64,000 nt of DNA. Source: Peronospora farinosa (Eukaryota > Oomycota > Peronosporomycetes > Peronosporales > Peronosporaceae). Position 1 is the stretch's first letter. Each line of letters opens with the position of its first letter. Shown piece by piece: positions 1-64,000 of this stretch. Location: contig CANTFK010000228.1 in NCBI GenBank assembly GCA_947646735.1, positions 62,001 through 126,000 of the forward strand. The letters are read 5' to 3'. The translations under genes and the position numbers were made by a program. The notes below the pieces were generated by a model. The model did not search any database and was not told the DNA's origin. It saw only the letters and a program-made list of their open reading frames with translations.

Positions 1-330
1 CCTTATAAACCACAAAAGGCTCGGTTCCCAAGAGGTGCACCCGAAACTTTCCAAGGGAATACTTAATTGAAAGTAGCTCCTTGTCATGCACAGGGTAATT
101 CAGCTCTGCCGCTTTCAAAAGCCAAAACTGATACGAAATGACACGTCTAACGCCGCTGCCATCCTTCTGCATGAGCGCGCTGCCGATTGCAAAAATTCTT
201 GCATCGCAGACGACGCTAAAGGGCTTATCCGCGTCTGGCAATGCGAAGACCGGTGCCTCTACAAGAGATTGCTTCACTGATGTGAACGCATCTTCTTGTT
301 CCTTTGACCAATTCCATTCTGTATTTTTTT

Positions 331-1129
331 TCAAAAGGCCAGACAACGGCTTAGTCTGATCGCATAATTCTTGCTGTACTTATGCAAGTAGTTAGCGAGC
401 CCAAGAAATTGGCGCAGATTCTTCACGTGTCGTGGGACTGGCCATTCCTTTACAGCCTTTACCTTTTCGGGGTCTGTTCGTACACCATGTTTACACACTA
501 TGCAGCCCAGCACACATTGGCTCGCTTGTCGAAGAACTCATCGATGTAATCTACTTGTTCCTTCGGCAACGGCCATTGCCTTTTCACGCAATACGTGATG
601 CCAGGCTCCAGATCAATCTCGGTCCTGATGCCCCTATCGGCCGGTTGGCGGCTCGGCACTTTTGCTGGAAACACATCACGGTGTTTCCACAGAACATATA
701 GAACGGGATGCTTTCGAGGCATCCCAGCTTTAAGCAGCAAATCGTTTTATTGTTGTCGGTCTCCAAGACGCTCTCATCCATTGTGGATAAAGAGCAACAG
801 TCCACCACGTTCTCTTCTGGAACTGGTGCGACTATCTCGTGGATCTTTTCTTCCTTTAATTCGGACAGGAACAGATCCCACGTCAGAGTTACTATCTCCT
901 CGGCAGATGCCAAGACAAGTTGGAGCACCTCAATTAAGAATGCCTCCGGCATCTTGTCTTCGACGACCTCAAACAACTCGCTCGTATGTCCGTCCTCTTG
1001 GACCGAGACTGATCCAAGGGTCACTCGTTTCGACGTGCCCTTGATCGTCTTAATACGTCTGGTGCTCGTTCTTCGAGTCACCACGACCTTTGAACTGGAA
1101 GAAGGTGTCGTTTCTGTAAAACCCAACAC
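331..1129 (-). pseudogene. linker and reverse transcriptase start of family C copy 1
   Basis: The minus strand shows an acidic linker (VTLGSVSVQEDG, then a Glu-rich stretch). It is followed in shifted frames by the RT N-terminus (VLYVLWKHRDVFPAKVPSR, then YCVKRQWPLPKEQVDYIDEF) and the RT connection at 331-513. The catalytic YxDD block is missing: sequence jumps from the N-terminal RT block near 500-560 straight to the connection, so an internal deletion has removed the RT palm. The copy is dead. Confidence 0.75.
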
Positions 1130-1525
1130 ACTCCTTCAGACGCACCGGACTCATTGCTCTGTGCCGGTTGTTGTGGCGCTTGACTTCCTGTCAGACCACC
1201 ATCAACTGCCACAGGCTCTTGGCTCTGTGCAGGACTATTGGACGCATGACTACCCCATTCACTACACCAGTCTTTTCGACCTGGGTAGGAATATGTGTCA
1301 CCTGGCTTTCCGCTAGTGCAATTCCAACTACACCAATCTTTTCGAGCTGGGTAGCTCCTGGTGTCGATTGACATACCGTCATCGCACCCTCGACTGTGTT
1401 GGACACAGCATCAGCCACACAAGCATCTCGCAAGAGCACATCCTTTCCGGTGTCTTGCGTAGAGCTAGCGACTCTGCGTGTACGCCAGTCTATCCATGGT
1501 TAGTGTTTAGCCAACCAAGTCATGC

Positions 1526-2130
1526 CTAGGATGAGTTCATACGGACTCTCCATACGTAGCACTGTGACTTCTCTTTACAAGAGAAGTCGCTGAAACTGAA
1601 GGCGAGTTCAACTTGAACTCCCTCCGATTTAACGAGCGCGCCGTTCGCTAAACGAACGATCGCCTCTTCTCGCTTGCCATCCTGGCAAAGCGACTCATAA
1701 CTCGCCGGTCTCCTTTTCATAGCCGCGAGTTTCACAAAGTTTTGTGATGCACCCGAATCCACGAGAAGGGTCATCACTTGGTCATAGCCTCGTACTCGAG
1801 CGCTATAGACCAAAAGGGTTGAGGTCCGACCTTTCGGAACCTCAGGGACTATGCTACTCAATTGTTCGATAACCCGGAACATAGGGGTAGCTTCAGCGTC
1901 CGCGACAGTAGGGCATCCCGCCCCTACTGCGCTCTCACAATTCCCGACCCATCTTTGGCAGGTTCTGAACCCGTGCGTCGTGCAAGCTGGTTTTTAGCAC
2001 CTCCCTTCGGGTTGGGAGACCTTTTGCTGGCTGCCTTAGCACCAGCAGCAAGCTTGGCATAGCATAGAGCCATCATATGGCCGCGTTTCCCGCACTTGTA
2101 GCAGACCACGTCTGCATTTTCTAACTCCAT
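1526..2130 (-). pseudogene. zinc knuckle and aspartic protease of family C copy 1
   Basis: A CCHC knuckle, CYKCGKRGHMMALC, is read at 1924-2130. It is followed at 1526-1882 by a retropepsin-like segment with the catalytic motif LLVDSGASQNF (active-site Asp-Ser-Gly). The two open stretches are in different frames. In an active element they would form the nucleocapsid end of Gag and the protease that processes the polyprotein. Confidence 0.8.
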
Positions 2131-2218
2131 TGGAGTGGCATCCGACCTCTCGGCCGACGGCTTATAATAGGCTGTCGCCGAAGCGCTGTTTTAGAATTGC
2201 TCTTCATCTAAGGCAATG

Positions 2219-2861
2219 TCAATTGCCTCTTCCATCGTCGCTGTCACCTTTCTGAAAAAAGGCCTGACGCAATGGGCCGTGCCTAAGTCCATTCATGAAC
2301 TTGGCCACCTTGATACGTTCTGGTATCGGTTCCCCATTGATGGACGCCGACAGCGAACGCATCTCCTGCACAAATTCTTGCAGAGAGCGTTTCGCCTGTC
2401 GTGTTCCAAAGAAGTGCGCCATAAGCAACACTTCGTTGTTAGGCGGATGAGACATGGCGCTAATCTTTGTTTTAAAGATCGTCCATTATGGAAATGCATC
2501 AGCATTTGCCATCAGCGCAGAGTAAGCCCACTGTGACGCTTTTCCACGCAAATTGCACATGGCATACGACACCATCCTGGTGTCGTCTTCGATGAGCTGC
2601 GCCATACGCTAAAAGTCAGTGGACAATCGTATTTGCGGCAGTCCCATCAAACTTCGGAGGGTCCATCCTAATGGGTCTTGGCTGATTAGACCGGGCAGAG
2701 AGCGTCTCAATAGTTCTGTTGAGCGCCTCATTCCGAGCTTGCTCACGCAAAAGCTTATCCTGAGTCTTACTAATGGACTCAGTCGCTGCTTGGCTGTTTG
2801 CCTCGGATGCATTTCTACGCTGTCCGAGCACAAACACCTCGAATTGCTCCAACTGAGCCAA
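2219..2861 (-). pseudogene. gag remnant of family C copy 1
   Basis: Two open stretches (2616-2861 and 2219-2455) read as the N-terminal and central parts of a retrotransposon Gag. The first begins MAQLEQFEVFVLGQ and is Gln/Ala-rich and probably coiled. The second has the capsid-type signature FFGTRQAKRSLQEFVQEM followed by KVAKFMNGLR. They lie in different frames, so at least one frameshift separates them. Identification rests on residue pattern and on position between LTR and zinc knuckle. Confidence 0.7.
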
Positions 2862-2975
2862 CTCCCTATGGTGTTGAGAGAGGTGCGGAAAGTCGCCCTA
2901 ATCCATATTGTACATCCGTTTCCACACGCACGCTCACAGAGACGGGTCGTGGAAAGGACTACTAGTGCTACCAAG

Positions 2976-3545
2976 TGTAGACGGGCACTTCGAAAGAAGC
3001 TTCCACGTGCTATGAGCACACACCTTCGAGCAGCGTGAGGAAGCGGATACATCGTCTTACCTCCGCGTGCGGTGGTCGTGTTGGTCGTGTCGGTCGGCGC
3101 CGAAGCGTTGTATCAAGCGTTGTGGTTGCCTAAACGAACCGTGCAACGAACTTCTAAAACAAGTGCTTCACTTACGACACGCAGAAGCTTATTCAGATTC
3201 TCTTGCGCTGTGAGTGTGATGTAGTAAACTCAAGACTGACCTATGTTTAATAGAAACAATTAAATATAACTCTTACTACTGCCTGGTTAATATGTAATGA
3301 TCGGAAGTATCCCTACGATATTCAAGCTTGCTGATGACGTCCGTCTGTGACTCTATCATTACGCCCAGTCCCAACTAGCGCCATCCCTTCCCATGTGAAT
3401 TCATCAATGGATATCACATTCACAAGGGTGGGTCACATTGATGTGCCTTACTCAAGTGAGACGTCTAAGGTACCATGTACTCTATTCGACTTCCCTATTG
3501 AGTATCACATACGAACAGATTCGTGTAACTATTGGCCCGTTATTG
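2976..3545 (-). repeat. 5' LTR of family C copy 1
   Basis: This stretch aligns base for base, in reverse orientation, with the solo LTR at 3583-4158 and with the LTR pair at 60954-61972. Its 3' end reads ...CCGTCTACA next to the primer-binding site. Its 5' end near 3545 is degraded: the expected TGTAACGGGC has become an AT-rich variant. Length is about 570 bp, matching the 576-bp solo copy. Confidence 0.82.
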
Positions 3546-3582
3546 AAATATGCAGGATTGTATACAGAGTTCTTGGCGAAGT

Positions 3583-4158
3583 TGTAACAGGGCATCTAGT
3601 TACACGTAAACATTAAGTAATATACTTAATGTTTGGTCTAAAAGTATCCATGATTACTTTTGACCTGTCATATCCGCCCTCGTGAATGTGATATCCATTT
3701 ATGGATTCACATGAGAAGGGATGACGCTAGTTGAAGCTAGGCATCGCGACGTCTCAGAAAGACGTCAGTTGCGATCTTAAATCTAGATTTAAGTTCATGC
3801 GACAGGATACGCTTCTAAAGAGTCGCGTATCCGATCTATATACATATATAGCCAATCAGTAATTAAGTATATATTTAGTTATAATTGATTAAATATAGCT
3901 CGGTCTTGAAGTTGCTACATCAAAAGCACCACACACGAGAAGCTCTAAAAAGCTTCTACGTGACTTCGGTCTCTTGTCTTAGAAGTTCGTTGCACTCTCG
4001 CTTAAGCGAGAGGCAACTGGTGGTACGACTGCTTAAGCAGTCGACCAACCTCCTAACCACCCTCGCACGCGAAGGTAAGACGGTATAACCGCTTCCTCGC
4101 TTGTGCATAAGGTGTGTGCTAGTAGTACGAGGCAACTTCGTAGAAGTGCCCGTCTACA
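3583..4158 (+). repeat. solo LTR of family C with target-site duplication
   Basis: It begins TGTAACAGGGC and ends CCGTCTACA, the TG...CA ends of an LTR. It is bracketed by the 5-bp direct repeat GAAGT (3578-3582 and 4159-4163). No internal sequence follows, so this is a solo LTR left by LTR-LTR recombination. It contains the palindromic motifs CTCGCTTAAGCGAG and GACTGCTTAAGCAGTC, also seen in the other C LTRs. It lies head to head with the preceding LTR, 37 bp apart. Confidence 0.9.
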
Positions 4159-4690
4159 GAAGTAGTCTTTGAAATCCGCTCTGCCCCCGACTCATGATCG
4201 CGTTTAAGGTTGGCAGCAAGGCCAGGAAGCGATCACATATGCTTAAGGCACTCTTCACTCTCACTAGAGGCGTTTATACCCATATACGCCACTTCAACTT
4301 CATCATCAGAAGCGTTCTGCTGACTTACTTTATCAAATCATCGGCGAAATCCTTTCATTACACAATAGCTGCACGATATCACTGCCGTTGCGGTGAGGTA
4401 AATTTTAAAGTTCATCCTACTTTAGTCCGTGGCGCAGGAATATAGGATAATCTAACTCCGCGCGTTGGAGATGCTCTAAGTATGTCATAATTAACAATTA
4501 CGCGTAACATAAGGGCATAATTAGCCTGTTACACTAGGAAAAAATGCTAGGGTTGAGTGACCTGTCACTATCCAGAGATCAACTATGGTATTACCGTGAA
4601 AGCCACTTGTTATTTTGTCCTTTTCTGTCCCCATCCAAGATATTGGGGGAGAAGTCAAGGCAATAATACAATTAAAAGACTCAAGACATT
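4159..4690. other. intergenic, no gene recognised
   Basis: This lies between the solo LTR target site and the start codon of the proteasome gene. Short open frames (for example 4194-4445 on plus) have no recognisable domain. The last 200 bp should hold the promoter and 5' UTR of the downstream gene, but I see no clear core element. Confidence 0.6.
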
Positions 4691-5661
<971 letters not shown>

Positions 5662-6086
5662 ACGAGCGTATGCGAAGAGAGGCTGTGGAAGTTGGGTAAT
5701 ACTTGAAGCGCATCGCGTATTCAACGCTATATCAGTATCTAATTCCGGAATGAACGCCGACAGCGGACCTCGTTTGCATCCTTTGATGGTGTTTCTGTCT
5801 GCTTCCGGTGGTGCTACCACGTATTGTGTTACTTGTATGTGGAATATGCCACCCTCCACCGCTTTATAAAATCTTGCGCTGCTGATACTGCGAGCATGAC
5901 AATTAATAAGAAGTTACAAGCATGCTCCTACTCTTGATAAGAATGCTCATTGTCAATGCGAAAGCACCTTTGATTTGCGCTCCGGTATTCGGTTGCGAAT
6001 TCTGCTGACGATGTTTGCGTTTCTGTCCGTTTACATTCAAAGTTGTCGATCTCATTTAGCGCGCTAAACCTGCCTATTATCTTTAC

Positions 6087-7016
6087 TCAAGCACGAACCA
6101 ATTCCTTTTCATCATCAATGGAGTCGGAGTGCTCGCTGACGGACCTGCTGCTGCCTATTGCGCTGTGGCCTGCACTGAAGCTGTGGAGTTTCGAAATGAT
6201 CATGTCGAGAGCCACCGAGTTGACACCGTGCGGAATAATAATGTCCGCCACGCGCTTCGATTGCTCCACAAACATCATATGCATGGGGCGCACCGTCTTC
6301 ATGTACTGATCCATAACCGACTCGGCCGTGCGACCGCGTTCCTCCATGTCGCGGTGCATACGTCGCACAAGACGAATGTCCGCGGCTGTCTCGACAAAAA
6401 TCTTAATGTCCATGAGGTCGGCAAGCGCCTGGTCGGCAAAGATTAGAATGCCTTCTACGAGGATAACACTATTGGGTTTCATGGAAGTTGTACATTTGCA
6501 GCGTGAATGCGTACTAAAGTCATAGATGGGCACATCCACGGTCATGCCGGCGCGCAGCTGTCTCAAATGTTTGACCATAAGATCCGTCTCGAGGGCGTCA
6601 GGGTGGTCAAAATTGTGTTTAGCCCGTTGTTCCATTGTGAGGTGAGCTAAGTCCTTGTAATAGTAGTCGTGTGAGAGATATGACACACGATCGACACCAA
6701 ACTCAGTCATGATGGCGCGTGAGAGCGTGGTTTTGCCCGATCCAGAGCCGCCGCACACGCCGACAACAAGGATCTGATTACCCTCTTCATTCAGCAACTG
6801 GTTGGAACCTCCGTGACGGAATTTGGTGCCGGGCTCAGTCGACTTGTTGATGTACACAATGTCCTTGACCAGCTCCAATTCGCTCTTAGTGGTCACGAGC
6901 GGCTGCTGCAGCGTAAACTTCTGACGCTTGCGGCGCTCTGAGCGCATATGTGTGGCCAGGATGGCCGTCACTAGTCCCACGCTTAGCACCGTCACTTCAA
7001 AGGTGTTTGTCTTCAT
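6087..7016 (-). CDS. uridine kinase-like protein with N-terminal membrane anchor
   Basis: A single-exon frame of 309 residues. The P-loop GVCGGSGSGKTT lies at about residues 86-97. It is followed by the uridine kinase signatures LSHDYYYKD, NFDHPDALETD, VPIYDFSTHSR and VILVEGILIF, and by the lid region with RRMHRDMEERGR. Family members phosphorylate uridine and cytidine to UMP and CMP in pyrimidine salvage. An N-terminal extension of about 80 residues carries a hydrophobic stretch (residues 8-22, VTVLSVGLVTAILAT) followed by a basic cluster (RSERRKRQK). This suggests a signal anchor or organelle targeting, whereas most uridine kinases are soluble. The Ser/Asp-rich tail is probably disordered. 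Kinase identity is secure; location is inferred. Confidence 0.9.
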   Translation of the reverse strand: MKTNTFEVTVLSVGLVTAILATHMRSERRKRQKFTLQQPLVTTKSELELVKDIVYINKSTEPGTKFRHGGSNQLLNEEGNQILVVGVCGGSGSGKTTLSRAIMTEFGVDRVSYLSHDYYYKDLAHLTMEQRAKHNFDHPDALETDLMVKHLRQLRAGMTVDVPIYDFSTHSRCKCTTSMKPNSVILVEGILIFADQALADLMDIKIFVETAADIRLVRRMHRDMEERGRTAESVMDQYMKTVRPMHMMFVEQSKRVADIIIPHGVNSVALDMIISKLHSFSAGHSAIGSSRSVSEHSDSIDDEKELVRA

Positions 7017-7322
7017 GATTATGCGTGGAATAGTCGAAAAGGGAGAAGAGCCGCAGTAGGTGGAGCCGTTGTCTATAGAGATGTCGAAAAACTAAACATT
7101 CAGCTGAGCCCATGCGTTTTCACCAATCAAGCGACAGAAATACGACTGGACGATCACCATTACTAGGGCAGAACGTGTAAAAAGTATCAAGAGTAGAAAG
7201 TGATGGCAAGTCAAAGATGATTAGCTCCTTTAAGTGACACAAGCAATGGATGAATAAAGCATTTGCCTTACATTTCGCTGATAGCGTCCTTGCTGTTAAA
7301 TCGCCTATCCATCTGTGCGCAC
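7017..7322. other. intergenic between uridine kinase and NPL4
   Basis: This is about 306 bp between the uridine kinase start codon and the NPL4 stop, both on minus. It should contain the NPL4 3' UTR and the uridine kinase promoter. No other gene or repeat is visible. Confidence 0.6.
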
Positions 7323-8609
7323 TCATTGGCTACCTGCGACGGAGTCAATAAGAATCGGGTAGCCCGAGTCTAACGAGATGTTCGGGTCACGTACGGCTTG
7401 GCAGATGGACGGGATATCCGTCTGTAGATCAAGGAACTCTGCCAAAAAGACGAGCAGTTGGAAGTCGCTGATGCGTTTGGCATACGGCTCGTTGCGGTAC
7501 TTCTGCAACTGAGACTTGAGTACCGCACGGGTACGGTACGAGCCTTCTCTGTTGAGCTTGGGAAACTCGCAACGCAGCGAAGATTTGTGCGGTACCACGG
7601 GCACCACGCACAGAAAAAAGTTATTGTCTACCTCAGTCGCCGGCTTGGCTTCCACAAGAGCTGTAAAGGTGTCACTGACTGTACATGCCTTCGAGTTTTG
7701 TTCGCTCTCCAGCAGTGCACCAGCTGCGAACATTTCGACGCACTGGTCGCTGACCTGGAAAGCCTCAAACGACGCCTGACCTTCTTTATCCAACGTTACC
7801 TTTAGTGTGAGAAAGAGCGAGCTTTTGCTGCCTGCATCAGCCTGAAGCTGTGCTGCCAGTAAAATCTCGCGCGCAGAGAAGTGGAAGTCGTTGTCTTCAC
7901 GTGGAGGATGCGAGAAGACCCAGCCGACTTTTTCACAGCCGAGCGCTTCTGCTACAGCGTCCACTTTGTCTACATTCGTGTCATCTAGCACTTCAAAGCC
8001 ATATGGATTACCTTCTTGTGGTGGTTCATAGATAAAATCCACCGTCACTTCCTTAGTCTCGACATCCACTGAGCCGTAAAGCCAGCCACAGCGTGACTGC
8101 TGGAAAGCAAATTGACGCAGGTAAGCTTGGAAATCATTGCAGCTTGCACCGTCCAGATGTACTTTAGCTACGTGTGGTTCTTTCTGTGCACTGATCTTGA
8201 ATTCGAACTGGGCGTCCATGCGCATGAACTCGCCTAATGTCCAGTGCATCTTCATGTCACGCAGTGACTTCATTCCCGGACGAAACGACTGCTTGTCAGC
8301 GCGATCATTGTACGCCACGTGCGTGAGTGTACCATCTGATTTGATCTTGGTTCCTATGACGCCTCCAGTGCTCACTGAATCACCATCGTAATCTAGGAAT
8401 AACATATCACCGTGGCCTACGCGAAGTTCACGTAGAGTCTGTGTATCTGTGGTCTTCTGCATGCTCTGTAGATCCAATGTCAAGTGCTGCTGCTGTGGAG
8501 AAATAGAGTGTTGCTCAAAAATCCATCGCTTAATATCTGCGATGGTAGAAGAAGGGGTCAGGTCTTCCACGCGCCATGTGCCATTTTTGGAGCGCACGCG
8601 GACGAGCAT
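7323..8609 (-). CDS. NPL4: NPL4-family ubiquitin-recognition cofactor of p97/CDC48
   Basis: A single-exon frame of 428 residues. Residues 1-75 form a ubiquitin-like domain (MLVRVRSKNGTWRVEDL). The middle is the NPL4 MPN-like domain, with FEFKISAQKEPHVAKVHLD, FQQSRCGWLYGSVD, VDFIYEPPQEG and GWVFSHPPRED. The C-terminal region is typical of plant and protist NPL4. With UFD1 it recruits ubiquitinated clients to the CDC48/p97 ATPase in ER-associated and nuclear protein turnover. The MPN domain in this family lacks metalloprotease activity. The zinc-finger insert of animal and fungal NPL4 is absent, and the length matches the shorter plant-type proteins. It shares strand with the uridine kinase and ATAD3 genes. 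Confidence 0.92.
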   Translation of the reverse strand: MLVRVRSKNGTWRVEDLTPSSTIADIKRWIFEQHSISPQQQHLTLDLQSMQKTTDTQTLRELRVGHGDMLFLDYDGDSVSTGGVIGTKIKSDGTLTHVAYNDRADKQSFRPGMKSLRDMKMHWTLGEFMRMDAQFEFKISAQKEPHVAKVHLDGASCNDFQAYLRQFAFQQSRCGWLYGSVDVETKEVTVDFIYEPPQEGNPYGFEVLDDTNVDKVDAVAEALGCEKVGWVFSHPPREDNDFHFSAREILLAAQLQADAGSKSSLFLTLKVTLDKEGQASFEAFQVSDQCVEMFAAGALLESEQNSKACTVSDTFTALVEAKPATEVDNNFFLCVVPVVPHKSSLRCEFPKLNREGSYRTRAVLKSQLQKYRNEPYAKRISDFQLLVFLAEFLDLQTDIPSICQAVRDPNISLDSGYPILIDSVAGSQ

Positions 8610-8936
8610 TTTGACTTTGTCTTACGAGTTGTATCGAAAAAGATAAGAAATATATCTCGAGCAAAAAATCGTACATAGTCGAACATTGGTGTGATTGAAG
8701 TCGTGTTTCAAATACAGAGGCCCTGCTGTTGCCCGAAGGTGGTCGCACAGGGGCAAAGCCCAGCGGAGCAGTCTTGGCGAATGAAACTGAGTAGCGCCCA
8801 CGAATTAGGAACTAATCTAACAGTCTAGTCTATCAAGTCGATGTACATCGACAAAGGTGGTTCATCGCCGATCATGGACCAAAAAGTCTTCAAAGCCGAC
8901 TCCGATCTGCAATATCCATCCACCTTTAGTCAACGT
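8610..8936. other. intergenic between NPL4 and ATAD3
   Basis: This is about 327 bp containing the presumed NPL4 promoter and the ATAD3 3' UTR. No RNA gene or repeat was recognised. Confidence 0.55.
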
Positions 8937-10691
8937 CTAGTCCGCTAAGATCGTCTTGATGTTGTCGCGTTTCTCGCTGGGGGTACTGTATTGCTTCCAC
9001 GCCTCCTTCTGCGAGTGCGCCGTAATATGATGCTCCAGAACCTGCATCATCATCTCCTTATCAAACACTGACGTTGACGAGCCGTATGCCGAGGCCTGGA
9101 AAGCAATCACGAGCTTCGACAGCTCACGACCAGAGAAACCCTCGATGCGGGCGGCCAAGTCCTCGAAATCCGACTCCTCGATGTCCTCCACGTAAATCTT
9201 CTTGGCACGCGAGTTCTTGGGAGCCCGGATGTAGTCATCAAAGTACTGCTTCAGCATGCGTACGCGCTCGTCATAGCCAGGCAAGCGGAATTCCACCATC
9301 TCATCGATACGATCATTAATGGCCCAGTCAAACTGTTCTGGCTGGTTGCTGGCGAACACAATCATGAACTTGTCGCTGGCCTCACCTGTGCGGTACAGAA
9401 AGGCATTTAATGCGTTGCGCATATCCTCACTCATGACAGTGTTGCTACGCTTCTGCAGGAATGCATCAGCTTCATCAACAAACAACAGCAGACCGCGACG
9501 GCTGTGCGAAGCCCAGTCGAACAACTTGTGGATCTCTGTCACACCCTCGCGACCAAGTGGGGCAACATCACCACCCGTAAGGATGGCATACTCTAAGCCG
9601 GAGTGACGTGCCAGAGCCTTGGCGAACAGCGTCTTACCCGTACCGGGTGGGCCGTGTAGCAGCAAGTGGCGAAACGGCGCGCGATTTTTTTTCGTGTTAA
9701 ACGTCGACACAGCGACACTACGCAGACGCTCGTCCAGCTTAGGCTCAAGCACGACACCCTCCAGCGCATCTGTCGCCTTCTGCAGACGCAGCACACGCTT
9801 AATGGATGGAATGGGATTGGCGATTACCTGAGCAGCCGAGCGACGCGAAGTCTCTCGAACCAGCGACGGCTTGCCCATTCGAGCTTCAATGTACTTACCT
9901 GCAACGCTAGTAGAAACCTTGGCGGTATAAATACCAACAGCCAGAGCCGTCAAAGAGACCACAGTGGCCGTGAGTTTTTCCTTATCGTCCACAAAAGCCA
10001 TGACACCGGAACCAATAGTGTTACCCGCCAGCTTGATACCTTCCATGACCGTCTCGCGATATTCCTTGGCACGCACACGGGCTTCTTCTAAATGCAGATC
10101 GTGATTGAGACGTTCCTGTTTAATGCGCCCTTCAGTCTCAGCTGCCACTCGTGCAAGCTCTGTTTTCTGACGCAGCTCGGCCTCATAGTCGAGCGTTTTG
10201 CGACGCGAAGCTTCTTGACGGGCGAGGATCTCCTCCTGTTTTTTTAACTCCTGTTCCTTCATGTACTTCTGAGCAGCCAACTGATCTGCATACTGTTTAC
10301 GCTTAAGCTGATCTTGGTATTGCGCACGCTGTTGGTGCTGGCGCGTCTCCTCCTCGAGCGTCTTACGGCGCTCCTCGCCCTCCTTTTGCACGCGCACGAT
10401 CTCGTACTGCTTATAGAGAGCCTCGTTTTCCTTAATTTTAGACTGGTTTTCAAACTGTTTGGTGCGTTCAGCCTCCTTGGCCAGATTAAACGCTTCTTTC
10501 GCGTGACGCGAGTTCTCCAGCTCGCGAGCGGCTTTAGCGGCACGCTCCAAACCCGATGGGTCGAACGAGTAGCCATTGCCGGCACCACTGTCATTGCTTT
10601 TAGGCTGTGGAAGCGTATTCTGCGCTGGTTCTGCTGTCCCATGCGTGGACGCACTGCTGCGGTTGGAGCCTCCACCAAATCCACTAAACAT
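8937..10691 (-). CDS. ATAD3: ATAD3-family mitochondrial AAA+ ATPase
   Basis: A single-exon frame of 584 residues. The Gly/Ser-rich N-terminus (MFSGFGGGSNRSS) and FDPSGLERAAKAARELE are hallmarks of ATAD3. A long charged coiled coil spans about residues 50-215, and a membrane segment lies near 240-257 (TATVVSLTALAVGIYTA). The AAA+ core has Walker A GPPGTGKT (about 347-354), Walker B LLLFVDEADAF (about 401-411), sensor residues FASNQ and an arginine-rich second region. Known ATAD3 proteins sit in the mitochondrial inner membrane and act in nucleoid organisation, cristae and contacts with the ER. All catalytic motifs are intact. It is divergent from the gene at 10816, with only 124 bp between the start codons. 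Confidence 0.95.
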   Translation of the reverse strand: MFSGFGGGSNRSSASTHGTAEPAQNTLPQPKSNDSGAGNGYSFDPSGLERAAKAARELENSRHAKEAFNLAKEAERTKQFENQSKIKENEALYKQYEIVRVQKEGEERRKTLEEETRQHQQRAQYQDQLKRKQYADQLAAQKYMKEQELKKQEEILARQEASRRKTLDYEAELRQKTELARVAAETEGRIKQERLNHDLHLEEARVRAKEYRETVMEGIKLAGNTIGSGVMAFVDDKEKLTATVVSLTALAVGIYTAKVSTSVAGKYIEARMGKPSLVRETSRRSAAQVIANPIPSIKRVLRLQKATDALEGVVLEPKLDERLRSVAVSTFNTKKNRAPFRHLLLHGPPGTGKTLFAKALARHSGLEYAILTGGDVAPLGREGVTEIHKLFDWASHSRRGLLLFVDEADAFLQKRSNTVMSEDMRNALNAFLYRTGEASDKFMIVFASNQPEQFDWAINDRIDEMVEFRLPGYDERVRMLKQYFDDYIRAPKNSRAKKIYVEDIEESDFEDLAARIEGFSGRELSKLVIAFQASAYGSSTSVFDKEMMMQVLEHHITAHSQKEAWKQYSTPSEKRDNIKTILAD

Positions 10692-10815
10692 CGTGGAAGG
10701 TCTTGAGAGATCGAGCTTGATAAATGGACGTGATGGAGCGGGGCTGTTACTCGTACTTAAAAGAAGACAACTATCACTCCTGTACTGTTTTCAGGTGCAC
10801 CACATAAACGCAATC
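10692..10815. promoter_or_regulatory. short bidirectional promoter region
   Basis: Only 124 bp separates the ATAD3 start codon (minus) from the start codon at 10816 (plus), so both promoters and 5' UTRs must share it. I see no firm TATA box. The assignment is by position only. Confidence 0.5.
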
Positions 10816-11574
10816 ATGGACAAGTTGCGTCGACTCTATGATAGCGCGGCCGATGTCGCGCAGCTCAAGCTTAAGGTACGTGCAATTTACTTTACCTTTC
10901 GGATCGCAGATTGATTATTTAAATGTGGTCTACTTTAGACCGGTGAGAATGAGTTTCATCGTGCTGCGAACGACGTCAGTGTGCGAGCACAACAGGTGGC
11001 AGCTGAGGCGGCGGATGCAGCGAAGCGTCGCCTGCAGCTGAAGGCGGAGGAAGCCAAAGAGGCCACTAAAAAAAAGACGGAAGATGTACAGAAGGCAGCC
11101 ATGCGCAAGGCAGAGGAAACACGCGCTGCAGCTGCTACCAAGGCCCGTGGTATCGGTAACAAGATGCTGCACAGCTTGCGCAACAATCAGGAATACGCCA
11201 CGCGCCAGTTGAATGAGAACGCCAAGATACTGCAGCGCTCGACCAGTGATACTGTCGACGATTTGAAAAAACGCGCGTGGAAGAGTGTAGTCGAGGTCAC
11301 TGGCGCTGCTCAGGAGCGTGTTTCGTTCTCTGTGTCCAAGAGCGCCGAAAGGCTGAAACACACGTCGTCTTCGGCGGTGGAGGCAATTGATCTACGTGGG
11401 AACGCCCGTAGAGTGCGTAATAAACTACTGACGCTGGGTTTTGTCGGCATATTTCTCTATGGTTTTGGGTCGGCCATGCCTTTTGCCATGGCAAAGTACG
11501 CAGTGGAGAGAGGTAAGCTCGAGGAAGCAGTAGCACAGACAGACGCTACCGCTACATCAGCTGAGAAGAAGTGA
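10816..11574 (+). CDS. helical protein with C-terminal membrane segment, unknown function
   Basis: Two exons, 10816-10875 and 10939-11574, with a 63-bp GT-AG intron. They give 231 residues starting MDKLRRLYDSAADVAQLKLK. Residues 35-120 are an Ala/Lys/Glu-rich helix (AKRRLQLKAEEAKEATKKK), resembling apolipoprotein-like or LEA-like amphipathic helices. A single hydrophobic segment near residues 185-205 (LLTLGFVGIFLYGFGSAMPF) suggests a tail-anchored membrane protein. I do not recognise the family. The shared promoter with ATAD3 makes a mitochondrial role possible, but this is inference. The exon-1 join is supported because the second exon has no good upstream ATG. Confidence 0.8.
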
Positions 11575-11599
11575 AGAAGAATGCCAAAAGTGGAATGAA

Positions 11600-12260
11600 G
11601 CAAATAAGCTAAGATAAGTAAGTATGAACCCAAATCAAGCAAAGTGATCAGCTTTTCGACGCTAGACTTATATAGCAGCAAGTAACGCGGCTTCTTGTTG
11701 GGGTCCAACATCATCATCCGCAATTTAATCGCTTCATGGCTTCTACCATAGCTTTCAGCCATCATCTTCGTTCTGTGATGTCCTTCGTCGAAGAGGCTAA
11801 TCTCGTTCTCCATATTAAAGTTCAGATGATAGTCGCAGCGCATGTGACATCCAGGAAATCGGTGAAGAATCCCATTGGCCTCAGCTTCTCCGAAGAACTA
11901 CAGGCACGTTGCGCAATGTTGAAAAGAAGTATCACTCTTTTTTCCGTTTGGGATCATGCGGTTGCAACAATCGATGGCTCTGATGCACGGTACAATACCA
12001 TTGTGCAAGACTTCGTGTTGGTCGACGAGGATTGCGTCATATCAACGAATACTTCGGACAATTTTTTAATTACCTGCAGAAGAGAAAGGGCGGTAACATA
12101 TGTAAGACTGCTGCACCCGAAACAATACGTGCAGAATCTTGGTCATTGTTGCGATATTGTCAATAAAAGTATATATTTCAGAAATCTAAATAATGACATA
12201 TATTTTCACATGATACTTACTCGTACCGGTTTCATCGACTTTCTTTATTCTTAGGGCTAG
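11600..12260. other. unresolved coding-like stretch with overlapping frames on both strands
   Basis: The plus strand holds an open frame at 11736-12254 (172 residues, with the stretch IVQDFVLVDEDCVISTN). The minus strand holds one at 11457-11843 (MENEISLFDEGHHRTKMMA...), which stops near 11640 in another reading and is hydrophobic beyond that. Both look partly protein-like, neither has a domain I can name, and neither has a convincing full-length structure. It may be a pseudogene or the end of a spliced minus-strand gene. Confidence 0.25.
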
Positions 12261-12320
12261 GGTCAATCACTATATAACTAGAAAATTATAATTCCATTTT
12301 CGCCACGAGCAAACTGAATT

Positions 12321-13328
12321 ATGAAACCTGCTGTGGGTCTTGTGCTCACAGCAATTGTCCTCAACTGTGTCGGTGCTACCACTTTTTTCGCGGATTTCAA
12401 TTCTGGAGAATCAGAGGATGGCTCAGCCTGGGAAACTGGCTCAGCTGGCGTTACGCCGACTGTAGACTCTAAGGAATTATTGTGGGACTTTAGCTGGGAG
12501 GTGTTGGGCTCAAGTGAGACTTCTAGCAGCGATGACTGCTGCAACGAGATTTGTACGACGGACTACGAACCCGTCTGTGCTTCGGACGGTGTCACGTACG
12601 CGAATTATTGTGCATTTAGCAATGCTCAGTGCAAAACCATCGATCTGACTTTGTTGGCACTAGGTGAATGTGCGGGTGGGGCTTTGTCTGATGAAGATGA
12701 AACAGACAGTACTGCTTCACTTTGCCCTGACGTATGTCGCGATATATATGACCCCGTTAGCGATGAAAATGGCACGATTTACACAAACGACTGCTTTATG
12801 CAAATGGCCCAATGCAATGACACGAAGGAAGACGTGGATATTCAAGTAGAGTACAAGAAGCTGTATATGCGATTATTTAAGGCTCTTTTCCATGGCGATA
12901 GCACCGACGATGATTCCTTTAGTGAAGAGAGTCTTAGCTCATCAGCGGTGGCCATAACTTCCACGAAGAGCACGACGGCTGGAATGTTACGGACAACGGA
13001 GACATCGTCGGCCAGTGATAGTGATATTGGTAGTCTTTATGAAGACGAATCTAATGACAACATTGGCAGCGGCAGTTCATCGCCCACCACGAAGTGCAAA
13101 AATACCTGTCTCGATATTTACTCGCCGGTTTGTGGCTCCGACGGTGTCTCCTACATAAATGTGTGCCAGCTGGAGCTTGCAGCCTGCAAGAACCCGAAAC
13201 TTAATATTGTCCGAACAAATGAGGATAATTGTGCCGATTCTGAGCCTACCATCGCGCAGGATGAAATAGTGTCTGAAAAAATACCGTTTAACGCCACAAA
13301 GACCGCTTTGATGGCTGAAAGTATGTAG
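12321..13328 (+). CDS. secreted Kazal-like serine protease inhibitor, three domains
   Basis: A single-exon frame of 335 residues. An N-terminal signal peptide (MKPAVGLVLTAIVLNCVGA) is followed by an acidic Ser-rich spacer and three Kazal-type modules. Domain 1 lies at about residues 73-117 (ICTTDYEPVCASDGVTYANY), domain 2 at 135-165 (VCRDIYDPVSDENGTIYTND) and domain 3 at 259-304 (TCLDIYSPVCGSDGVSYIN). Ser/Thr/Asp-rich linkers separate them, the second about 90 residues long. Oomycete Kazal proteins of this kind act in the host apoplast against plant subtilisin-like proteases. By position the P1 residue is Thr in domain 1 and Asp in domains 2 and 3. Domain 2 lacks the third Kazal cysteine (PVS instead of PVC) and the final one, so it probably has an altered fold. 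The role is inferred from the family. Confidence 0.93.
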   Translation: MKPAVGLVLTAIVLNCVGATTFFADFNSGESEDGSAWETGSAGVTPTVDSKELLWDFSWEVLGSSETSSSDDCCNEICTTDYEPVCASDGVTYANYCAFSNAQCKTIDLTLLALGECAGGALSDEDETDSTASLCPDVCRDIYDPVSDENGTIYTNDCFMQMAQCNDTKEDVDIQVEYKKLYMRLFKALFHGDSTDDDSFSEESLSSSAVAITSTKSTTAGMLRTTETSSASDSDIGSLYEDESNDNIGSGSSSPTTKCKNTCLDIYSPVCGSDGVSYINVCQLELAACKNPKLNIVRTNEDNCADSEPTIAQDEIVSEKIPFNATKTALMAESM

Positions 13329-14260
13329 TATTCATTAGCGCTGGTAGCGTGATTGTTAATGACGTGTAATAGAGTGTGAGGACTGATAAGCTTATGGTCG
13401 GAGCGCCTTAATCGGTAGCCTGTACGGTACCCATCTTTGAAGATGGGTATCTTTTTTTATGATAACTATTATCTTCAAACGACCGAAGACCGACTAAAGT
13501 TTCGACAATCGGGTATAAAGCCAGGAACCATCGGCTTAAATGATTTACCTACCTAAACTTCTTCATGCCGGTTCTTGTCAAATGATGGAACTCTACTTTG
13601 TTCTAGCAAGTAGCTCAATACAAACATATTCATTCCAAAGCGCTCGACGTTGTCAAAAATATATTGCCGCTTACAGACCCTACAACAGGTAAACGCCAAG
13701 CATCTGTTGCGGCTAGCGCATTCATGCTTCCTCTGAGTTCAAGTAGCGTGTAACCCCGTCACAAAGAGAATGCTCAAAAATCCATGATAAGTTCTCAATT
13801 TGCAGAGGTGTTGGAATTTTAACAGTGCATCGGCTTTGTCGAGCTTCCTTTGCAACGCAAAGAGAACTAGCAAAAAATATCATATTATGCCATTAGCGTA
13901 CACTGTATTCTATATTGTGTGTCTTGGGTAGCACTCATAACGCGCTGTCAACATTGCGGTCTGTTATTTACGACAAACCGTAAAATGGGGTTACTTGAAG
14001 TTGGTGAAACCACATGATGGAGGGGTACACACCCGAACTTTAAAACGTACTATTTCGAACATTTTCTTTGACGTGATGACTCGTTCGTATAGGTGACGGA
14101 GTCAGACTGGTCAATAAGAGTGTTGTTGCTGCACATCATTTATCGCATGCTCTATTCTTGTACTTTATAGCGTTATTAAATTTGCGCTTAGCATCAAGCG
14201 TAAAAAAGTATTTGGCGATAGGTATATATTTATTACCATGATGACCATAAATAAATTCTC
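13329..14260. other. intergenic, with a hairpin plus T-run
   Basis: About 930 bp with no supported gene. About 100 bp after the Kazal stop codon is a perfect inverted repeat at 13428-13449 (stem TACCCATCTTT) followed by seven T. It could be a 3' processing signal or chance. The remainder is AT-rich without recognisable repeats. Confidence 0.5.
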
Positions 14261-14365
14261 TTGCGTCATTTATTCATGATCATGAAAGTAATTACAAAAA
14301 TCGAATTACTTTTACCATCAACCGCGTCTACATCAGTAATTTTTAATCCTCCAGCACCGGACTCG

Positions 14366-15451
14366 ATGACGCGGCGAGCCAAGGAGCGACGCACAATGCG
14401 CGTACAAGCCAAGCAGCAACAATTGGACGAGAATCTAATGCGCGAGAAGCGTTTGAGTTCTCGTGCATCCTGGATTCAACTGTTATCAGCCATTGACGGG
14501 CCTTACCTAAGCACTAACAGCAGTAGTTTGCACGTATCATCGAGCGATGGCCTCATCAAGTCGCCGATTGTTAACGAGCTACAGTGGAAGAGCTTACAAG
14601 TGCCTATTGCTGCCTCTGGTGGTTTTCAATTGCCCATTAAATTGGATGCTCGTAAAGGAGAATTGTTTTTCTCGTTCTCCACGCGAGACTATGACGTAAA
14701 CTTTGGTGTGCAGATGATCTGCGCCGACGGAAGTTTAATTGAACTGCTGGGCACACGACGCTATGAGAGTCAGAAGAAGCAGGTGCAGGGTCAATTAACT
14801 CTCACAGGTCCGGGGATGGTGCTGCTGTTATGGGACAATTTTTTCTCGTGGGTGAATACTAAGCAATTGGCATACCACGTGGAGCTCAAGCAAGAGACGC
14901 TACCTGTTTTCGCTGCAGGAAAGACGCAGTTGGCACTTAAGGCGAGACTGGAGCGAGAGAAGAAGCTAATGCAGTATGAGGGAGAATACGACAGACTGGA
15001 GACGCAAGTGCAGACGGAAGAACGGAGAGTCGAGCTTTTGCATCACCAAATCGAAGAGCTGCAGACGCAACTAAGAAAACATGAGGAAGCCAAGGAGAAT
15101 GCTATAAAAAAGAAGGACCAAGTGGACGAACATATTGGCGATCTCTTTTGGGAATTGCGAGGTACGGGTAGAAAGTGTTGTGGCATGGAATTGGTCGAAA
15201 GGTTAATTTGGTGGTTAATGTGGTTTATCAGCACTAAGCTGGCGTTGCTTCGACCAAACGGTACTACATCGTATTCTGGATTTCTTGGAAGAGAAAGACA
15301 TGGCTGCATGGTGCGTTACTACTTGTATATTGGTGTTGAGTGGAAGCACTCACGTTGTGTATATTTGTTGTGGAATTCAAGGTCGTTAACAAGCAAGAAA
15401 TGTTATGCGCATGCATACGCGTATCAATCCAATAGACGCAAAAGTGCTTGA
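14366..15451 (+). CDS. GOLD-domain/coiled-coil protein with F-box-like C-terminus
   Basis: Three exons are proposed: 14366-15161, 15232-15310 and 15394-15451, giving 310 residues. I chose the ATG at 14366 (MTRRAKERRTMRVQ) over the more upstream one because the preceding residues look untranslated; the first exon is open from 14261. The middle (about residues 65-200) is a GOLD/beta-sandwich domain: QLPIKLDARKGELFFSFST, YDVNFGVQM, then LLLWDNFFSWVNTKQLAYHV. This resembles the GOLD modules of SEC14-like and p24 proteins, which mediate membrane-trafficking contacts. Next is a coiled coil of about 60 residues. The joined exon 2 gives CFDQTVLHRILDFLEEKDMA, which fits the start of an F-box or similar helical motif. 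The last exon is short and the C-terminal structure is uncertain; read without splicing, the first exon runs to a different end at 15451. Confidence 0.65.
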   Translation: MTRRAKERRTMRVQAKQQQLDENLMREKRLSSRASWIQLLSAIDGPYLSTNSSSLHVSSSDGLIKSPIVNELQWKSLQVPIAASGGFQLPIKLDARKGELFFSFSTRDYDVNFGVQMICADGSLIELLGTRRYESQKKQVQGQLTLTGPGMVLLLWDNFFSWVNTKQLAYHVELKQETLPVFAAGKTQLALKARLEREKKLMQYEGEYDRLETQVQTEERRVELLHHQIEELQTQLRKHEEAKENAIKKKDQVDEHIGDLFWELRGTGRKCCGMELVERLIWWLMWFISTKLALLRPNGTTSYSGFLGRERHGCMVRYYLYIGVEWKHSRCVYLLWNSRSLTSKKCYAHAYAYQSNRRKSA

Positions 15452-15781
15452 TCGAATGCACAAATTGCTGGGTGAGAGTGTATTCGTGTCCAGGTCTGGG
15501 GCTGCATCCAATCGACATAGAGAAGAAGACTGCGCGAGTTCACACCAGTCGTTTGTGTAGATCGTGAGCTGCTCGACGGTTTCCAAGATTGTCTAATTCT
15601 GAGTTGGTATGTCGGTTTACGATGAAGGTTTTATTTGCGTGAATATACATAAATTTAGGTTTAGAAATGTACTTGCGGCGTCTACATCGCTTGACGCTTT
15701 CTATCATATTTCTAGTTTTCTACCAATCATCTCTCTTTAAATTTGACAATAATATATATTTGGCGCTAAACACCCAAATCA
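15452..15781. other. intergenic between GOLD gene and CSTF3
   Basis: About 330 bp, AT-rich towards the right end. No gene recognised. It holds the 3' end of one gene and the promoter of the next. Confidence 0.5.
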
Positions 15782-18280
15782 ATGGCAGGATCCGACAGCT
15801 CCGAAGAAGATGAGCCCATTGTAGCGCCCCAGACATCGCCTATTACCCCCGTATATCATATTGTCAATCTATGCTTTTTTCTCTTTCTTTTAGTAGTAAC
15901 ATGATATCTTAACTTGCACTATAGAAGGCGTGGATGGATGAAGATGCTGATGAAGAGGAAGAAGACGCTGATCTGAGTCAATTGCAGCGTCAGCACTCAC
16001 CAAAGTTCAAACGCTGTGTAGCTGCCGTGGATAAGGACAAATGGAATGCATATGCATGGATTGCGCTTATGAATGAGGTGCAGATGCTGCCTATTGCCGA
16101 GGCACGCGAGTATTACGAGGCATTTTTGACGCAATTTGCCACGTCTGGACGCTGGTGGAAACTCTATGCAGAACACGAACTACGAGAGAAGAACTATGAT
16201 CGTGTACAGGAGATCATTAAGAAGTCACTCATGCAGTTGCGCTGTCCTAATGTGGATCTTTGGCAGTTTTATTTGGACTTCACTAAGGTCGTCAAGCTGG
16301 ATGTAGCTGTAAATTCAAAGGACCTGACGGCTATCACCACAGCCAAGAAATTAATGATCGATGCCTTTGAATTGGCAATCGAACGAGTAGGAGGATCGAT
16401 TCATGCTGCTCCTATTTGGCAAATGTACTTGACTTTTGTACAAGAAGAACAAGACCCACAGGCTTTCCTAAATGTAAGAAAACTCTACCATCGTATGGTC
16501 ATGGTGCCGCTCAATGGCATGGAAACAATTTGGAGAGACTACGAGAAGTTTGAACGCGCAATCCCGAATAACGAAGCATTGGCCCAGAACTTCTTCAAGG
16601 TGTTTAGACCCAAATTTGACGCAGCAAGGGCTGTCTTGAAAGACCGCAAGAAGCTGTATGACCAGGTTAATATCAACGCGTTGGCAGTGCCAGCCACAAG
16701 CTCTCGAGCTGATGCGGCGGACATGGCAAATTGGCAGAAGATTCTTGCTCTGGAGATGGGAAATCCGGAAAGGCTGGACGCGTTACGTCTCAAATCGCGC
16801 ATGCGTTACACACTCGAACTCTTTGTCAGTGTCAAACGACTTTACCCAGAGGCGTGGTATCAGTACGCTTCGTACGAGAAGCAAGCGAACGATCTGGACG
16901 GCAGTGCTAGTGTGTTTGAACGCGCAATCGAGGCTATTCCGGACTCGAGCTACCTGCACTTCGCATTTGCCGATCATCATGAACTACGCGGCGATATCCC
17001 TGCTGCCAAAGCTATTTATGAAAAGTTGATCAAGGACTATGCGTCGGCACTTGCATATGTCACATATCAGCGCTTTGCTCGTCGTGCATACGGCACAAAG
17101 GGGCTAAATGAGGCTCGCGCAGTCTTCAAGAGAGCACGCAAAGATGAGCGGGAAGGAGCCTGCACATACCATGTCTTCGCAGCCTCAGGTAATCTGCGCC
17201 TACTACGTCGTACACTGAAGCTTTTTCATCGTATCTAATACGTTTATGGTTTGTGTTGAACAATTGTAGCGCTGCTAGAGTTTTACAGCGATAACTCTGA
17301 TAACGGAAAAGACATTGCACTCAAGATTTTTGAGCTTGGCTTGAAGAAATGTATCCAAGAGCCTGCCTATGTGTTGTGTTACCTCGATTTCCTCGGCCAT
17401 TTAAATGATGACAACAGTAAGTGCTGTAAAGTGCAAGGTAATTATAAACTAAGTCTGACAAGGAAATGATTACTCACCTGATTATAGATATGCGGTCCTT
17501 GTTTGAGAAGGTGTTGTCAGTTATGCCTTCAGAGGTGTCACGCCCAATCTGGGACCGATACGTTGAGTTTGAGCATACGATGGTGGCAAGCGGCGGCGAT
17601 CTTGCCACTGTGGCAAAAGTAGAGGCTCGGCGTGCGCTGGCGTTCCCGGACGAACCTTTTGTGGAAATGAAAGGTCTATTGAGTATCGCCCACCGGTACT
17701 CATTCCTGGACCTACGGCCACCGTCAAATTGCGATCAGAACTTTCTCGACATGTATCGTGCATCATGCCGTGGTGAGTCGTTTGGAGCTAATTGCGATAA
17801 CGTGGGTGAAAATAGAGAAGGAGTGGGAGGTGCAGGGCGTGGTGGTGGCTTTGGTCTTGACATGGAAAGGTACGCAACGTGGTGGAACAGTTTGTTGTAT
17901 CTCATGTTAATAGCTGTCAATGATGTAGGCAAATTCCGGGTCCTCCGCTCCCTGAATTCTTGAAGGAGTTTGCTAACATGCTGCCGCTAAGCCTACCCTG
18001 GAACGGTCCGATCGCTGATGTGGAGCATATCTTTCGAGCGATGCTGCTTGTTGATTTCCCTCCTCGATCGTGCATCGAGCAAGTGGCGCAGCAGCAACAA
18101 CAGCAAATGCAGCAACAGTTAACGCTTCAGCATCAACAACAACTTCAGCAGCAAGCCGCTGAAATCGATAAGAATAGTGGGCTTGGCGACGATGACGGCA
18201 CCTCAGGAGTGGTTAGCAAGCGGCCAGCGCACGACATCTTTCGTTCACGTCAAAAGCAAAAGCTATCGAAGCTCGGCTAG
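15782..18280 (+). CDS. CSTF3: cleavage stimulation factor subunit 3 / Rna14 (HAT-repeat protein)
   Basis: Five exons join in frame: 15782-15850, 15925-17188, 17270-17416, 17488-17869 and 17929-18280. They give 737 residues, near the 717 of the human protein. After an acidic N-terminus come HAT repeats with regular Trp/Tyr spacing (WNAYAWIALMNEVQ, GRWWKLYAEHELREKNYDRV, APIWQMYLTFVQEEQ, WYQYASYEKQANDLDG). The Suf domain end is marked by RPIWDRYVEFEHTM and FLDLRPPSNCDQ. Near the C-terminus is QIPGPPLPEFLKEFANMLP, typical of CstF77, then a Gln-rich tract. In other eukaryotes it dimerises as the scaffold of the CstF/CF IA complex for mRNA 3'-end cleavage and polyadenylation in the nucleus. Its stop codon is only 53 bp from that of the convergent gene at 18334. 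Confidence 0.93.
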
Positions 18281-18333
18281 TCCAGACGCGACGAGTACAA
18301 GAACGAATGAGTGGTCGAATAAACATTGCAATA

Positions 18334-21300
18334 TTACGAGCCAAGAGAAGCTTTAGCTCTTGTGTGTCGTTTTTTTTGTTTTTTGAAATCAACGAAGATA
18401 GTTGGAAAGCCGAGGTCTCCGTTATCTTGGAGTTCCACCGCAGGCTTCTTGCGTCCGCTCAACAGCGGCGTTCGGTTCGTCGTCTCATAGGATCTTACTA
18501 CGAACCCATCGTCTTCGTCTTCGGATAGCGATTCCTCGTCAACATCTTGGCTGTCTGCTAAATCCTCATCATCGTCAAAATCGGTCTCATCGTCCTCTGT
18601 GTCAATTAAGACGCAAGGCCGCCAATCTTTAAGCAACGTAGACGTGAGCTCTGTCGCCTGGAGAGTTCGGCATGCAGAGACGAGTTTATCAGCGCTTAGC
18701 ATCACATCACGATGTTCGTAGTCGCCCCAAATATTGATTGTTGATTCCCATTCAACTCTTGCCGCTTCCAAAACAATATTGTTTACGTCACTGCATCATC
18801 ACATGTGGTTTATCGTCAGCATATACAATTTGTACAGGCATCGATCAATCCTACAGCAACGTACCTTCGATCCTGTAAGAAGTCCTGAAGCTCTTGAATG
18901 CCGTGAGAGAAGAGCGGAAGTAGCTTTGCCTCGGTTTTTGAAATCCATCGACGCGTATTGTACTTCTTCCCATACGTCTTGACCAGCAGCTCATTGGACC
19001 ACCCTCCTCTTCGACGACTGCCTCCATTGCGCTGCATTTTCAGCATTACACGCTCCTGAAAGATAGATGTCACCCTCTCCATGGTCATTGACATGACCTG
19101 CGCAGCGCCGAATAGAACACCCAGATGCCCTAACGCACCAGTGTCGTCGCGCACACTTTGCTCGATGCGCCAGGCTATACATTTTGTCAGAATAGACTTG
19201 ACGCTACGTGTGGCAAAGGACCCTCCCCGCAGCACGAGCAAGTTTGTCTTAACCGGCAAGTTGAATCCGCACGCTTCAGCTTGCGCAAATACACGCAGGG
19301 TGCTTTCAAATACATGCATCGCTCTGCAGTGATCCAAAAAAGGATTTAAATTGGCAAGAGCTTGCGCTGGTTTCTTTGGCGTAACCCGGTACAAGGAAGC
19401 GATGGCGCAAAGGAGAATTGCTTCGATAAAATACGGCAAGGACTCGTTTGTCAAGCTTTTTAGCACAATGTGCTCTCCGTCTACCACCACAGTCAGCTCA
19501 TCTTGTCGGCGTCTTTCTTCGATTTTATCCTCGCCAGACTCGTCTTCGCTTTCATCCATTCTGTTTCGTCCATCATTGCGGGATGCCGTTGCATCAACAA
19601 GAACACGCATTTGCTCAAGATAATCGGCCAAGAGGAATGATCCCGCTGATGCCGAAGTGGAGTATGCCCACGATCCAACAACCAGGTACGCAATATGGCG
19701 CCACTTCATTGAAGTGCATCGGTATTTCGCCAATGAGCACATATGGCCTTTAGTAGGAGACACAACAGCGTTAGGCAGAGACCTCAGCGGCAGGCCTCTA
19801 CAGAACTTTCCACCACTAGCTTCGAAGTGACTTGAGGTTGACGCTGCCGGAAATGTTTGGTGCAGCATAGCTAGACAAAGTTGGCTGATTAAAGGACTTT
19901 TCCTCGTGTTCAGCACAAGCAAGGTAAGAGCATCAGTAACCAGAGAAGCTAGCGTAGGGTCCTGTCATTCGTATAATGTCGTCACAAATTAGTTCCAGCG
20001 CAAATAAGTCACTACTAGCATGAGTGCACTTACTGTCAACTTAAGACACTGTCGCGCTAGGAAGCGAAAAAATACCTCGCTGTATCCGCTAGGATTATTA
20101 ACGCGAGACAAATCATCGTCAGGACTTGCGCCAGCAGCAAGCAGCTCCATCATTTTGTTGCTCCAACTAGAATCTCCCGTCGCAGTCGCAACACGACACT
20201 CCTCCAGTATGGCGATGAATGAATCGTAAATATACGCCAGACTGTGCGCCATTAATTTTCTCGTCACGGCCGAAACTTCTGTCGATTCAGCCTCAAAACT
20301 GCCATTTGCAGCCCGGTCGAATTCTTCGATGCTGACCATGCGGCTAAGCTCTACCGCACGGTAGCATACCCATTTTACTGTCTGGCGTCCTTCACTCCTA
20401 GATACAAGCATTTTTTTGTATCGACCGCTTCCACTAGTGCCATCTAAGTCTGAAAAAGGCATAGCATCACTCTGTAAATGTCGATTGAAAACTTGCAGTA
20501 AGTCCAATTCATTAGGCAACGACAGGGTTGGTTCCATAAAGTGTTTTTGCTCGCCTTCAAAAGCCAAGCAGATAACACGAAAGTCCAAGCCGAACAACGA
20601 GGCTCGAGGGGCCTCTCCTTGTACCCGACGAAGCTGACCGTTGAGAAGTTGTTCGGCAATAGAAGCCTCCACCAGGAACCATTCTAGTTCATGCTTTTGC
20701 GCTTCAGCACGCCGGGAGCTTAATGCGTCGTTGAAGCCGTCTAGGCGGGTCAAAATACTTTTCTTTTGACTAGCCAGTATCCGCGCAAGTAAATTCCGCT
20801 GTTTCAAGCAGATGTGCAACCTAGCTGCCATTCGTGAATACTGCTTCAAACAATCGCGTTTTGGTCCCGGAATTGCTAGCATTGACGAGTATTGCTCTGC
20901 TGCAAAATTAGTTGATGCGACTGCAACTTCTAGTGCGCAAACTAGGTTCCAAATAAGAATGTTCTGTGCCGAGGGCTCAACTGATTCGCACTCCTCCGCA
21001 CTAAATGCCCGTTTGATAGCAGAAGGAAGCACGAACGCAGCATCGACAACTTCCGATTGTTCAATTGAAGGTGTAAAATCCAAATAGCAATGGAACAGCT
21101 CTTGGAGGAGGCAAATTTTCATGAGGTATTCCCGCTCTGTAAGTTTCATGTGCGCTTTACGCTCACTGTGATCCATGTCACCGAATGCAGACGGCGGCAC
21201 TCCAAACCGCATTTTAAGCACAAATTCTGTGGCATCCACAGCTAAAGAGGTTGCTAATCCGTCACTAATAATTGCGGTGATGTTTTTTGCATCATCAAAT

Positions 21301-23301
21301 GCAAGCATGATACTGTTGTCTTCCTTTATTCGCTGAAGCACGTGATTGCGCGAAGTCCAACACAGACCTTTTTTTCGAAAAACTTGAGATATACTTGAGG
21401 TTAGCAGAGCCCGCTCTTGTTCCAGAGCAGATACCTCACGTGATCGATTCATTTCGTCTCGCACAAAACGCATCACGTGCAGCAGCGTCTCATCACGATT
21501 TGCAAAAGTCAGAAGACGCAGCATCCAATTTGATAAAGATTTTCGGTCGCGAGATTCCACGACTACCTGATTCTTAAGGAGATGTCCAGTGAGAAAGACA
21601 GCCATGAGCTGTTTTACCTCAACAGCACTGGCGCGAATTTGGAGTGATCGGCCACTTTCACACCTAAATGATTGCTGGTCGTGGGACAAACCAGAGGCTC
21701 CTACCCGCGTCACAAGCTGCTTTTGAATGGTAATCATCAGTAGTGAATATACACCCCGCTCCTTCTTCGTCAACAACGCCATGGTTGAACAAAGCAGATC
21801 GAGAATTTGCGATGGGTACTTTTCATCAATTACGGACTCTGTCGAAGCAGAAGCAATTCCGTGAAGGTGATCAAGGAACAAATGAGATGATGATGCTAGT
21901 GCACCAGCATTCCTCCGTGCAAGCTCTGAAAATCGTAATGCGATCACTTCCGCTACATTCCAGCATAGAGCACTTCGAGTTCGTTTCGCTGAATCAGTGT
22001 TGGCAAGCAGTAACAGTCTCTTTGGTTGGCTCGCAATTGTCAGTAAGAGAATCAAGGCCTGTTCATGTGCGATGTACGAAGCTCGATCAATGTTAAGCAC
22101 ACAAAGGGCGTTAAAATAACAACCATCTTACCTCCTCTTGTACATTACTTCTGGTCTCGATGAGAATGATCATAGTATTAACAGAAGTAGCAATCAATTT
22201 CGAGGCCAGCGTAATCTGGGTTGAAGCACGAAAACAAACCGCAAGAAGACAGCTACAGAATCGGATAAAGGACGGGAGCAGGTATGCCCACTCTGATCTT
22301 ATAAGCATTGAAGCAGCTTCACGCATCATTCGATCGTGTAGCCTCCCACTTTGAGCAACAACTGTTGTTGTCCTTACAGCCAGCTACATATAAACATAAC
22401 AATAGAAGAATATTATCAAGCATACGTAAGTAAGTACACATGAACCTCCTTAACGTCGCCTCCTCGCTTTATCAAAACACTTACTTCATTTTCTGCAGAT
22501 TTGCTCATCACGAGAGTCAGCAACACGATGTCAAACGTGGTCAATGAGTCCACATGTGTGATCAAGCGGAGAAGCGCTGTCAGTGCCACCGACCCCACAG
22601 TCGCATAGCGCCCAATTACCTCCATTGTGAGTGATAATGTGCCAGATTGAATACGATTACATTCAATTCGAAGTCGACCAAGGGCCTTTGGGGCCGACGA
22701 TTTGGTCACCATAGACAATAAGCTTTGCACCACCGCAGGTATATCTTCCTCCTCTGCAGCATCCAGCAGCGACTGCGTAATTTCTACTACAGTGTTCTTC
22801 TCACTAATGTCCAGTGGTATCTCAGCCAGAGACCCCATCACCGGCACCAGCAATGATCGGTCCGTTATAATTAGGTCCAGATAAGCTTGAACCACTAATT
22901 GTACGCATTCTTTAGACTGGTACGTCAACTTGGAGCATCAATGACATACAATAGGTCAATAATAACGTCAAGACAAACAAAAAATGACGTCTTGTCCGTA
23001 TCACCTTTGGCAAATGATAGATCAGTAGCACACGATGATTGCAAAAAAGGAGCAACGGTAAAATCTCTTCCGTCAGCTCACGCGTGGGCGTCACATAGTT
23101 TCCAAGTACTCGCAGGAGCGCGTTCACGTCATCACTCGAGTCGTCGGTGCCGCCGCTGCGTAGTCGCTCCAGTACCAGCTGCGCCGTCTGTACACGCTTT
23201 ACATTGCTTTCAGTGCGAAGCAGCCGTCTACACATGTCCAGTGCCTGCGCTATATCTCCATCGACTATCAGATCGCGGTGCTGCTCCATTGATGTAGCCA
23301 T
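18334..23301 (-). CDS. Fanconi anaemia ID-complex protein, FANCI-like
   Basis: Six exons read on minus join in phase: 23301-23005, 22928-22446, 22383-22132, 22058-20034, 19961-18865 and 18790-18334, giving 1536 residues. The protein is an all-helical solenoid with no catalytic motif. Family signatures from memory: MGSLAEIPLD...EEDIPAVVQSLLSMVTK resembles the shared FANCI/FANCD2 N-terminal region, LQIRASAVEVKQLM resembles the FANCI segment around its ubiquitinated lysine, and PLFSHGIQELQDFL the FANCI C-terminal region. It ends in an acidic run (DDETDFDDDEDLADSQD) and then a basic tail (KKQKKRHTRAK). Family members clamp DNA at interstrand crosslinks. FANCI is favoured over FANCD2, but length fits either. 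The exon joins are firm; the exact paralogue is not. Confidence 0.65.
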
Positions 23302-23650
23302 TATAAAGTTTCACGAATTTTACATTTGATTTCTAACTTGAATTTCACGTGAATTTTTACAAAAAGCACTGAATTAACCAGTGTCTAAAAATGGACAAAG
23401 AAACTTTAAACGTTTGGCCAGGAACACAACAGAAAAAAGCACAGGCACCATGTTAGCCGAAGATTACTATTTGTTTGCGAATGCTATAAAATTGAAAGCA
23501 AAATCTAAAAAAAATTATTTTGCGGCTGTCAAGAAGGTCTACATAAAGAGACTGAATATTTAAGCGAGAGTCACGGCATCATTATTTAGTTTTTTCATGT
23601 AGTCCTTGGAAGAAAAGCAATAGTTACTATCTAAGATAACGTACATTCCA
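23302..23650. other. intergenic between FANCI-like gene and retrotransposon block
   Basis: About 350 bp that must contain the promoter of the minus-strand gene. A Lys-rich frame of 60 codons (23381-23563, plus) has no recognisable relatives and I do not call it a gene. Confidence 0.5.
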
Positions 23651-23730
23651 TGTGTAACGGGCTAAAAGCTACACGGTTCGTAAAGTATCGAATACTTAAC
23701 GAGCAGGTCTAAAAGGGTACGTGGTGGGTC
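23651..23730 (+). repeat. truncated family C LTR, 5' end only
   Basis: It begins TGTAACGGGCTA and continues with GATACTTAAC-like sequence and AAAAGGGTACGT, matching the first roughly 80 bp of the LTR at 60954. The match then stops and pol-tail sequence of opposite orientation begins. No second end is present. Confidence 0.65.
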
Positions 23731-24631
23731 TTTCGATTCAAGTCTCGCGACTGACTTTGGATTTACGAGATGTGAGGACGAAGAATCATCAGGGGTATGA
23801 CCGACTGAAGAGGCGTTTGAACATACGTGAGCGACTGGCGATGAGAGATCCGCGTCAAACGCATGGTCCTCCTAGATCACAGAGTCCTCTATCGCCTCAC
23901 TCGTAAACGAGAAGTCTTTTTTGGATTCCCCGTCGCCCGATCGACAACGACTCTCGATTCACAGTCGACGTCACCATCGGTCTCGTTAGACCGATGTGGA
24001 TATGTGATCTCTTCTGGATGAACATATCGTTTCAGACGACCCACGTAAAACACTGGGTGCGTCTTCATATACGGTGGGAGAGTGAGCCTACACCTTAGGT
24101 ATCCAACCTCTTCGACCACCGTAAATGGCCCAATGAATCGGGGCGATAGCTTAGTAGTACCACCAGGTAGTACAGAAATTGCATTTTTAGGTAGGGTAGC
24201 AGTACTTGATAGCAATTTGTCCCCCACACTGAAGTGTTCATTGTTTTTGCGACCATGTTGGTCCGCATATTGTTTTTGCTGGTCCTGTACGCTTGCCATT
24301 GCGTCACGGACTTTACGTGTGATGGTTAATCGCTCATCCACGAAGCGCTGATCTTCGCTCACTCTTTTCGATCCTACCCGCCTATGACACCCCCAAGAGG
24401 TCGGTCATGGGTCGACGCTGCTGACAACACTATAGTGTTATCGTCTAGAAGCACATACATTTCTTGTCGTGCCTACCTATAGGTGTCATGACTACTGCTA
24501 GATTAGCAATGTCAACAGGGCAACTTTCGCCCATTTTGGCATTTGCACCCGAGCGAAGTGAGGGGCCCTTCCCTGATGAGACTCGGGATGCGCACAAACG
24601 AGACTGGCGTCCGAGGATGGCGCAGTCCGTT
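23731..24631 (-). mobile_element. family C copy 3, integrase C-terminal fragment
   Basis: On minus, 23889-24362 encodes the integrase C-terminal region, with MSEDQRFVDERLTITRKVRD, VGDKLLSSTATLP, LSPRFIGPFTVVEEVGYLR and HPVFYVGRLKRYV. It is nearly identical to 59028-59492. Upstream sequence to 24631 matches 58760-59027 of copy 2 in reverse. On plus, 23721-23906 is an open frame (VSRLTLDLRDVRTKNHQGYD), the same coiled-coil antisense peptide seen at 59483-59668. The fragment ends abruptly where the family A LTR begins. Confidence 0.88.
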
Positions 24632-24973
24632 TGTAATGGGCTACATTACACACATAGTATTAACACAAATAAACAATTACATGTGTAGGCAGGTGCTGGG
24701 CCCGAATAGCGGGCACAGCGTGGTAATTTATCATTGGTTTATTATTGGGCCTAAAGTCCCCAATATGGACCAATGATAAATCAACCTGAAATTGTGTGGT
24801 TCCCGAAAGGCGGGAACACTGTCGTATTTATTACGACTAAAATCTTCGTAATCAGTACGAATTAAAACCAAAATAAAAATCAGAGTTAAATTTACTTAAT
24901 ACCTAATACTTGGGCTTGAGTCTTCCTCGAGCGCGCGTGTAAGCTAGTGACGGTACGTTCTAGCCCCGTTACA
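24632..24973 (+). repeat. family A LTR 1 (left end of tandem array)
   Basis: A 342-bp LTR beginning TGTAATGGGCTACATTACA and ending CCCCGTTACA. It is followed by the primer-binding site TGGTAGCACTTTGTA at 24976-24990. It matches the LTRs at 39702 and 47022 but carries more differences from those two than they do from each other. Left flanking 5 bp is CCGTT. Confidence 0.93.
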
Positions 24974-24999
24974 CCTGGTAGCACTTTGTATTTCTTCCT

Positions 25000-26039
25000 A
25001 TGCCCGAGTTTGGGATGAGCGAATCGTCGTACTTTGACGCTCCAGATTTATTTCTGGAGCACTCGACCTTCCCCCATCTTACTGGTGTTGAGTGGGATGC
25101 CCTTAATCGCCTCGCGGCAATATCGGGAGAGGCATTCGTCGCGTCGTTGATGAGACCAGCGACCCCTGACGCGCAACGTCTCACCATACATGAGTTTATG
25201 GCACGCGAGCCAACCGGCGAGGCTTAACTCCCTCGCGCCCTTCACGTAATGAGGCCGTGAAGATGGAAACCTCCTCCTACTCTGGAGAAGGTAAGGACCG
25301 GTTGTCGCTGAATCGGTGGTTCCGAGAAGTTGATATCGCCATCGCCTCGAGACTTCTTGAGGCTCCCCAGGCGAAGGTCAACTTTCTTCTTTCCCGCCTC
25401 ACCGGGAAGGCCAAGGAGTGGGCCCTTGGTAAGCTCGTTGTGGACGAGCAGGCGCTCCCCACCCTGTATACCATCCAGGACGATCTTCGTCTTGCTTTCG
25501 AGCCACCACAAGAGGAGAAACTGGTGCGATCAAGATTCCTGTCGATGCGACAGGGTAAAATGGCGATGCGCGACTACGTACAGATGGCTAGGCATCTGGC
25601 GTCGTGTATTATCACGCACCCCATGGACATGTACACGCAGGTAAATGTCTTTGTGAATGGTATGCGTGAGGGGCAGACCCGCTTATCGCTGGAGCGCGCC
25701 GAGCCTGCCACATTGGAGGAGGCATTCGCCATCGCACTCCGTGAAGACTTTAGGGTCACAAAGGCATATGCCAAACCCTCGGTCGTCAGCGTTCCCCGTC
25801 CATCTGGTCCAGAACCTGTGGAGATCGACGTTATTGAGTCGTCGGGTGACCGGCGACGTGTCATTTCCCATAAGGGTGACGCTCGCACCGGGCGTCAAAT
25901 GGTTAGCTTTCGTTGTCGCAAGCCAGGACATCGCGCGGCAGAGTGCCGTGCGCCAGCCCCATTATCGGTGCAAGTAGTGGACGCCCATCATGAGGGTGCT
26001 GTACCGGCCGCACGTCCAAAAAACGGTCGGGACCAGTAG
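25000..26039 (+). pseudogene. gag of family A unit 1
   Basis: Two open stretches. 25000-25227 is a 75-residue leader ending in a stop, shared with unit 2. 25257-26039 is a 260-residue Gag core starting [20 protein letters not shown], with the capsid pattern [41 protein letters not shown] and [14 protein letters not shown]. The terminal zinc knuckle reads [14 protein letters not shown]: its first Cys is Ser here but Cys in unit 2. The family B Gag is one frame across the equivalent leader junction, so the leader stop is probably a lesion. Confidence 0.8.
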
Positions 26040-26083
26040 GTGCAGGGCGCCCTACTGGTTGGAAAGGAGGTCCGGGTCCCCCG

Positions 26084-26482
26084 GTGGCAGCCCAACCTTC
26101 CAATCCTCCTGCGTTACGCGCACGGTTAAATGCCACCACTACGAGTGGTGATTCACGTCTGATTATTGTCAGTTTACATGTCGCCGGCGTCCGGCGACCT
26201 CTGCGAGCACTCCTGGACTCAGGAGCAACAAAAAATTTCTTTCGTGAATCTTGTTTGTCGATGCTGCCTCCCAGCATTCAGGTCCGTGAGGGACCTGGCC
26301 AAGTCTTCGTCAAGCTGGCTGACGGGAAACCACACCGCGTATCGCGGCGCGAAGTGCCGTTGCCGTACACGTTTGATGGCTTTCGCAGTAATGATGATTT
26401 CTTGGTGATCGCGATGAATTATGCATTCGATTGCATACTGGGCATGCCATGGTTGGCACGTTATAAGCCCCAGATCGACTAA
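26084..26482 (+). pseudogene. aspartic protease of family A unit 1
   Basis: This retropepsin domain has the catalytic LLDSGATKNFFRES and the downstream flap-like AMNYAFDCILGMPWLARY. It ends at a TAA where family B has Trp (QPKIDW), so the frame is probably cut by a nonsense change shared with unit 2. It would process Gag-Pol in an active copy. Confidence 0.8.
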
Positions 26483-26676
26483 TTAGCTAGATCATTGAGA
26501 CGTCGACGCAAGTTCGACGTCACTGTAGTATGTACTCATCTCTTGGTGTCTCCAAGTGACTGGCCGAATGCCAACGTCGTGGATCGTGATTCCACGACGT
26601 TGGCGGTGCACAAAGCGAGCGATGACCTCTCTGCACTGCTTGTGCTGTTCTTAGAGGCACAAGTGACAGTGAATTC

Positions 26677-27349
26677 TTGCCAGAAAGCGAAGAGGACGAC
26701 GGGGACGACGCGGTCGAACAGGGGTTCCCGCGCGTCATTAATGCGGTTGAACAGGGGTTCCCGCAAGTGAATGCAGTGGTTGAACCGGGGTTCCCATCTG
26801 CACCTATTGTGGTCGAGCAGGGGATCCCACAAGGGCATTGTGACGACGAGCAAGAGCTCGACAGAGATTGTGACGTGGACGGACAGGAGTCCCCACGCGA
26901 GAGCATGATGGTCGAACCGGGGTTCCCATCATCACCCACTGTGGTCGAACCGAGGTTCCCACATGGGCATACTGTGGTTGAGCAGGGGCTCCCACACGGG
27001 TTTACGGCGGCCGAGCAGGAGCTTCCGCATCAAGTGTCGACGGTCGAGTTTGGGGTACTCCCGTCCAGTGTTTCCGGCATCTTGGATGAAGACATTCAGT
27101 GCCTAGAGGGGGGTGATGGTTTATCACCTGACTGCGGTTCGCCAGCTTCGAGTAGCGACTCGAAGCACGATGGGGACAACAGCATCTAGAATTTAGCGTT
27201 GGGTTTTGTCCACGATATCGTGTACGTGGAAGGGAATCCTCAAAGGCGCCAATATATCGAGGTCGAGAGTCCTCCTCGTCATGCGTCTTCCATAACAAGC
27301 CTTTCTGGGATTTTCTGGAAGCATTTTCTACGTGACCTTAAGGGAGGCA
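26677..27349 (+). pseudogene. protease-RT linker with VEQGFP repeats, unit 1
   Basis: The frame encodes a degenerate tandem array of short units built on V-E-Q/P-G-F/L-P (26720-27010), then an acidic stretch. A TAG at about 27187, absent from unit 2, stops it. The family B element is inserted after 27349, cutting the linker in two. No catalytic motif is present. Confidence 0.7.
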
Positions 27350-27354
27350 CTGTG
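27350..27354. repeat. left target-site duplication of family B element (CTGTG)
   Basis: CTGTG here and at 35046-35050 flank the family B element exactly. In uninterrupted unit 2 the same place (around 42420) has a single CTGTG. Confidence 0.95.
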
Positions 27355-27672
27355 TGTAACGGGCTAAGGATCCGTTACCGTCTTACACTAAAAGGGCGTT
27401 GAGGAAGCGCTCTTAATTAACTCGTAAATATAACTCTGTTTTATCTTTTGCTTTGTTTTAATTCACAGTAAGTGCGAATATGTTCCCTAGCTCATGGGAA
27501 CCACTCAATATGGAAGTCAATTTATTATTGGCTAGTTATTAGGTCTGGCACCCCAATAATAAATCAATAAGAAAATGACGCGCAGTATCCGCTAATCGGA
27601 TACTGCCCTATGCCTACTTATGTAATTATGTATTAATCCTATAACTATTTATGTAATAGGTAGACCCCTACA
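27355..27672 (-). repeat. 3' LTR of family B element
   Basis: 318 bp. On plus it begins TGTAACGGGC and ends GACCCCTACA. About ten differences from its partner at 34725 are visible by eye, so the insertion is not very recent. The complement of the polypurine tract follows on the right (27673-27690). Confidence 0.92.
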
Positions 27673-27784
27673 TCATCCCCCTCTTTAAGTTGCGCTTACC
27701 TCAACGTAAGCGCGAATCGCAGAAAGTTTCTTCTTGACCAACGGCGTAACTCCGAACCTGCTCAGTTAAGCCTAACTGAGCAGC

Positions 27785-29239
27785 ATGGACACTAGGCGCC
27801 CACGAAACAATGTCTCTGAAAGCCAGAACTGGGAACACCAAGCGACAATCCGTAGAGAGCAGGCGCCGCAGGTCATGGATGGGGACTTGAAACCGTGGCG
27901 CTTGTATGGTCTTGAAGGTGCTGTCGATCCCGAGTCACTGGAGGTCATGAAGGACCTTTTCACGCGATACCGTACAGTGAGAGGCAAGGCGACGAACAAC
28001 GCATATACCGACGATGCGTTGCAGAGGTCTTGGTGTGCCTTCATCAGGCGCTGGAGCGCGAGCCGACGTGAAGGGACGTCCTTCACGTCCTGGTTAGACG
28101 GTCGCGAGGGAACGCGTGAAGGAACGTCCTTCACGTCCTGGTTAGACGGTCGCGAGGGAACGCGTGATGGACACGCTATTGGCGACCTGCGCCGGCGCAT
28201 CTGTCGTATGACTTGTGACGAGTATCACCTTTGTTACGTCCACATTCGGGAGGGATGTCCAACGTGCAACGTGGGCAGGTCGCGACCGGTCCGGCAGGAA
28301 TGGGACGACTTAGTGTGTGCGCGAGGCATGCCCGACCATATTCGTCCATGAATTGCCCGTTATGAGAGAAGCCTTTCGGAGCTCCAGATGTCCGAGCTAC
28401 GGCGAGTGAGAACGCGTCCTTACGATCGCCGACGGCATTCACGTAGCCGAGATCGTCAACCGTATCATCTATATGCTCCCGAGCCTCGTAATAGGTCTCG
28501 GTCTCGGAGTCGCTCGGGAGGTCGTCGTGGTTTCGTTGCTCGCGAGCATTACGGCTCGCGAGATCGAGGATGGAACCGTCAGCGTCGGTCGCGATCACCG
28601 TCTTTCTACGGGACTCGTAGTCCTCGACCACGTCCGGGACATCTTGGGACAGCGTGCTCGATGGCTCCCATGTATCGTCCGCCGGGGAATATCCCAACCA
28701 GCGAACCCTGTAATGCTTCTCGACACGCTTCTTCATGGGCGCCGAGTTGTTACTCGGCGCATAAAACTTATGATCCTCGTGATCGACAATTCGGTCGACA
28801 ATCTAGCTTCGCGCACCCGATGCATCAACTAAGGGAGGAGGAGCATCACGACGGAAGATCTCTGGCGATGGGCGCCGATTCTCGTAATCGGGCTCCTGTG
28901 CAGTCGAATGATGAGCTGCGTCTACTTCACGCTGAAGTCGAGGAATCGAAGAATGCCCTACTTGATGCTCGCGAGATGGCTGAGAGAGCTCAAGATCGTG
29001 CGGATGCTGCGACTGAGGCTGCTGAGCGGACTCGACGTGAGCAGCTGGTACTGGTTGAGCGCCTACGTCAACTTGAGAAGACTGCGTTCGGAGGACCCCA
29101 GCAGATCGAGTCTGCACGCATTCGGGCAGGACTTGGTCCCAGTCGTCGTCAACGTCGTCGTCAAGGGATGTCGTATTTCGAGCCGGCACAGAAGAGCGGG
29201 GAAGATTCGAAGGGAGATTTGCCGGCAGGTAAGCCTTGA
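27785..29239 (+). CDS. antisense accessory ORF of family B (RS-rich/coiled-coil protein)
   Basis: One frame of 485 codons on the strand opposite gag-pol, broken only by a TGA at 28349. It starts 113 bp inside the 3' LTR. Residues about 30-190 are a conserved domain (LKPWRLYGLEGA, LQRSWCAFIRRWS, GDLRRRICRM, LCYVHIREGCPTC). Then comes an Arg/Ser-rich region (RRRHSRSRDR, RNRSRSRSRSGGRRG) and a C-terminal coiled coil (AEVEESKNALLDAREMAERA) ending in RRQRRRQGMSYFEPAQK. Family A has a homologous frame in the same place. The part up to 28176 lies beyond the pol stop; the rest is antisense to chromodomain and pol tail. A 48-bp tandem duplication at about 28069-28164 repeats EGTSFTSWLDGREGTR. Function unknown; a nuclear or RNA-binding role is only suggested by composition. 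Confidence 0.7.
28176..28736 (-). pseudogene. chromodomain and pol tail of family B
   Basis: The chromodomain core KHYRVRWLGYSPADDTWEPS is followed by LSQDVPDVVEDYE. Such domains at the integrase C-terminus target chromoviruses to modified histones. The frame continues in an acidic/polar tail entirely opposite the antisense ORF. It is separated by a frame break from the integrase frame to its right. Confidence 0.8.
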
Positions 29240-30257
29240 GGCGCCCGACATAGAACGTCGGGTGCAAACGCATAGATGTAGGTATGTCTAGCGTGTAAGC
29301 GTCACCATGCACCTTAACAACCCGAAATGGGCCAATATATCTTGGCGCTAACTTATTAGCGCCCAAATTCGTCACTGAGGTGTTCGGTAATCCACTTGTT
29401 GATAACAATACTCTGTCACCTTCACGAAATATCAACATATTCTTTCGTCCTCTTCTGTCAGCATTCTCCTTTTGCTTGTCGACTGCCTCTTGTAATGCAT
29501 CACGCACAAAACGCGTGATTCCTTGTCGTAATAGTAGGAATTCGGTTACTGCAGCCGAACTTACAGGCGACGTCTTCTCCTTTGGAGCAAAATTGGCAAC
29601 GGAAGACGCGATGGAAAGCATCGCGTCAGGAGTCGATATGCCGTTGTTCACGAAATTACCAGGAATAGGTGCATCGGCAGCAACCTTATGCGCATCGTAA
29701 TTAATCATCAATAGTTTCGGCGCAATTCCATCCGTAGATACTCCCCCACCAAGTTTGTAAACAGGGTGTTCTGAAGCTGAGAGAGCAAGAAGCGCCGGAA
29801 CGCGAGGATGCCTCGCGTTGTTAACGAAAAAGGGCGTCAACCCGGTTGACGCGTGGACAGCATTGTTGATTGCAAACTCTGCAAGTGGAAGAAATGAACT
29901 CCATGACGAGAATGATGTTGCATAACTGCGCAAGACATCTTCGAGTACTCTGTTGACACGCTCCGTTTGCCCATCCGTCTCTGGATGGGCCGCCGTAGAC
30001 ATAAGAAACCGCGTGCCTAATAGCTGGAATAATTCGGCCCAGAAAGCCGAAGTGAAACGCGGGTCACGGTCCAAAACAATAGATTCTGGCAAGCCGTGAT
30101 GCCTAAAGATAAGATCAATGAAGATCTTCGCTGTCGTCTCCGCCTTAATTTTGGCGGAGACCGGAGCAAAATGCACCATTTTGCTGAATCGATCCACTAG
30201 AACCAATACGCCCGTGCGTTTCTGTTCATCCGGTGGAAGGCCAAAGATAAAATCCAT
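28803..30257 (-). CDS. integrase core and C-terminal domain of family B
   Basis: 484 residues. The rve core has the catalytic D,D,E: VLVDRFSKMVHF (Asp), IVLDRDPRFTSAFW (Asp) and AHPETDGQTERVNRVLEDV (Glu). The GPY/F-type C-terminal domain follows (LAPRYIGPFRVVKV, HPTFYVGRLKAYLP), then a polar linker. The core is open and looks catalytically complete, but it is cut off from the RNase H/zinc-binding frame by a frameshift near 30250. Confidence 0.88.
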   Translation of the reverse strand: MDFIFGLPPDEQKRTGVLVLVDRFSKMVHFAPVSAKIKAETTAKIFIDLIFRHHGLPESIVLDRDPRFTSAFWAELFQLLGTRFLMSTAAHPETDGQTERVNRVLEDVLRSYATSFSSWSSFLPLAEFAINNAVHASTGLTPFFVNNARHPRVPALLALSASEHPVYKLGGGVSTDGIAPKLLMINYDAHKVAADAPIPGNFVNNGISTPDAMLSIASSVANFAPKEKTSPVSSAAVTEFLLLRQGITRFVRDALQEAVDKQKENADRRGRKNMLIFREGDRVLLSTSGLPNTSVTNLGANKLAPRYIGPFRVVKVHGDAYTLDIPTSMRLHPTFYVGRLKAYLPANLPSNLPRSSVPARNTTSLDDDVDDDWDQVLPECVQTRSAGVLRTQSSQVDVGAQPVPAAHVESAQQPQSQHPHDLELSQPSREHQVGHSSIPRLQREVDAAHHSTAQEPDYENRRPSPEIFRRDAPPPLVDASGARS

Positions 30258-31230
30258 GCTGACCGAGCGCCAGCTTCAGTAGCAATCGGAAGAGGACGCA
30301 ATGGGGCATGTAAAGACGGCGCAGGCTTCACACGCTGACAGGTTTCACAGGAGCGCACCCATTTCTGGATGTATTTATACATTCGCGGCCAGAAGAATAC
30401 GCGAGAAATAGCTGCAAACGTCTTCTCGCGACCCAGGTGTCCGCCAGCTGGGCTGTCGTGAAATTCATGAACCAATCGGGCTCGAAGGTCGTCATCAGCA
30501 GGGACGACGACACGCGGGGAATCAAAGACGTCCATCGTGTACGTCAGCAACGGATCGTCAAGCGCGTAACGCTTGATGTTGTCGCGTGTTGGTTTCGTCA
30601 ACTTCGCGAGTAATTTTTCGCTCGGGTCCCTGAGATAGTTGATGATTCCCGCATAGAAGGAATCATTCGCGTAGGATTCAGCGATCTGAATTCGGATCGA
30701 AAGCACGGGGGTCGAAATCATCGCATTAAGCCCCAGCCCAATACAACACGCACAGGTATCTTCGTCGTCATCAACATACTCCGTTTGATAACCCATATCA
30801 CGCCGAGGATCGTAATCAGGACGACGAGAAAGCGCGTCAGCGAGAATGGTTTTCTTGCCAGGCTTGTAATGCACCACAAAATTATACTCGGCAAAAAATG
30901 ACAACCACCGTGCCATACGCTGGGACAAGTAAGGACTCTTGACGGCGGTACGCAATGATGCGTGATCTGTGTATATAGAGAACATCTTTTCGCCGAGAAA
31001 ATATACTCTAAACTTGATTAGCGCGTAACGCATAGCCAAAGTTCCTTGTCGTGTACCGGATAATTTTTCTCGGCAGGTTTCATCTGTCGTGATTGAAAAC
31101 TCACGACGCGCTCTCGATCCTCGTCATCAAATTGCATGAGAGCACATCCTATAGCGAAATTACTCGCGTCGCACACGACGTGGAATGACTTAGAGTCATC
31201 AGGTAACATCAGCACCGGTGCCTCGAACAA
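30197..31230 (-). pseudogene. RNase H and integrase zinc-binding region of family B
   Basis: Two frames overlap around 31018-31039. The first has the RNase H start (FHVVCDASNFAIGCALMQFD, NYPVHDKELW). The second continues MRYALIKFRVYFLG, YTDHASLRT and ILADALSRRPDYDP, then the integrase HHCC zinc finger (HDSPAGGHLGREKTFAAI, SCETCQRVKP). The frame break lies at the RNase H DKEL motif, where LAMRY has become LCVTR. Confidence 0.82.
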
Positions 31231-31272
31231 TCTCTTCTTTACGGAGTCGAAGGCAGATTGATGTTCTGCCGT

Positions 31273-31980
31273 TCATAACCATACTGCATCTTTCTTGAGC
31301 AAAGTCGATAATGGCTGCATTAGCTCAGCATAGTTCTTCGTATACTTATGCAAGTAATTCGCCAGACCGATCCATTGACGTAATTCAGTTTGGTTCCTGG
31401 GCGTTGGCCAGGAACAGATCGATGAGATCTTCTCAGGATCAGCGCGGGAACCTTCCTTGCTGACGTAGCAACCGAGTACTGGAATCTCGGGAGCGCAGAA
31501 GACACATTTCTTCAAATTCGCATACAATTTATTCTCGCGCATAACTTGAAACACCTGCTTCAAGTGTCGAAGGTGTACCTCCGTAGCACTGAGCTTTTGC
31601 TCAGCGCGGCTGTGAACGAAAATGTCGTCAAAGTAGCTCGGCGCAAAGTCGCGAAGTGGGCGAAGTACTTGTGTCACCATCCGATTGAACGTAGCTGGAG
31701 CATTCTTAAGGCCTTGTGGCATGACTAGCCACTCCCAAAGCATCCCGCTTGGGGTGCTGACCGCAGTGAACGGAATGTCACTGTCCCTCATGAGGATCTG
31801 ATAGAAACCGTCTGTCAGATCTATGTAGCTGTATATCTCGCTCCCGGACATGGTATTCAATACCATGTCTTTTCGAGGGATAGGCGTTTGAGCCGGGATC
31901 GTGGCGTCATTCAGCTTGTTGAAGGCGTGCACAATGCGCCAACCGCCGGTGGCTTTCTTCACACAGAGAGTCGGACTCAA
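31273..31980 (-). CDS. reverse transcriptase palm of family B
   Basis: 235 residues. It has the RT motifs TLCVKKATGGWRIVHAFNKL, YSYIDLTDGFYQILM, WLVMPQGLKNAPATFNRM and the catalytic SYFDDIFVHSRAE, then the connection LRQWIGLANYLHKYTKNYAE. The N-terminal RT residues upstream (to about 32360) are present in broken frames. Confidence 0.88.
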   Translation of the reverse strand: MSPTLCVKKATGGWRIVHAFNKLNDATIPAQTPIPRKDMVLNTMSGSEIYSYIDLTDGFYQILMRDSDIPFTAVSTPSGMLWEWLVMPQGLKNAPATFNRMVTQVLRPLRDFAPSYFDDIFVHSRAEQKLSATEVHLRHLKQVFQVMRENKLYANLKKCVFCAPEIPVLGCYVSKEGSRADPEKISSICSWPTPRNQTELRQWIGLANYLHKYTKNYAELMQPLSTLLKKDAVWL

Positions 31981-33255
31981 ATGTGGCGAGATACTCTCGC
32001 GGACATGGCCAGCCTTGCGGCGACCCTCGAAAAATTCATCAGTAGCGATGACTTGGTCGCGCGGTAACGGTCACTGCCGTGTCACGCAATATTTCGATCC
32101 TGGCACGAGATCTATCTCGTGCCGCACACCACGATCCGCCGGAAGCTCAGCAGGAATTTTCTCCGGGAAAATATCGGCGTATTCACGGGCGATATCGTAT
32201 ACAGGGTTGCCCGAAGCACGAAGAGCATCCCACGACTGTGCCGCGAAGCGTTCGTCGCGCGCTGATTTAGGCTCGGCGCTCTTCGGGCGAGCCTCCGAAC
32301 TTCTTCACTGGCTGCTTCGGTGGCTGAAACGATGCACACTTGCTCGATGTCGCCGGCCTTGAGATCCTAAAGAAAATCTTTCCATGAAAGGTCCAGAGAT
32401 GTGATATCTGCAGCAGTGCACGGTGGACTCGCTACCTCAATGTAGCGGCCACGATGTGGGGAACCCTCCACATATTCAAGCGCGCATACGGATTCCGTCA
32501 CTACGGAATCAAATGCATCAGCATGTTGACGTGAATTTCGTCGTCTCGTTGACCGGCGTGCTCCTTTCGTGCGTTTTCTCTTGCTTCTCGAGCCCCTGCT
32601 CGAGACTGGAACGTCGGTCTCATAAGAGGATGATGTACCCCCCTCTAGACGTGGGAGCTCTGTCTCCACCACGTCGTTCTCATGCGGATCCGTAGTCCGC
32701 ACATTCTCGTCAATCAAAAGCGGGAGCTCGTCTTCGACCGCTTCATTTGTTTACGGGAGCCCCTGCTCGACCGCCTCGATATTTATCGGAAGCCTCTGCT
32801 CGTCCGATGTACTTGTACGCGGGAGCCCCTGCTCGACCGCCTCGATATTTATCGGGACCCTCTGCTCGTCCGATGTACTTGTACGCGGGAGCCCCTGCTC
32901 GACCGCCATCGGGAGCCTCTGCTCGTCCGATGTGCTTTTATGCGGGAGCCCCTGCTCGACCGCCTCGCTGTGAATCGGGAACCCCTGTTCGACCGATGTG
33001 TGTGTGTGTGCGGGAACCGCTGTTCAACCGCCTCGCTGTGAATCGGGTTCCCCTGTTCGACCGATGTCTGTGTATGCGGTTACCGCTGTTCGGCCGCCTC
33101 GTTGTGCATCGGGAACCCCTGTTCGACCGATGTCTGTGTATGCGGGAACCGCTGTTCGACCGCTTCGTTCTGTGGCTCCGTCAGTGTAACGGAACATACT
33201 GCGCACAGAGGGCCATCGCTCTCTCTGTGTTGACTACTAGTCGTGGCGAGTTCGT
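31980..33255 (-). pseudogene. protease-RT linker of family B with tandem repeats
   Basis: 32690-33200 is a tandem array that on minus encodes V/A-E-Q-R/G-F/L-P units; on plus it reads GGGAGCCCCTGCTCGACCG-like repeats. A basic/polar stretch follows (32367-32717, SRSKRKRTKGARRSTRRRN) and then degraded RT N-terminal residues. Frames are broken repeatedly. It corresponds to the family A linker at 41747. Confidence 0.7.
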
Positions 33256-33798
33256 TCACGACCCTGACGTGAGGCCAATCGGATGAAGCGACCAACAAAT
33301 GAGTAAACACTTCACTGACGTCACATAAACGCTTCGTCGTTTGACGGACCGAGATAGCCAATCTATCTTCGGCTGATACCGTGACAGCCACGGTATCCCA
33401 AGTATGCAATCAAATGCATAGTTCATCTCGTGCACCAAAAATTTGTCGTTGCTATGGAAACCGTCGAAAGTGTACGGTAAAACCACTGTTTTACGCGGGA
33501 CACGTTTTGGTTGTCCATCGGCAAGTTTGACAACGATGTCACCTGGACCTTCTCGAACCGTGACAGTCGACGGGAGAAGAGACAAACAGGATGCACGAAA
33601 GAAGTTGTTGGAAGCGCCAGAATCCAACAACGCTCGAAGTGGTCGCTTCACTCCAGCGACGATGAGACTAATAATAATCAGTCTCGAATCATCGCGCATG
33701 GTGGTGGCATTAAAGTGAATATGAATCACTTTGGGGCTAGGAGCCCGAGCTGCCACCTGAGTACTCGGGGCTCCATTTATGCCAGTAGGGCGCCCCAC
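33256..33798 (-). CDS. aspartic protease of family B
   Basis: 180 residues with the catalytic LLDSGASNNFFRASCLSLL and the conserved MNYAFDCILGIPWLSRYQPK. The Trp after QPKID is retained, unlike in family A. The last residues run into the linker in a frame that differs from the repeats. Confidence 0.85.
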   Translation of the reverse strand: MGRPTGINGAPSTQVAARAPSPKVIHIHFNATTMRDDSRLIIISLIVAGVKRPLRALLDSGASNNFFRASCLSLLPSTVTVREGPGDIVVKLADGQPKRVPRKTVVLPYTFDGFHSNDKFLVHEMNYAFDCILGIPWLSRYQPKIDWLSRSVKRRSVYVTSVKCLLICWSLHPIGLTSGS

Positions 33799-33800
33799 GC

Positions 33801-34643
33801 CTACTGGAACCGCTCGTTTTTTGGCGGGACCACCGACGACACAACGTCTCCTCGTGAGACAGCTGTGTTCATAGTCACCAGCGCAGGTGCTTGACAGACA
33901 GCCGCACGATGGCCTGTTTTACCACAGCGAAAACACTTCATCGTGTTAGGATTGCGAATGTCGCGGCTTAATGATTTGCCGCGACCACGAGAGGACTCAA
34001 TTGCATCAATTTTCATTGGCTCTGGGCCAGACATCCGGGAATGTTGTGACGCTGCGTGCAGGTACGACGACGCGACAGTGTAATCCTCACGAAGCGCGAG
34101 GGCAAATGCCTCCTCGAGGGACTTTGGCTCAGCACGTGTGAGGCAGTAACGCGTCATGCCCTCTTGCATACCAAAGATAAAGACATGGACTTGTGAAGCC
34201 ATGTCAATTGGCTGCGTGGTAATGCACGAAGCAAGATGACGTTTCTTCTGCACGTAGTCACGCATCGACAGCTTGCCCTGTCGGAGTGAGAAGAAATCTG
34301 CACGCAAGCGAGATTCATCTTGAGGAAGCTCGAAAGCCAGTCGTAAATCACGCTGGATATCGTCCAGCGTAGGAAACGCCGACTCATCTACGACAAGCTT
34401 TCCGAGGGCCCATTCCTTGGCTTTGCCGGCAAGACAAGACAACAGGAAATAGACCTTGGCCGTCGGAGCGTCAATTAATCTTGACGCTATTGCAATATCC
34501 ACCTCGCGAAACCAGCGATTGAGGGGGAGACGATCCGGACCATCACCGGAGTACGTTGACGTCTCCATCTTGATAGCGTCATGGTGCGAAGTGCGCGAGG
34601 GAGTCAATACTCGCCGATTCGCTTCGGCGAGCTCGCGCACCAT
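33801..34643 (-). CDS. Gag of family B
   Basis: An intact 280-residue frame starting [17 protein letters not shown]. It has capsid residues [37 protein letters not shown] and [14 protein letters not shown], ending with the CCHC knuckle [14 protein letters not shown]. It assembles the virus-like particle in active elements. It lies 82 bp from the 5' LTR. Confidence 0.9.
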
Positions 34644-34724
34644 AAAGTTTCGCTGGAGCCACCGAAGACTCGCCCATGTTCATCTCGAATCTGGTCATTG
34701 GAAGGACCAACAAGTGCTACCAGG

Positions 34725-35045
34725 TGTAACGGGCTAAGGACCCGTTACCGTCTTACACTAAAAGGGCGTTGAGGAAGCGCTCTTAATTAACTCGTAAATA
34801 TAACTCTGTTTTATCTTTTGCTTTGTTTTAATTCGCAGTAAGTGCAAATATGTTCCCTAGCTCATGGGGAACCACTCAAATATGGAAGTCAATTTATTAT
34901 TGGCTAATTATTGGGTCTGGCACCCCAATAATAAACCAATAATAAATTGACGCGCAGTATCCGCTAATCGGATACTGCCCTATGCCTACTTATGTAATTA
35001 TGTATTAATCCTATAACTATTTATGTAATAGGTAGACCCATTACA
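34725..35045 (-). repeat. 5' LTR of family B element
   Basis: 321 bp. On plus it begins TGTAACGGGC and ends ACCCATTACA, and on minus it is followed by a primer-binding site at about 34705-34722. It is related to the family A LTR in both terminal motifs (TGTAATGGGTCTAC... and ...CCCGTTACA read on minus). Confidence 0.93.
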
Positions 35046-35050
35046 CTGTG
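35046..35050. repeat. right target-site duplication of family B element (CTGTG)
   Basis: This matches 27350-27354. Family A sequence resumes directly with GAACAAGTGTGG. Confidence 0.95.
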
Positions 35051-35853
35051 GAACAAGTGTGGCTAACCACCAACGAGGTGGTTACCATGGCAAACGAGGA
35101 GAATATGGCGCGTCCTCGAAGCGCTGAGCCGAAGTCAGCGCGTGAAAAAAGGTTTGCATCACAGTCATGGGAGGCTCTGCGAGAGTCTGGTAACCCCGTC
35201 TACAACATTGCTCGTGAGTATGCAGACGTGTTCCCGGACAAGATCCCGGCTAAACTTCCTGCGGACCGTGGTGCTCGGCACGAGATTGATCTCGTGCCAG
35301 CGTCGAAGTATTGTGTGATACGGCAGTGGCTGTTGCCTCGAGATCAAGTCGAAGCTATTGACGCATTCTTCGAAGGCCGCCGCAAAGCGGGTCATGTGCG
35401 GGAGAGTATCTCACCACATCGAGTCCAACCTTCTGCGTGAAGAAGGCTACGGAAGGCTGGCGGATAGTGCATGCGTTCAATAAGTTGAATGATGCCACTA
35501 TTCCTGCGCAAACGCCAATTCCCAGGAAGGACATGGTGCTGAATTCCAAGTCAGGAAGTGTCATCTTCAGTGCCATCGACTTGACCAATGGCTTTTACCA
35601 GATTTTAATGCGCCCGAGCGATATCCCACTCACCGCGGTGAGCACCCCGAGTGGAATGTTATGGGAGTGGCTGGTAATGCCACAAGGGTTGAAGAACGCT
35701 CCGGCCACTTTCAATCGCATGGTGTCTCAAGTGTTGAGACCTCTTCGGAACTTTGCCCCAAGTTATTTTGACGATATTTTCGTCCACAGTCGCGCCGAGG
35801 GCAACCTCAACGATGTCCAAGTTCACCTTCAACACCTGAAGCAAGTGTTTTAA
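35051..35853 (+). pseudogene. reverse transcriptase N-terminal half, family A unit 1
   Basis: The N-terminal RT frame ends at 35440 in ...HRVQPSA and restarts one frame over with [19 protein letters not shown], a one-base deletion shared with unit 2. The palm follows (FSAIDLTNGFYQILM, MPQGLKNAPATFNRM, SYFDDIFVHSRAE). It stops at a TAA (35851-35853) in place of a Gln codon, also shared. The catalytic FDD is intact but the enzyme is split. Confidence 0.88.
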
Positions 35854-35856
35854 GTT

Positions 35857-37494
35857 ATGCGGGACAACAAGTTGTACGCGAATCTCAAGAAGTGTGTCTT
35901 TTGTGCACCGGAGATTCCGGTGTTAGGTTGCTATGTGAGTAAATCGGGAGTTCGAGCTGATCCAGAGAAGGTGTCGTCCATCTGTTCTTGGTCCACGCCC
36001 AAGAACCCTACGGAGTTGCGCCAGTGGCTCGGCTTGGCTAATTATTTGCACAAGTATACGAAGGATTATGCTGGTTCTATCCAGCCTTTGTCGTCACTCT
36101 TGAAGAAAGACTCCACGTGGTTGTGGCGTCCCGAGCACCAAGCAGCCTTCGAAGCAGTAAAGAAGAGCCTAGCGTCAGCGCCAGTCCTGGTCCTACCAGA
36201 CGATTCCAAGCCGTTCCACGTGGTTTGCGACGCCAGTGATTTTGCAATCGGCTGTGCCCTCATGCAATTTGATGATGAGGGCCGTGAACGAGTCGTGAGT
36301 TATCAGTCGCGACAGATGAAGCCAGATGAGAAGAACTATCCGGTTCACGACAAGGAGTTATTAGCGATGCGCTATGCACTCATCAAGTTTCGCGTGCATC
36401 TCCTTGGTGAACGTACGTTTGCTTTGTACACCGATCATGCATCGCTGCGCACAGCGATGAAGAGCCCACACCTGTCCCAACGGATGGCACGATGGCTCTC
36501 ATTCTTCTCTGAGTACAACTTCGTCGTGCATTACAAGCCAGGCAAGTCTAATATTCTCGCTGACGCCTTGTCACGACGTCCCGACTACGATCCTCGGACT
36601 GCTCTGAGTCGCCAGGCGACTGACGCCGAGGAGGATGATGACCGATGTGCAATGTGTGTATCGCTGAACTTAACTCGGGTTACACCCGAGCCGTGTTTAT
36701 TTGATGAGATCGTCGCAGCGTACAAAGGAGATTCAGATTACGCAGACATTATCGAGTATCTGCGTTCTCCCAGCGATGCCGCACTGGGGGCATTATTCCG
36801 AACCAATCGCGATTACATTCATCGATATAGTTTAGTTGGCAATTTGCTTCTGTATAGCATCGACCAATTCGATTCTCCTCGCACGGTGATTGCCAATGAC
36901 ATGGATTTGCGTGCAAGAATCATTCACGAGTATCACGATGCTCCTGCTGGCGGCCATTTAGGCCGCAAAAAGACTTTCGCGGCTGTGTCTCGAGACTTCT
37001 TCTGGCCCCACATGTATAAGTGGGTACGCAACTGGATCCGAACGTGCGAAATATGCCAGCGTGTGAAGCCATCTACATCGACACAGGCTCCCTTGCGATC
37101 GTTGCCAATTGCAGCAGAGGCCTGGAGGTCAGATTCGATGAACTTTATCTTCGATTTGCGCCCGATAGCCAAGCTCGAACAGGGGATCATATTATTTTTT
37201 GACAGATTCAGCAAGATGACACATCTCGTGCCTGTTCACGCTAAGGTCACCGCAGCAGAGACCGCGGCGCACTTCATCGACGCGGTGTTCCGTCATCATG
37301 GCCTTCCAGAAAACATTGTTTCGGACCGAGACCCGCGATTTACGTCCGCATTTTGGACATCACTTTTCGAGCTCCTCGGGACAGAACTGCTGATATCGAC
37401 TGCAGCCCATCCGGAAACAAATAAACAAACCGAGCGCGTAAACCGAGTTCTAGAAGATGTTCCTCGAAGTTATGCTACGTCATTCACGAGTTAA
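35857..37494 (+). pseudogene. RT end, RNase H and integrase, family A unit 1
   Basis: A 545-residue open stretch with the RT connection (LRQWLGLANYLHKYTKDYAG), RNase H (FHVVCDASDFAIGCALMQFD, NYPVHDKELLAMRYAL, YTDHASLRT), the integrase zinc finger (HDAPAGGHLGRKKTFAAVS, CEICQRVKP) and the integrase core with both Asp motifs (FFDRFSKMTHL, IVSDRDPRFTSAFW). The Glu region reads ETNKQTERVNR where unit 2 has ETDGQTERVNR. It ends at a TAA that replaces a Trp codon of unit 2. Confidence 0.9.
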
Positions 37495-38221
37495 AATGCA
37501 TTTTTACCACTTGCTGAGTTCGCACTCAATAATGCTGTACACGCGTCAACAGGTTTGACGCCATTTATTGTGAATTTGGCTCATTACCCTCAAATTCCTA
37601 CTCTTCTTGCCGTGGGGCGACCCACGGCACCTGGTGTGGCTCCACTCTGGGGGGGGGGCAAATGGGTGATAAACAAGGATCGAGTGCAGCTCACGGTTTT
37701 TTGAGCGCGAATATAGTATCCCGATTCAAGGCAAAGACTGCTGATTCGAAGCCACGTGACGTGGCGTCCCCATTAGCTCGATGGACTGAGTAGACACTTA
37801 GTAACACGTTTTCGGGCAAGCGCTCACCTGCTGCTAACTACGCGACGGATTGATTCGGCGCGATTAATTGATGACATGGCTGTGTCAGAGGTTATAGTTT
37901 AACATTAAGCCATCACCCGTTTATACGCGATGAACTACAGTCTGCAGTCGACCAGCAGAAAGAGAACGCTGACAAACATGGCAGAAAGAACATGAGCAAA
38001 TTTGGGAAAGGTGACCGTGTATTATTATCTACGGAAGGTTTAAGGGATTCAGCGGTCACTAACTGGGCGCGAGTAAACTCGCACCACGCTTCATCGGTCC
38101 ATTCAAGGTTCTGAAGGCAATTGGCGACGCTTATACACTCGACGTCCCCTCTTCACTGCGACTCCACCCGACATTCTATGTCGGGCGGCTGAAGGAATAT
38201 CGTCCGGCTACGCTTCACGGT
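37495..38221 (+). pseudogene. degraded integrase C-terminal region, family A unit 1
   Basis: Sequence collinear with 44872-45580 of unit 2 but with many substitutions, stops and frame changes. Residues such as LAEFALNNAVHAST and the GPF/HPTFYVGRLKEYRP block are still recognisable. The run of eight G at about 37652 corresponds to a similar G-run in unit 2. Confidence 0.8.
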
Positions 38222-39688
38222 TTGGCTCCGACGCAGGCTTCAGAGGTTCGTAAGTCGAACGGCCTTTCCGTCGTGCTCGACGCGCCGATGACATGGGGAG
38301 GGGTCTCGATCTCGTCTGAACCTGACCAAGCACTTGGCGCTCCAGAACCCTTATCCGCTCGAGCAGTTCACGGTTCGACTGCCGGGTCTCACTCGAAGTC
38401 TTCTCCGCCCGGGCAGCACGTTCACTGGCAGCCTCAGCCTCCAGCCGATCATCGGCAGCTACTTCCACGGCCTGGTCAACATCGTCCTGAGCAACCAGGA
38501 CGCCAGGACTACCATCGCGAGAGCCCCCCTCCGCTTGTTGACGCGAAGGGACAGGTGCGCTGGATTGTAGACCGCATTGTGGGTCACGAGGACCCTCCAC
38601 AACCAGTACTGCAGTCGGCTCATGAGAAGCGCGGGGTTCCATCCGTGCGCAGGTACCGAGTACGTTGGGTTGGATTCCCTCCCGAGCAGGATACATGGGA
38701 ACCACGTTCCTCGCTCCTTCGCGACGTTCCAGATGTGGTTCTGTCGTATGAAGCCACGATGTCGGGCTATTCCAATGGGGGCGAGCACGAGAACGCTCTC
38801 GTGCCAAACAAGAGTGGTAAGGAGATCCACGTCGTCGAGAACGAGATCGATGACGCGAACGAGAACGATGTCGCGAACGAGAACGATGCCGTGAACGAGA
38901 ACGATGTCGCGAACGAGAACGATGCCGTGAACGAGAACGTCGTGGTGAATACATATCACGATTGCGAGGCAAGAATCGCGCAGCAGGACGGACAGGCGAA
39001 CGTGTCGCTGCCCTGCGCTGATGATTTCGCGGAGATTGACTCCGCTGTCGCGAGTGGTGCTGCCAGCGAGGCGCACCACGAATAACTGCGCTTCTTCGTT
39101 CGCTCAGACTTCGCTCATACTTTGCAATTCAACTTCTTTCGCTATCACTGAGTGGACACTCAGCGATGTGCCGTCGCCATTCGTCATGAGTTGGGCGTGG
39201 AGTCGAGTCACCTGATTGGCATCCTTCGTTGACATGGACGAAGCAGAGGCGGTCCTCCTTCCAAGCATCCTCACACACTCTTTCGCGTAGCGCGCCGATG
39301 GAGTGATCGGCGCGAAGTTCCTCTCGATCGGTGAGCCATAACTGGAAGTTGCTACCATCCTCGAGCATCCGATTCCAACGTTGGATGAAGGCGCACCAAG
39401 AACGTTGTAGAGATTCATGCTCGATTCCATCAAGAACTTTACCGCGCATTTTCGAAATCGGCGGAAGTAGTCCCGCATCGTGTACAGCGAGTCCGGAGCG
39501 TGAGCTCCGGACAAGTCGTACAGCGACCAAGGTATGAGCTGCCGCGCCATGATGCTGGTTGATGCATTCCCGCTGATGTATCTTGGGCGTCCTGCTGGAT
39601 TGGGTGTTGGGTCTCCAGACATTGCTTGTTCTTTTGTGAGCAAAGGGTTTTCGACAGTTGAGCACTCACGGTTGGTGAGTGCTGTCAT
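38208..39688 (-). pseudogene. antisense accessory ORF of family A unit 1, two breaks
   Basis: This is the same protein as 45564-47008, read on minus. The N-terminus (39688, MTALTNRECSTVE) shifts frame near 39450 into the frame that holds LQRSWCAFIQRWN and LCFVHVNEGCQSG, then meets a TGA at 39129-39131 in place of a Trp codon. The rest (38208-38972) is open for 254 residues: an RSRSRH repeat, then a coiled coil (EAEAASERAARAEKTSSETR) and the basic end RRARRKGRSTYEP. The Arg/Ser array has two more units than unit 2. Confidence 0.75.
38222..39085 (+). CDS. pol tail and chromodomain of family A unit 1
   Basis: A 287-residue open frame with a Ser/Pro/His-rich linker, then RWIVDRIVGHEDP and a chromodomain (RRYRVRWVGFPPEQDTWEPR, LLRDVPDVVLSYEA). 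It ends in a repeat of six residues (NEND-V/A-A/V units) coded by 18-bp tandem repeats at about 38850-38940. The stop is at 39083-39085. The whole frame is antisense to the accessory ORF on minus. Confidence 0.85.
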   Translation: MAPTQASEVRKSNGLSVVLDAPMTWGGVSISSEPDQALGAPEPLSARAVHGSTAGSHSKSSPPGQHVHWQPQPPADHRQLLPRPGQHRPEQPGRQDYHRESPPPLVDAKGQVRWIVDRIVGHEDPPQPVLQSAHEKRGVPSVRRYRVRWVGFPPEQDTWEPRSSLLRDVPDVVLSYEATMSGYSNGGEHENALVPNKSGKEIHVVENEIDDANENDVANENDAVNENDVANENDAVNENVVVNTYHDCEARIAQQDGQANVSLPCADDFAEIDSAVASGAASEAHHE

Positions 39689-39701
39689 GAGAAGGGGGTG
39701 A

Positions 39702-40043
39702 TGTAATGGTCTACATTACACACATAGTATTACCATGAATAAACAATTACATATGTAGGCAGGTGCTGGGCCCGAATAGCAGGCACAGCGTGGTAATTTA
39801 TTATTGGTTCATTATTGGGCCTAAAGTCCCCAATATGGACCAATGATAAATTAACCTGAAATTGTGTGGTTCCCGAAAGGCGGGAACACTGTCGTATTTA
39901 TTACGACTAAAATCTTCGTAATTAGTACGAATTAAAACCAAAGTAAAAATCAGAGTTAAATTTACTTAATACCTAATACTTGGGCTTGAGTCTTCCTCAA
40001 GCGCGCGTGTAAGCTAGTGACGGTACGTTCTAGCCCCGTTACA
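39702..40043 (+). repeat. family A LTR 2 (middle, shared by both units)
   Basis: 342 bp, TGTAATGGTC...CCCCGTTACA. A polypurine tract ends at 39701 and a primer-binding site starts at 40046. It therefore serves as 3' LTR of unit 1 and 5' LTR of unit 2. It differs from LTR 3 at only a few positions. Confidence 0.93.
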
Positions 40044-40069
40044 CCTGGTAGCACTTTGTAGTCCTTCCT

Positions 40070-41109
40070 ATGCCCGAGTTTGGGATGAGCGAATCGTCGT
40101 ACTTTGACGCTCCAGATTTATTTCTGGAGCACGCGACCTTCCCCCATCTTACTGGTGTTGAGTGGGATGCCCTTAATCGCCTCGCGGCGATATCGGGAGA
40201 GGCATTCGTCGCGTCGCTGATGAGATCAGCGACCCCTGACGCGCAACGTCTCGCCATACATGAGTTTATGGCACGCGAGCCAACCGGCGAGGCTTAACTC
40301 CCTCGCGCCCTTCACGTAATGAGGCCGTGAAGATGGAAACCTCCTCCTACTCTGGAGAAGGTAAGGACCGGTTGTCGCTGAATCGGTGGTTCCGAGAAGT
40401 TGATATCGCCATCGCCTCGAGACTTCTTGAGGCTCCCCAGGCGAAGGTCAACTTTCTTCTTTCCCGCCTCACCGGGAAGGCCAAGGAGTGGGCCCTTGGT
40501 AAACTCGTTGTGGACGAGCACGCATTTCCCACCTTGGATACCATCCAGGACGATCTCCGTCTTGCCTTCGAGCCACCACAAGAGGAGAAACTGGTGCGAT
40601 CAAGATTCCTGTCGATGCGACAGGGTAAAATGGCGATGCGCGACTACGTACAGATGGCTAGGCATCTGGCGTCGTGTATTATCACGCACCCCATGGACAT
40701 GTACACACAGGTGAATGTCTTTGTGGATGGTATGCGTGAGGGGCAAACCCGCTTATCGCTGGAGCGCGCCGAGCCTGCCACATTGGAGGAGGCATTCGCC
40801 ATCGCACTCCGTGAAGACTTTAGGGTCACAAAGGCCTATGCCAAACCCTCGGTCGTCAGCGTTCCCCGGCCTTCTGGCCCAGAACCTATGGAGATCGACG
40901 TTATTGAGTCGTCGGGTGACCGGCGACGTGTCTTTCATCATAAAGGTGACGCTCGCACCGGGCGTCCAATGGTTTGCTTTCGTTGTCGCAAGCCAGGACA
41001 TCGCGCGGCAGAGTGCCGTGCGCCAGCCCCATTATCGGTGCAAGTAGTGGACGCCCATCATGAGGGTGCTGTACCGGCCGCACGTCCAAAAAACGGTCGG
41101 GACCAGTAG
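40070..41109 (+). pseudogene. gag of family A unit 2
   Basis: A leader of 75 residues (40070-40297) ends in the same stop as unit 1. The Gag core of 260 residues (40327-41109) has an intact zinc knuckle, [14 protein letters not shown]. Otherwise it is as unit 1, with a few substitutions such as [10 protein letters not shown]. Confidence 0.82.
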
Positions 41110-41153
41110 GTGCAGGGCGCCCTACTGGTTGGAACGGAGGTCCGGGTCCCCCG

Positions 41154-41552
41154 GTGGCAGCCCAACCTTCCAATCCTCCTGCGTTACGCGCACGGTTAAA
41201 TGCCACCACTACGAGTGGTGATTCACGTCTGATTATTGTCAGTTTACATGTCGCCGGCGTCCGGCGACCTCTGCGAGCACTCCTGGACTCAGGAGCAACA
41301 AACAATTTCTTTCGTGAATCTTGTTTGTCGATGCTGCCTCCCAGCATTCAGGTCCGTGAGGGACCTGGCCAAGTCTTCGTCAAGCTGGCTGACGGGAAAC
41401 CACACCGCGTATCGCGGCGCGAAGTGTCGTTGCCGTATACGTTTGATGGCTTTCGCAGTAATGATGATTTCTTGGTGATCGCGATGAATTATGCATTCGA
41501 TTGCATACTGGGCATGCCATGGTTGGCACGTTATAAGCCCCAGATCGACTAA
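41154..41552 (+). pseudogene. aspartic protease of family A unit 2
   Basis: The catalytic LLDSGATNNFFRES is present. The frame ends after PQID at the TAA shared with unit 1. The following 41565-41750 is the degraded start of the linker. Confidence 0.8.
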
Positions 41553-41746
41553 TTAGCTAGATCATTGAGACGTCGACGCAAGTTCGACGTCACTGTAGTA
41601 TGTACTCATCTCTTGGTGTCTCCAAGTGACTGGCCGAATGCCAACGTCGTGGATCGTGATTCCACGACGTTGGCGGTGCACAAAGCGAGCGATGACCTCT
41701 CTGCACTGCTTGTGCTGTTCTTAGAGGCACAAGTGACAGTGAATTC

Positions 41747-42814
41747 TTGCCAGAAAGCGAAGAGGACGACGGGGACGACGCGGTCGAACAGGGGTTCCCG
41801 CGCGTCATTAATGCGGTTGAACAGGGGTTCCCGCAAGTGAATGCAGTGGTTGAACCGGGGTTCCCATCTGCACCTATTGTGGTCGAGCAGGGGATCCCAC
41901 AAGGGCATTGTGACGACGAGCAAGAGCTCGACAGAGATTGTGACGTGGACGGACAGGAGTCCCCACGCGAGAGCATGATGGTCGAACCGGGGTTCCCATC
42001 ATCACCCACTGTGGTCGAACCGAGGTTCCCACATGGGCATACTGTGGTTGAGCAGGGGCTCCCACACGGGTTTACGGCGGCCGAGCAGGAGCTTCCGCAT
42101 CAAGTGTCGACGGTCGAGTTTGGGGTACTCCCGTCCAGTGTTTCCGGCATCTTGGATGAAGACATTCAGTGCCTAGAGGGGGGTGATGGTTTATCACCTG
42201 ACTGCGGTTCGCCAGCTTCGAGTAGCGACTCGAAGCACGATGGGGACAACAGCACCGAGAATTTAGCGTTGGAATGTGTCCACGCTATCGTGTACGTGGA
42301 AGGGAGTCCACAAAGGCGCCAATATATCGAGGTCGAGAGTCCTCCTCGTAATGCGTCTTCCATTACAAGTCTTCCAGGGCTTTCCTGGAAGCATTTCCTA
42401 CGTGACCTTAAGGGAGGCACTGTGGAACAAGTGTGTCTAATCACCAACGAGGTGGTTACCGTGGCAAACGAGGAGCATATGGCGCGTCCTCAAAGCGCTG
42501 AGCCGAAGTCTGCGCGTGAAGAAAGGTTTGCATCACAGTCATGGGAGGCCCTGCGAGAGTCTGGTAACCCCGTCTACGACATTGCTCGTGAGTATGCAGA
42601 CGTGTTCCCGGACAAGATCCCGGCTGAACTTCCTGCGGACCGCGGTGTTCGGCACGAGATTGATCTCGTGCCAGGGTCGAAGTATTGTGTGACACGGCAG
42701 TGGCCGTTGCTTCGAGATCAAGTCGAAGCTATTGACGCATTCTTTGAAGGCCGCCGCAAAGCGGGTCATGTGCGAGAGAGTATCTCACCACATCGAGTCC
42801 AACCTTCTGCGTGA
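41747..42814 (+). CDS. linker and RT N-terminus of family A unit 2
   Basis: A 355-residue open stretch. It has VEQGFP-type repeats (about residues 10-115), an acidic Ser/Asp segment, the conserved [20 protein letters not shown], and then the RT N-terminus ([40 protein letters not shown]). It ends HRVQPSA at the one-base deletion shared with unit 1. It shows what the linker looked like before family B landed in unit 1. Confidence 0.82.
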
Positions 42815-44328
42815 AGAAGGCTACGGAAGGCTGGCGGATAGTGCATGCGTTCAATAAGTTGAATGATGCCACTATTCCTGCACAAACGCCAATTCCCAGG
42901 AAGGACATGGTGCTGAATTCCATGTCAGGTAGTGTCATCTTCAGTGCCATCGACTTGACCAATGGCTTTTACCAGATTTTAATGCGCCCGAGCGATATCC
43001 CACTCACCGCGGTGAGCACCCCGAGTGGAATGTTATGGGAGTGGCTGGTAATGCCACAAGGGTTGAAGAACGCTCCGGCCACTTTCAATCGCATGGTGTC
43101 TCAAGTGTTGAGACCTCTTCGGAACTTTGCCCCAAGTTATTTTGACGATATTTTCGTCCACAGTCGCGCCGAGGGCAACCTCAACGATGTCCAAGTTCAC
43201 CTTCAACACCTGAAGCAAGTGTTTTAAGTTATGCGGGACAACAAGTTGTACGCGAATCTCAAGAAGTGTGTCTTTTGTGCACCGGAGATTCCGGTGTTAG
43301 GTTGCTATGTGAGTAAATCGGGAGTTCGAGCTGATCCAGAGAAGGTGTCGTCCATCTGTTCTTGGTCCACGCCCAAGAACCCTACGGAGTTGCGCCAGTG
43401 GCTCGGCTTGGCTAATTATTTGCACAAGTATACAAAGGATTATGCTGGTTCTATCCAGCCTTTGTCGTCACTCTTGAAGAAAGACGCCACGTGGTTGTGG
43501 CGTCCCGAGCACCAAGCAGCCTTCGAAGCAGTAAAGAAGAGCCTAGCGTCAGCGCCAGTCCTGGTCCTACCAGACGATTCCAAGCCGTTCCACGTGGTTT
43601 GCGACGCCAGTGATTTTGCAATCGGCTGTGCCCTCATGCAATTTGATGATGAGGGCCGTGAACGAGTCGTGAGTTATCAGTCGCGACAGATGAAGCCAGA
43701 TGAGAAGAACTATCCGGTTCACGACAAGGAGTTATTAGCGATGCGCTATGCACTCATCAAGTTTCGCGTGCATCTCCTTGGTGAAAGTACGTTTGCTTTG
43801 TACACCGATCATGCATCGCTGCGCACAGCGATGAAGAGCCCACACCTGTCCCAACGGATGGCACGATGGCTCTCATTCTTCTCTGAGTACAACTTCGTCG
43901 TGCATTACAAGCCAGGCAAGACCAATATTCTCGCTGACGCCTTGTCACGACGTCCTGACTACGATCCTCGGACTGCTCTGAGTCGCCAGGCTACTGATGA
44001 CGAGGACGATGATGACCGATGCGCAATGTGTGTATCGCTGAACTTAACTCGGGTTACACCCGAGCCGTGTTTATTTGATGAGATCGTCGCAGCGTACAAG
44101 GGTGACTCAGATTATGCAGACATTATCGAGTATCTGCGTGCTCCCAGCGATGCTGCCCTGGGAGCATTATCCCGTACCAAGCGCGACCATATTCATCGAT
44201 ACAGTTTAGATGGCGATTTGCTTCTGTATAGCATCGACCAATTCGATGCTCCTCGCACGGTGATTGCCAATGACATGGATTTGCGTGCAAGAATCATTCA
44301 CGAGTATTTCCTGCTGGCGGCCATTTAG
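42811..44328 (+). pseudogene. RT palm, RNase H and integrase start of family A unit 2
   Basis: The RT palm 42811-43227 (catalytic SYFDDIFVHS) ends at the shared TAA. 43231-44328 holds the RT connection, RNase H (DASDFAIGCALMQFD, DKELLAMRYAL, YTDHASLRT) and the region up to the integrase zinc finger. It ends at a 7-bp deletion near 44308 that is not in unit 1 (IIHEYHDAPAGG becomes IIHEYFLLAAI). Confidence 0.88.
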
Positions 44329-44351
44329 GCCGCAAAAAGACTTTCGCGGCT

Positions 44352-45023
44352 GTGTCTCGAGACTTCTTCTGGCCCCACATGTATAAGTGGGTACGCAACT
44401 GGATCCGAACGTGCGAAATATGCCAGCGTGTGAAGCCATCTCCATCGTCACAGGCTCCCTTGCGATCGTTGCCAATTGCAGCAGAGGCCTGGAGATCAGT
44501 CTCGATGAACTTTATCTTCGATTTGCGCCCGATAGCCAAGCTCGAACAGGGGATCATATTATTTTTTGACAGATTCAGCAAGATGACACATCTCGTGCCT
44601 GTTCACGCTAAGGTCACCGCAGCAGAGACCGCGGCGCACTTCATCGACGCGGTGTTCCGTCATCATGGCCTTCCAGAAAACATTGTTTCGGACCGTGATC
44701 CGCGATTTACGTCCGCATTTTGGACATCACTTTTCGAGCTCCTCGGGACAGAACTGCTGATATCGACTGCAGCCCATCCGGAAACGGATGGGCAGACCGA
44801 GCGCGTGAACCGAGTCCTCGAAGACGTTCTTCGAAGTTATGCTACGTCATTTACAAGTTGGAGTGCATTTTTACCACTCGCTGAGTTCGCACTCAACAAC
44901 GCCGTACACGCGTCAACAGGGTTGACGCCATTTTTTGTAAATTCGGCTCGTCACCCTCGTGTTCCTACTGTCCTGGCCGTGGGGCGACCCATGGCTCCAC
45001 TCTGGGGGGGGGGGCAAATGTGA
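44352..45023 (+). CDS. integrase core of family A unit 2
   Basis: 223 residues with CEICQRVKPS (zinc finger end), FFDRFSKMTHL (Asp), IVSDRDPRFTSAFW (Asp) and AHPETDGQTERVNRVLEDV (Glu), so D,D,E is complete. The frame fails at the G-run 45003-45013, a likely homopolymer slip. Confidence 0.88.
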   Translation: MSRDFFWPHMYKWVRNWIRTCEICQRVKPSPSSQAPLRSLPIAAEAWRSVSMNFIFDLRPIAKLEQGIILFFDRFSKMTHLVPVHAKVTAAETAAHFIDAVFRHHGLPENIVSDRDPRFTSAFWTSLFELLGTELLISTAAHPETDGQTERVNRVLEDVLRSYATSFTSWSAFLPLAEFALNNAVHASTGLTPFFVNSARHPRVPTVLAVGRPMAPLWGGGQM

Positions 45024-45100
45024 TAAACAAGGATCGAGTGCAGCTCACGGTATTTTGAGCGCGAATGCAGTAACCCGATCCAAGGCAAAGACGGCCGACT

Positions 45101-46404
45101 TTGACGCCATCAGACGTGGCGTCTCCATTAGCTCGATGGACTGCGCAGACATTGATTGACCCGTCTTCGGGTAAGCGTTCCCCTACTGCCAACTACGCGC
45201 CGATTGAGTCGGCGCGACCAATTGATGACATGGCCGTGTCGGAATTTATACTCCAACGTCAAGCCATCACCAGGTTTGTACGCGACGCACTACAAACTGC
45301 TGTAGACCTACAGAAGGAGAACGCTGACAAACATGGACGAAAGAACATGAGCAAATTTGGGAAAGGTGACCGTGTATTATTATCGACGGAAGGTTTAAGG
45401 GATTCTGCGGTCACTAATCTGGGCGCGAGTAAACTCGCGCCACGCTTCATCGGTCCATTCAAGGTTCTGAAGGTAATTGGCGACGCTTATACACTCGACG
45501 TCCCCTCTTCACTGCGACTCCACCCGACATTCTATGTCGGGCGGCTGAAGGAATATCGTCCGGCTACGCTTCACGGTTTGGCTCCGACGCCGGCTTCAGG
45601 GGTTCGTAAGTCGAACGGCCTTCCCGTCGCGCTCGACGCGCCGATGACATGGGGAGGGGTCTCGATCTCGTCTGAACCTGACCAAGCACTTGGCGCTCCA
45701 GAACCCTTATCCGCTCGAGCAGTTCACGGTTCGACTGCCGGGTCTCACTCGAAGTCTTCTCCGCCCGGGCAGCACGTTCACTGGCAGCCTCAGCCTCCAG
45801 CCGATCATCGGCAGCTACTTCCACGGCCTGGTCAACATCGTCCTGAGCAACCAGGACGCCAGGACTACCATCGCGAGAGCCCCCTCCGCTTGTTGACGCG
45901 AAGGGACAGGTGCGCTGGATTGTAGACCGCATTGTGGGTCACGAGGACCCTCCACAACCAGTACTGCAGTCGGCTCATGAGAAGCGTGCGGTTCCATCCG
46001 TGCGTAGGTACCGAGTACGTTGGCTTGGATTCCCTCCCGAGCAGGATACATGGGGACCACGTTCCTCGCTCCTTCGTGACGTTCCAGATGTGGTTCTGTC
46101 GTATGAAGCCACGAAGTCGGGCTATTCCAAGGCGGGCGAGCACGCGAACGCTCTCGTGACAAACGAGAGCGGTAAGGAGATTCACGTTGTCGGGAACGGG
46201 AACGATGACCAGAACGAGAACGATGTCGCGAACGAGAACGACGCCGTGAACGAGAACGTCGCGGTGAATACATATCACGATTGCGAGGCGAGAATCGCGA
46301 AGCAGGACGGACAAGCGAACGTGTCGCTGCCCTGCGCTGATGATCCCGCGGAGATTGACTCCGCTGTCGCGAGTGGTGCTGCCAGCGAGGCGCACCACGA
46401 ATAA
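45101..46404 (+). pseudogene. integrase C-terminal domain, pol tail and chromodomain, unit 2
   Basis: 45101-45925 contains FILQRQAITRFVRDALQ, the GPY/F-type block LAPRFIGPFKVLKV and HPTFYVGRLKEYRP. A one-base loss in a C-run near 45881 (five C versus six in unit 1) shifts the frame. 45910-46404 then carries the chromodomain (RRYRVRWLGFPPEQDTWGPR) and a shorter NEND-type repeat. Confidence 0.83.
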
Positions 46405-47008
46405 CTGCGCTTCTCCGTTCGCCCAGACTTCGCTCATACTTTGCAATCCAACTTCGTTCGCGATCGCTGAGTGGACACTCAGCGATGTGTCGTCGCCATT
46501 CGTCATGAGTTGGGCGTGGAGTCGAGTCACCAGATTGGCATCCTTCATTGACATGGACGAAGCAGAGACGGTCCTCATTCCAAGCTTCCTCACACACTCT
46601 TTCGCGTAGCGCGCCGATGGAGTGATCGGCGCGAAGTTCCTCTCGATCGGTGAGCCATAACTGGAAGTTGCTACCATCCTCGAGCATCCGATTCCAACGT
46701 TGGATGAAGGCGCACCAAGAACGTTGTAGAGATTCATGCTCGATTCCATCAAGACCTTTCCCGCGCAGTTTTCGAAATCGGCGGAAGTAGTCCCGCATCA
46801 TGTCCAGTGAGTCCGGAGCGTGAGCTCCGGACAAGTCGTACAACGACCAAGGTATGAGCTGCCGCGCCATGATGCTGGTTGATGCATTCCCGCTGATGTA
46901 TCTTGGGCGTCCTGCTGGATTGGGTGTTGGGTCTCCAGACATTGCTTGTTCTTTTGTGAGCAAAGGGTTTTCGACAGTTGAGCACTCACGGTTGGTGAGT
47001 GCTGTCAT
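45564..47008 (-). CDS. antisense accessory ORF of family A unit 2 (RS-rich/coiled-coil protein)
   Basis: On minus, the start codon at 47008 touches the polypurine tract, 13 bp from the LTR. The frame is open for 397 codons to 45815, covering the conserved N-terminal domain (RQLIPWSLYDLSGAHAPDSL, LQRSWCAFIQRWN, LRERVCEEAWNEDRLCFVHV) and the Arg/Ser-rich middle (RRSRSRRRSRSRHRSRSGHR). The one-base C-run change near 45881 then moves the coiled-coil end into another frame (45564-45932, with LEAEAASERAARAEK and RRARREGRSTYEP). Restoring one base would give about 481 residues, matching family B. Residues before about 46404 lie outside pol; the rest is antisense to the chromodomain and tail. No known domain recognised. 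Confidence 0.75.
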
Positions 47009-47021
47009 GAGAAGGGGGTGA

Positions 47022-47363
47022 TGTAATGGTCTACATTACACACATAGTATTAATATGAATAAACAATTACATATGTAGGCAGGTGCTGGGCCCGAATAGC
47101 AGGCACAGCGTGGTAATTTATTATTGGTTCATTATTGGGCCTAAAGTCCCCAATATGGACCAATGATAAATCAACCTGAAATTGTGTGGTTCCCGAAAGG
47201 CGGGAACACTGTCGTATTTATTACGACTAAAATCTTCGTAATCAGTACGAATTAAAACCAAAATAAAAATCAGAGTTAAATTTACTTAATACCTAATACT
47301 TGGGCTTGAGTCTTCCTCAAGCGCGCGTGTAAGCTAGTGACGGTACGTTCTAGCCCCGTTACA
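47022..47363 (+). repeat. family A LTR 3 (right end of tandem array)
   Basis: 342 bp, TGTAATGGTC...CCCCGTTACA. The right flanking 5 bp is CTTGT, which does not match the CCGTT on the left of LTR 1. What follows is family D sequence. Confidence 0.93.
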
Positions 47364-47615
47364 CTTGTCCTCTTCACCGTTTCTCGGATCATGTGAAATG
47401 GTCCATCTATATGACATGTCATGTCCACCTCATTCCAGTCTTCCATAGCGACGTGATCTACACCAAGCCGTCTTTCCACATACTTGGATTTACCAATCCT
47501 TCTTCTTAGCGATCGCGTTCACGCGGATAGCCATCGAAAAATACCGGAGATCGCAGTTGCGTAGTTTCTAGGCCATATTTAATTCAACATATAACTGCGA
47601 GCTCCATCATTCGCT

Positions 47616-48785
47616 GTGTTTCATTCCATTCGAAACGTCTCGAAGCTTCTTCTGCTGGATCGCGATTCATCAATATTGACCATAATGGACTTAACCGAAA
47701 AATATGCGATCACACTTTGCCAAATTCACTCTTTCGCTTTGTCACAATCGTCCCCTGCACCATTAGCCCACATACAGTGCTGGCCAAGATGTGCACCGTC
47801 TCGTTTTTCTTTTCTCGTCGCTTCATACCTTATGGCCAGATCTCTACCCGAAAACGATCTCCACCCTCGAAATAGTGTGTTCTTCACGCGCGATCTACCG
47901 ATAAATTCTTCTACAGGATCGCGTATCTTGCTCCCATCTACCCGGATAATCCTTCCTCCTGTTACGGATCGCCAAGCTGCGATCTCGTGGATCTTTTCAC
48001 TGTATGACCGCCTGGAAGCCCAAGATACCATCGTGGAAAGTTATCACTCCACCTTGCAGGAGCAAGAATTTCGTGGAAATCAGCTGGAAACGGAACTCAA
48101 TTCATATCACGAGTTGGTGCCTCGACTGTGCACATTTTTCTTGCGTCGAGATGAAGGGTTGCGCCAACAGCTTGACACCGCTATCAATATGACCAAAGAT
48201 CTCGACCAAGAAGTGAACCAGCTAACGGATCAGTCTCAAGAGATCGCGGATCTGCAGAATGCCTTGTTTCGAGCAAATGCAGAGAAACATCGCATGCAGG
48301 AAACATTCCGCCGTGAGGCGACCAATCTTCAGCGATCTCTGGAAGGAAAATTCCGGCAGCAGACCGCGTCCCTCCAACAGCAACTGGATTCCATCCTCGC
48401 ACAGCGCAATGCTGTAGACAGTATTTAGGCTGCTGAGTTTCGACGCATGAAAATGAAGCCGTCCAAGTAAAAGAAAGCTCGCTCTCAGGCCCAGCAAGCC
48501 GCAAAACACCTACAAGACACGCTGAGCGCGCTTGAGCTTGATCATAATCGCCTCCTGAGTGCGAGTATTCGGAACGACGCAGCCTTGGGTCGACTTCGTA
48601 CCGATGTTGCAGATCGAGAGGCGGAGCGCGATCTAGCCATCCAGGAACAAGATTTACTTCGTTCGCCTTTGGCAGAGTTGGCTACGAGCTTCCTTTCTCC
48701 TCCGACCAGCCTTTTCGCGTCTTCCAATCCCTTGTCGCCAAAGCTCAAACGTGCATTGTCTTCACCGACTTTGGACGTTCCCTGA
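47616..48785 (+). pseudogene. gag-like coiled-coil protein of family D
   Basis: The frame 47616-48428 (270 residues) is followed after stops by 48585-48785. The C-terminal half is a strong coiled coil (QLETELNSYHELVPRL, QEVNQLTDQSQEIADLQNAL, REATNLQRSLEGKF). No zinc knuckle is seen. It is called gag by position at the element start and by general resemblance to coiled-coil Gag proteins, not by a known motif. Confidence 0.5.
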
Positions 48786-48845
48786 AAACGCCCCCGCAGC
48801 ACTCCGGTCTACCTGCGACTTCAGAGCGACCTGGCATTCTAACGC

Positions 48846-49190
48846 GATCTAAAATTCGGCGCGATCTGGTACCTTAACGCGATCTGATACTCCGGTGCGA
48901 TCTAAAATTCGGCGCGATCTGGTACCTTAACGCGATCTGATACTCCGGTGCGATCTGACAATTCAGCGCGATCACTTTGGCGCGATCTAGTACTTTGATG
49001 CGATCTGAAATTCCGGCGCGATCTATTACCCTAACGCGAGCTGATACTTCAGCGCGATCTGGTACCCCGGTGCGATCTTGTACTTCGGCGCGATCTAGTA
49101 CTTTGGCACGAGCTGGTACTTCGGCGCGATCTGGTATTTCAACGCGATCTGCCAAGTCGGTGCGAACCAGTATTACAAGGCGACACAATG
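48846..49190 (+). repeat. 18-bp minisatellite with GCGATCT core
   Basis: About 19 units of 18 bp, each starting GCGATCT (variants GCGAGCT, GCGAACC) followed by a variable 11 bp. On plus it codes for hexapeptides such as RSGTSA and RSSTLA (open frame 48977-49387), so it is probably an in-frame repeat inside the family D gag. One unit near 48970 is 4 bp short, which breaks the frame. Confidence 0.85.
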
Positions 49191-50570
49191 TTCCGTCGAA
49201 AGATAAAGGGAAACGAAAAGCTTGTCCCTCACCTTCGCCTGACTCTGAGTATGACGGATGGTCTTCCGATCCTGAAGACGCTACACTTGCTGCTCTCTCC
49301 GGATCGCGTTTCACCGCGAGGCGTCACACCACCGTGACGAAAATCTCTGGCAACACCGGATCGTCTCAATCTTTTTTACAATGGTAGCCTACCATCCAGA
49401 AAATAGTCAGTCTTGAATTCCTATACGCCTGCTAGCCTTACGGCCAAGATCTCCAAGATCGACCTTTTTGGCGAACCTTCCAGCGACTCGGACGGAAAAA
49501 TTAGCGTTTTAAATGACATTCGTGAAGATATAAACCTGTTGCTCACTCCCGCTCGATACGCCGATCTGCCTGATCTCCAAGAATCACGTGATGCATGGAT
49601 CCGAGAATATCGTGAGCGAAATCCTCGATCGTCGATTCAGGTTGCTCCGTGGTCCGCCCGACGGGTCAGTCTGACCAGTCGGGCGTAATTGGGAATGGAG
49701 TTCTTCTATCAACACATGTCCCGACCGAAAGGGCATCCCTTCACCCCTCAAGCTAATCTCAAGTCTCTTTTTGACTCTGAGTGGATCCCATGACTGATTA
49801 CCCCAGCACAAGTTACTGCGCTTTACGATCAGGAACCGTGGAACGTCACTCGTCGACCGATTACTCCCATCTCTTTCCTTCTTACCGGTTGGCTTAAAGA
49901 TTTGGCGACGATTTACCTCGAATATGAAGATCGACATCGGCAAGCTTTGTATGAGGCGACCCGCTTCCTGTATATATCTAGTAAACATCGAAAGGAATAT
50001 CCAGAGCTGGCAAAATTTTGTCAACAGCGCAAACAGCGTCGATCGAGATCTTGACCCCGCTCGAAAACTATTCTTCGCGTCATTCTTCATGGAATGATCG
50101 AAGGGCACTGCGATCTGGACATTTTGTTGGATCCTTACTTTCTCCACTTCCACTGTACGCGGAAGTGCGACCTTGGTATCCTGGTCTAGAGTGTAAGAAG
50201 AGAAATATCCCTAACTTGGCCACCGCGCTATCGATGTTGAACTCTGCCGAGCCGTGGCGAAGCCAGTATCGATTTTCGATTGAAGGTCACCCGGGATCGC
50301 TGATCCCTCGTCTGACCGGTAATTTTTTTCCATTATTACCTCTCGCGATCCGATCTGGAGTAGCACTTCGCGATCCGATTTCATTTCTTCAGCATTCAAT
50401 ACGATTTCACTGTGTTCGCTTCATTCTTCTGGTCGTCCTTGCAATTGCCTTCTTAATTTGGGCCTATGTAGCCGCGATCTGGTTTTCCAGACCTTCGATC
50501 GACACTCAAATTCACATATATCCTCTTTATCCCAGCTATACAACCTTCTTGTACAGCCATTTTTAACTCT
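49190..50570 (+). pseudogene. capsid-like remainder of family D gag
   Basis: Broken frames follow the minisatellite: 49200-49387 (KRKACPSPSPDSEYDGWSSD), 49413-49688 and a capsid-like stretch to about 50100 (YLEYEDRHRQALYEATRFLY, HRKEYPELAKFCQQRK). 50018-50566 ends with a hydrophobic segment (FILLVVLAIAFLIWAYVAAI) that may be chance translation. No RT is present. Confidence 0.45.
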
Positions 50571-50599
50571 CCGTAAGCGAAATAACCAATTCACTAATC

Positions 50600-51888
50600 T
50601 TCAGCTTTTCCTCTTCATGAGACTGTAAACTTTGTACCGATTACGGCGAGCTTGTTCGCGCTCAAATTCTTGCAAGAATGCCCCACAATTCAGATCCGCC
50701 TCATCAGTCCACAATGAATCGGTATAACCCTTCTAGTAAACCTAAAATTGACGATGTACCCGACAAAAACGAAATTTCTATTGGATCGCATATCCTCAAT
50801 CTTCTCCACCTTAAACTCATTATCCTCAAGTTGTCGCTCCCGGCTATCCTCCGGAAGAAGTGCCTCGTCAAGATCAAAACGATCTTCTTCATCCACCGTC
50901 AGCAACTGCTTCGGGCGGTCGGGGAATAATGTTACACATTTCAGCTTGAATATATGCACGATCGGGAATAACCGATACGGCGTGCCAGCGATCTCCAGGC
51001 GAACAGCGTGATCGCCACACACTTCACTCTCTCGAAAGGTCCGTGCCACATATACGCTAATTTTCGAGCAAATCCTTCCTTCCACTCGATCTAGGTATAA
51101 TCAAATTTGGGTACCGGGCTTGATCTCGTGAGGTTGTAAATCTTCATTATGCTGATCCGCTCGAGTCTGGATAGAAATTTTAAGTCGTTCGTTGACTACA
51201 TCTTGGTTTCGCTGGTAGTGTGGCTGTACATGATATCGCCACCTGCGAGGTTCTCGATCTCGCGGCTGAGTACTTCCTAGTGGCAACGTAGCTTCCAACG
51301 TAGATCGAGAATCCCATCTGTGGATCAACTAAAAAGACGTGTCTCCACGAACTCGATCTTGGACAGTATTAATTTCAAATGTCAATCGCTCAGCATGCTA
51401 GTCCCAATCTTGTAGATTGACGTCCGAGACGTACATTTTCAAAGCTCGGGTTAATGTCTGGACCATACGTTCAGAAGTCCCATTTGCTTGAGGGCGATAT
51501 GTCATAGTCGCTCTTTGCTTTTGCCCAATAAGTCGATTGAACGCACGAAAAAATCTGACATAAATCCAGGTTTCCGATCGTGCCGTTTCGCTTCACTTCC
51601 ACCGAATCGTCGAAAGACGCTCTCCTCGTAATTCTCCACGATCGTCTGATTCGTTCTAGACTTACTCGCCTCGGCAACCACATAGCTCGAAAATAGATCG
51701 ACCCAGACCAATAATTCAGTGTTGCCTTTAAGAGATTTGGGAAGCGATGTAATATGATCCATGGCAATAGTCTGGAACGGATAAGTCGCTTGTAAATTCC
51801 CCAGCGAATCTCCATTAATAACAGGACGTCCTTTTCCAGTCTCGCAGTCAATGCATTCGCTCACATATTGCTGTTCAAAGAGATACAA
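50600..51888 (-). pseudogene. integrase and pol tail of family D
   Basis: On minus: CIDCETGKGRP (zinc-finger end), the integrase core (YPFQTIAMDHITSLPKSLKG, ELLVWVDLFSSYVVAE), a segment at 51101-51328, and a C-terminal part 50690-51085 (VHIFKLKCVTLFPDRPKQ, then EFKVEKIEDMRSNRN, chromodomain-like). Downstream, in another frame, CGAFLQEFEREQARRNRY precedes the end. Several frame breaks; RT and RNase H are absent. Confidence 0.72.
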
Positions 51889-52376
51889 GCCTCTCCAATG
51901 AAATGAGATCCGTTAATACGTCGTGCAGATTCCTTGGTGTCGTCTTTCAAAACTGGCATGGTAGTAAAGCAGAAAATATGTGCAGGGGAAGATTGTGGCG
52001 AAGCGAAAGAGTGAATTTGGCAAAGTGTGATCGCATATTTTTCGGTTAAGTCCATTATGGTCAATATTGATGAATCGCGATCCAGCAGAAGAAGCTTCGA
52101 GACGTTTCGAATGGAATGAAACACAGCGAATGATGGAGCTCGCAGTTATATGTTGAATTAAATATGGCCTAGAAACTACGCAACTGCGATCTCCGGTATT
52201 TTTCGATGGCTATCCGCGTGAACGCGATCGCTAAGAAGAAGGATTGGTAAATCCAAGTATGTGGAAAGACGGCTTGGTGTAGATCACGTCGCTATGGAAG
52301 ACTGGAATGAGGTGGACATGACATGTCATATAGATGGACCATTTCACATGATCCGAGAAACGGTGAAGAGGACAAG

Positions 52377-53300
52377 TCGTAATCCGGCGGACCGCGATCC
52401 GATACTAATATGGTACTAGATCCGATCGAGGTAGCGATCCAGATCGCGGTGATATTGGAGTGGACCACATTACAAGATCTGATTTTTCTGAAAGGGTAAT
52501 ACGTGGCAATATATCCTGAGCTACAAATAGGCAAGATCATAGGTTTTGGTATTTGATTGGTTAACATTAAACAGAGTTTAATTTGCTTTTAAGCACACGT
52601 GTCGACTTCTCTATTCTGGGCAGGATATTTGGCCTCCCGACGCCGAGGATATCGACTACAAGTGCACCCTGGATTGTTTTGGCCAGGTGAAGGAATTCTC
52701 AACACAACAACTCAGTTGCGATCGGACGCAGAATAAACAAGTAAGGGCAAGGCAAGCAAGTTCAGGACGGATCAAGTGGTCAGAAGGTTATGTTTAAGTG
52801 GTCAGAAGATTCAAGCTTCGCCTTATTGGACTATTGGGATCTATTGGTACGATCAAAAAACAAGTACTCGGTCGTTCATGTGAATAATTCCACAAGATCA
52901 CCAAAAAAAACCTATCCCTAACCGATTAGGATCAACATCGACTCAAGTCCACCGAGAAGAGAGCAACCCGCTCTAACGACGGGTACACAAGGTGAGGAAG
53001 GCTTTATACACGAATCGGGGTACCCCCTCCGTTAGTCGGTCTTTCGGGAGCCAGTAAAGAGTTGGAATCGCATCCGCCATTTTGCGAATCCCACTCCATC
53101 ACATGTTCCCTTGTCCCTTCAAACGAAATGGCCTCTGGGACCTTCACAAATTAGGAAAGCACTTTACCACAGCCGCCCCTTGCACTTGCTCAGCCGTACA
53201 GCGGCTTGAGCACGCGCATGTATTCCCTCGTCAATCACGAAGGGTTTTCTGCTTGCTTTTTGTTAAGTAGTCCGTGGCCAACCTGGGTCACTCCAGCTGT
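52377..53300. other. anonymous repeat-derived region, possible family D LTR remainder
   Basis: Non-coding, no domain. The first part contains GCGATCC-rich sequence similar in style to family D and is probably its LTR or flank. From about 53080 a segment resembles 55720-55790 (CCCTTGTCCCTTTAAAC...AGGAAAGCACTT). Confidence 0.4.
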
Positions 53301-53329
53301 AGTTTTAATCTTCGATACATTGAGCTGTA

Positions 53330-55385
53330 TTCTTGAGTGACCCAGGTCTACCGAAGAGGGACCCAGGCCTACCGACGAGGGGATGAGGTCGGCCGATGAG
53401 GGACCATGGACAGCCGTCCAAAGAGCTTTCCATTGGCTGAAAAGTCAACCTATCAGAAACCTGGATTTTTGTCGGTTGTCTACGCGTCACCGTTTCGTGA
53501 GCTCGCTGTTCCTGCTTCGCACCCCTCGCTCGGGACTTCAGCAGCGCTGCACCTGTCGGTCCCAGTGGCATCCTAGTGACTTATTCAGCGAAGACGATCC
53601 TGGGGACCACGTAGCTGATGCTTACTGGACGCTTGGAGTCAGGTCTTTGCTTTGCCCCTGGGTGGCCTGCGGCTCCATACATGTGAGGGTAGACCGCGAT
53701 GTCTTGAAGCGTCATCTGGCTGTCCCTGGACCGTGTTAGTGTGGGTGTCGTCAGAGGTAGGTGTCCCTTTGATGGTGTGGTACCAACAAGGATCGACAGA
53801 TGCTTGTGTATATGCTCTAACGTCTTTGTGATTCTGTCGAACCCCAGGAAAAGCAGGTCGTCCGGGTCGAACCTTACTGCGACCATGTTCGCTTTAAAGA
53901 AGCGCGGTGATCGCGTCTGTGACGGTCTGCAGCCGTAGTAGGGTCGACAACGAGCCAGTGAGCTGTTCAAGCAGCCGAATCTAGAGGTTCTTCGCGACGG
54001 GTTCGCTCTCCAAGAATGCGTACAGCTTGCGTTGGTGGTAGACCTTCGTAACGTCAACGTCCGACCATGATGCCAGTCCTGACTTCTCGGGGCCTATCGA
54101 CTTGGTGTTCCGGGTGCCTTCATCCGGAGCTTTGTCGGCTTGGACTGCGCGATCTTTGTTTTTTGTTTGTTCAGGGACCTTAGACTCTCGGTTTTCACCG
54201 TCGGCTGATGGTCCTTTGGGCCATGGTTGAGATCATGACCCAAGTTGTCCTCTACGAAGACATAGGGAGGTTATTTAGGTTTCTCTTCAATGAATTCAAC
54301 CTCGACCATGTTGACCGGACCCCTCCCAAGGTCCGGTCGGTCCTTCAATCCTTTGTTTGTTTCTTCTTGAGTCACTGGCGATCGGTCTTCTAGTGGATCT
54401 TCGGTCTTTTTCTCCTTCTTGGCATGAACATCTTTATCTTCTAGGGACTCGCGCTAAAATCCCGCGTCTTCCGAAGATCCGGGCACGCGCACCATTGTGG
54501 TGGAGTGGGTTCTCAAAATTGTATGATGAGACCCCAAACCACTCACTGTGCCGGACTGCCGACTGTCGGAGGGGGTACCCCGATGCAGCGTATGAACCTT
54601 TTCTCACCTTGTGTACCCGTCGGCTGGCGGGTTGCACTCTTCGGAAGACTTGGTGAGGATGTAGACGTCTGCCTTGAGAAAGGTAGACCTGGGGGGGCTC
54701 GAGTGGATATGATACGCTCGGTGGGCCGGTAGGTGGCCACTCGATCGACCTTGTCGAGAGTGGACTTAGAGCCAAATTCTTCAGGGAGCTTATCCCTGGC
54801 CTTTTCCTTCGTGTTTTAGGGGTATTAAACACCTGACCTTTACGTTGCTCCCGGACCTTGAGGTGAGGGAGACCGCTTTCGATAGCGGGTCTTGGGGGGT
54901 GTTGCTACTCGAACGAGCTCACAGGCCAAATATATCCTGGAGCTCCATTCGCAATTGAACTTTACCAGGCCAAAATATATCCCTTCCCGGAACAGGTGGT
55001 AGCTTAGAGCAAGTTCTTCTTTGGTGACGGAGTCGTGCCACGTAGATCGCACATTGAGTAGTATTTAATATAGTCCTATCCTTTTAACTTCTTTACTTTA
55101 TCCTTGCCTAAGGCTCTTATTCCTTGCGTCGACTGGTCTGATCCTTGTATTAACTGGTCCGGAGTCGCTGAACCCCGAGGGGCCGAGGTCGACCGATGAG
55201 GGACCGGGTCGACCAACGAGGGACTGGGTCGACCGATGAGGGACCGGGTCGACCGACGAGGGACCAGGTCTACCAATGAGGGACCCAGGTCTACCAATGA
55301 GGGACCCAGGTATACCAATGAGGGACCCAGGTCTACCAATGAGGGACCGGGTCGACCAACGAGGGGCCAGGTCGATCAATGAGCG
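53330..55385. repeat. segment bounded by two clusters of about 21-bp GAGGGACC(C) repeats
   Basis: 53335-53405 holds three units and 55170-55385 about ten units of the pattern AGGGACCxxGTCxACCAAyG. Between them is 1.8 kb with open frames on both strands (for example 53581-54057 minus, with MVAVRFDPDDLLFLGFDRI) but no recognised domain. The repeats code on minus for SLVDLGP or SLIGRPG units, like a retroelement linker. Origin unresolved. Confidence 0.55.
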
Positions 55386-55387
55386 GC

Positions 55388-55790
55388 CATGATCAACTCC
55401 CTTTGGTACCGGTTAACCGGTACCCTGATACTGATTTTTCTTTGGCGAATCCTGCGGATTGTCCTCCACCAACGGTCGCTCCCGTTTTGAGGCCCCTGTC
55501 TCTCTGGTCCCCTGTCCCTGACCCACGGCCTATACTCTGAATCCAACTGGAGTCCGGGACCTCCATATCCCAAAATTAGCACTTCACCACAGTCGACTCC
55601 CTTCGGTATTGGATTAGCCGTACCCTGTAATGACCTCTCCTTTGTTTGACTTTCATATTCTCAGCCAACGGTCGCTTCACTCCGAGGTTCCTTTCTCTTC
55701 GGTCCCTTCTATATGGTGCGTGTTCCCTTGTCCCTTTAAACCAACTGGCCCCTGAATTCCTCACAATTTAGGAAAGCACTTCACCACAGG
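55388..55790 (+). repeat. two degenerate tandem copies of a roughly 200-bp unit
   Basis: 55388-55577 and 55578-55790 align along their length: ACTCCCTTyGGTAyyGG..., CCAACGGTCGCT..., CCCTGTCCCT/CCCTTGTCCCT..., TTAGCACTTCACCACAG / TTAGGAAAGCACTTCACCACAGG. A third partial copy lies at about 53095-53172. The right copy joins family C sequence directly. Confidence 0.6.
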
Positions 55791-55794
55791 CACA

Positions 55795-57060
55795 TTGAAA
55801 CAAGTGACTTTTGGATCAGTCTGGGTTCAAGAGGACGGACCTACGAACGAGTTGCTCGAGGCCGTCAAAGACAAGATGCCGGAGGCATCCTCAGTTGAGT
55901 TGCTCCAGCTTGTCTTGGGATCTGCCGAGGAGATAATAAATCTCTCGGAGATGACGTGGAATATTTTCCTGTTCAAATTAAAGGAAGGAAGATCCACGAG
56001 ATAGTCGCAATACTTCCAGAAGAGAACGTGGTCGACTGTTGCTTGTCGTCCACAATGGACGAGATCGTCTTGAAAACCGACAACAATAAAACGGTTTGCT
56101 GCTTAAAGCTGGGGTGCCTTTAAAGCAGCATGTACTATATGTTCTGTGGAAACACCGTGATGTGTTTTCAGCAGAAGTGCCGAGCCGCCTACCGGCCGAT
56201 AGGGGCATCATGATTGACATAAAATATGACATCACGCATTGTGTGACCACGCAATGGCCGTTTCCGAAGGAAAAAGCCGATTACATCGATGAGATCTACG
56301 ACAATCGAGCCAAGGTGGTACATGTACGTGAGAACAAGTCGCCTCACTGCAGCCCGACCTTCTGTGTGCGTAACGAAACAGGTGAATGACGCTTATAATA
56401 AGCTGAACACGGCCACCACTCCGGCGCAAACGCCGATCCCGCGAAAAGATATATTTTTGAACTTAATGAGAAAGTCAACTATCTATTCCGCGTTGGATTC
56501 GAAGGATGGCTACTATCAAGTTCTCATGACAGATATCAATGTAGCCAAAACGGCAGTATGAACCCCAAGCGATATACTGTGGGAGTGGTTTGGGATGCCA
56601 CAAGGGTTGAAAACGCTCCAGCAACATACAACCGAGTGGTGGCTCACGTGATGCGTCAGCGCCGTGCCTACGCGCCCCATTGCTTTGACGATGTATTCGT
56701 GCATAGTAGAAAGGAGGACGGTCTGAGCGTGATCGCACAAGCGTCATTTAGACGCTGTGTTGCATCCTCTGGGTGACGCCTAATTATACGTTAATTTGCA
56801 AATGTGCGTAATATTATTCCCGAGATACCTGTACTGGGCTTCATCGTAGGTACACATGGTGTACGAGCAGACCCAGAAAAGGTAAAGGCTGTAAAGGAAA
56901 GGCCAGTCCCACGACAAGTGAAGGATCTGCGCCAGTTCCTTGGGCTCGTTAATTACTTGCATAAGCACAGCAAGAATTATGCGGAGCGGACTAAGCCATT
57001 CTATGACTTTATACAAAAGATGCAGAATGGACTTGGTCAAAGGAGCAAGAAGATGCGCTC
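55795..57060 (+). pseudogene. linker and reverse transcriptase of family C copy 2
   Basis: In successive frames: linker (55795-56004), RT N-terminus (56096-56389, VLYVLWKHRDVFSAEVPSR), RT palm (TPIPRKDIFLN, SALDSKDGYYQVLM, and the catalytic region HCFDDVFVHSRKED at about 56680-56720) and the connection (IPEIPVLGFIVGTHGVRADP, LRQFLGLVNYLHKHSKNYAE). At least four frame breaks. Confidence 0.85.
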
Positions 57061-57379
57061 TGAAATGGGGCAACCTATTACATAAGTATTTATAGGAATA
57101 ATACATAATCACATAAGAAGGCATAGGGCAGTATCCGATTAGCGGATACTGCGCGTCATTTTCTTATTGATTTATTATTGGGGTGCCAGACCTAATAACT
57201 AGCCAATAATAAATTGACTTCCATATTGAGTGAATCCCATGAGCTAGGGAACAAATTCGCACTTAATGTGAATTAAAACAAAGCAAAAGATAAAACAGAG
57301 TTATATTTACGAGTTAATTAGGAGCGCTTCCTCAACGCCTTTTTAGTGTAAGACAGTAACGGGTCCTTAGACCGTTACA
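57061..57379 (-). repeat. solo LTR of family B inside family C copy 2
   Basis: 319 bp that matches the family B LTR read in its transcription direction on plus: TGAAATGGGGCAACCTATTACATAA... to ...CCTTAGACCGTTACA. The left flank ends CGCTC and the right flank starts TGTTC. Family C copy 1 has CGTTC at the same place, so these are a mutated target duplication. Strand is given by comparison with the LTR labelled minus; its transcription direction here is plus. Confidence 0.85.
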
Positions 57380-58720
57380 TGTTCACTTCAGTGAAGCAAT
57401 CTCTTGTAGAGGCACCGGTCTTGGCATTTCCATACGCGGATAAGCCCTTTACTGTCGTCTGCGATGCAAGAATTTTGCAATCGGCAGTGCGCTCATGCAA
57501 AAGGATGACAACGGCGTTGACCGTGTCATATCTTATCAGTCTCGTCTTTTAAAAGCTGCAGAGCTGAATTACCCTGTGCATGACAAGGAGCTACTACTCA
57601 ATGAAGTATGCCCTTGTGAAGTTTCGGGTGCACCTCTTGGACACCGAACCATTTGTGGTTTATACGGATCGCGCATCACTGCGAACCGCTATAAATTCAC
57701 CGCACCTCTCGCCTAGAATGGCGAGATGGCTAACATTATTCTCTGAATTTAATCTTAAAGTTGAATATAAGCCGGGTAAGTCGAATGTCTTGGCTGACGC
57801 GTTATCTCGCAGACCAGACTTCGGGACAAGACACCAGGAAAGTGTGTCTCATTCGAAAGCACAAGTTGAGTCGTCAACATTGGCAGCCATGAAGGCCTAC
57901 CATGTGACGATCTCAATGGCCTCCGATCAAGGAGTGCTACAGCCAGGACGAACATTGTCGCCTGCTGTTGGATCATTTTGGTGGACGAAAGGTTACCCTG
58001 CCGTCGCACCTCAAAGCGTAGTTAAATCGCTTTCGTTACAGTGATGGCCTATTATGGCATCAGCTGTCACCTTGTGATTCCTTGGGAATCTATGTACATA
58101 TTCAAGCTGATGATACTACACGAGTGCCATGATGCGCAATCTAGTGGACATCTGGGCCATGAAAATACATATTACGAGTGTCAAAGGAATTTTGGTGGCC
58201 CCACCTATATCGGTGAGTGACCAACTATATTCGGCCTTGTGAAGAGTGTCAGCGCATAAAGCCTGCATCTTGTTATAGTGCGCCATTGAAGTCACTGCCG
58301 ATTCCAACGAATTGTTGGAAGTTTATCAGTGTTTGACTTCATGTTTGGCTTACCGCCTGACCATATAGGCAGGGCGTGATTCGTTGTCTTTGTAGACAGA
58401 CATAGCAAGATGGTGCATTTAGCACCATGTAGCACTAAGATCTCAGGAAAAGAGGCTGCTCTCTTGTTTCTGAATCTCGTGTGTCGACCACACGGGATGC
58501 CCGAGTCCATAGTATCGGATTGGGATCCGCATTTTACGTCGGGGTTTTGGCGTCATGTGTTTGATCTGCTAGGAAGAAACCTCCAAATGTAAACCGCTGA
58601 TCATCCCCAAACTGATGGCCAAACAGAACGTGCCAATCGAGTTGTGGCGGATGTGTTGCGTACAATAGCGACTCCCAAAGAATGGAGCAAGCAATTGCCA
58701 TTCGTGGAGTTCGCTATTAA
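57380..58720 (+). pseudogene. RNase H and integrase of family C copy 2
   Basis: RNase H residues are split over frames (FTVVCDA, ELNYPVHDKELL; then 57580-58044 with MKYALVKFRVHLLDTEPFVV, YTDRASLRTAINSPHLS, NVLADALSRRPDF). The integrase zinc-finger and core remnants follow, with VDRHSKMVHLAP (Asp) and SIVSDWDPHFTSGFW (Asp), then [19 protein letters not shown] (Glu). There are many stops. Confidence 0.82.
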
Positions 58721-59027
58721 GTGTTCACGCCAGTACGGGTGAACCACCGTTTCATATTAACGGACTACGCCATCCTCGGATGCCAGTCTCGTTTGTGCGC
58801 ATCCCGAGTCTTATCAGGGGAGGGCCCCTCACTTCGCTCGGGTGCAAATGCCAAAATGGGCGAAAGTTGCCCTGTTGACATTGCTAATCTAGCAGTGGTC
58901 ATGACACCTATAGGTAGGCACGACAAGAAATGTCTGTGCTTCTAGACGATAACACTATAGTGTTGTCAGCAGCGTCGACCCATGACCGACCTCTTGGGGG
59001 TGTCACAGGAGGGTAGGATCGAAAAGA

Positions 59028-59960
59028 GTGAGCGAAGATCAGCGCTTCGTGGATGAGCGATTAACCATCACACGTAAAGTCCGTGACGCAATGGCAAGCG
59101 TACAGGACAAGCAAAAACAATATGCGGACCAACATGGTCGCAAAAACAATGAACACTTCAGTGTGGGGGACAAATTGCTATCAAGTACTGCTACCCTACC
59201 TAAAAATGCAATTTCTGTACTACCTGGTGGTACTACTAAGCTATCGCTCCGATTCATTGGGCCATTTACGGTGGTCGAGGAGGTTGGATACCTAAGGTGT
59301 AGGCTCACTCTCCCACCGTATATGAAGACGCACCCCGTGTTTTACGTGGGTTGTCTGAAACGATATGTTGATCCAGAAGAGATCACATATCCACATCTGT
59401 CTAACGAGACCGATGGTGACGTCGACTGTGAATCGAGAGTCGTTGTCGATCGGGCGACGGGGAATCCAAAAGGACTTCTCGTTTATGAGTGAGGCGATAG
59501 AGGACTCTGTGATCTAGGAGGACCCCGCGTTTGACGCGGGTCTCTCATCGCCAGTCGCTCACGTATGTTCAAACGCGTCTTCAGTCGGTCATACCCCTGA
59601 TGATTCTTCGTCCTCACATCTCGTAAATCCAAAGTCAGTCGCGAGACTTCACTCGAAAGATCTGCCACCTCTTTCTTCAGCGCAGCGATCTCCGCCTGCG
59701 ACTAGACGACAAAAGGATAAGCAGCTGCGAGTAGGTGGGAGTAGTCGCCGCTCCTATCGAGCGCCACCTGTGTTAGTGGATGCGGGTGGAAACACACGCT
59801 TTGTGGCGGAAAGGTTGTTGGCCCACTTCCATGTGAAGTAAAAGCTTCATGTCCTTGTCCAATGGAAAGGATACCCGAAGTGTTTGGATCTTGGAAGCCG
59901 GGTGACGCGTTGCGCGTCGACGTGCCAGGGTTGGTGATTACTTACGAGCAGAATCAATAG
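59028..59960 (+). pseudogene. integrase C-terminal domain and degraded chromodomain, family C copy 2
   Basis: 59028-59492 is open (154 residues; RFIGPFTVVEEVGYLRCRLT, HPVFYVGCLKRYVDPEE), nearly identical to copy 3. Further on, at about 59780-59950, a chromodomain remnant reads TRFVAERLLAHFHVK, then LHVLVQWKGYPK, with a stop inside. Confidence 0.83.
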
Positions 59961-60895
59961 ATGCACTTGCTTTATTAGTCCTGATGGACTAGCAGGGGTG
60001 GCGTGACGTGAAGGAGTTGGAGGTATGTTAACACCCAATATTTCCCTCGCACGCGTCATAGCGTAGCTTTTCCGCTGGAGCCGCTGTTTCACTGCATCTG
60101 CATGCGGTTTAACAAGGCGCAGGAACTCTCCCTCGTATTCGTCGGTTGTTCCAACCAAACCCAACACGACGGGGATAGGGAAAGAACAGCCTCGTGCTTT
60201 GCCCTGTCTTTTACATCATGGAAAGACGCTAAAAAGTTTATATATAGCGTCAATAGTGGCACGCTCTAACAGCGTCACACTATTACTACTCAAGCGTGAC
60301 AACTCGGAGGGCGGTGGCATTGGTGACAAACCCCCACATACGTAGCCGCCCTCGCGACGGCGTGCTAGTGAGCCCGACTGTGAAATCGAAGAGGCTTTCA
60401 GCTCACCCTCGACTGAGTCTGACTCTCTCTAATGGATTTTCAAGACTGCAGGCGTAGGGTAACAGAGGAGGAAGATTTCGAATCGACGACTTGCTGTTGA
60501 GTCGCGGCTGTTTCTTTCGAAGCAGCACGCTCAGTTGTGGTCGCTGCGCTCGTTGACGCAGACTACAAGGCATGACCCACGCTGTCAGGAAGCATGGAAG
60601 CTTCCTGAAGGTTGAGTGCTTCAAGTAATGAGGAAATATGTCCCATCAAAGGGCTGTTCTTATCACCACTTTGGGGTGATGACAATGGCGTGCTCTCATT
60701 GTAGTCAGCAATGATATGCAGGTCATCATACGCACTATAGTGGGATGGATTAGTGTCCTCTGCTGACAAGCTGACACCAGATGTTGGAGTTGTCACAGAG
60801 ACACTTAGCGACGGCTGCGAGCTATCGTGGCGCGTACGCTTTGTATTGGTCTACATGGGCGCCTTTGCATCAGCCTTACAACGTTTCGGTGGCAT
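59483..60895 (-). pseudogene. decayed antisense accessory ORF of family C
   Basis: On minus, an ATG at 60895 (MPPKRCKADAKAPM) lies 59 bp inside the 3' LTR. After one TAG the frame continues through 60796-60563 (VSLSAEDTNPSHYSAYDDLH, SSLLEALNLQEAS). Further open pieces are 60167-59847 (EYEGEFLRLVKPHADAVKQR) and 59668-59483, a coiled coil (EVSRLTLDLRDVRTKNHQ) ending in PPRSQSPLSPHS. Position and layout match families A and B; direct similarity to them is not evident, so this is by architecture only. Confidence 0.45.
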
Positions 60896-60953
60896 CTTCT
60901 TGTTTTCGATGGTTAACAAAATGTAAAAATCGTCTTAAAGAGGGAGATGGTGT

Positions 60954-61459
60954 AACGGGCTACTAGTTAGACGAGTGCGTTATGTATATGATACTTAACG
61001 GTCAGGTATAAAAGGATACGTACCTCTCACTTGAGTGCGACACATCAGTGTGACCCACCTCGTGAATGTGATATCCATGGATGAATTCAAATTCAGCGGG
61101 GATGACGCCAGTTGAGACTAGGCGTCACGGTGACGCTTCAGACGGACGTTATCAGCGAGCTTAATTGTATATAAAGCTCGCACGTAAGGATACACCTGTA
61201 AAGAGATGCGTATCCGACATTACATTTTAACAATCAGTAGTTAGAGTTATATTTAAGTATTGTCAATTAAATATAACTCAGTCTTGAATTTACTACATCA
61301 CACTTACTACGCACGAGAAGCTTAATAAGCTTCTGCGTGACGTAAGTGAGACACTTGTCTTTGAAGTTCGTTGCGCTCTCAATTAAGCGATAGGTAACGG
61401 TTATTACTGCGCAGTAGCATCGACCAACATCCCCACCACCGCACGCGGAGATAAGACGG
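60954..61459 (+). repeat. 3' LTR of family C copy 2, truncated at its 3' end
   Basis: It starts TGTAACGGGCTACTAG after a polypurine tract. It matches the solo LTR at 3583 up to about GATAAGACGG and lacks the last 70 bp or so. Here the sequence turns into the inverted copy. Confidence 0.87.
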
Positions 61460-61972
61460 TCTAACCTTCGCGTGCGAGGGTGGATGTGTGGTTGGTACGA
61501 CTGCTTAAGCAGTCGTACCAACCGTTGTCTCTCGCTTAAGCGAGAGCGCAACGGATAAATAACAAGTGTCCTACTTGCGTCACGCAGAAGCTTACTTAGC
61601 TTCTCGTGCGCAGTAGGCAGTATGTAGTAAATTCAAGACTGAGTTATATGTAATGAATTATAATTAGATATAAACTTAACTACTGATTGGCTAGTTATGT
61701 AAAGATCGGATACACGACTCTTTAGAAGCGTATTCTGACGTGTGAGCTTAAATGTAGAAATAAGCTCGCTAATGACGTCCTTCTGGGACGTACCTAGCTT
61801 CAACTAGCATCATCCCTTCCCATGTAAATTTATCAATGGATTTCACATTCATGAGGGTGGATCACATTTGTGTATCGCACCCAAGTGACAGGTCAAAAGT
61901 AGTCATGGATACTTTTAGCCTTACATTAAGTATACTACTTGATGTTTACGTGTAACTAGATACCCTGTTACA
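61460..61972 (-). repeat. second family C LTR, inverted, tail to tail with the first
   Basis: On minus it begins TGTAACAGGGTATCTAGTTACA at 61972 and runs leftwards to the same truncation point, so the pair forms an imperfect palindrome of about 1 kb. It carries the motifs GACTGCTTAAGCAGTC and CTCGCTTAAGCGAG. It is closer in places to the solo LTR at 3583 than to its partner. Confidence 0.87.
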
Positions 61973-63767
61973 AAATAAGTGATGGGTGCGGGAAAGATTT
62001 TCCGTAGGTGCAGAATTTTTTTCCGTAGGTGCGGGTTATACTTTCTCCTCTTTTTTATATAATTCCCAAACCGAAAGGGGTGTGAATATAAGGAAAAAGG
62101 GTGTGAAAATAGCAATTTCCTAGATATATTCTCGTGCCTCAACATATGGTGTTTAGGTACCCATGTCCGTCAAAAGGGGCTTTTGCTTCTAGCAGCGAAA
62201 TCGGCAGTTGTTAGGAGAAGTTTCTAGCATCGTTGTCGGAGACGCAAGCGGTGCTAATGAAAAACTGACCTAAATTATTATTTCCTCGAACCATTAGCAA
62301 AGTTGGCACCTTAAACTTGGAATCTGGTCAGTTCCGACAGCAGCCGCACACTAATCACTATGCATTCACAGTTGCTCAGGGAAACCGCAACCGGTCTGAT
62401 CGTGGCGAGCTTTGCGGAATGCGAGTTAAGCTTTAGATTGTTGACTGGTGAAATTTTCTTAAGCAACAGCAGCCTTGTGTTGTGCCCGAAAATTTGTACA
62501 ATGGGAGTAGAGCGGATCGAAAGTAACAAAGTTTTAGTGAGACTATTAACAAGAAAAACCGCATGATTTTTTCATGCTAAGCTTCCGTCGCCCCACCTCG
62601 TAAAGAGTAGAAACGGAGTTTTCCACCACAACTGCCACAATACCAGAGCCAACGATTCCCAAAGAAGACTGATCGTGTTTCGACGAGCAGTATCAGCAGC
62701 CTGGCTAGAGTTTGGTCGACTGATCCGGTTCTGCTACCCCACCATCGCGAAAGGCGCAAGACTTTAACGGTCTGAAAGTAGTGGCCTGCTTCGAAGACGA
62801 CGAAGGCAAGACCGGAGTTCTAATGCAGATACCGTTCGTAGCGAGCGTTTATGTACACATACGCTGTCATTGTATTGCTGGAGTCACGGTACTCGTTAGC
62901 CCTTTCCGTGCTTGTTTTTGAGTCGCTATTATACAAGCGAAGTAATGAGATACGGATGCCAATTGACATGACTATACAGCAGATGATCAAATTTACGTTA
63001 ACACGCTCGCATGAACGAATCGCCCTTTAGAGCCAACAACAAACGTATGATTTAGCTTGAACATATATACTATCTCACACCGTTTATCCGTGCTGCACAG
63101 CGCTGCGGCGGCTGCATTTACATTGCTGGTCAGACCATTTTAAAACGTTTCTACTTCTTCATGCCGGCCCACTGTAGACCGCTTCGTGTCTAGTTATTAA
63201 CACGAACCTTATCTAGACGCAGGTACCGTTCTGGTCGCATAGGAAATTTTCAAGATGAACCGGCTTTCTTGCGCAGGTCATTACGAACCGTCGATGTCGC
63301 ACGGATTCGATTAGGCGATCTGCTTTTTTGGGGGCTGGTGTAGGAATCGGCAACTGCAGGAAGCCACGCACAGATGTTGTACTGTGGTCAGTTTGTTACT
63401 GAAATCGTAGATTGTTATTTGCTTGTTGATTCGGCACAAATAACTAAATATTATGATAATTGAATGTAATTACGGTAACTGAAGCGTTTAAAATTGACTG
63501 GTCAGCCCATCGTACGCACAGCATATGGCTTGCTGCTAGCAGACGGCATCTTGATGGATGGGGAGCATCAGGATCGTGCATCAGCGAGAATAATATGTAG
63601 TAGACTATGGTACGAGATGATCTTAAGATGGGGTCTGCTCCGGATATAATTATACGAAGATGCAATCTCGAATGGTGCTCGGGAGTCTAGCAACCTTTCT
63701 CTCTACTGTTCATTATTCAATTTGCTCAGTTTAGCAGAACACAGTCGCCTCAAGAACTAAAAAGAAG
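61973..63767. other. gene-poor stretch, nothing recognised
   Basis: About 1.8 kb. A short direct repeat TTTTCCGTAGGTGC(A/G)G occurs twice at about 61999-62035. Short open frames have no domain signatures. The last 200 bp should include the promoter of the gene at 63768. Confidence 0.55.
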
Positions 63768-64000
63768 ATGAAAGTATTCACAGGACTTCTCGTCGTAGCC
63801 CTCGCAGTTACATCCTCATACGCGGAGAAATCAAAGAACCTTCGTGCCTCAGCAATTGAGGAAGATGATACCGCAATTGAGGATTCGCAAGACTCCGAAA
63901 TAAGTGAAGAAGAATTGATTGTCAACGCGGCCGACTTTACTGGGTCCGGGGGAAAACTCAATATTATGGATGTGATCGGCGAGGAAAAAGGGAAAGTCCC
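63768..64000 (+). CDS. secreted acidic protein, N-terminal part only
   Basis: The frame is open from the ATG at 63768 to the window end (77 codons). A classical signal peptide (MKVFTGLLVVALAVTSSYA) is followed by KSKNLRASAIEEDD and an acidic region (DSEISEEELIVNAADFTGSG). Secretion is well supported. The NLRAS...EEDD arrangement recalls, but does not match, the RXLR-EER leader of oomycete effectors. A secreted enzyme inhibitor or effector is possible; the rest of the gene is outside. Confidence 0.7.
   Translation, partial: MKVFTGLLVVALAVTSSYAEKSKNLRASAIEEDDTAIEDSQDSEISEEELIVNAADFTGSGGKLNIMDVIGEEKGKV

Follow-up and report, generated by a model that had tools for sequence, protein, structure and literature searches.

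The HBZ protein of the human retrovirus HTLV-1 is a nuclear bZIP protein whose antisense transcript originates at the 3′ LTR. Passages of PMC7264820 and PMC11963269 refer to antisense genes of HTLV, and the former lists antisense ORFs for the plant LTR elements Grande, RIRE2, Retand and PvRetro13 as well as for the fungal element Boty, so that the plant precedent invoked in an earlier note on the DNA analyzed here is borne out. In the aORF-3R class of the same source, exemplified by Grande GENE23 and rice RIRE2, the ORF is placed between pol and the 3′ LTR, and the GENE23 protein is described there as nuclear with its region transcribed in antisense. The Retand antisense ORFs of plants, as presented in part of PMC11963269, carry TRP28 (PF04195) and Smc-type domains with a proposed DNA-binding role. 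Among oomycetes, the Chronos Ty3/gypsy elements have a pol that ends in a chromodomain, as well as a second RNase H, of archaeal type beside the gypsy type, according to the main text of PMC5348765, from which the word ‘antisense’ is absent. No antisense gene was found described for oomycete elements in the literature searched, which included few subscription journals, and this agrees with what the earlier note had stated. Just two Gypsy elements account for 29% of the Phytophthora infestans genome (in a passage of PMC3522703), and Gypsy families of the spinach downy mildew are reported as recently expanded (in a passage of PMC11540230); a conserved antisense protein would offer a handle on the control of such elements.

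The window studied here is a stretch of 64 000 nucleotides from Peronospora farinosa, and searches were made in the 46.85-Mb genome of 274 contigs from which it derives. It contains elements of two families, A and B. Family A is present as two tandem elements with a common LTR, the LTRs starting at 24632, 39702 and 47022 (342 bp each, with 330–337 of 342 aligned bases identical). Within 24632–47363, a family B element in opposite orientation is inserted into the first family A element and splits it; its LTRs, the 3′ LTR at about 27355–27672 on the minus strand and its partner at about 34725–35044, share 309 of 320 aligned bases, and its gag-pol pieces occupy 28803–34679 (minus strand). In the second family A element, all on the plus strand, the common LTR (39702–40043) is followed by broken gag, protease, reverse transcriptase (RT), RNase H and integrase pieces (40264–45023), a frame with the pol SH3 domain (PF24626; 45074–45925), a frame with the pol chromodomain and tail (45847–46404, the chromodomain being projected from copy L003), a purine-rich stretch adjoining the LTR that is presumed to be the polypurine tract (47009–47021), and the 3′ LTR (47022–47363), which is identical to the LTR at 39702 in 337 of 342 aligned bases. 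According to Pfam, both families encode Retrotrans_gag/Ty3_capsid, a zinc knuckle (slightly under the cut-off in family B), protease, RT, RNase H, integrase and SH3_Tf2-1. The chromodomain (PF00385, E = 7.9e-8) was matched in pol of L003, a family A copy, and was transferred from there to family B by BLASTP. Having LTRs together with gag, protease, RT, RNase H and integrase in the expected order, and with A–B identities of 62% in gag, 61% in an RNase H stretch and 45% at the pol C-terminus, the two can be classed on these alignments as sister Ty3/gypsy families.

The earlier note had proposed that both families carry a conserved accessory gene on the strand opposite gag-pol, and our analyses confirmed that this antisense frame, of about 470–490 codons in either family, is real. 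In family A it lies at 45564–47008 (minus strand) with a one-base slip in the window copy; the minus strand is open from 47035 to 45815, and the frame measures 1445 nt as compared with 1446 in the unbroken copy L003 (481 codons). In family B it lies at 27785–29239 (plus strand), interrupted by an in-frame TGA at 28349–28351 and extended by a 16-codon tandem repeat that is absent from copies such as the unbroken L010 (468 aa). A further frame, in the upstream family A copy, is placed at 38208–39688 (minus strand) with limits projected from the second copy; its matched part (38523–39455) agrees at 93% over codons 79–273, with one TGA. Of 60 family A copies fetched, 19 could be read directly to at least 450 aa, the frames of these longest copies having 460–493 codons, and all of the motifs quoted in the earlier note were found in the A and B proteins. 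A long chance ORF was rejected as explanation by the same-genome search with the frame as query, the match rows numbering 125 for family A and 154 for family B (104 of 860 and 150 of 601 candidates scored, respectively); these rows are not copy counts, since one copy may yield two rows and the B rows take in some A copies, and they were retrieved through the antisense frame itself, so that elements lacking it could not appear. Homologous frames were thus present in many other copies in the genome, as well as among the proteins of other species.

Compared with maize Grande GENE23 and rice RIRE2, as these are described in the part of PMC7264820 concerned, the oomycete gene likewise is antisense to gag-pol, adjoins the 3′ LTR, exists in many copies and has relatives in several other species, but more than half of it overlaps pol; the sequences were compared via Pfam only. 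With regard to the site typical of aORF-3R, the distance between the frame start and the LTR is 13 bp in A and 112 bp in B, yet pol overlaps 58% of the frame in A and 76% in B. In L003 the end of pol faces codon 202 of the antisense frame. The chromodomain faces about 902–1090 of that frame, and in the window the pol stop at 46404 is the limit of the overlap and the end of the SH3 frame is opposite the 3′ end of the antisense gene. The claim that the N-terminal half faces no pol frame consequently holds for family A (codons 1–201 of 481) but not for family B, where only codons 1–114 of 468 are free and the CYVHIREGC block hence faces the tail of pol. The gene resembles the Retand ORFs, in the outline that part of PMC11963269 gives of them, in place, strand and proposed DNA-binding role, with no match to PF04195 at E ≤ 1 among the 23 relatives scanned. 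Boty, an LTR element of the filamentous plant pathogen Botrytis cinerea named in PMC7264820, similarly has an antisense ORF. Like Chronos, as outlined in part of PMC5348765, family A consists of oomycete gypsy elements whose pol ends in a chromodomain; no second RNase H of the Chronos type was found in family A when the 546-aa RNase H–integrase frame of L019 was scanned at E ≤ 1, this frame matching only PF17919, PF17917, PF17921, PF00665 and PF09337. What is new is thus the host group, the deep overlap with pol and a protein family that Pfam does not name, antisense ORFs at this site being already known from plants and Botrytis. HBZ is also an antisense protein of the 3′ region, and it shares a probable coiled coil with the oomycete protein; no bZIP family matched at E ≤ 1 in the 23 relatives.

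Three parts can be distinguished in the family A protein downstream of its leader. The first is a conserved Cys-containing domain (codons 46–200; 46409–46873, minus strand) for which AlphaFold2 gave an all-helical model of moderate confidence, with no informative match. Invariant in 11 aligned sequences were an LQ.SWCA.I.RW block, Cys 139, 149 and 160, and Trp 171 and 187, with Cys 157 nearly so. In a wider set of 23, just Cys 139 (invariant) and Cys 149 (≥90%) stand out, and a zinc site of the form C-x9-C-x7-C-x2-C is for this reason only a suggestion. The second part is an Arg/Ser-rich middle, as had been noted earlier (approximately 46139–46381, minus strand), with 12–31 RS/SR dipeptides in the ten proteins checked, all of which had a pI of 8.9–10.8. 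The third is an Ala/Glu/Arg-rich C-terminal segment (approximately 45690–45856, minus strand, beyond the slip in the window copy) that is a probable coiled coil, judging from heptad-like spacing assessed by eye. A Pfam scan of 23 relatives gave no confident domain match and nine families at E ≤ 1, with filters that remove most matches above about 0.1.

The interpretation of the frame as a conserved antisense accessory gene is supported by these results, and its product may be placed in a tentative scheme. An antisense promoter in the 3′ LTR would drive the gene, and the basic protein would enter the nucleus, dimerise, bind nucleic acid and regulate how the element's own RNA is expressed, spliced or exported, in a mode like that of the nuclear antisense protein of maize Grande or of HTLV HBZ, with no kinship to either being implied. 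To this reading as a whole, i.e. an accessory gene antisense to gag-pol in a chromodomain-bearing Ty3/gypsy lineage of oomycetes, with an N-terminal domain under selection and a putative role as nuclear nucleic-acid-binding regulator of the element, we assign about even chances. The product could instead be a structural helper of the particle or the pre-integration complex, such as a nucleic-acid chaperone or integration partner, for which the basic RS-rich middle would be suitable and the position of the gene opposite the chromodomain end of pol in both families would be fitting. However, an antisense mRNA would place the product outside the gag-pol precursor, and no gag family match was found among the 23 relatives using Pfam, and we consider such a helper unlikely, if still worth serious thought.

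Returning to the regulator scheme, we can ask how far the gene extends beyond P. farinosa. Relatives numbered 9 in one protein search and 12 in another, with 20 distinct in all, including proteins of Phytophthora ramorum, Phytophthora fragariae, Phytophthora rubi, Phytophthora palmivora, Phytophthora fragariaefolia and Peronospora destructor, and none of the 20 carried a functional name. The finding also implies that some Phytophthora ‘hypothetical proteins’ are transposon genes. All named relatives being from Phytophthora or Peronospora, the oomycete setting presumed earlier was upheld. The same restriction, together with the lack of a confident domain match, would suit a captured host gene whose product acts on the host, e.g. 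on RNA silencing, and not on the element. That origin appears improbable, as the own-genome rows (104/860 A and 150/601 B candidates scored) showed no host homolog in single copy and, for the C-terminal part, overprinting accords better with the overlap with pol than capture does.

Whether a relative could share its DNA, in antisense, with a known pol protein was assessed by a codon-compatibility test using protein sequences only. In calibration with full consistency, the true pairs reached 279 (A) and 353 (B) codons, while A against B reached at most 12. The 20 relatives were then compared with 120 of the 226 matching pol proteins, with compatibility per codon pair, which is looser than the calibration rule. 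Among these, in the phase used by A and B, 98 of 2400 pairs reached at least 30 codons, with a best run of 92 (P. fragariae P0006 with P0065 or P0062) and a maximum of 13 in the reversed-pol control; the pairs are not independent, the copies being related. The best run per relative, against the same 120 proteins, was at least 28 in 15 of the 20, 16–21 in P0009, P0010 and P0020, and 12 in P0007 and P0022. In the second phase 34 pairs reached at least 30 codons (reversed control maximum 15), which may come from frame shifts in gene models, and in the third phase none did, again with 120 of the 226. Relatives P0003 and P0004 paired with the Peronospora matthiolae pol protein P0087. With runs far exceeding the reversed control, these comparisons indicate that most relatives are also antisense over pol, and hence that the overlap would exist in Phytophthora too.

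Purifying selection acts on the N-terminal domain of the antisense gene. For these analyses, 60 family A copies were picked from the genome-search rows (the match beginning at codon 2–5 in four of them), with a subset of 20 having frames of at least 444 aa and a remainder of 40. Projected on one reference copy, nt 1–600 of the antisense frame had 26 stops in the 60 copies and was stop-free in 38, as compared with 165–701 stops in each of the other five frames, which were stop-free in none. Maximum likelihood codon models of nt 1–600 gave ω values of 0.65 (60 copies), 0.68 (20) and 0.70 (40), with 2ΔlnL versus ω = 1 of 25.1, 4.0 and 15.3, respectively, kappa being kept at its fitted value in the ω = 1 fits. 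For codons 46–200, ω was 0.547 in the 60 copies (2ΔlnL 37.2) and 0.523 in the 20 (2ΔlnL 7.2), with integrase in the same copies at 0.51 and 0.40 (pol yardstick regions 2023–2898 and 1501–1948, the interval 1501–2900 spanning a change of pol frame). The value near 1 that the earlier note had named as speaking against the gene was accordingly found neither over nt 1–600 nor over codons 46–200, both of which lie in the part not opposite pol. Pairwise counts gave 0.54 and 0.46 in the two bins below the most divergent one but, less favourably, 0.84 in the latter (18 pairs). Between the families, using 8 A and 6 B copies in which the codons analyzed contain no stop, ω was 0.39 over 170 codons (2ΔlnL 29.2) and 0.41 over the 111 codons that are pol-free in both (2ΔlnL 17.8); inclusion of degraded copies gave 0.58 and 0.60. 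A by-product of pol, as the note had also argued, was rejected as explanation, since codons 1–201 of family A face no pol frame, yet codons 46–200 have an ω of 0.52–0.55 and stops are avoided.

Codons 46–200 also showed the lowest divergence among 11 stretches in the 20 long-frame copies (0.0203), followed by the stretch opposite the chromodomain (0.0212), two stretches of integrase/RNase H having 0.0344 and 0.0259 and the leader 0.0471; in all 60 copies they were second lowest (0.0395 versus 0.0380). Such low overall divergence, including silent sites, might be expected if the antisense RNA mattered as a source of dsRNA or siRNA and the protein frame were incidental, and sense and antisense small RNAs of P. 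infestans do map to Gypsy elements according to a passage of PMC3522703. We nevertheless give that explanation little credence, with codon-specific constraint and stop avoidance being confined to one frame and the A and B proteins being 44–47% identical over the N-terminal domain. That the frame is an artefact mirroring a sense-strand gene with common wobble positions is scarcely credible, for even though low ω alone is not proof of coding, considering that the sense frame with the same third positions gave 0.66 versus 0.65 and that mirror frames opposite SH3 and integrase reached 0.57–0.63 (60 copies) and 0.45–0.46 (20 copies), that sense frame is interrupted in all 60 copies (228 stops in total) whereas the antisense frame is stop-free in 38, and the A–B protein score is 363 in the antisense frame versus at most 168 across the other 17 frame pairs.

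For the protein-coding antisense gene, the part overlapping pol behaved differently from the free N-terminal domain. Here, ω was 0.98 for the antisense frame and 0.92 for pol in the 60 copies, and 1.07 and 0.84 in the 20; values near 1 in both frames are expected under double coding but are no proof of selection there. The A–B alignment of pol comes to an end at residue 338 of 391, where the tails opposite the Arg/Ser-rich middle still continue. Relative to one reference copy, with shared events counted repeatedly, we found 16 indels in nt 1–600, 15 of which were not multiples of three, 61 in nt 601–1443, of which 41 were multiples of three, and 222 in 1501–2898, where there is a slippery G run. 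Stop-freeness of the antisense frame (from codon 23) showed no association with that of pol (P = 0.79; both stop-free in 14 copies, only the antisense frame in 19, only pol in 10 and neither in 17). A conserved antisense protein, if true, would be a natural case of two proteins from opposite strands of one DNA stretch. One might speculate further that the locus is an old double-coding one in Phytophthora and downy mildews, in which the integrase chromodomain end faces the RS-rich and coiled-coil half of a new family of nuclear regulators that gate the element through transcription from the LTR in antisense, so that oomycetes would have arrived on their own at a logic like that of HBZ; this extension is possible but we hold it with less than even confidence.

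The translation start probably lies downstream of 47008. Candidate Met residues occur at codons 1, 23 and 47, and the leader (codons 1–45; 46874–47008, minus strand) evolves neutrally (ω 1.00 in the 60 copies, 0.96 in the 20). A stop at codon 21, two codons ahead of a Met, was common to 11 of 56 family A copies (L021, L026, L027, L028, L030, L031, L035, L036, L037, L045 and L061), and it is this stop together with the neutral leader that argues for a downstream start. Six of the 11 were open from Met 23 through to the end, suggesting that this lineage multiplied in the absence of the first ATG, unless an element can do without the protein or draw on that made by other copies. Met 47, which borders the conserved domain, was present in 54 of the 56 copies, but the position is Ile in some Phytophthora rubi relatives. 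Given the neutral leader, Met 23 or Met 47 would probably be the start.

Some other features were also seen in the course of these analyses. The G run, of 6–11 bases, lies between the integrase core and SH3/chromodomain (45004–45014 in the window, about 2101–2164 in L019) and was found in 51 of the 60 copies; the frame changes there in 13 of 22 copies having a single open frame on either side, making it a possible slippage site. Repeats at 33-bp spacing occur within gag-pol of both family A copies (26718–27024 and 41788–42094), covered by a 169-aa antisense open frame (26520–27029 and 41590–42099), and family B also has repeats, with mostly 33-bp spacing, at 32719–33142. Past the 3′ LTR, at 48906–49190, there are 18-bp direct repeats of the GCGCGATCTGGTA type. 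Long frames of 382 and 712 aa, without Pfam match at 1e-3, occupy 18816–22127 on the minus strand. Host genes recognized with Pfam within 5080–17238 include a proteasome subunit, a uridine kinase/PRK family member, NPL4, an ATAD3-like AAA ATPase and a HAT-repeat (Suf/PRP39-like) protein, and an apparent host gene at 12318–13328 (plus strand) has Kazal-type protease inhibitor domains in two stretches (PF07648 and PF00050).
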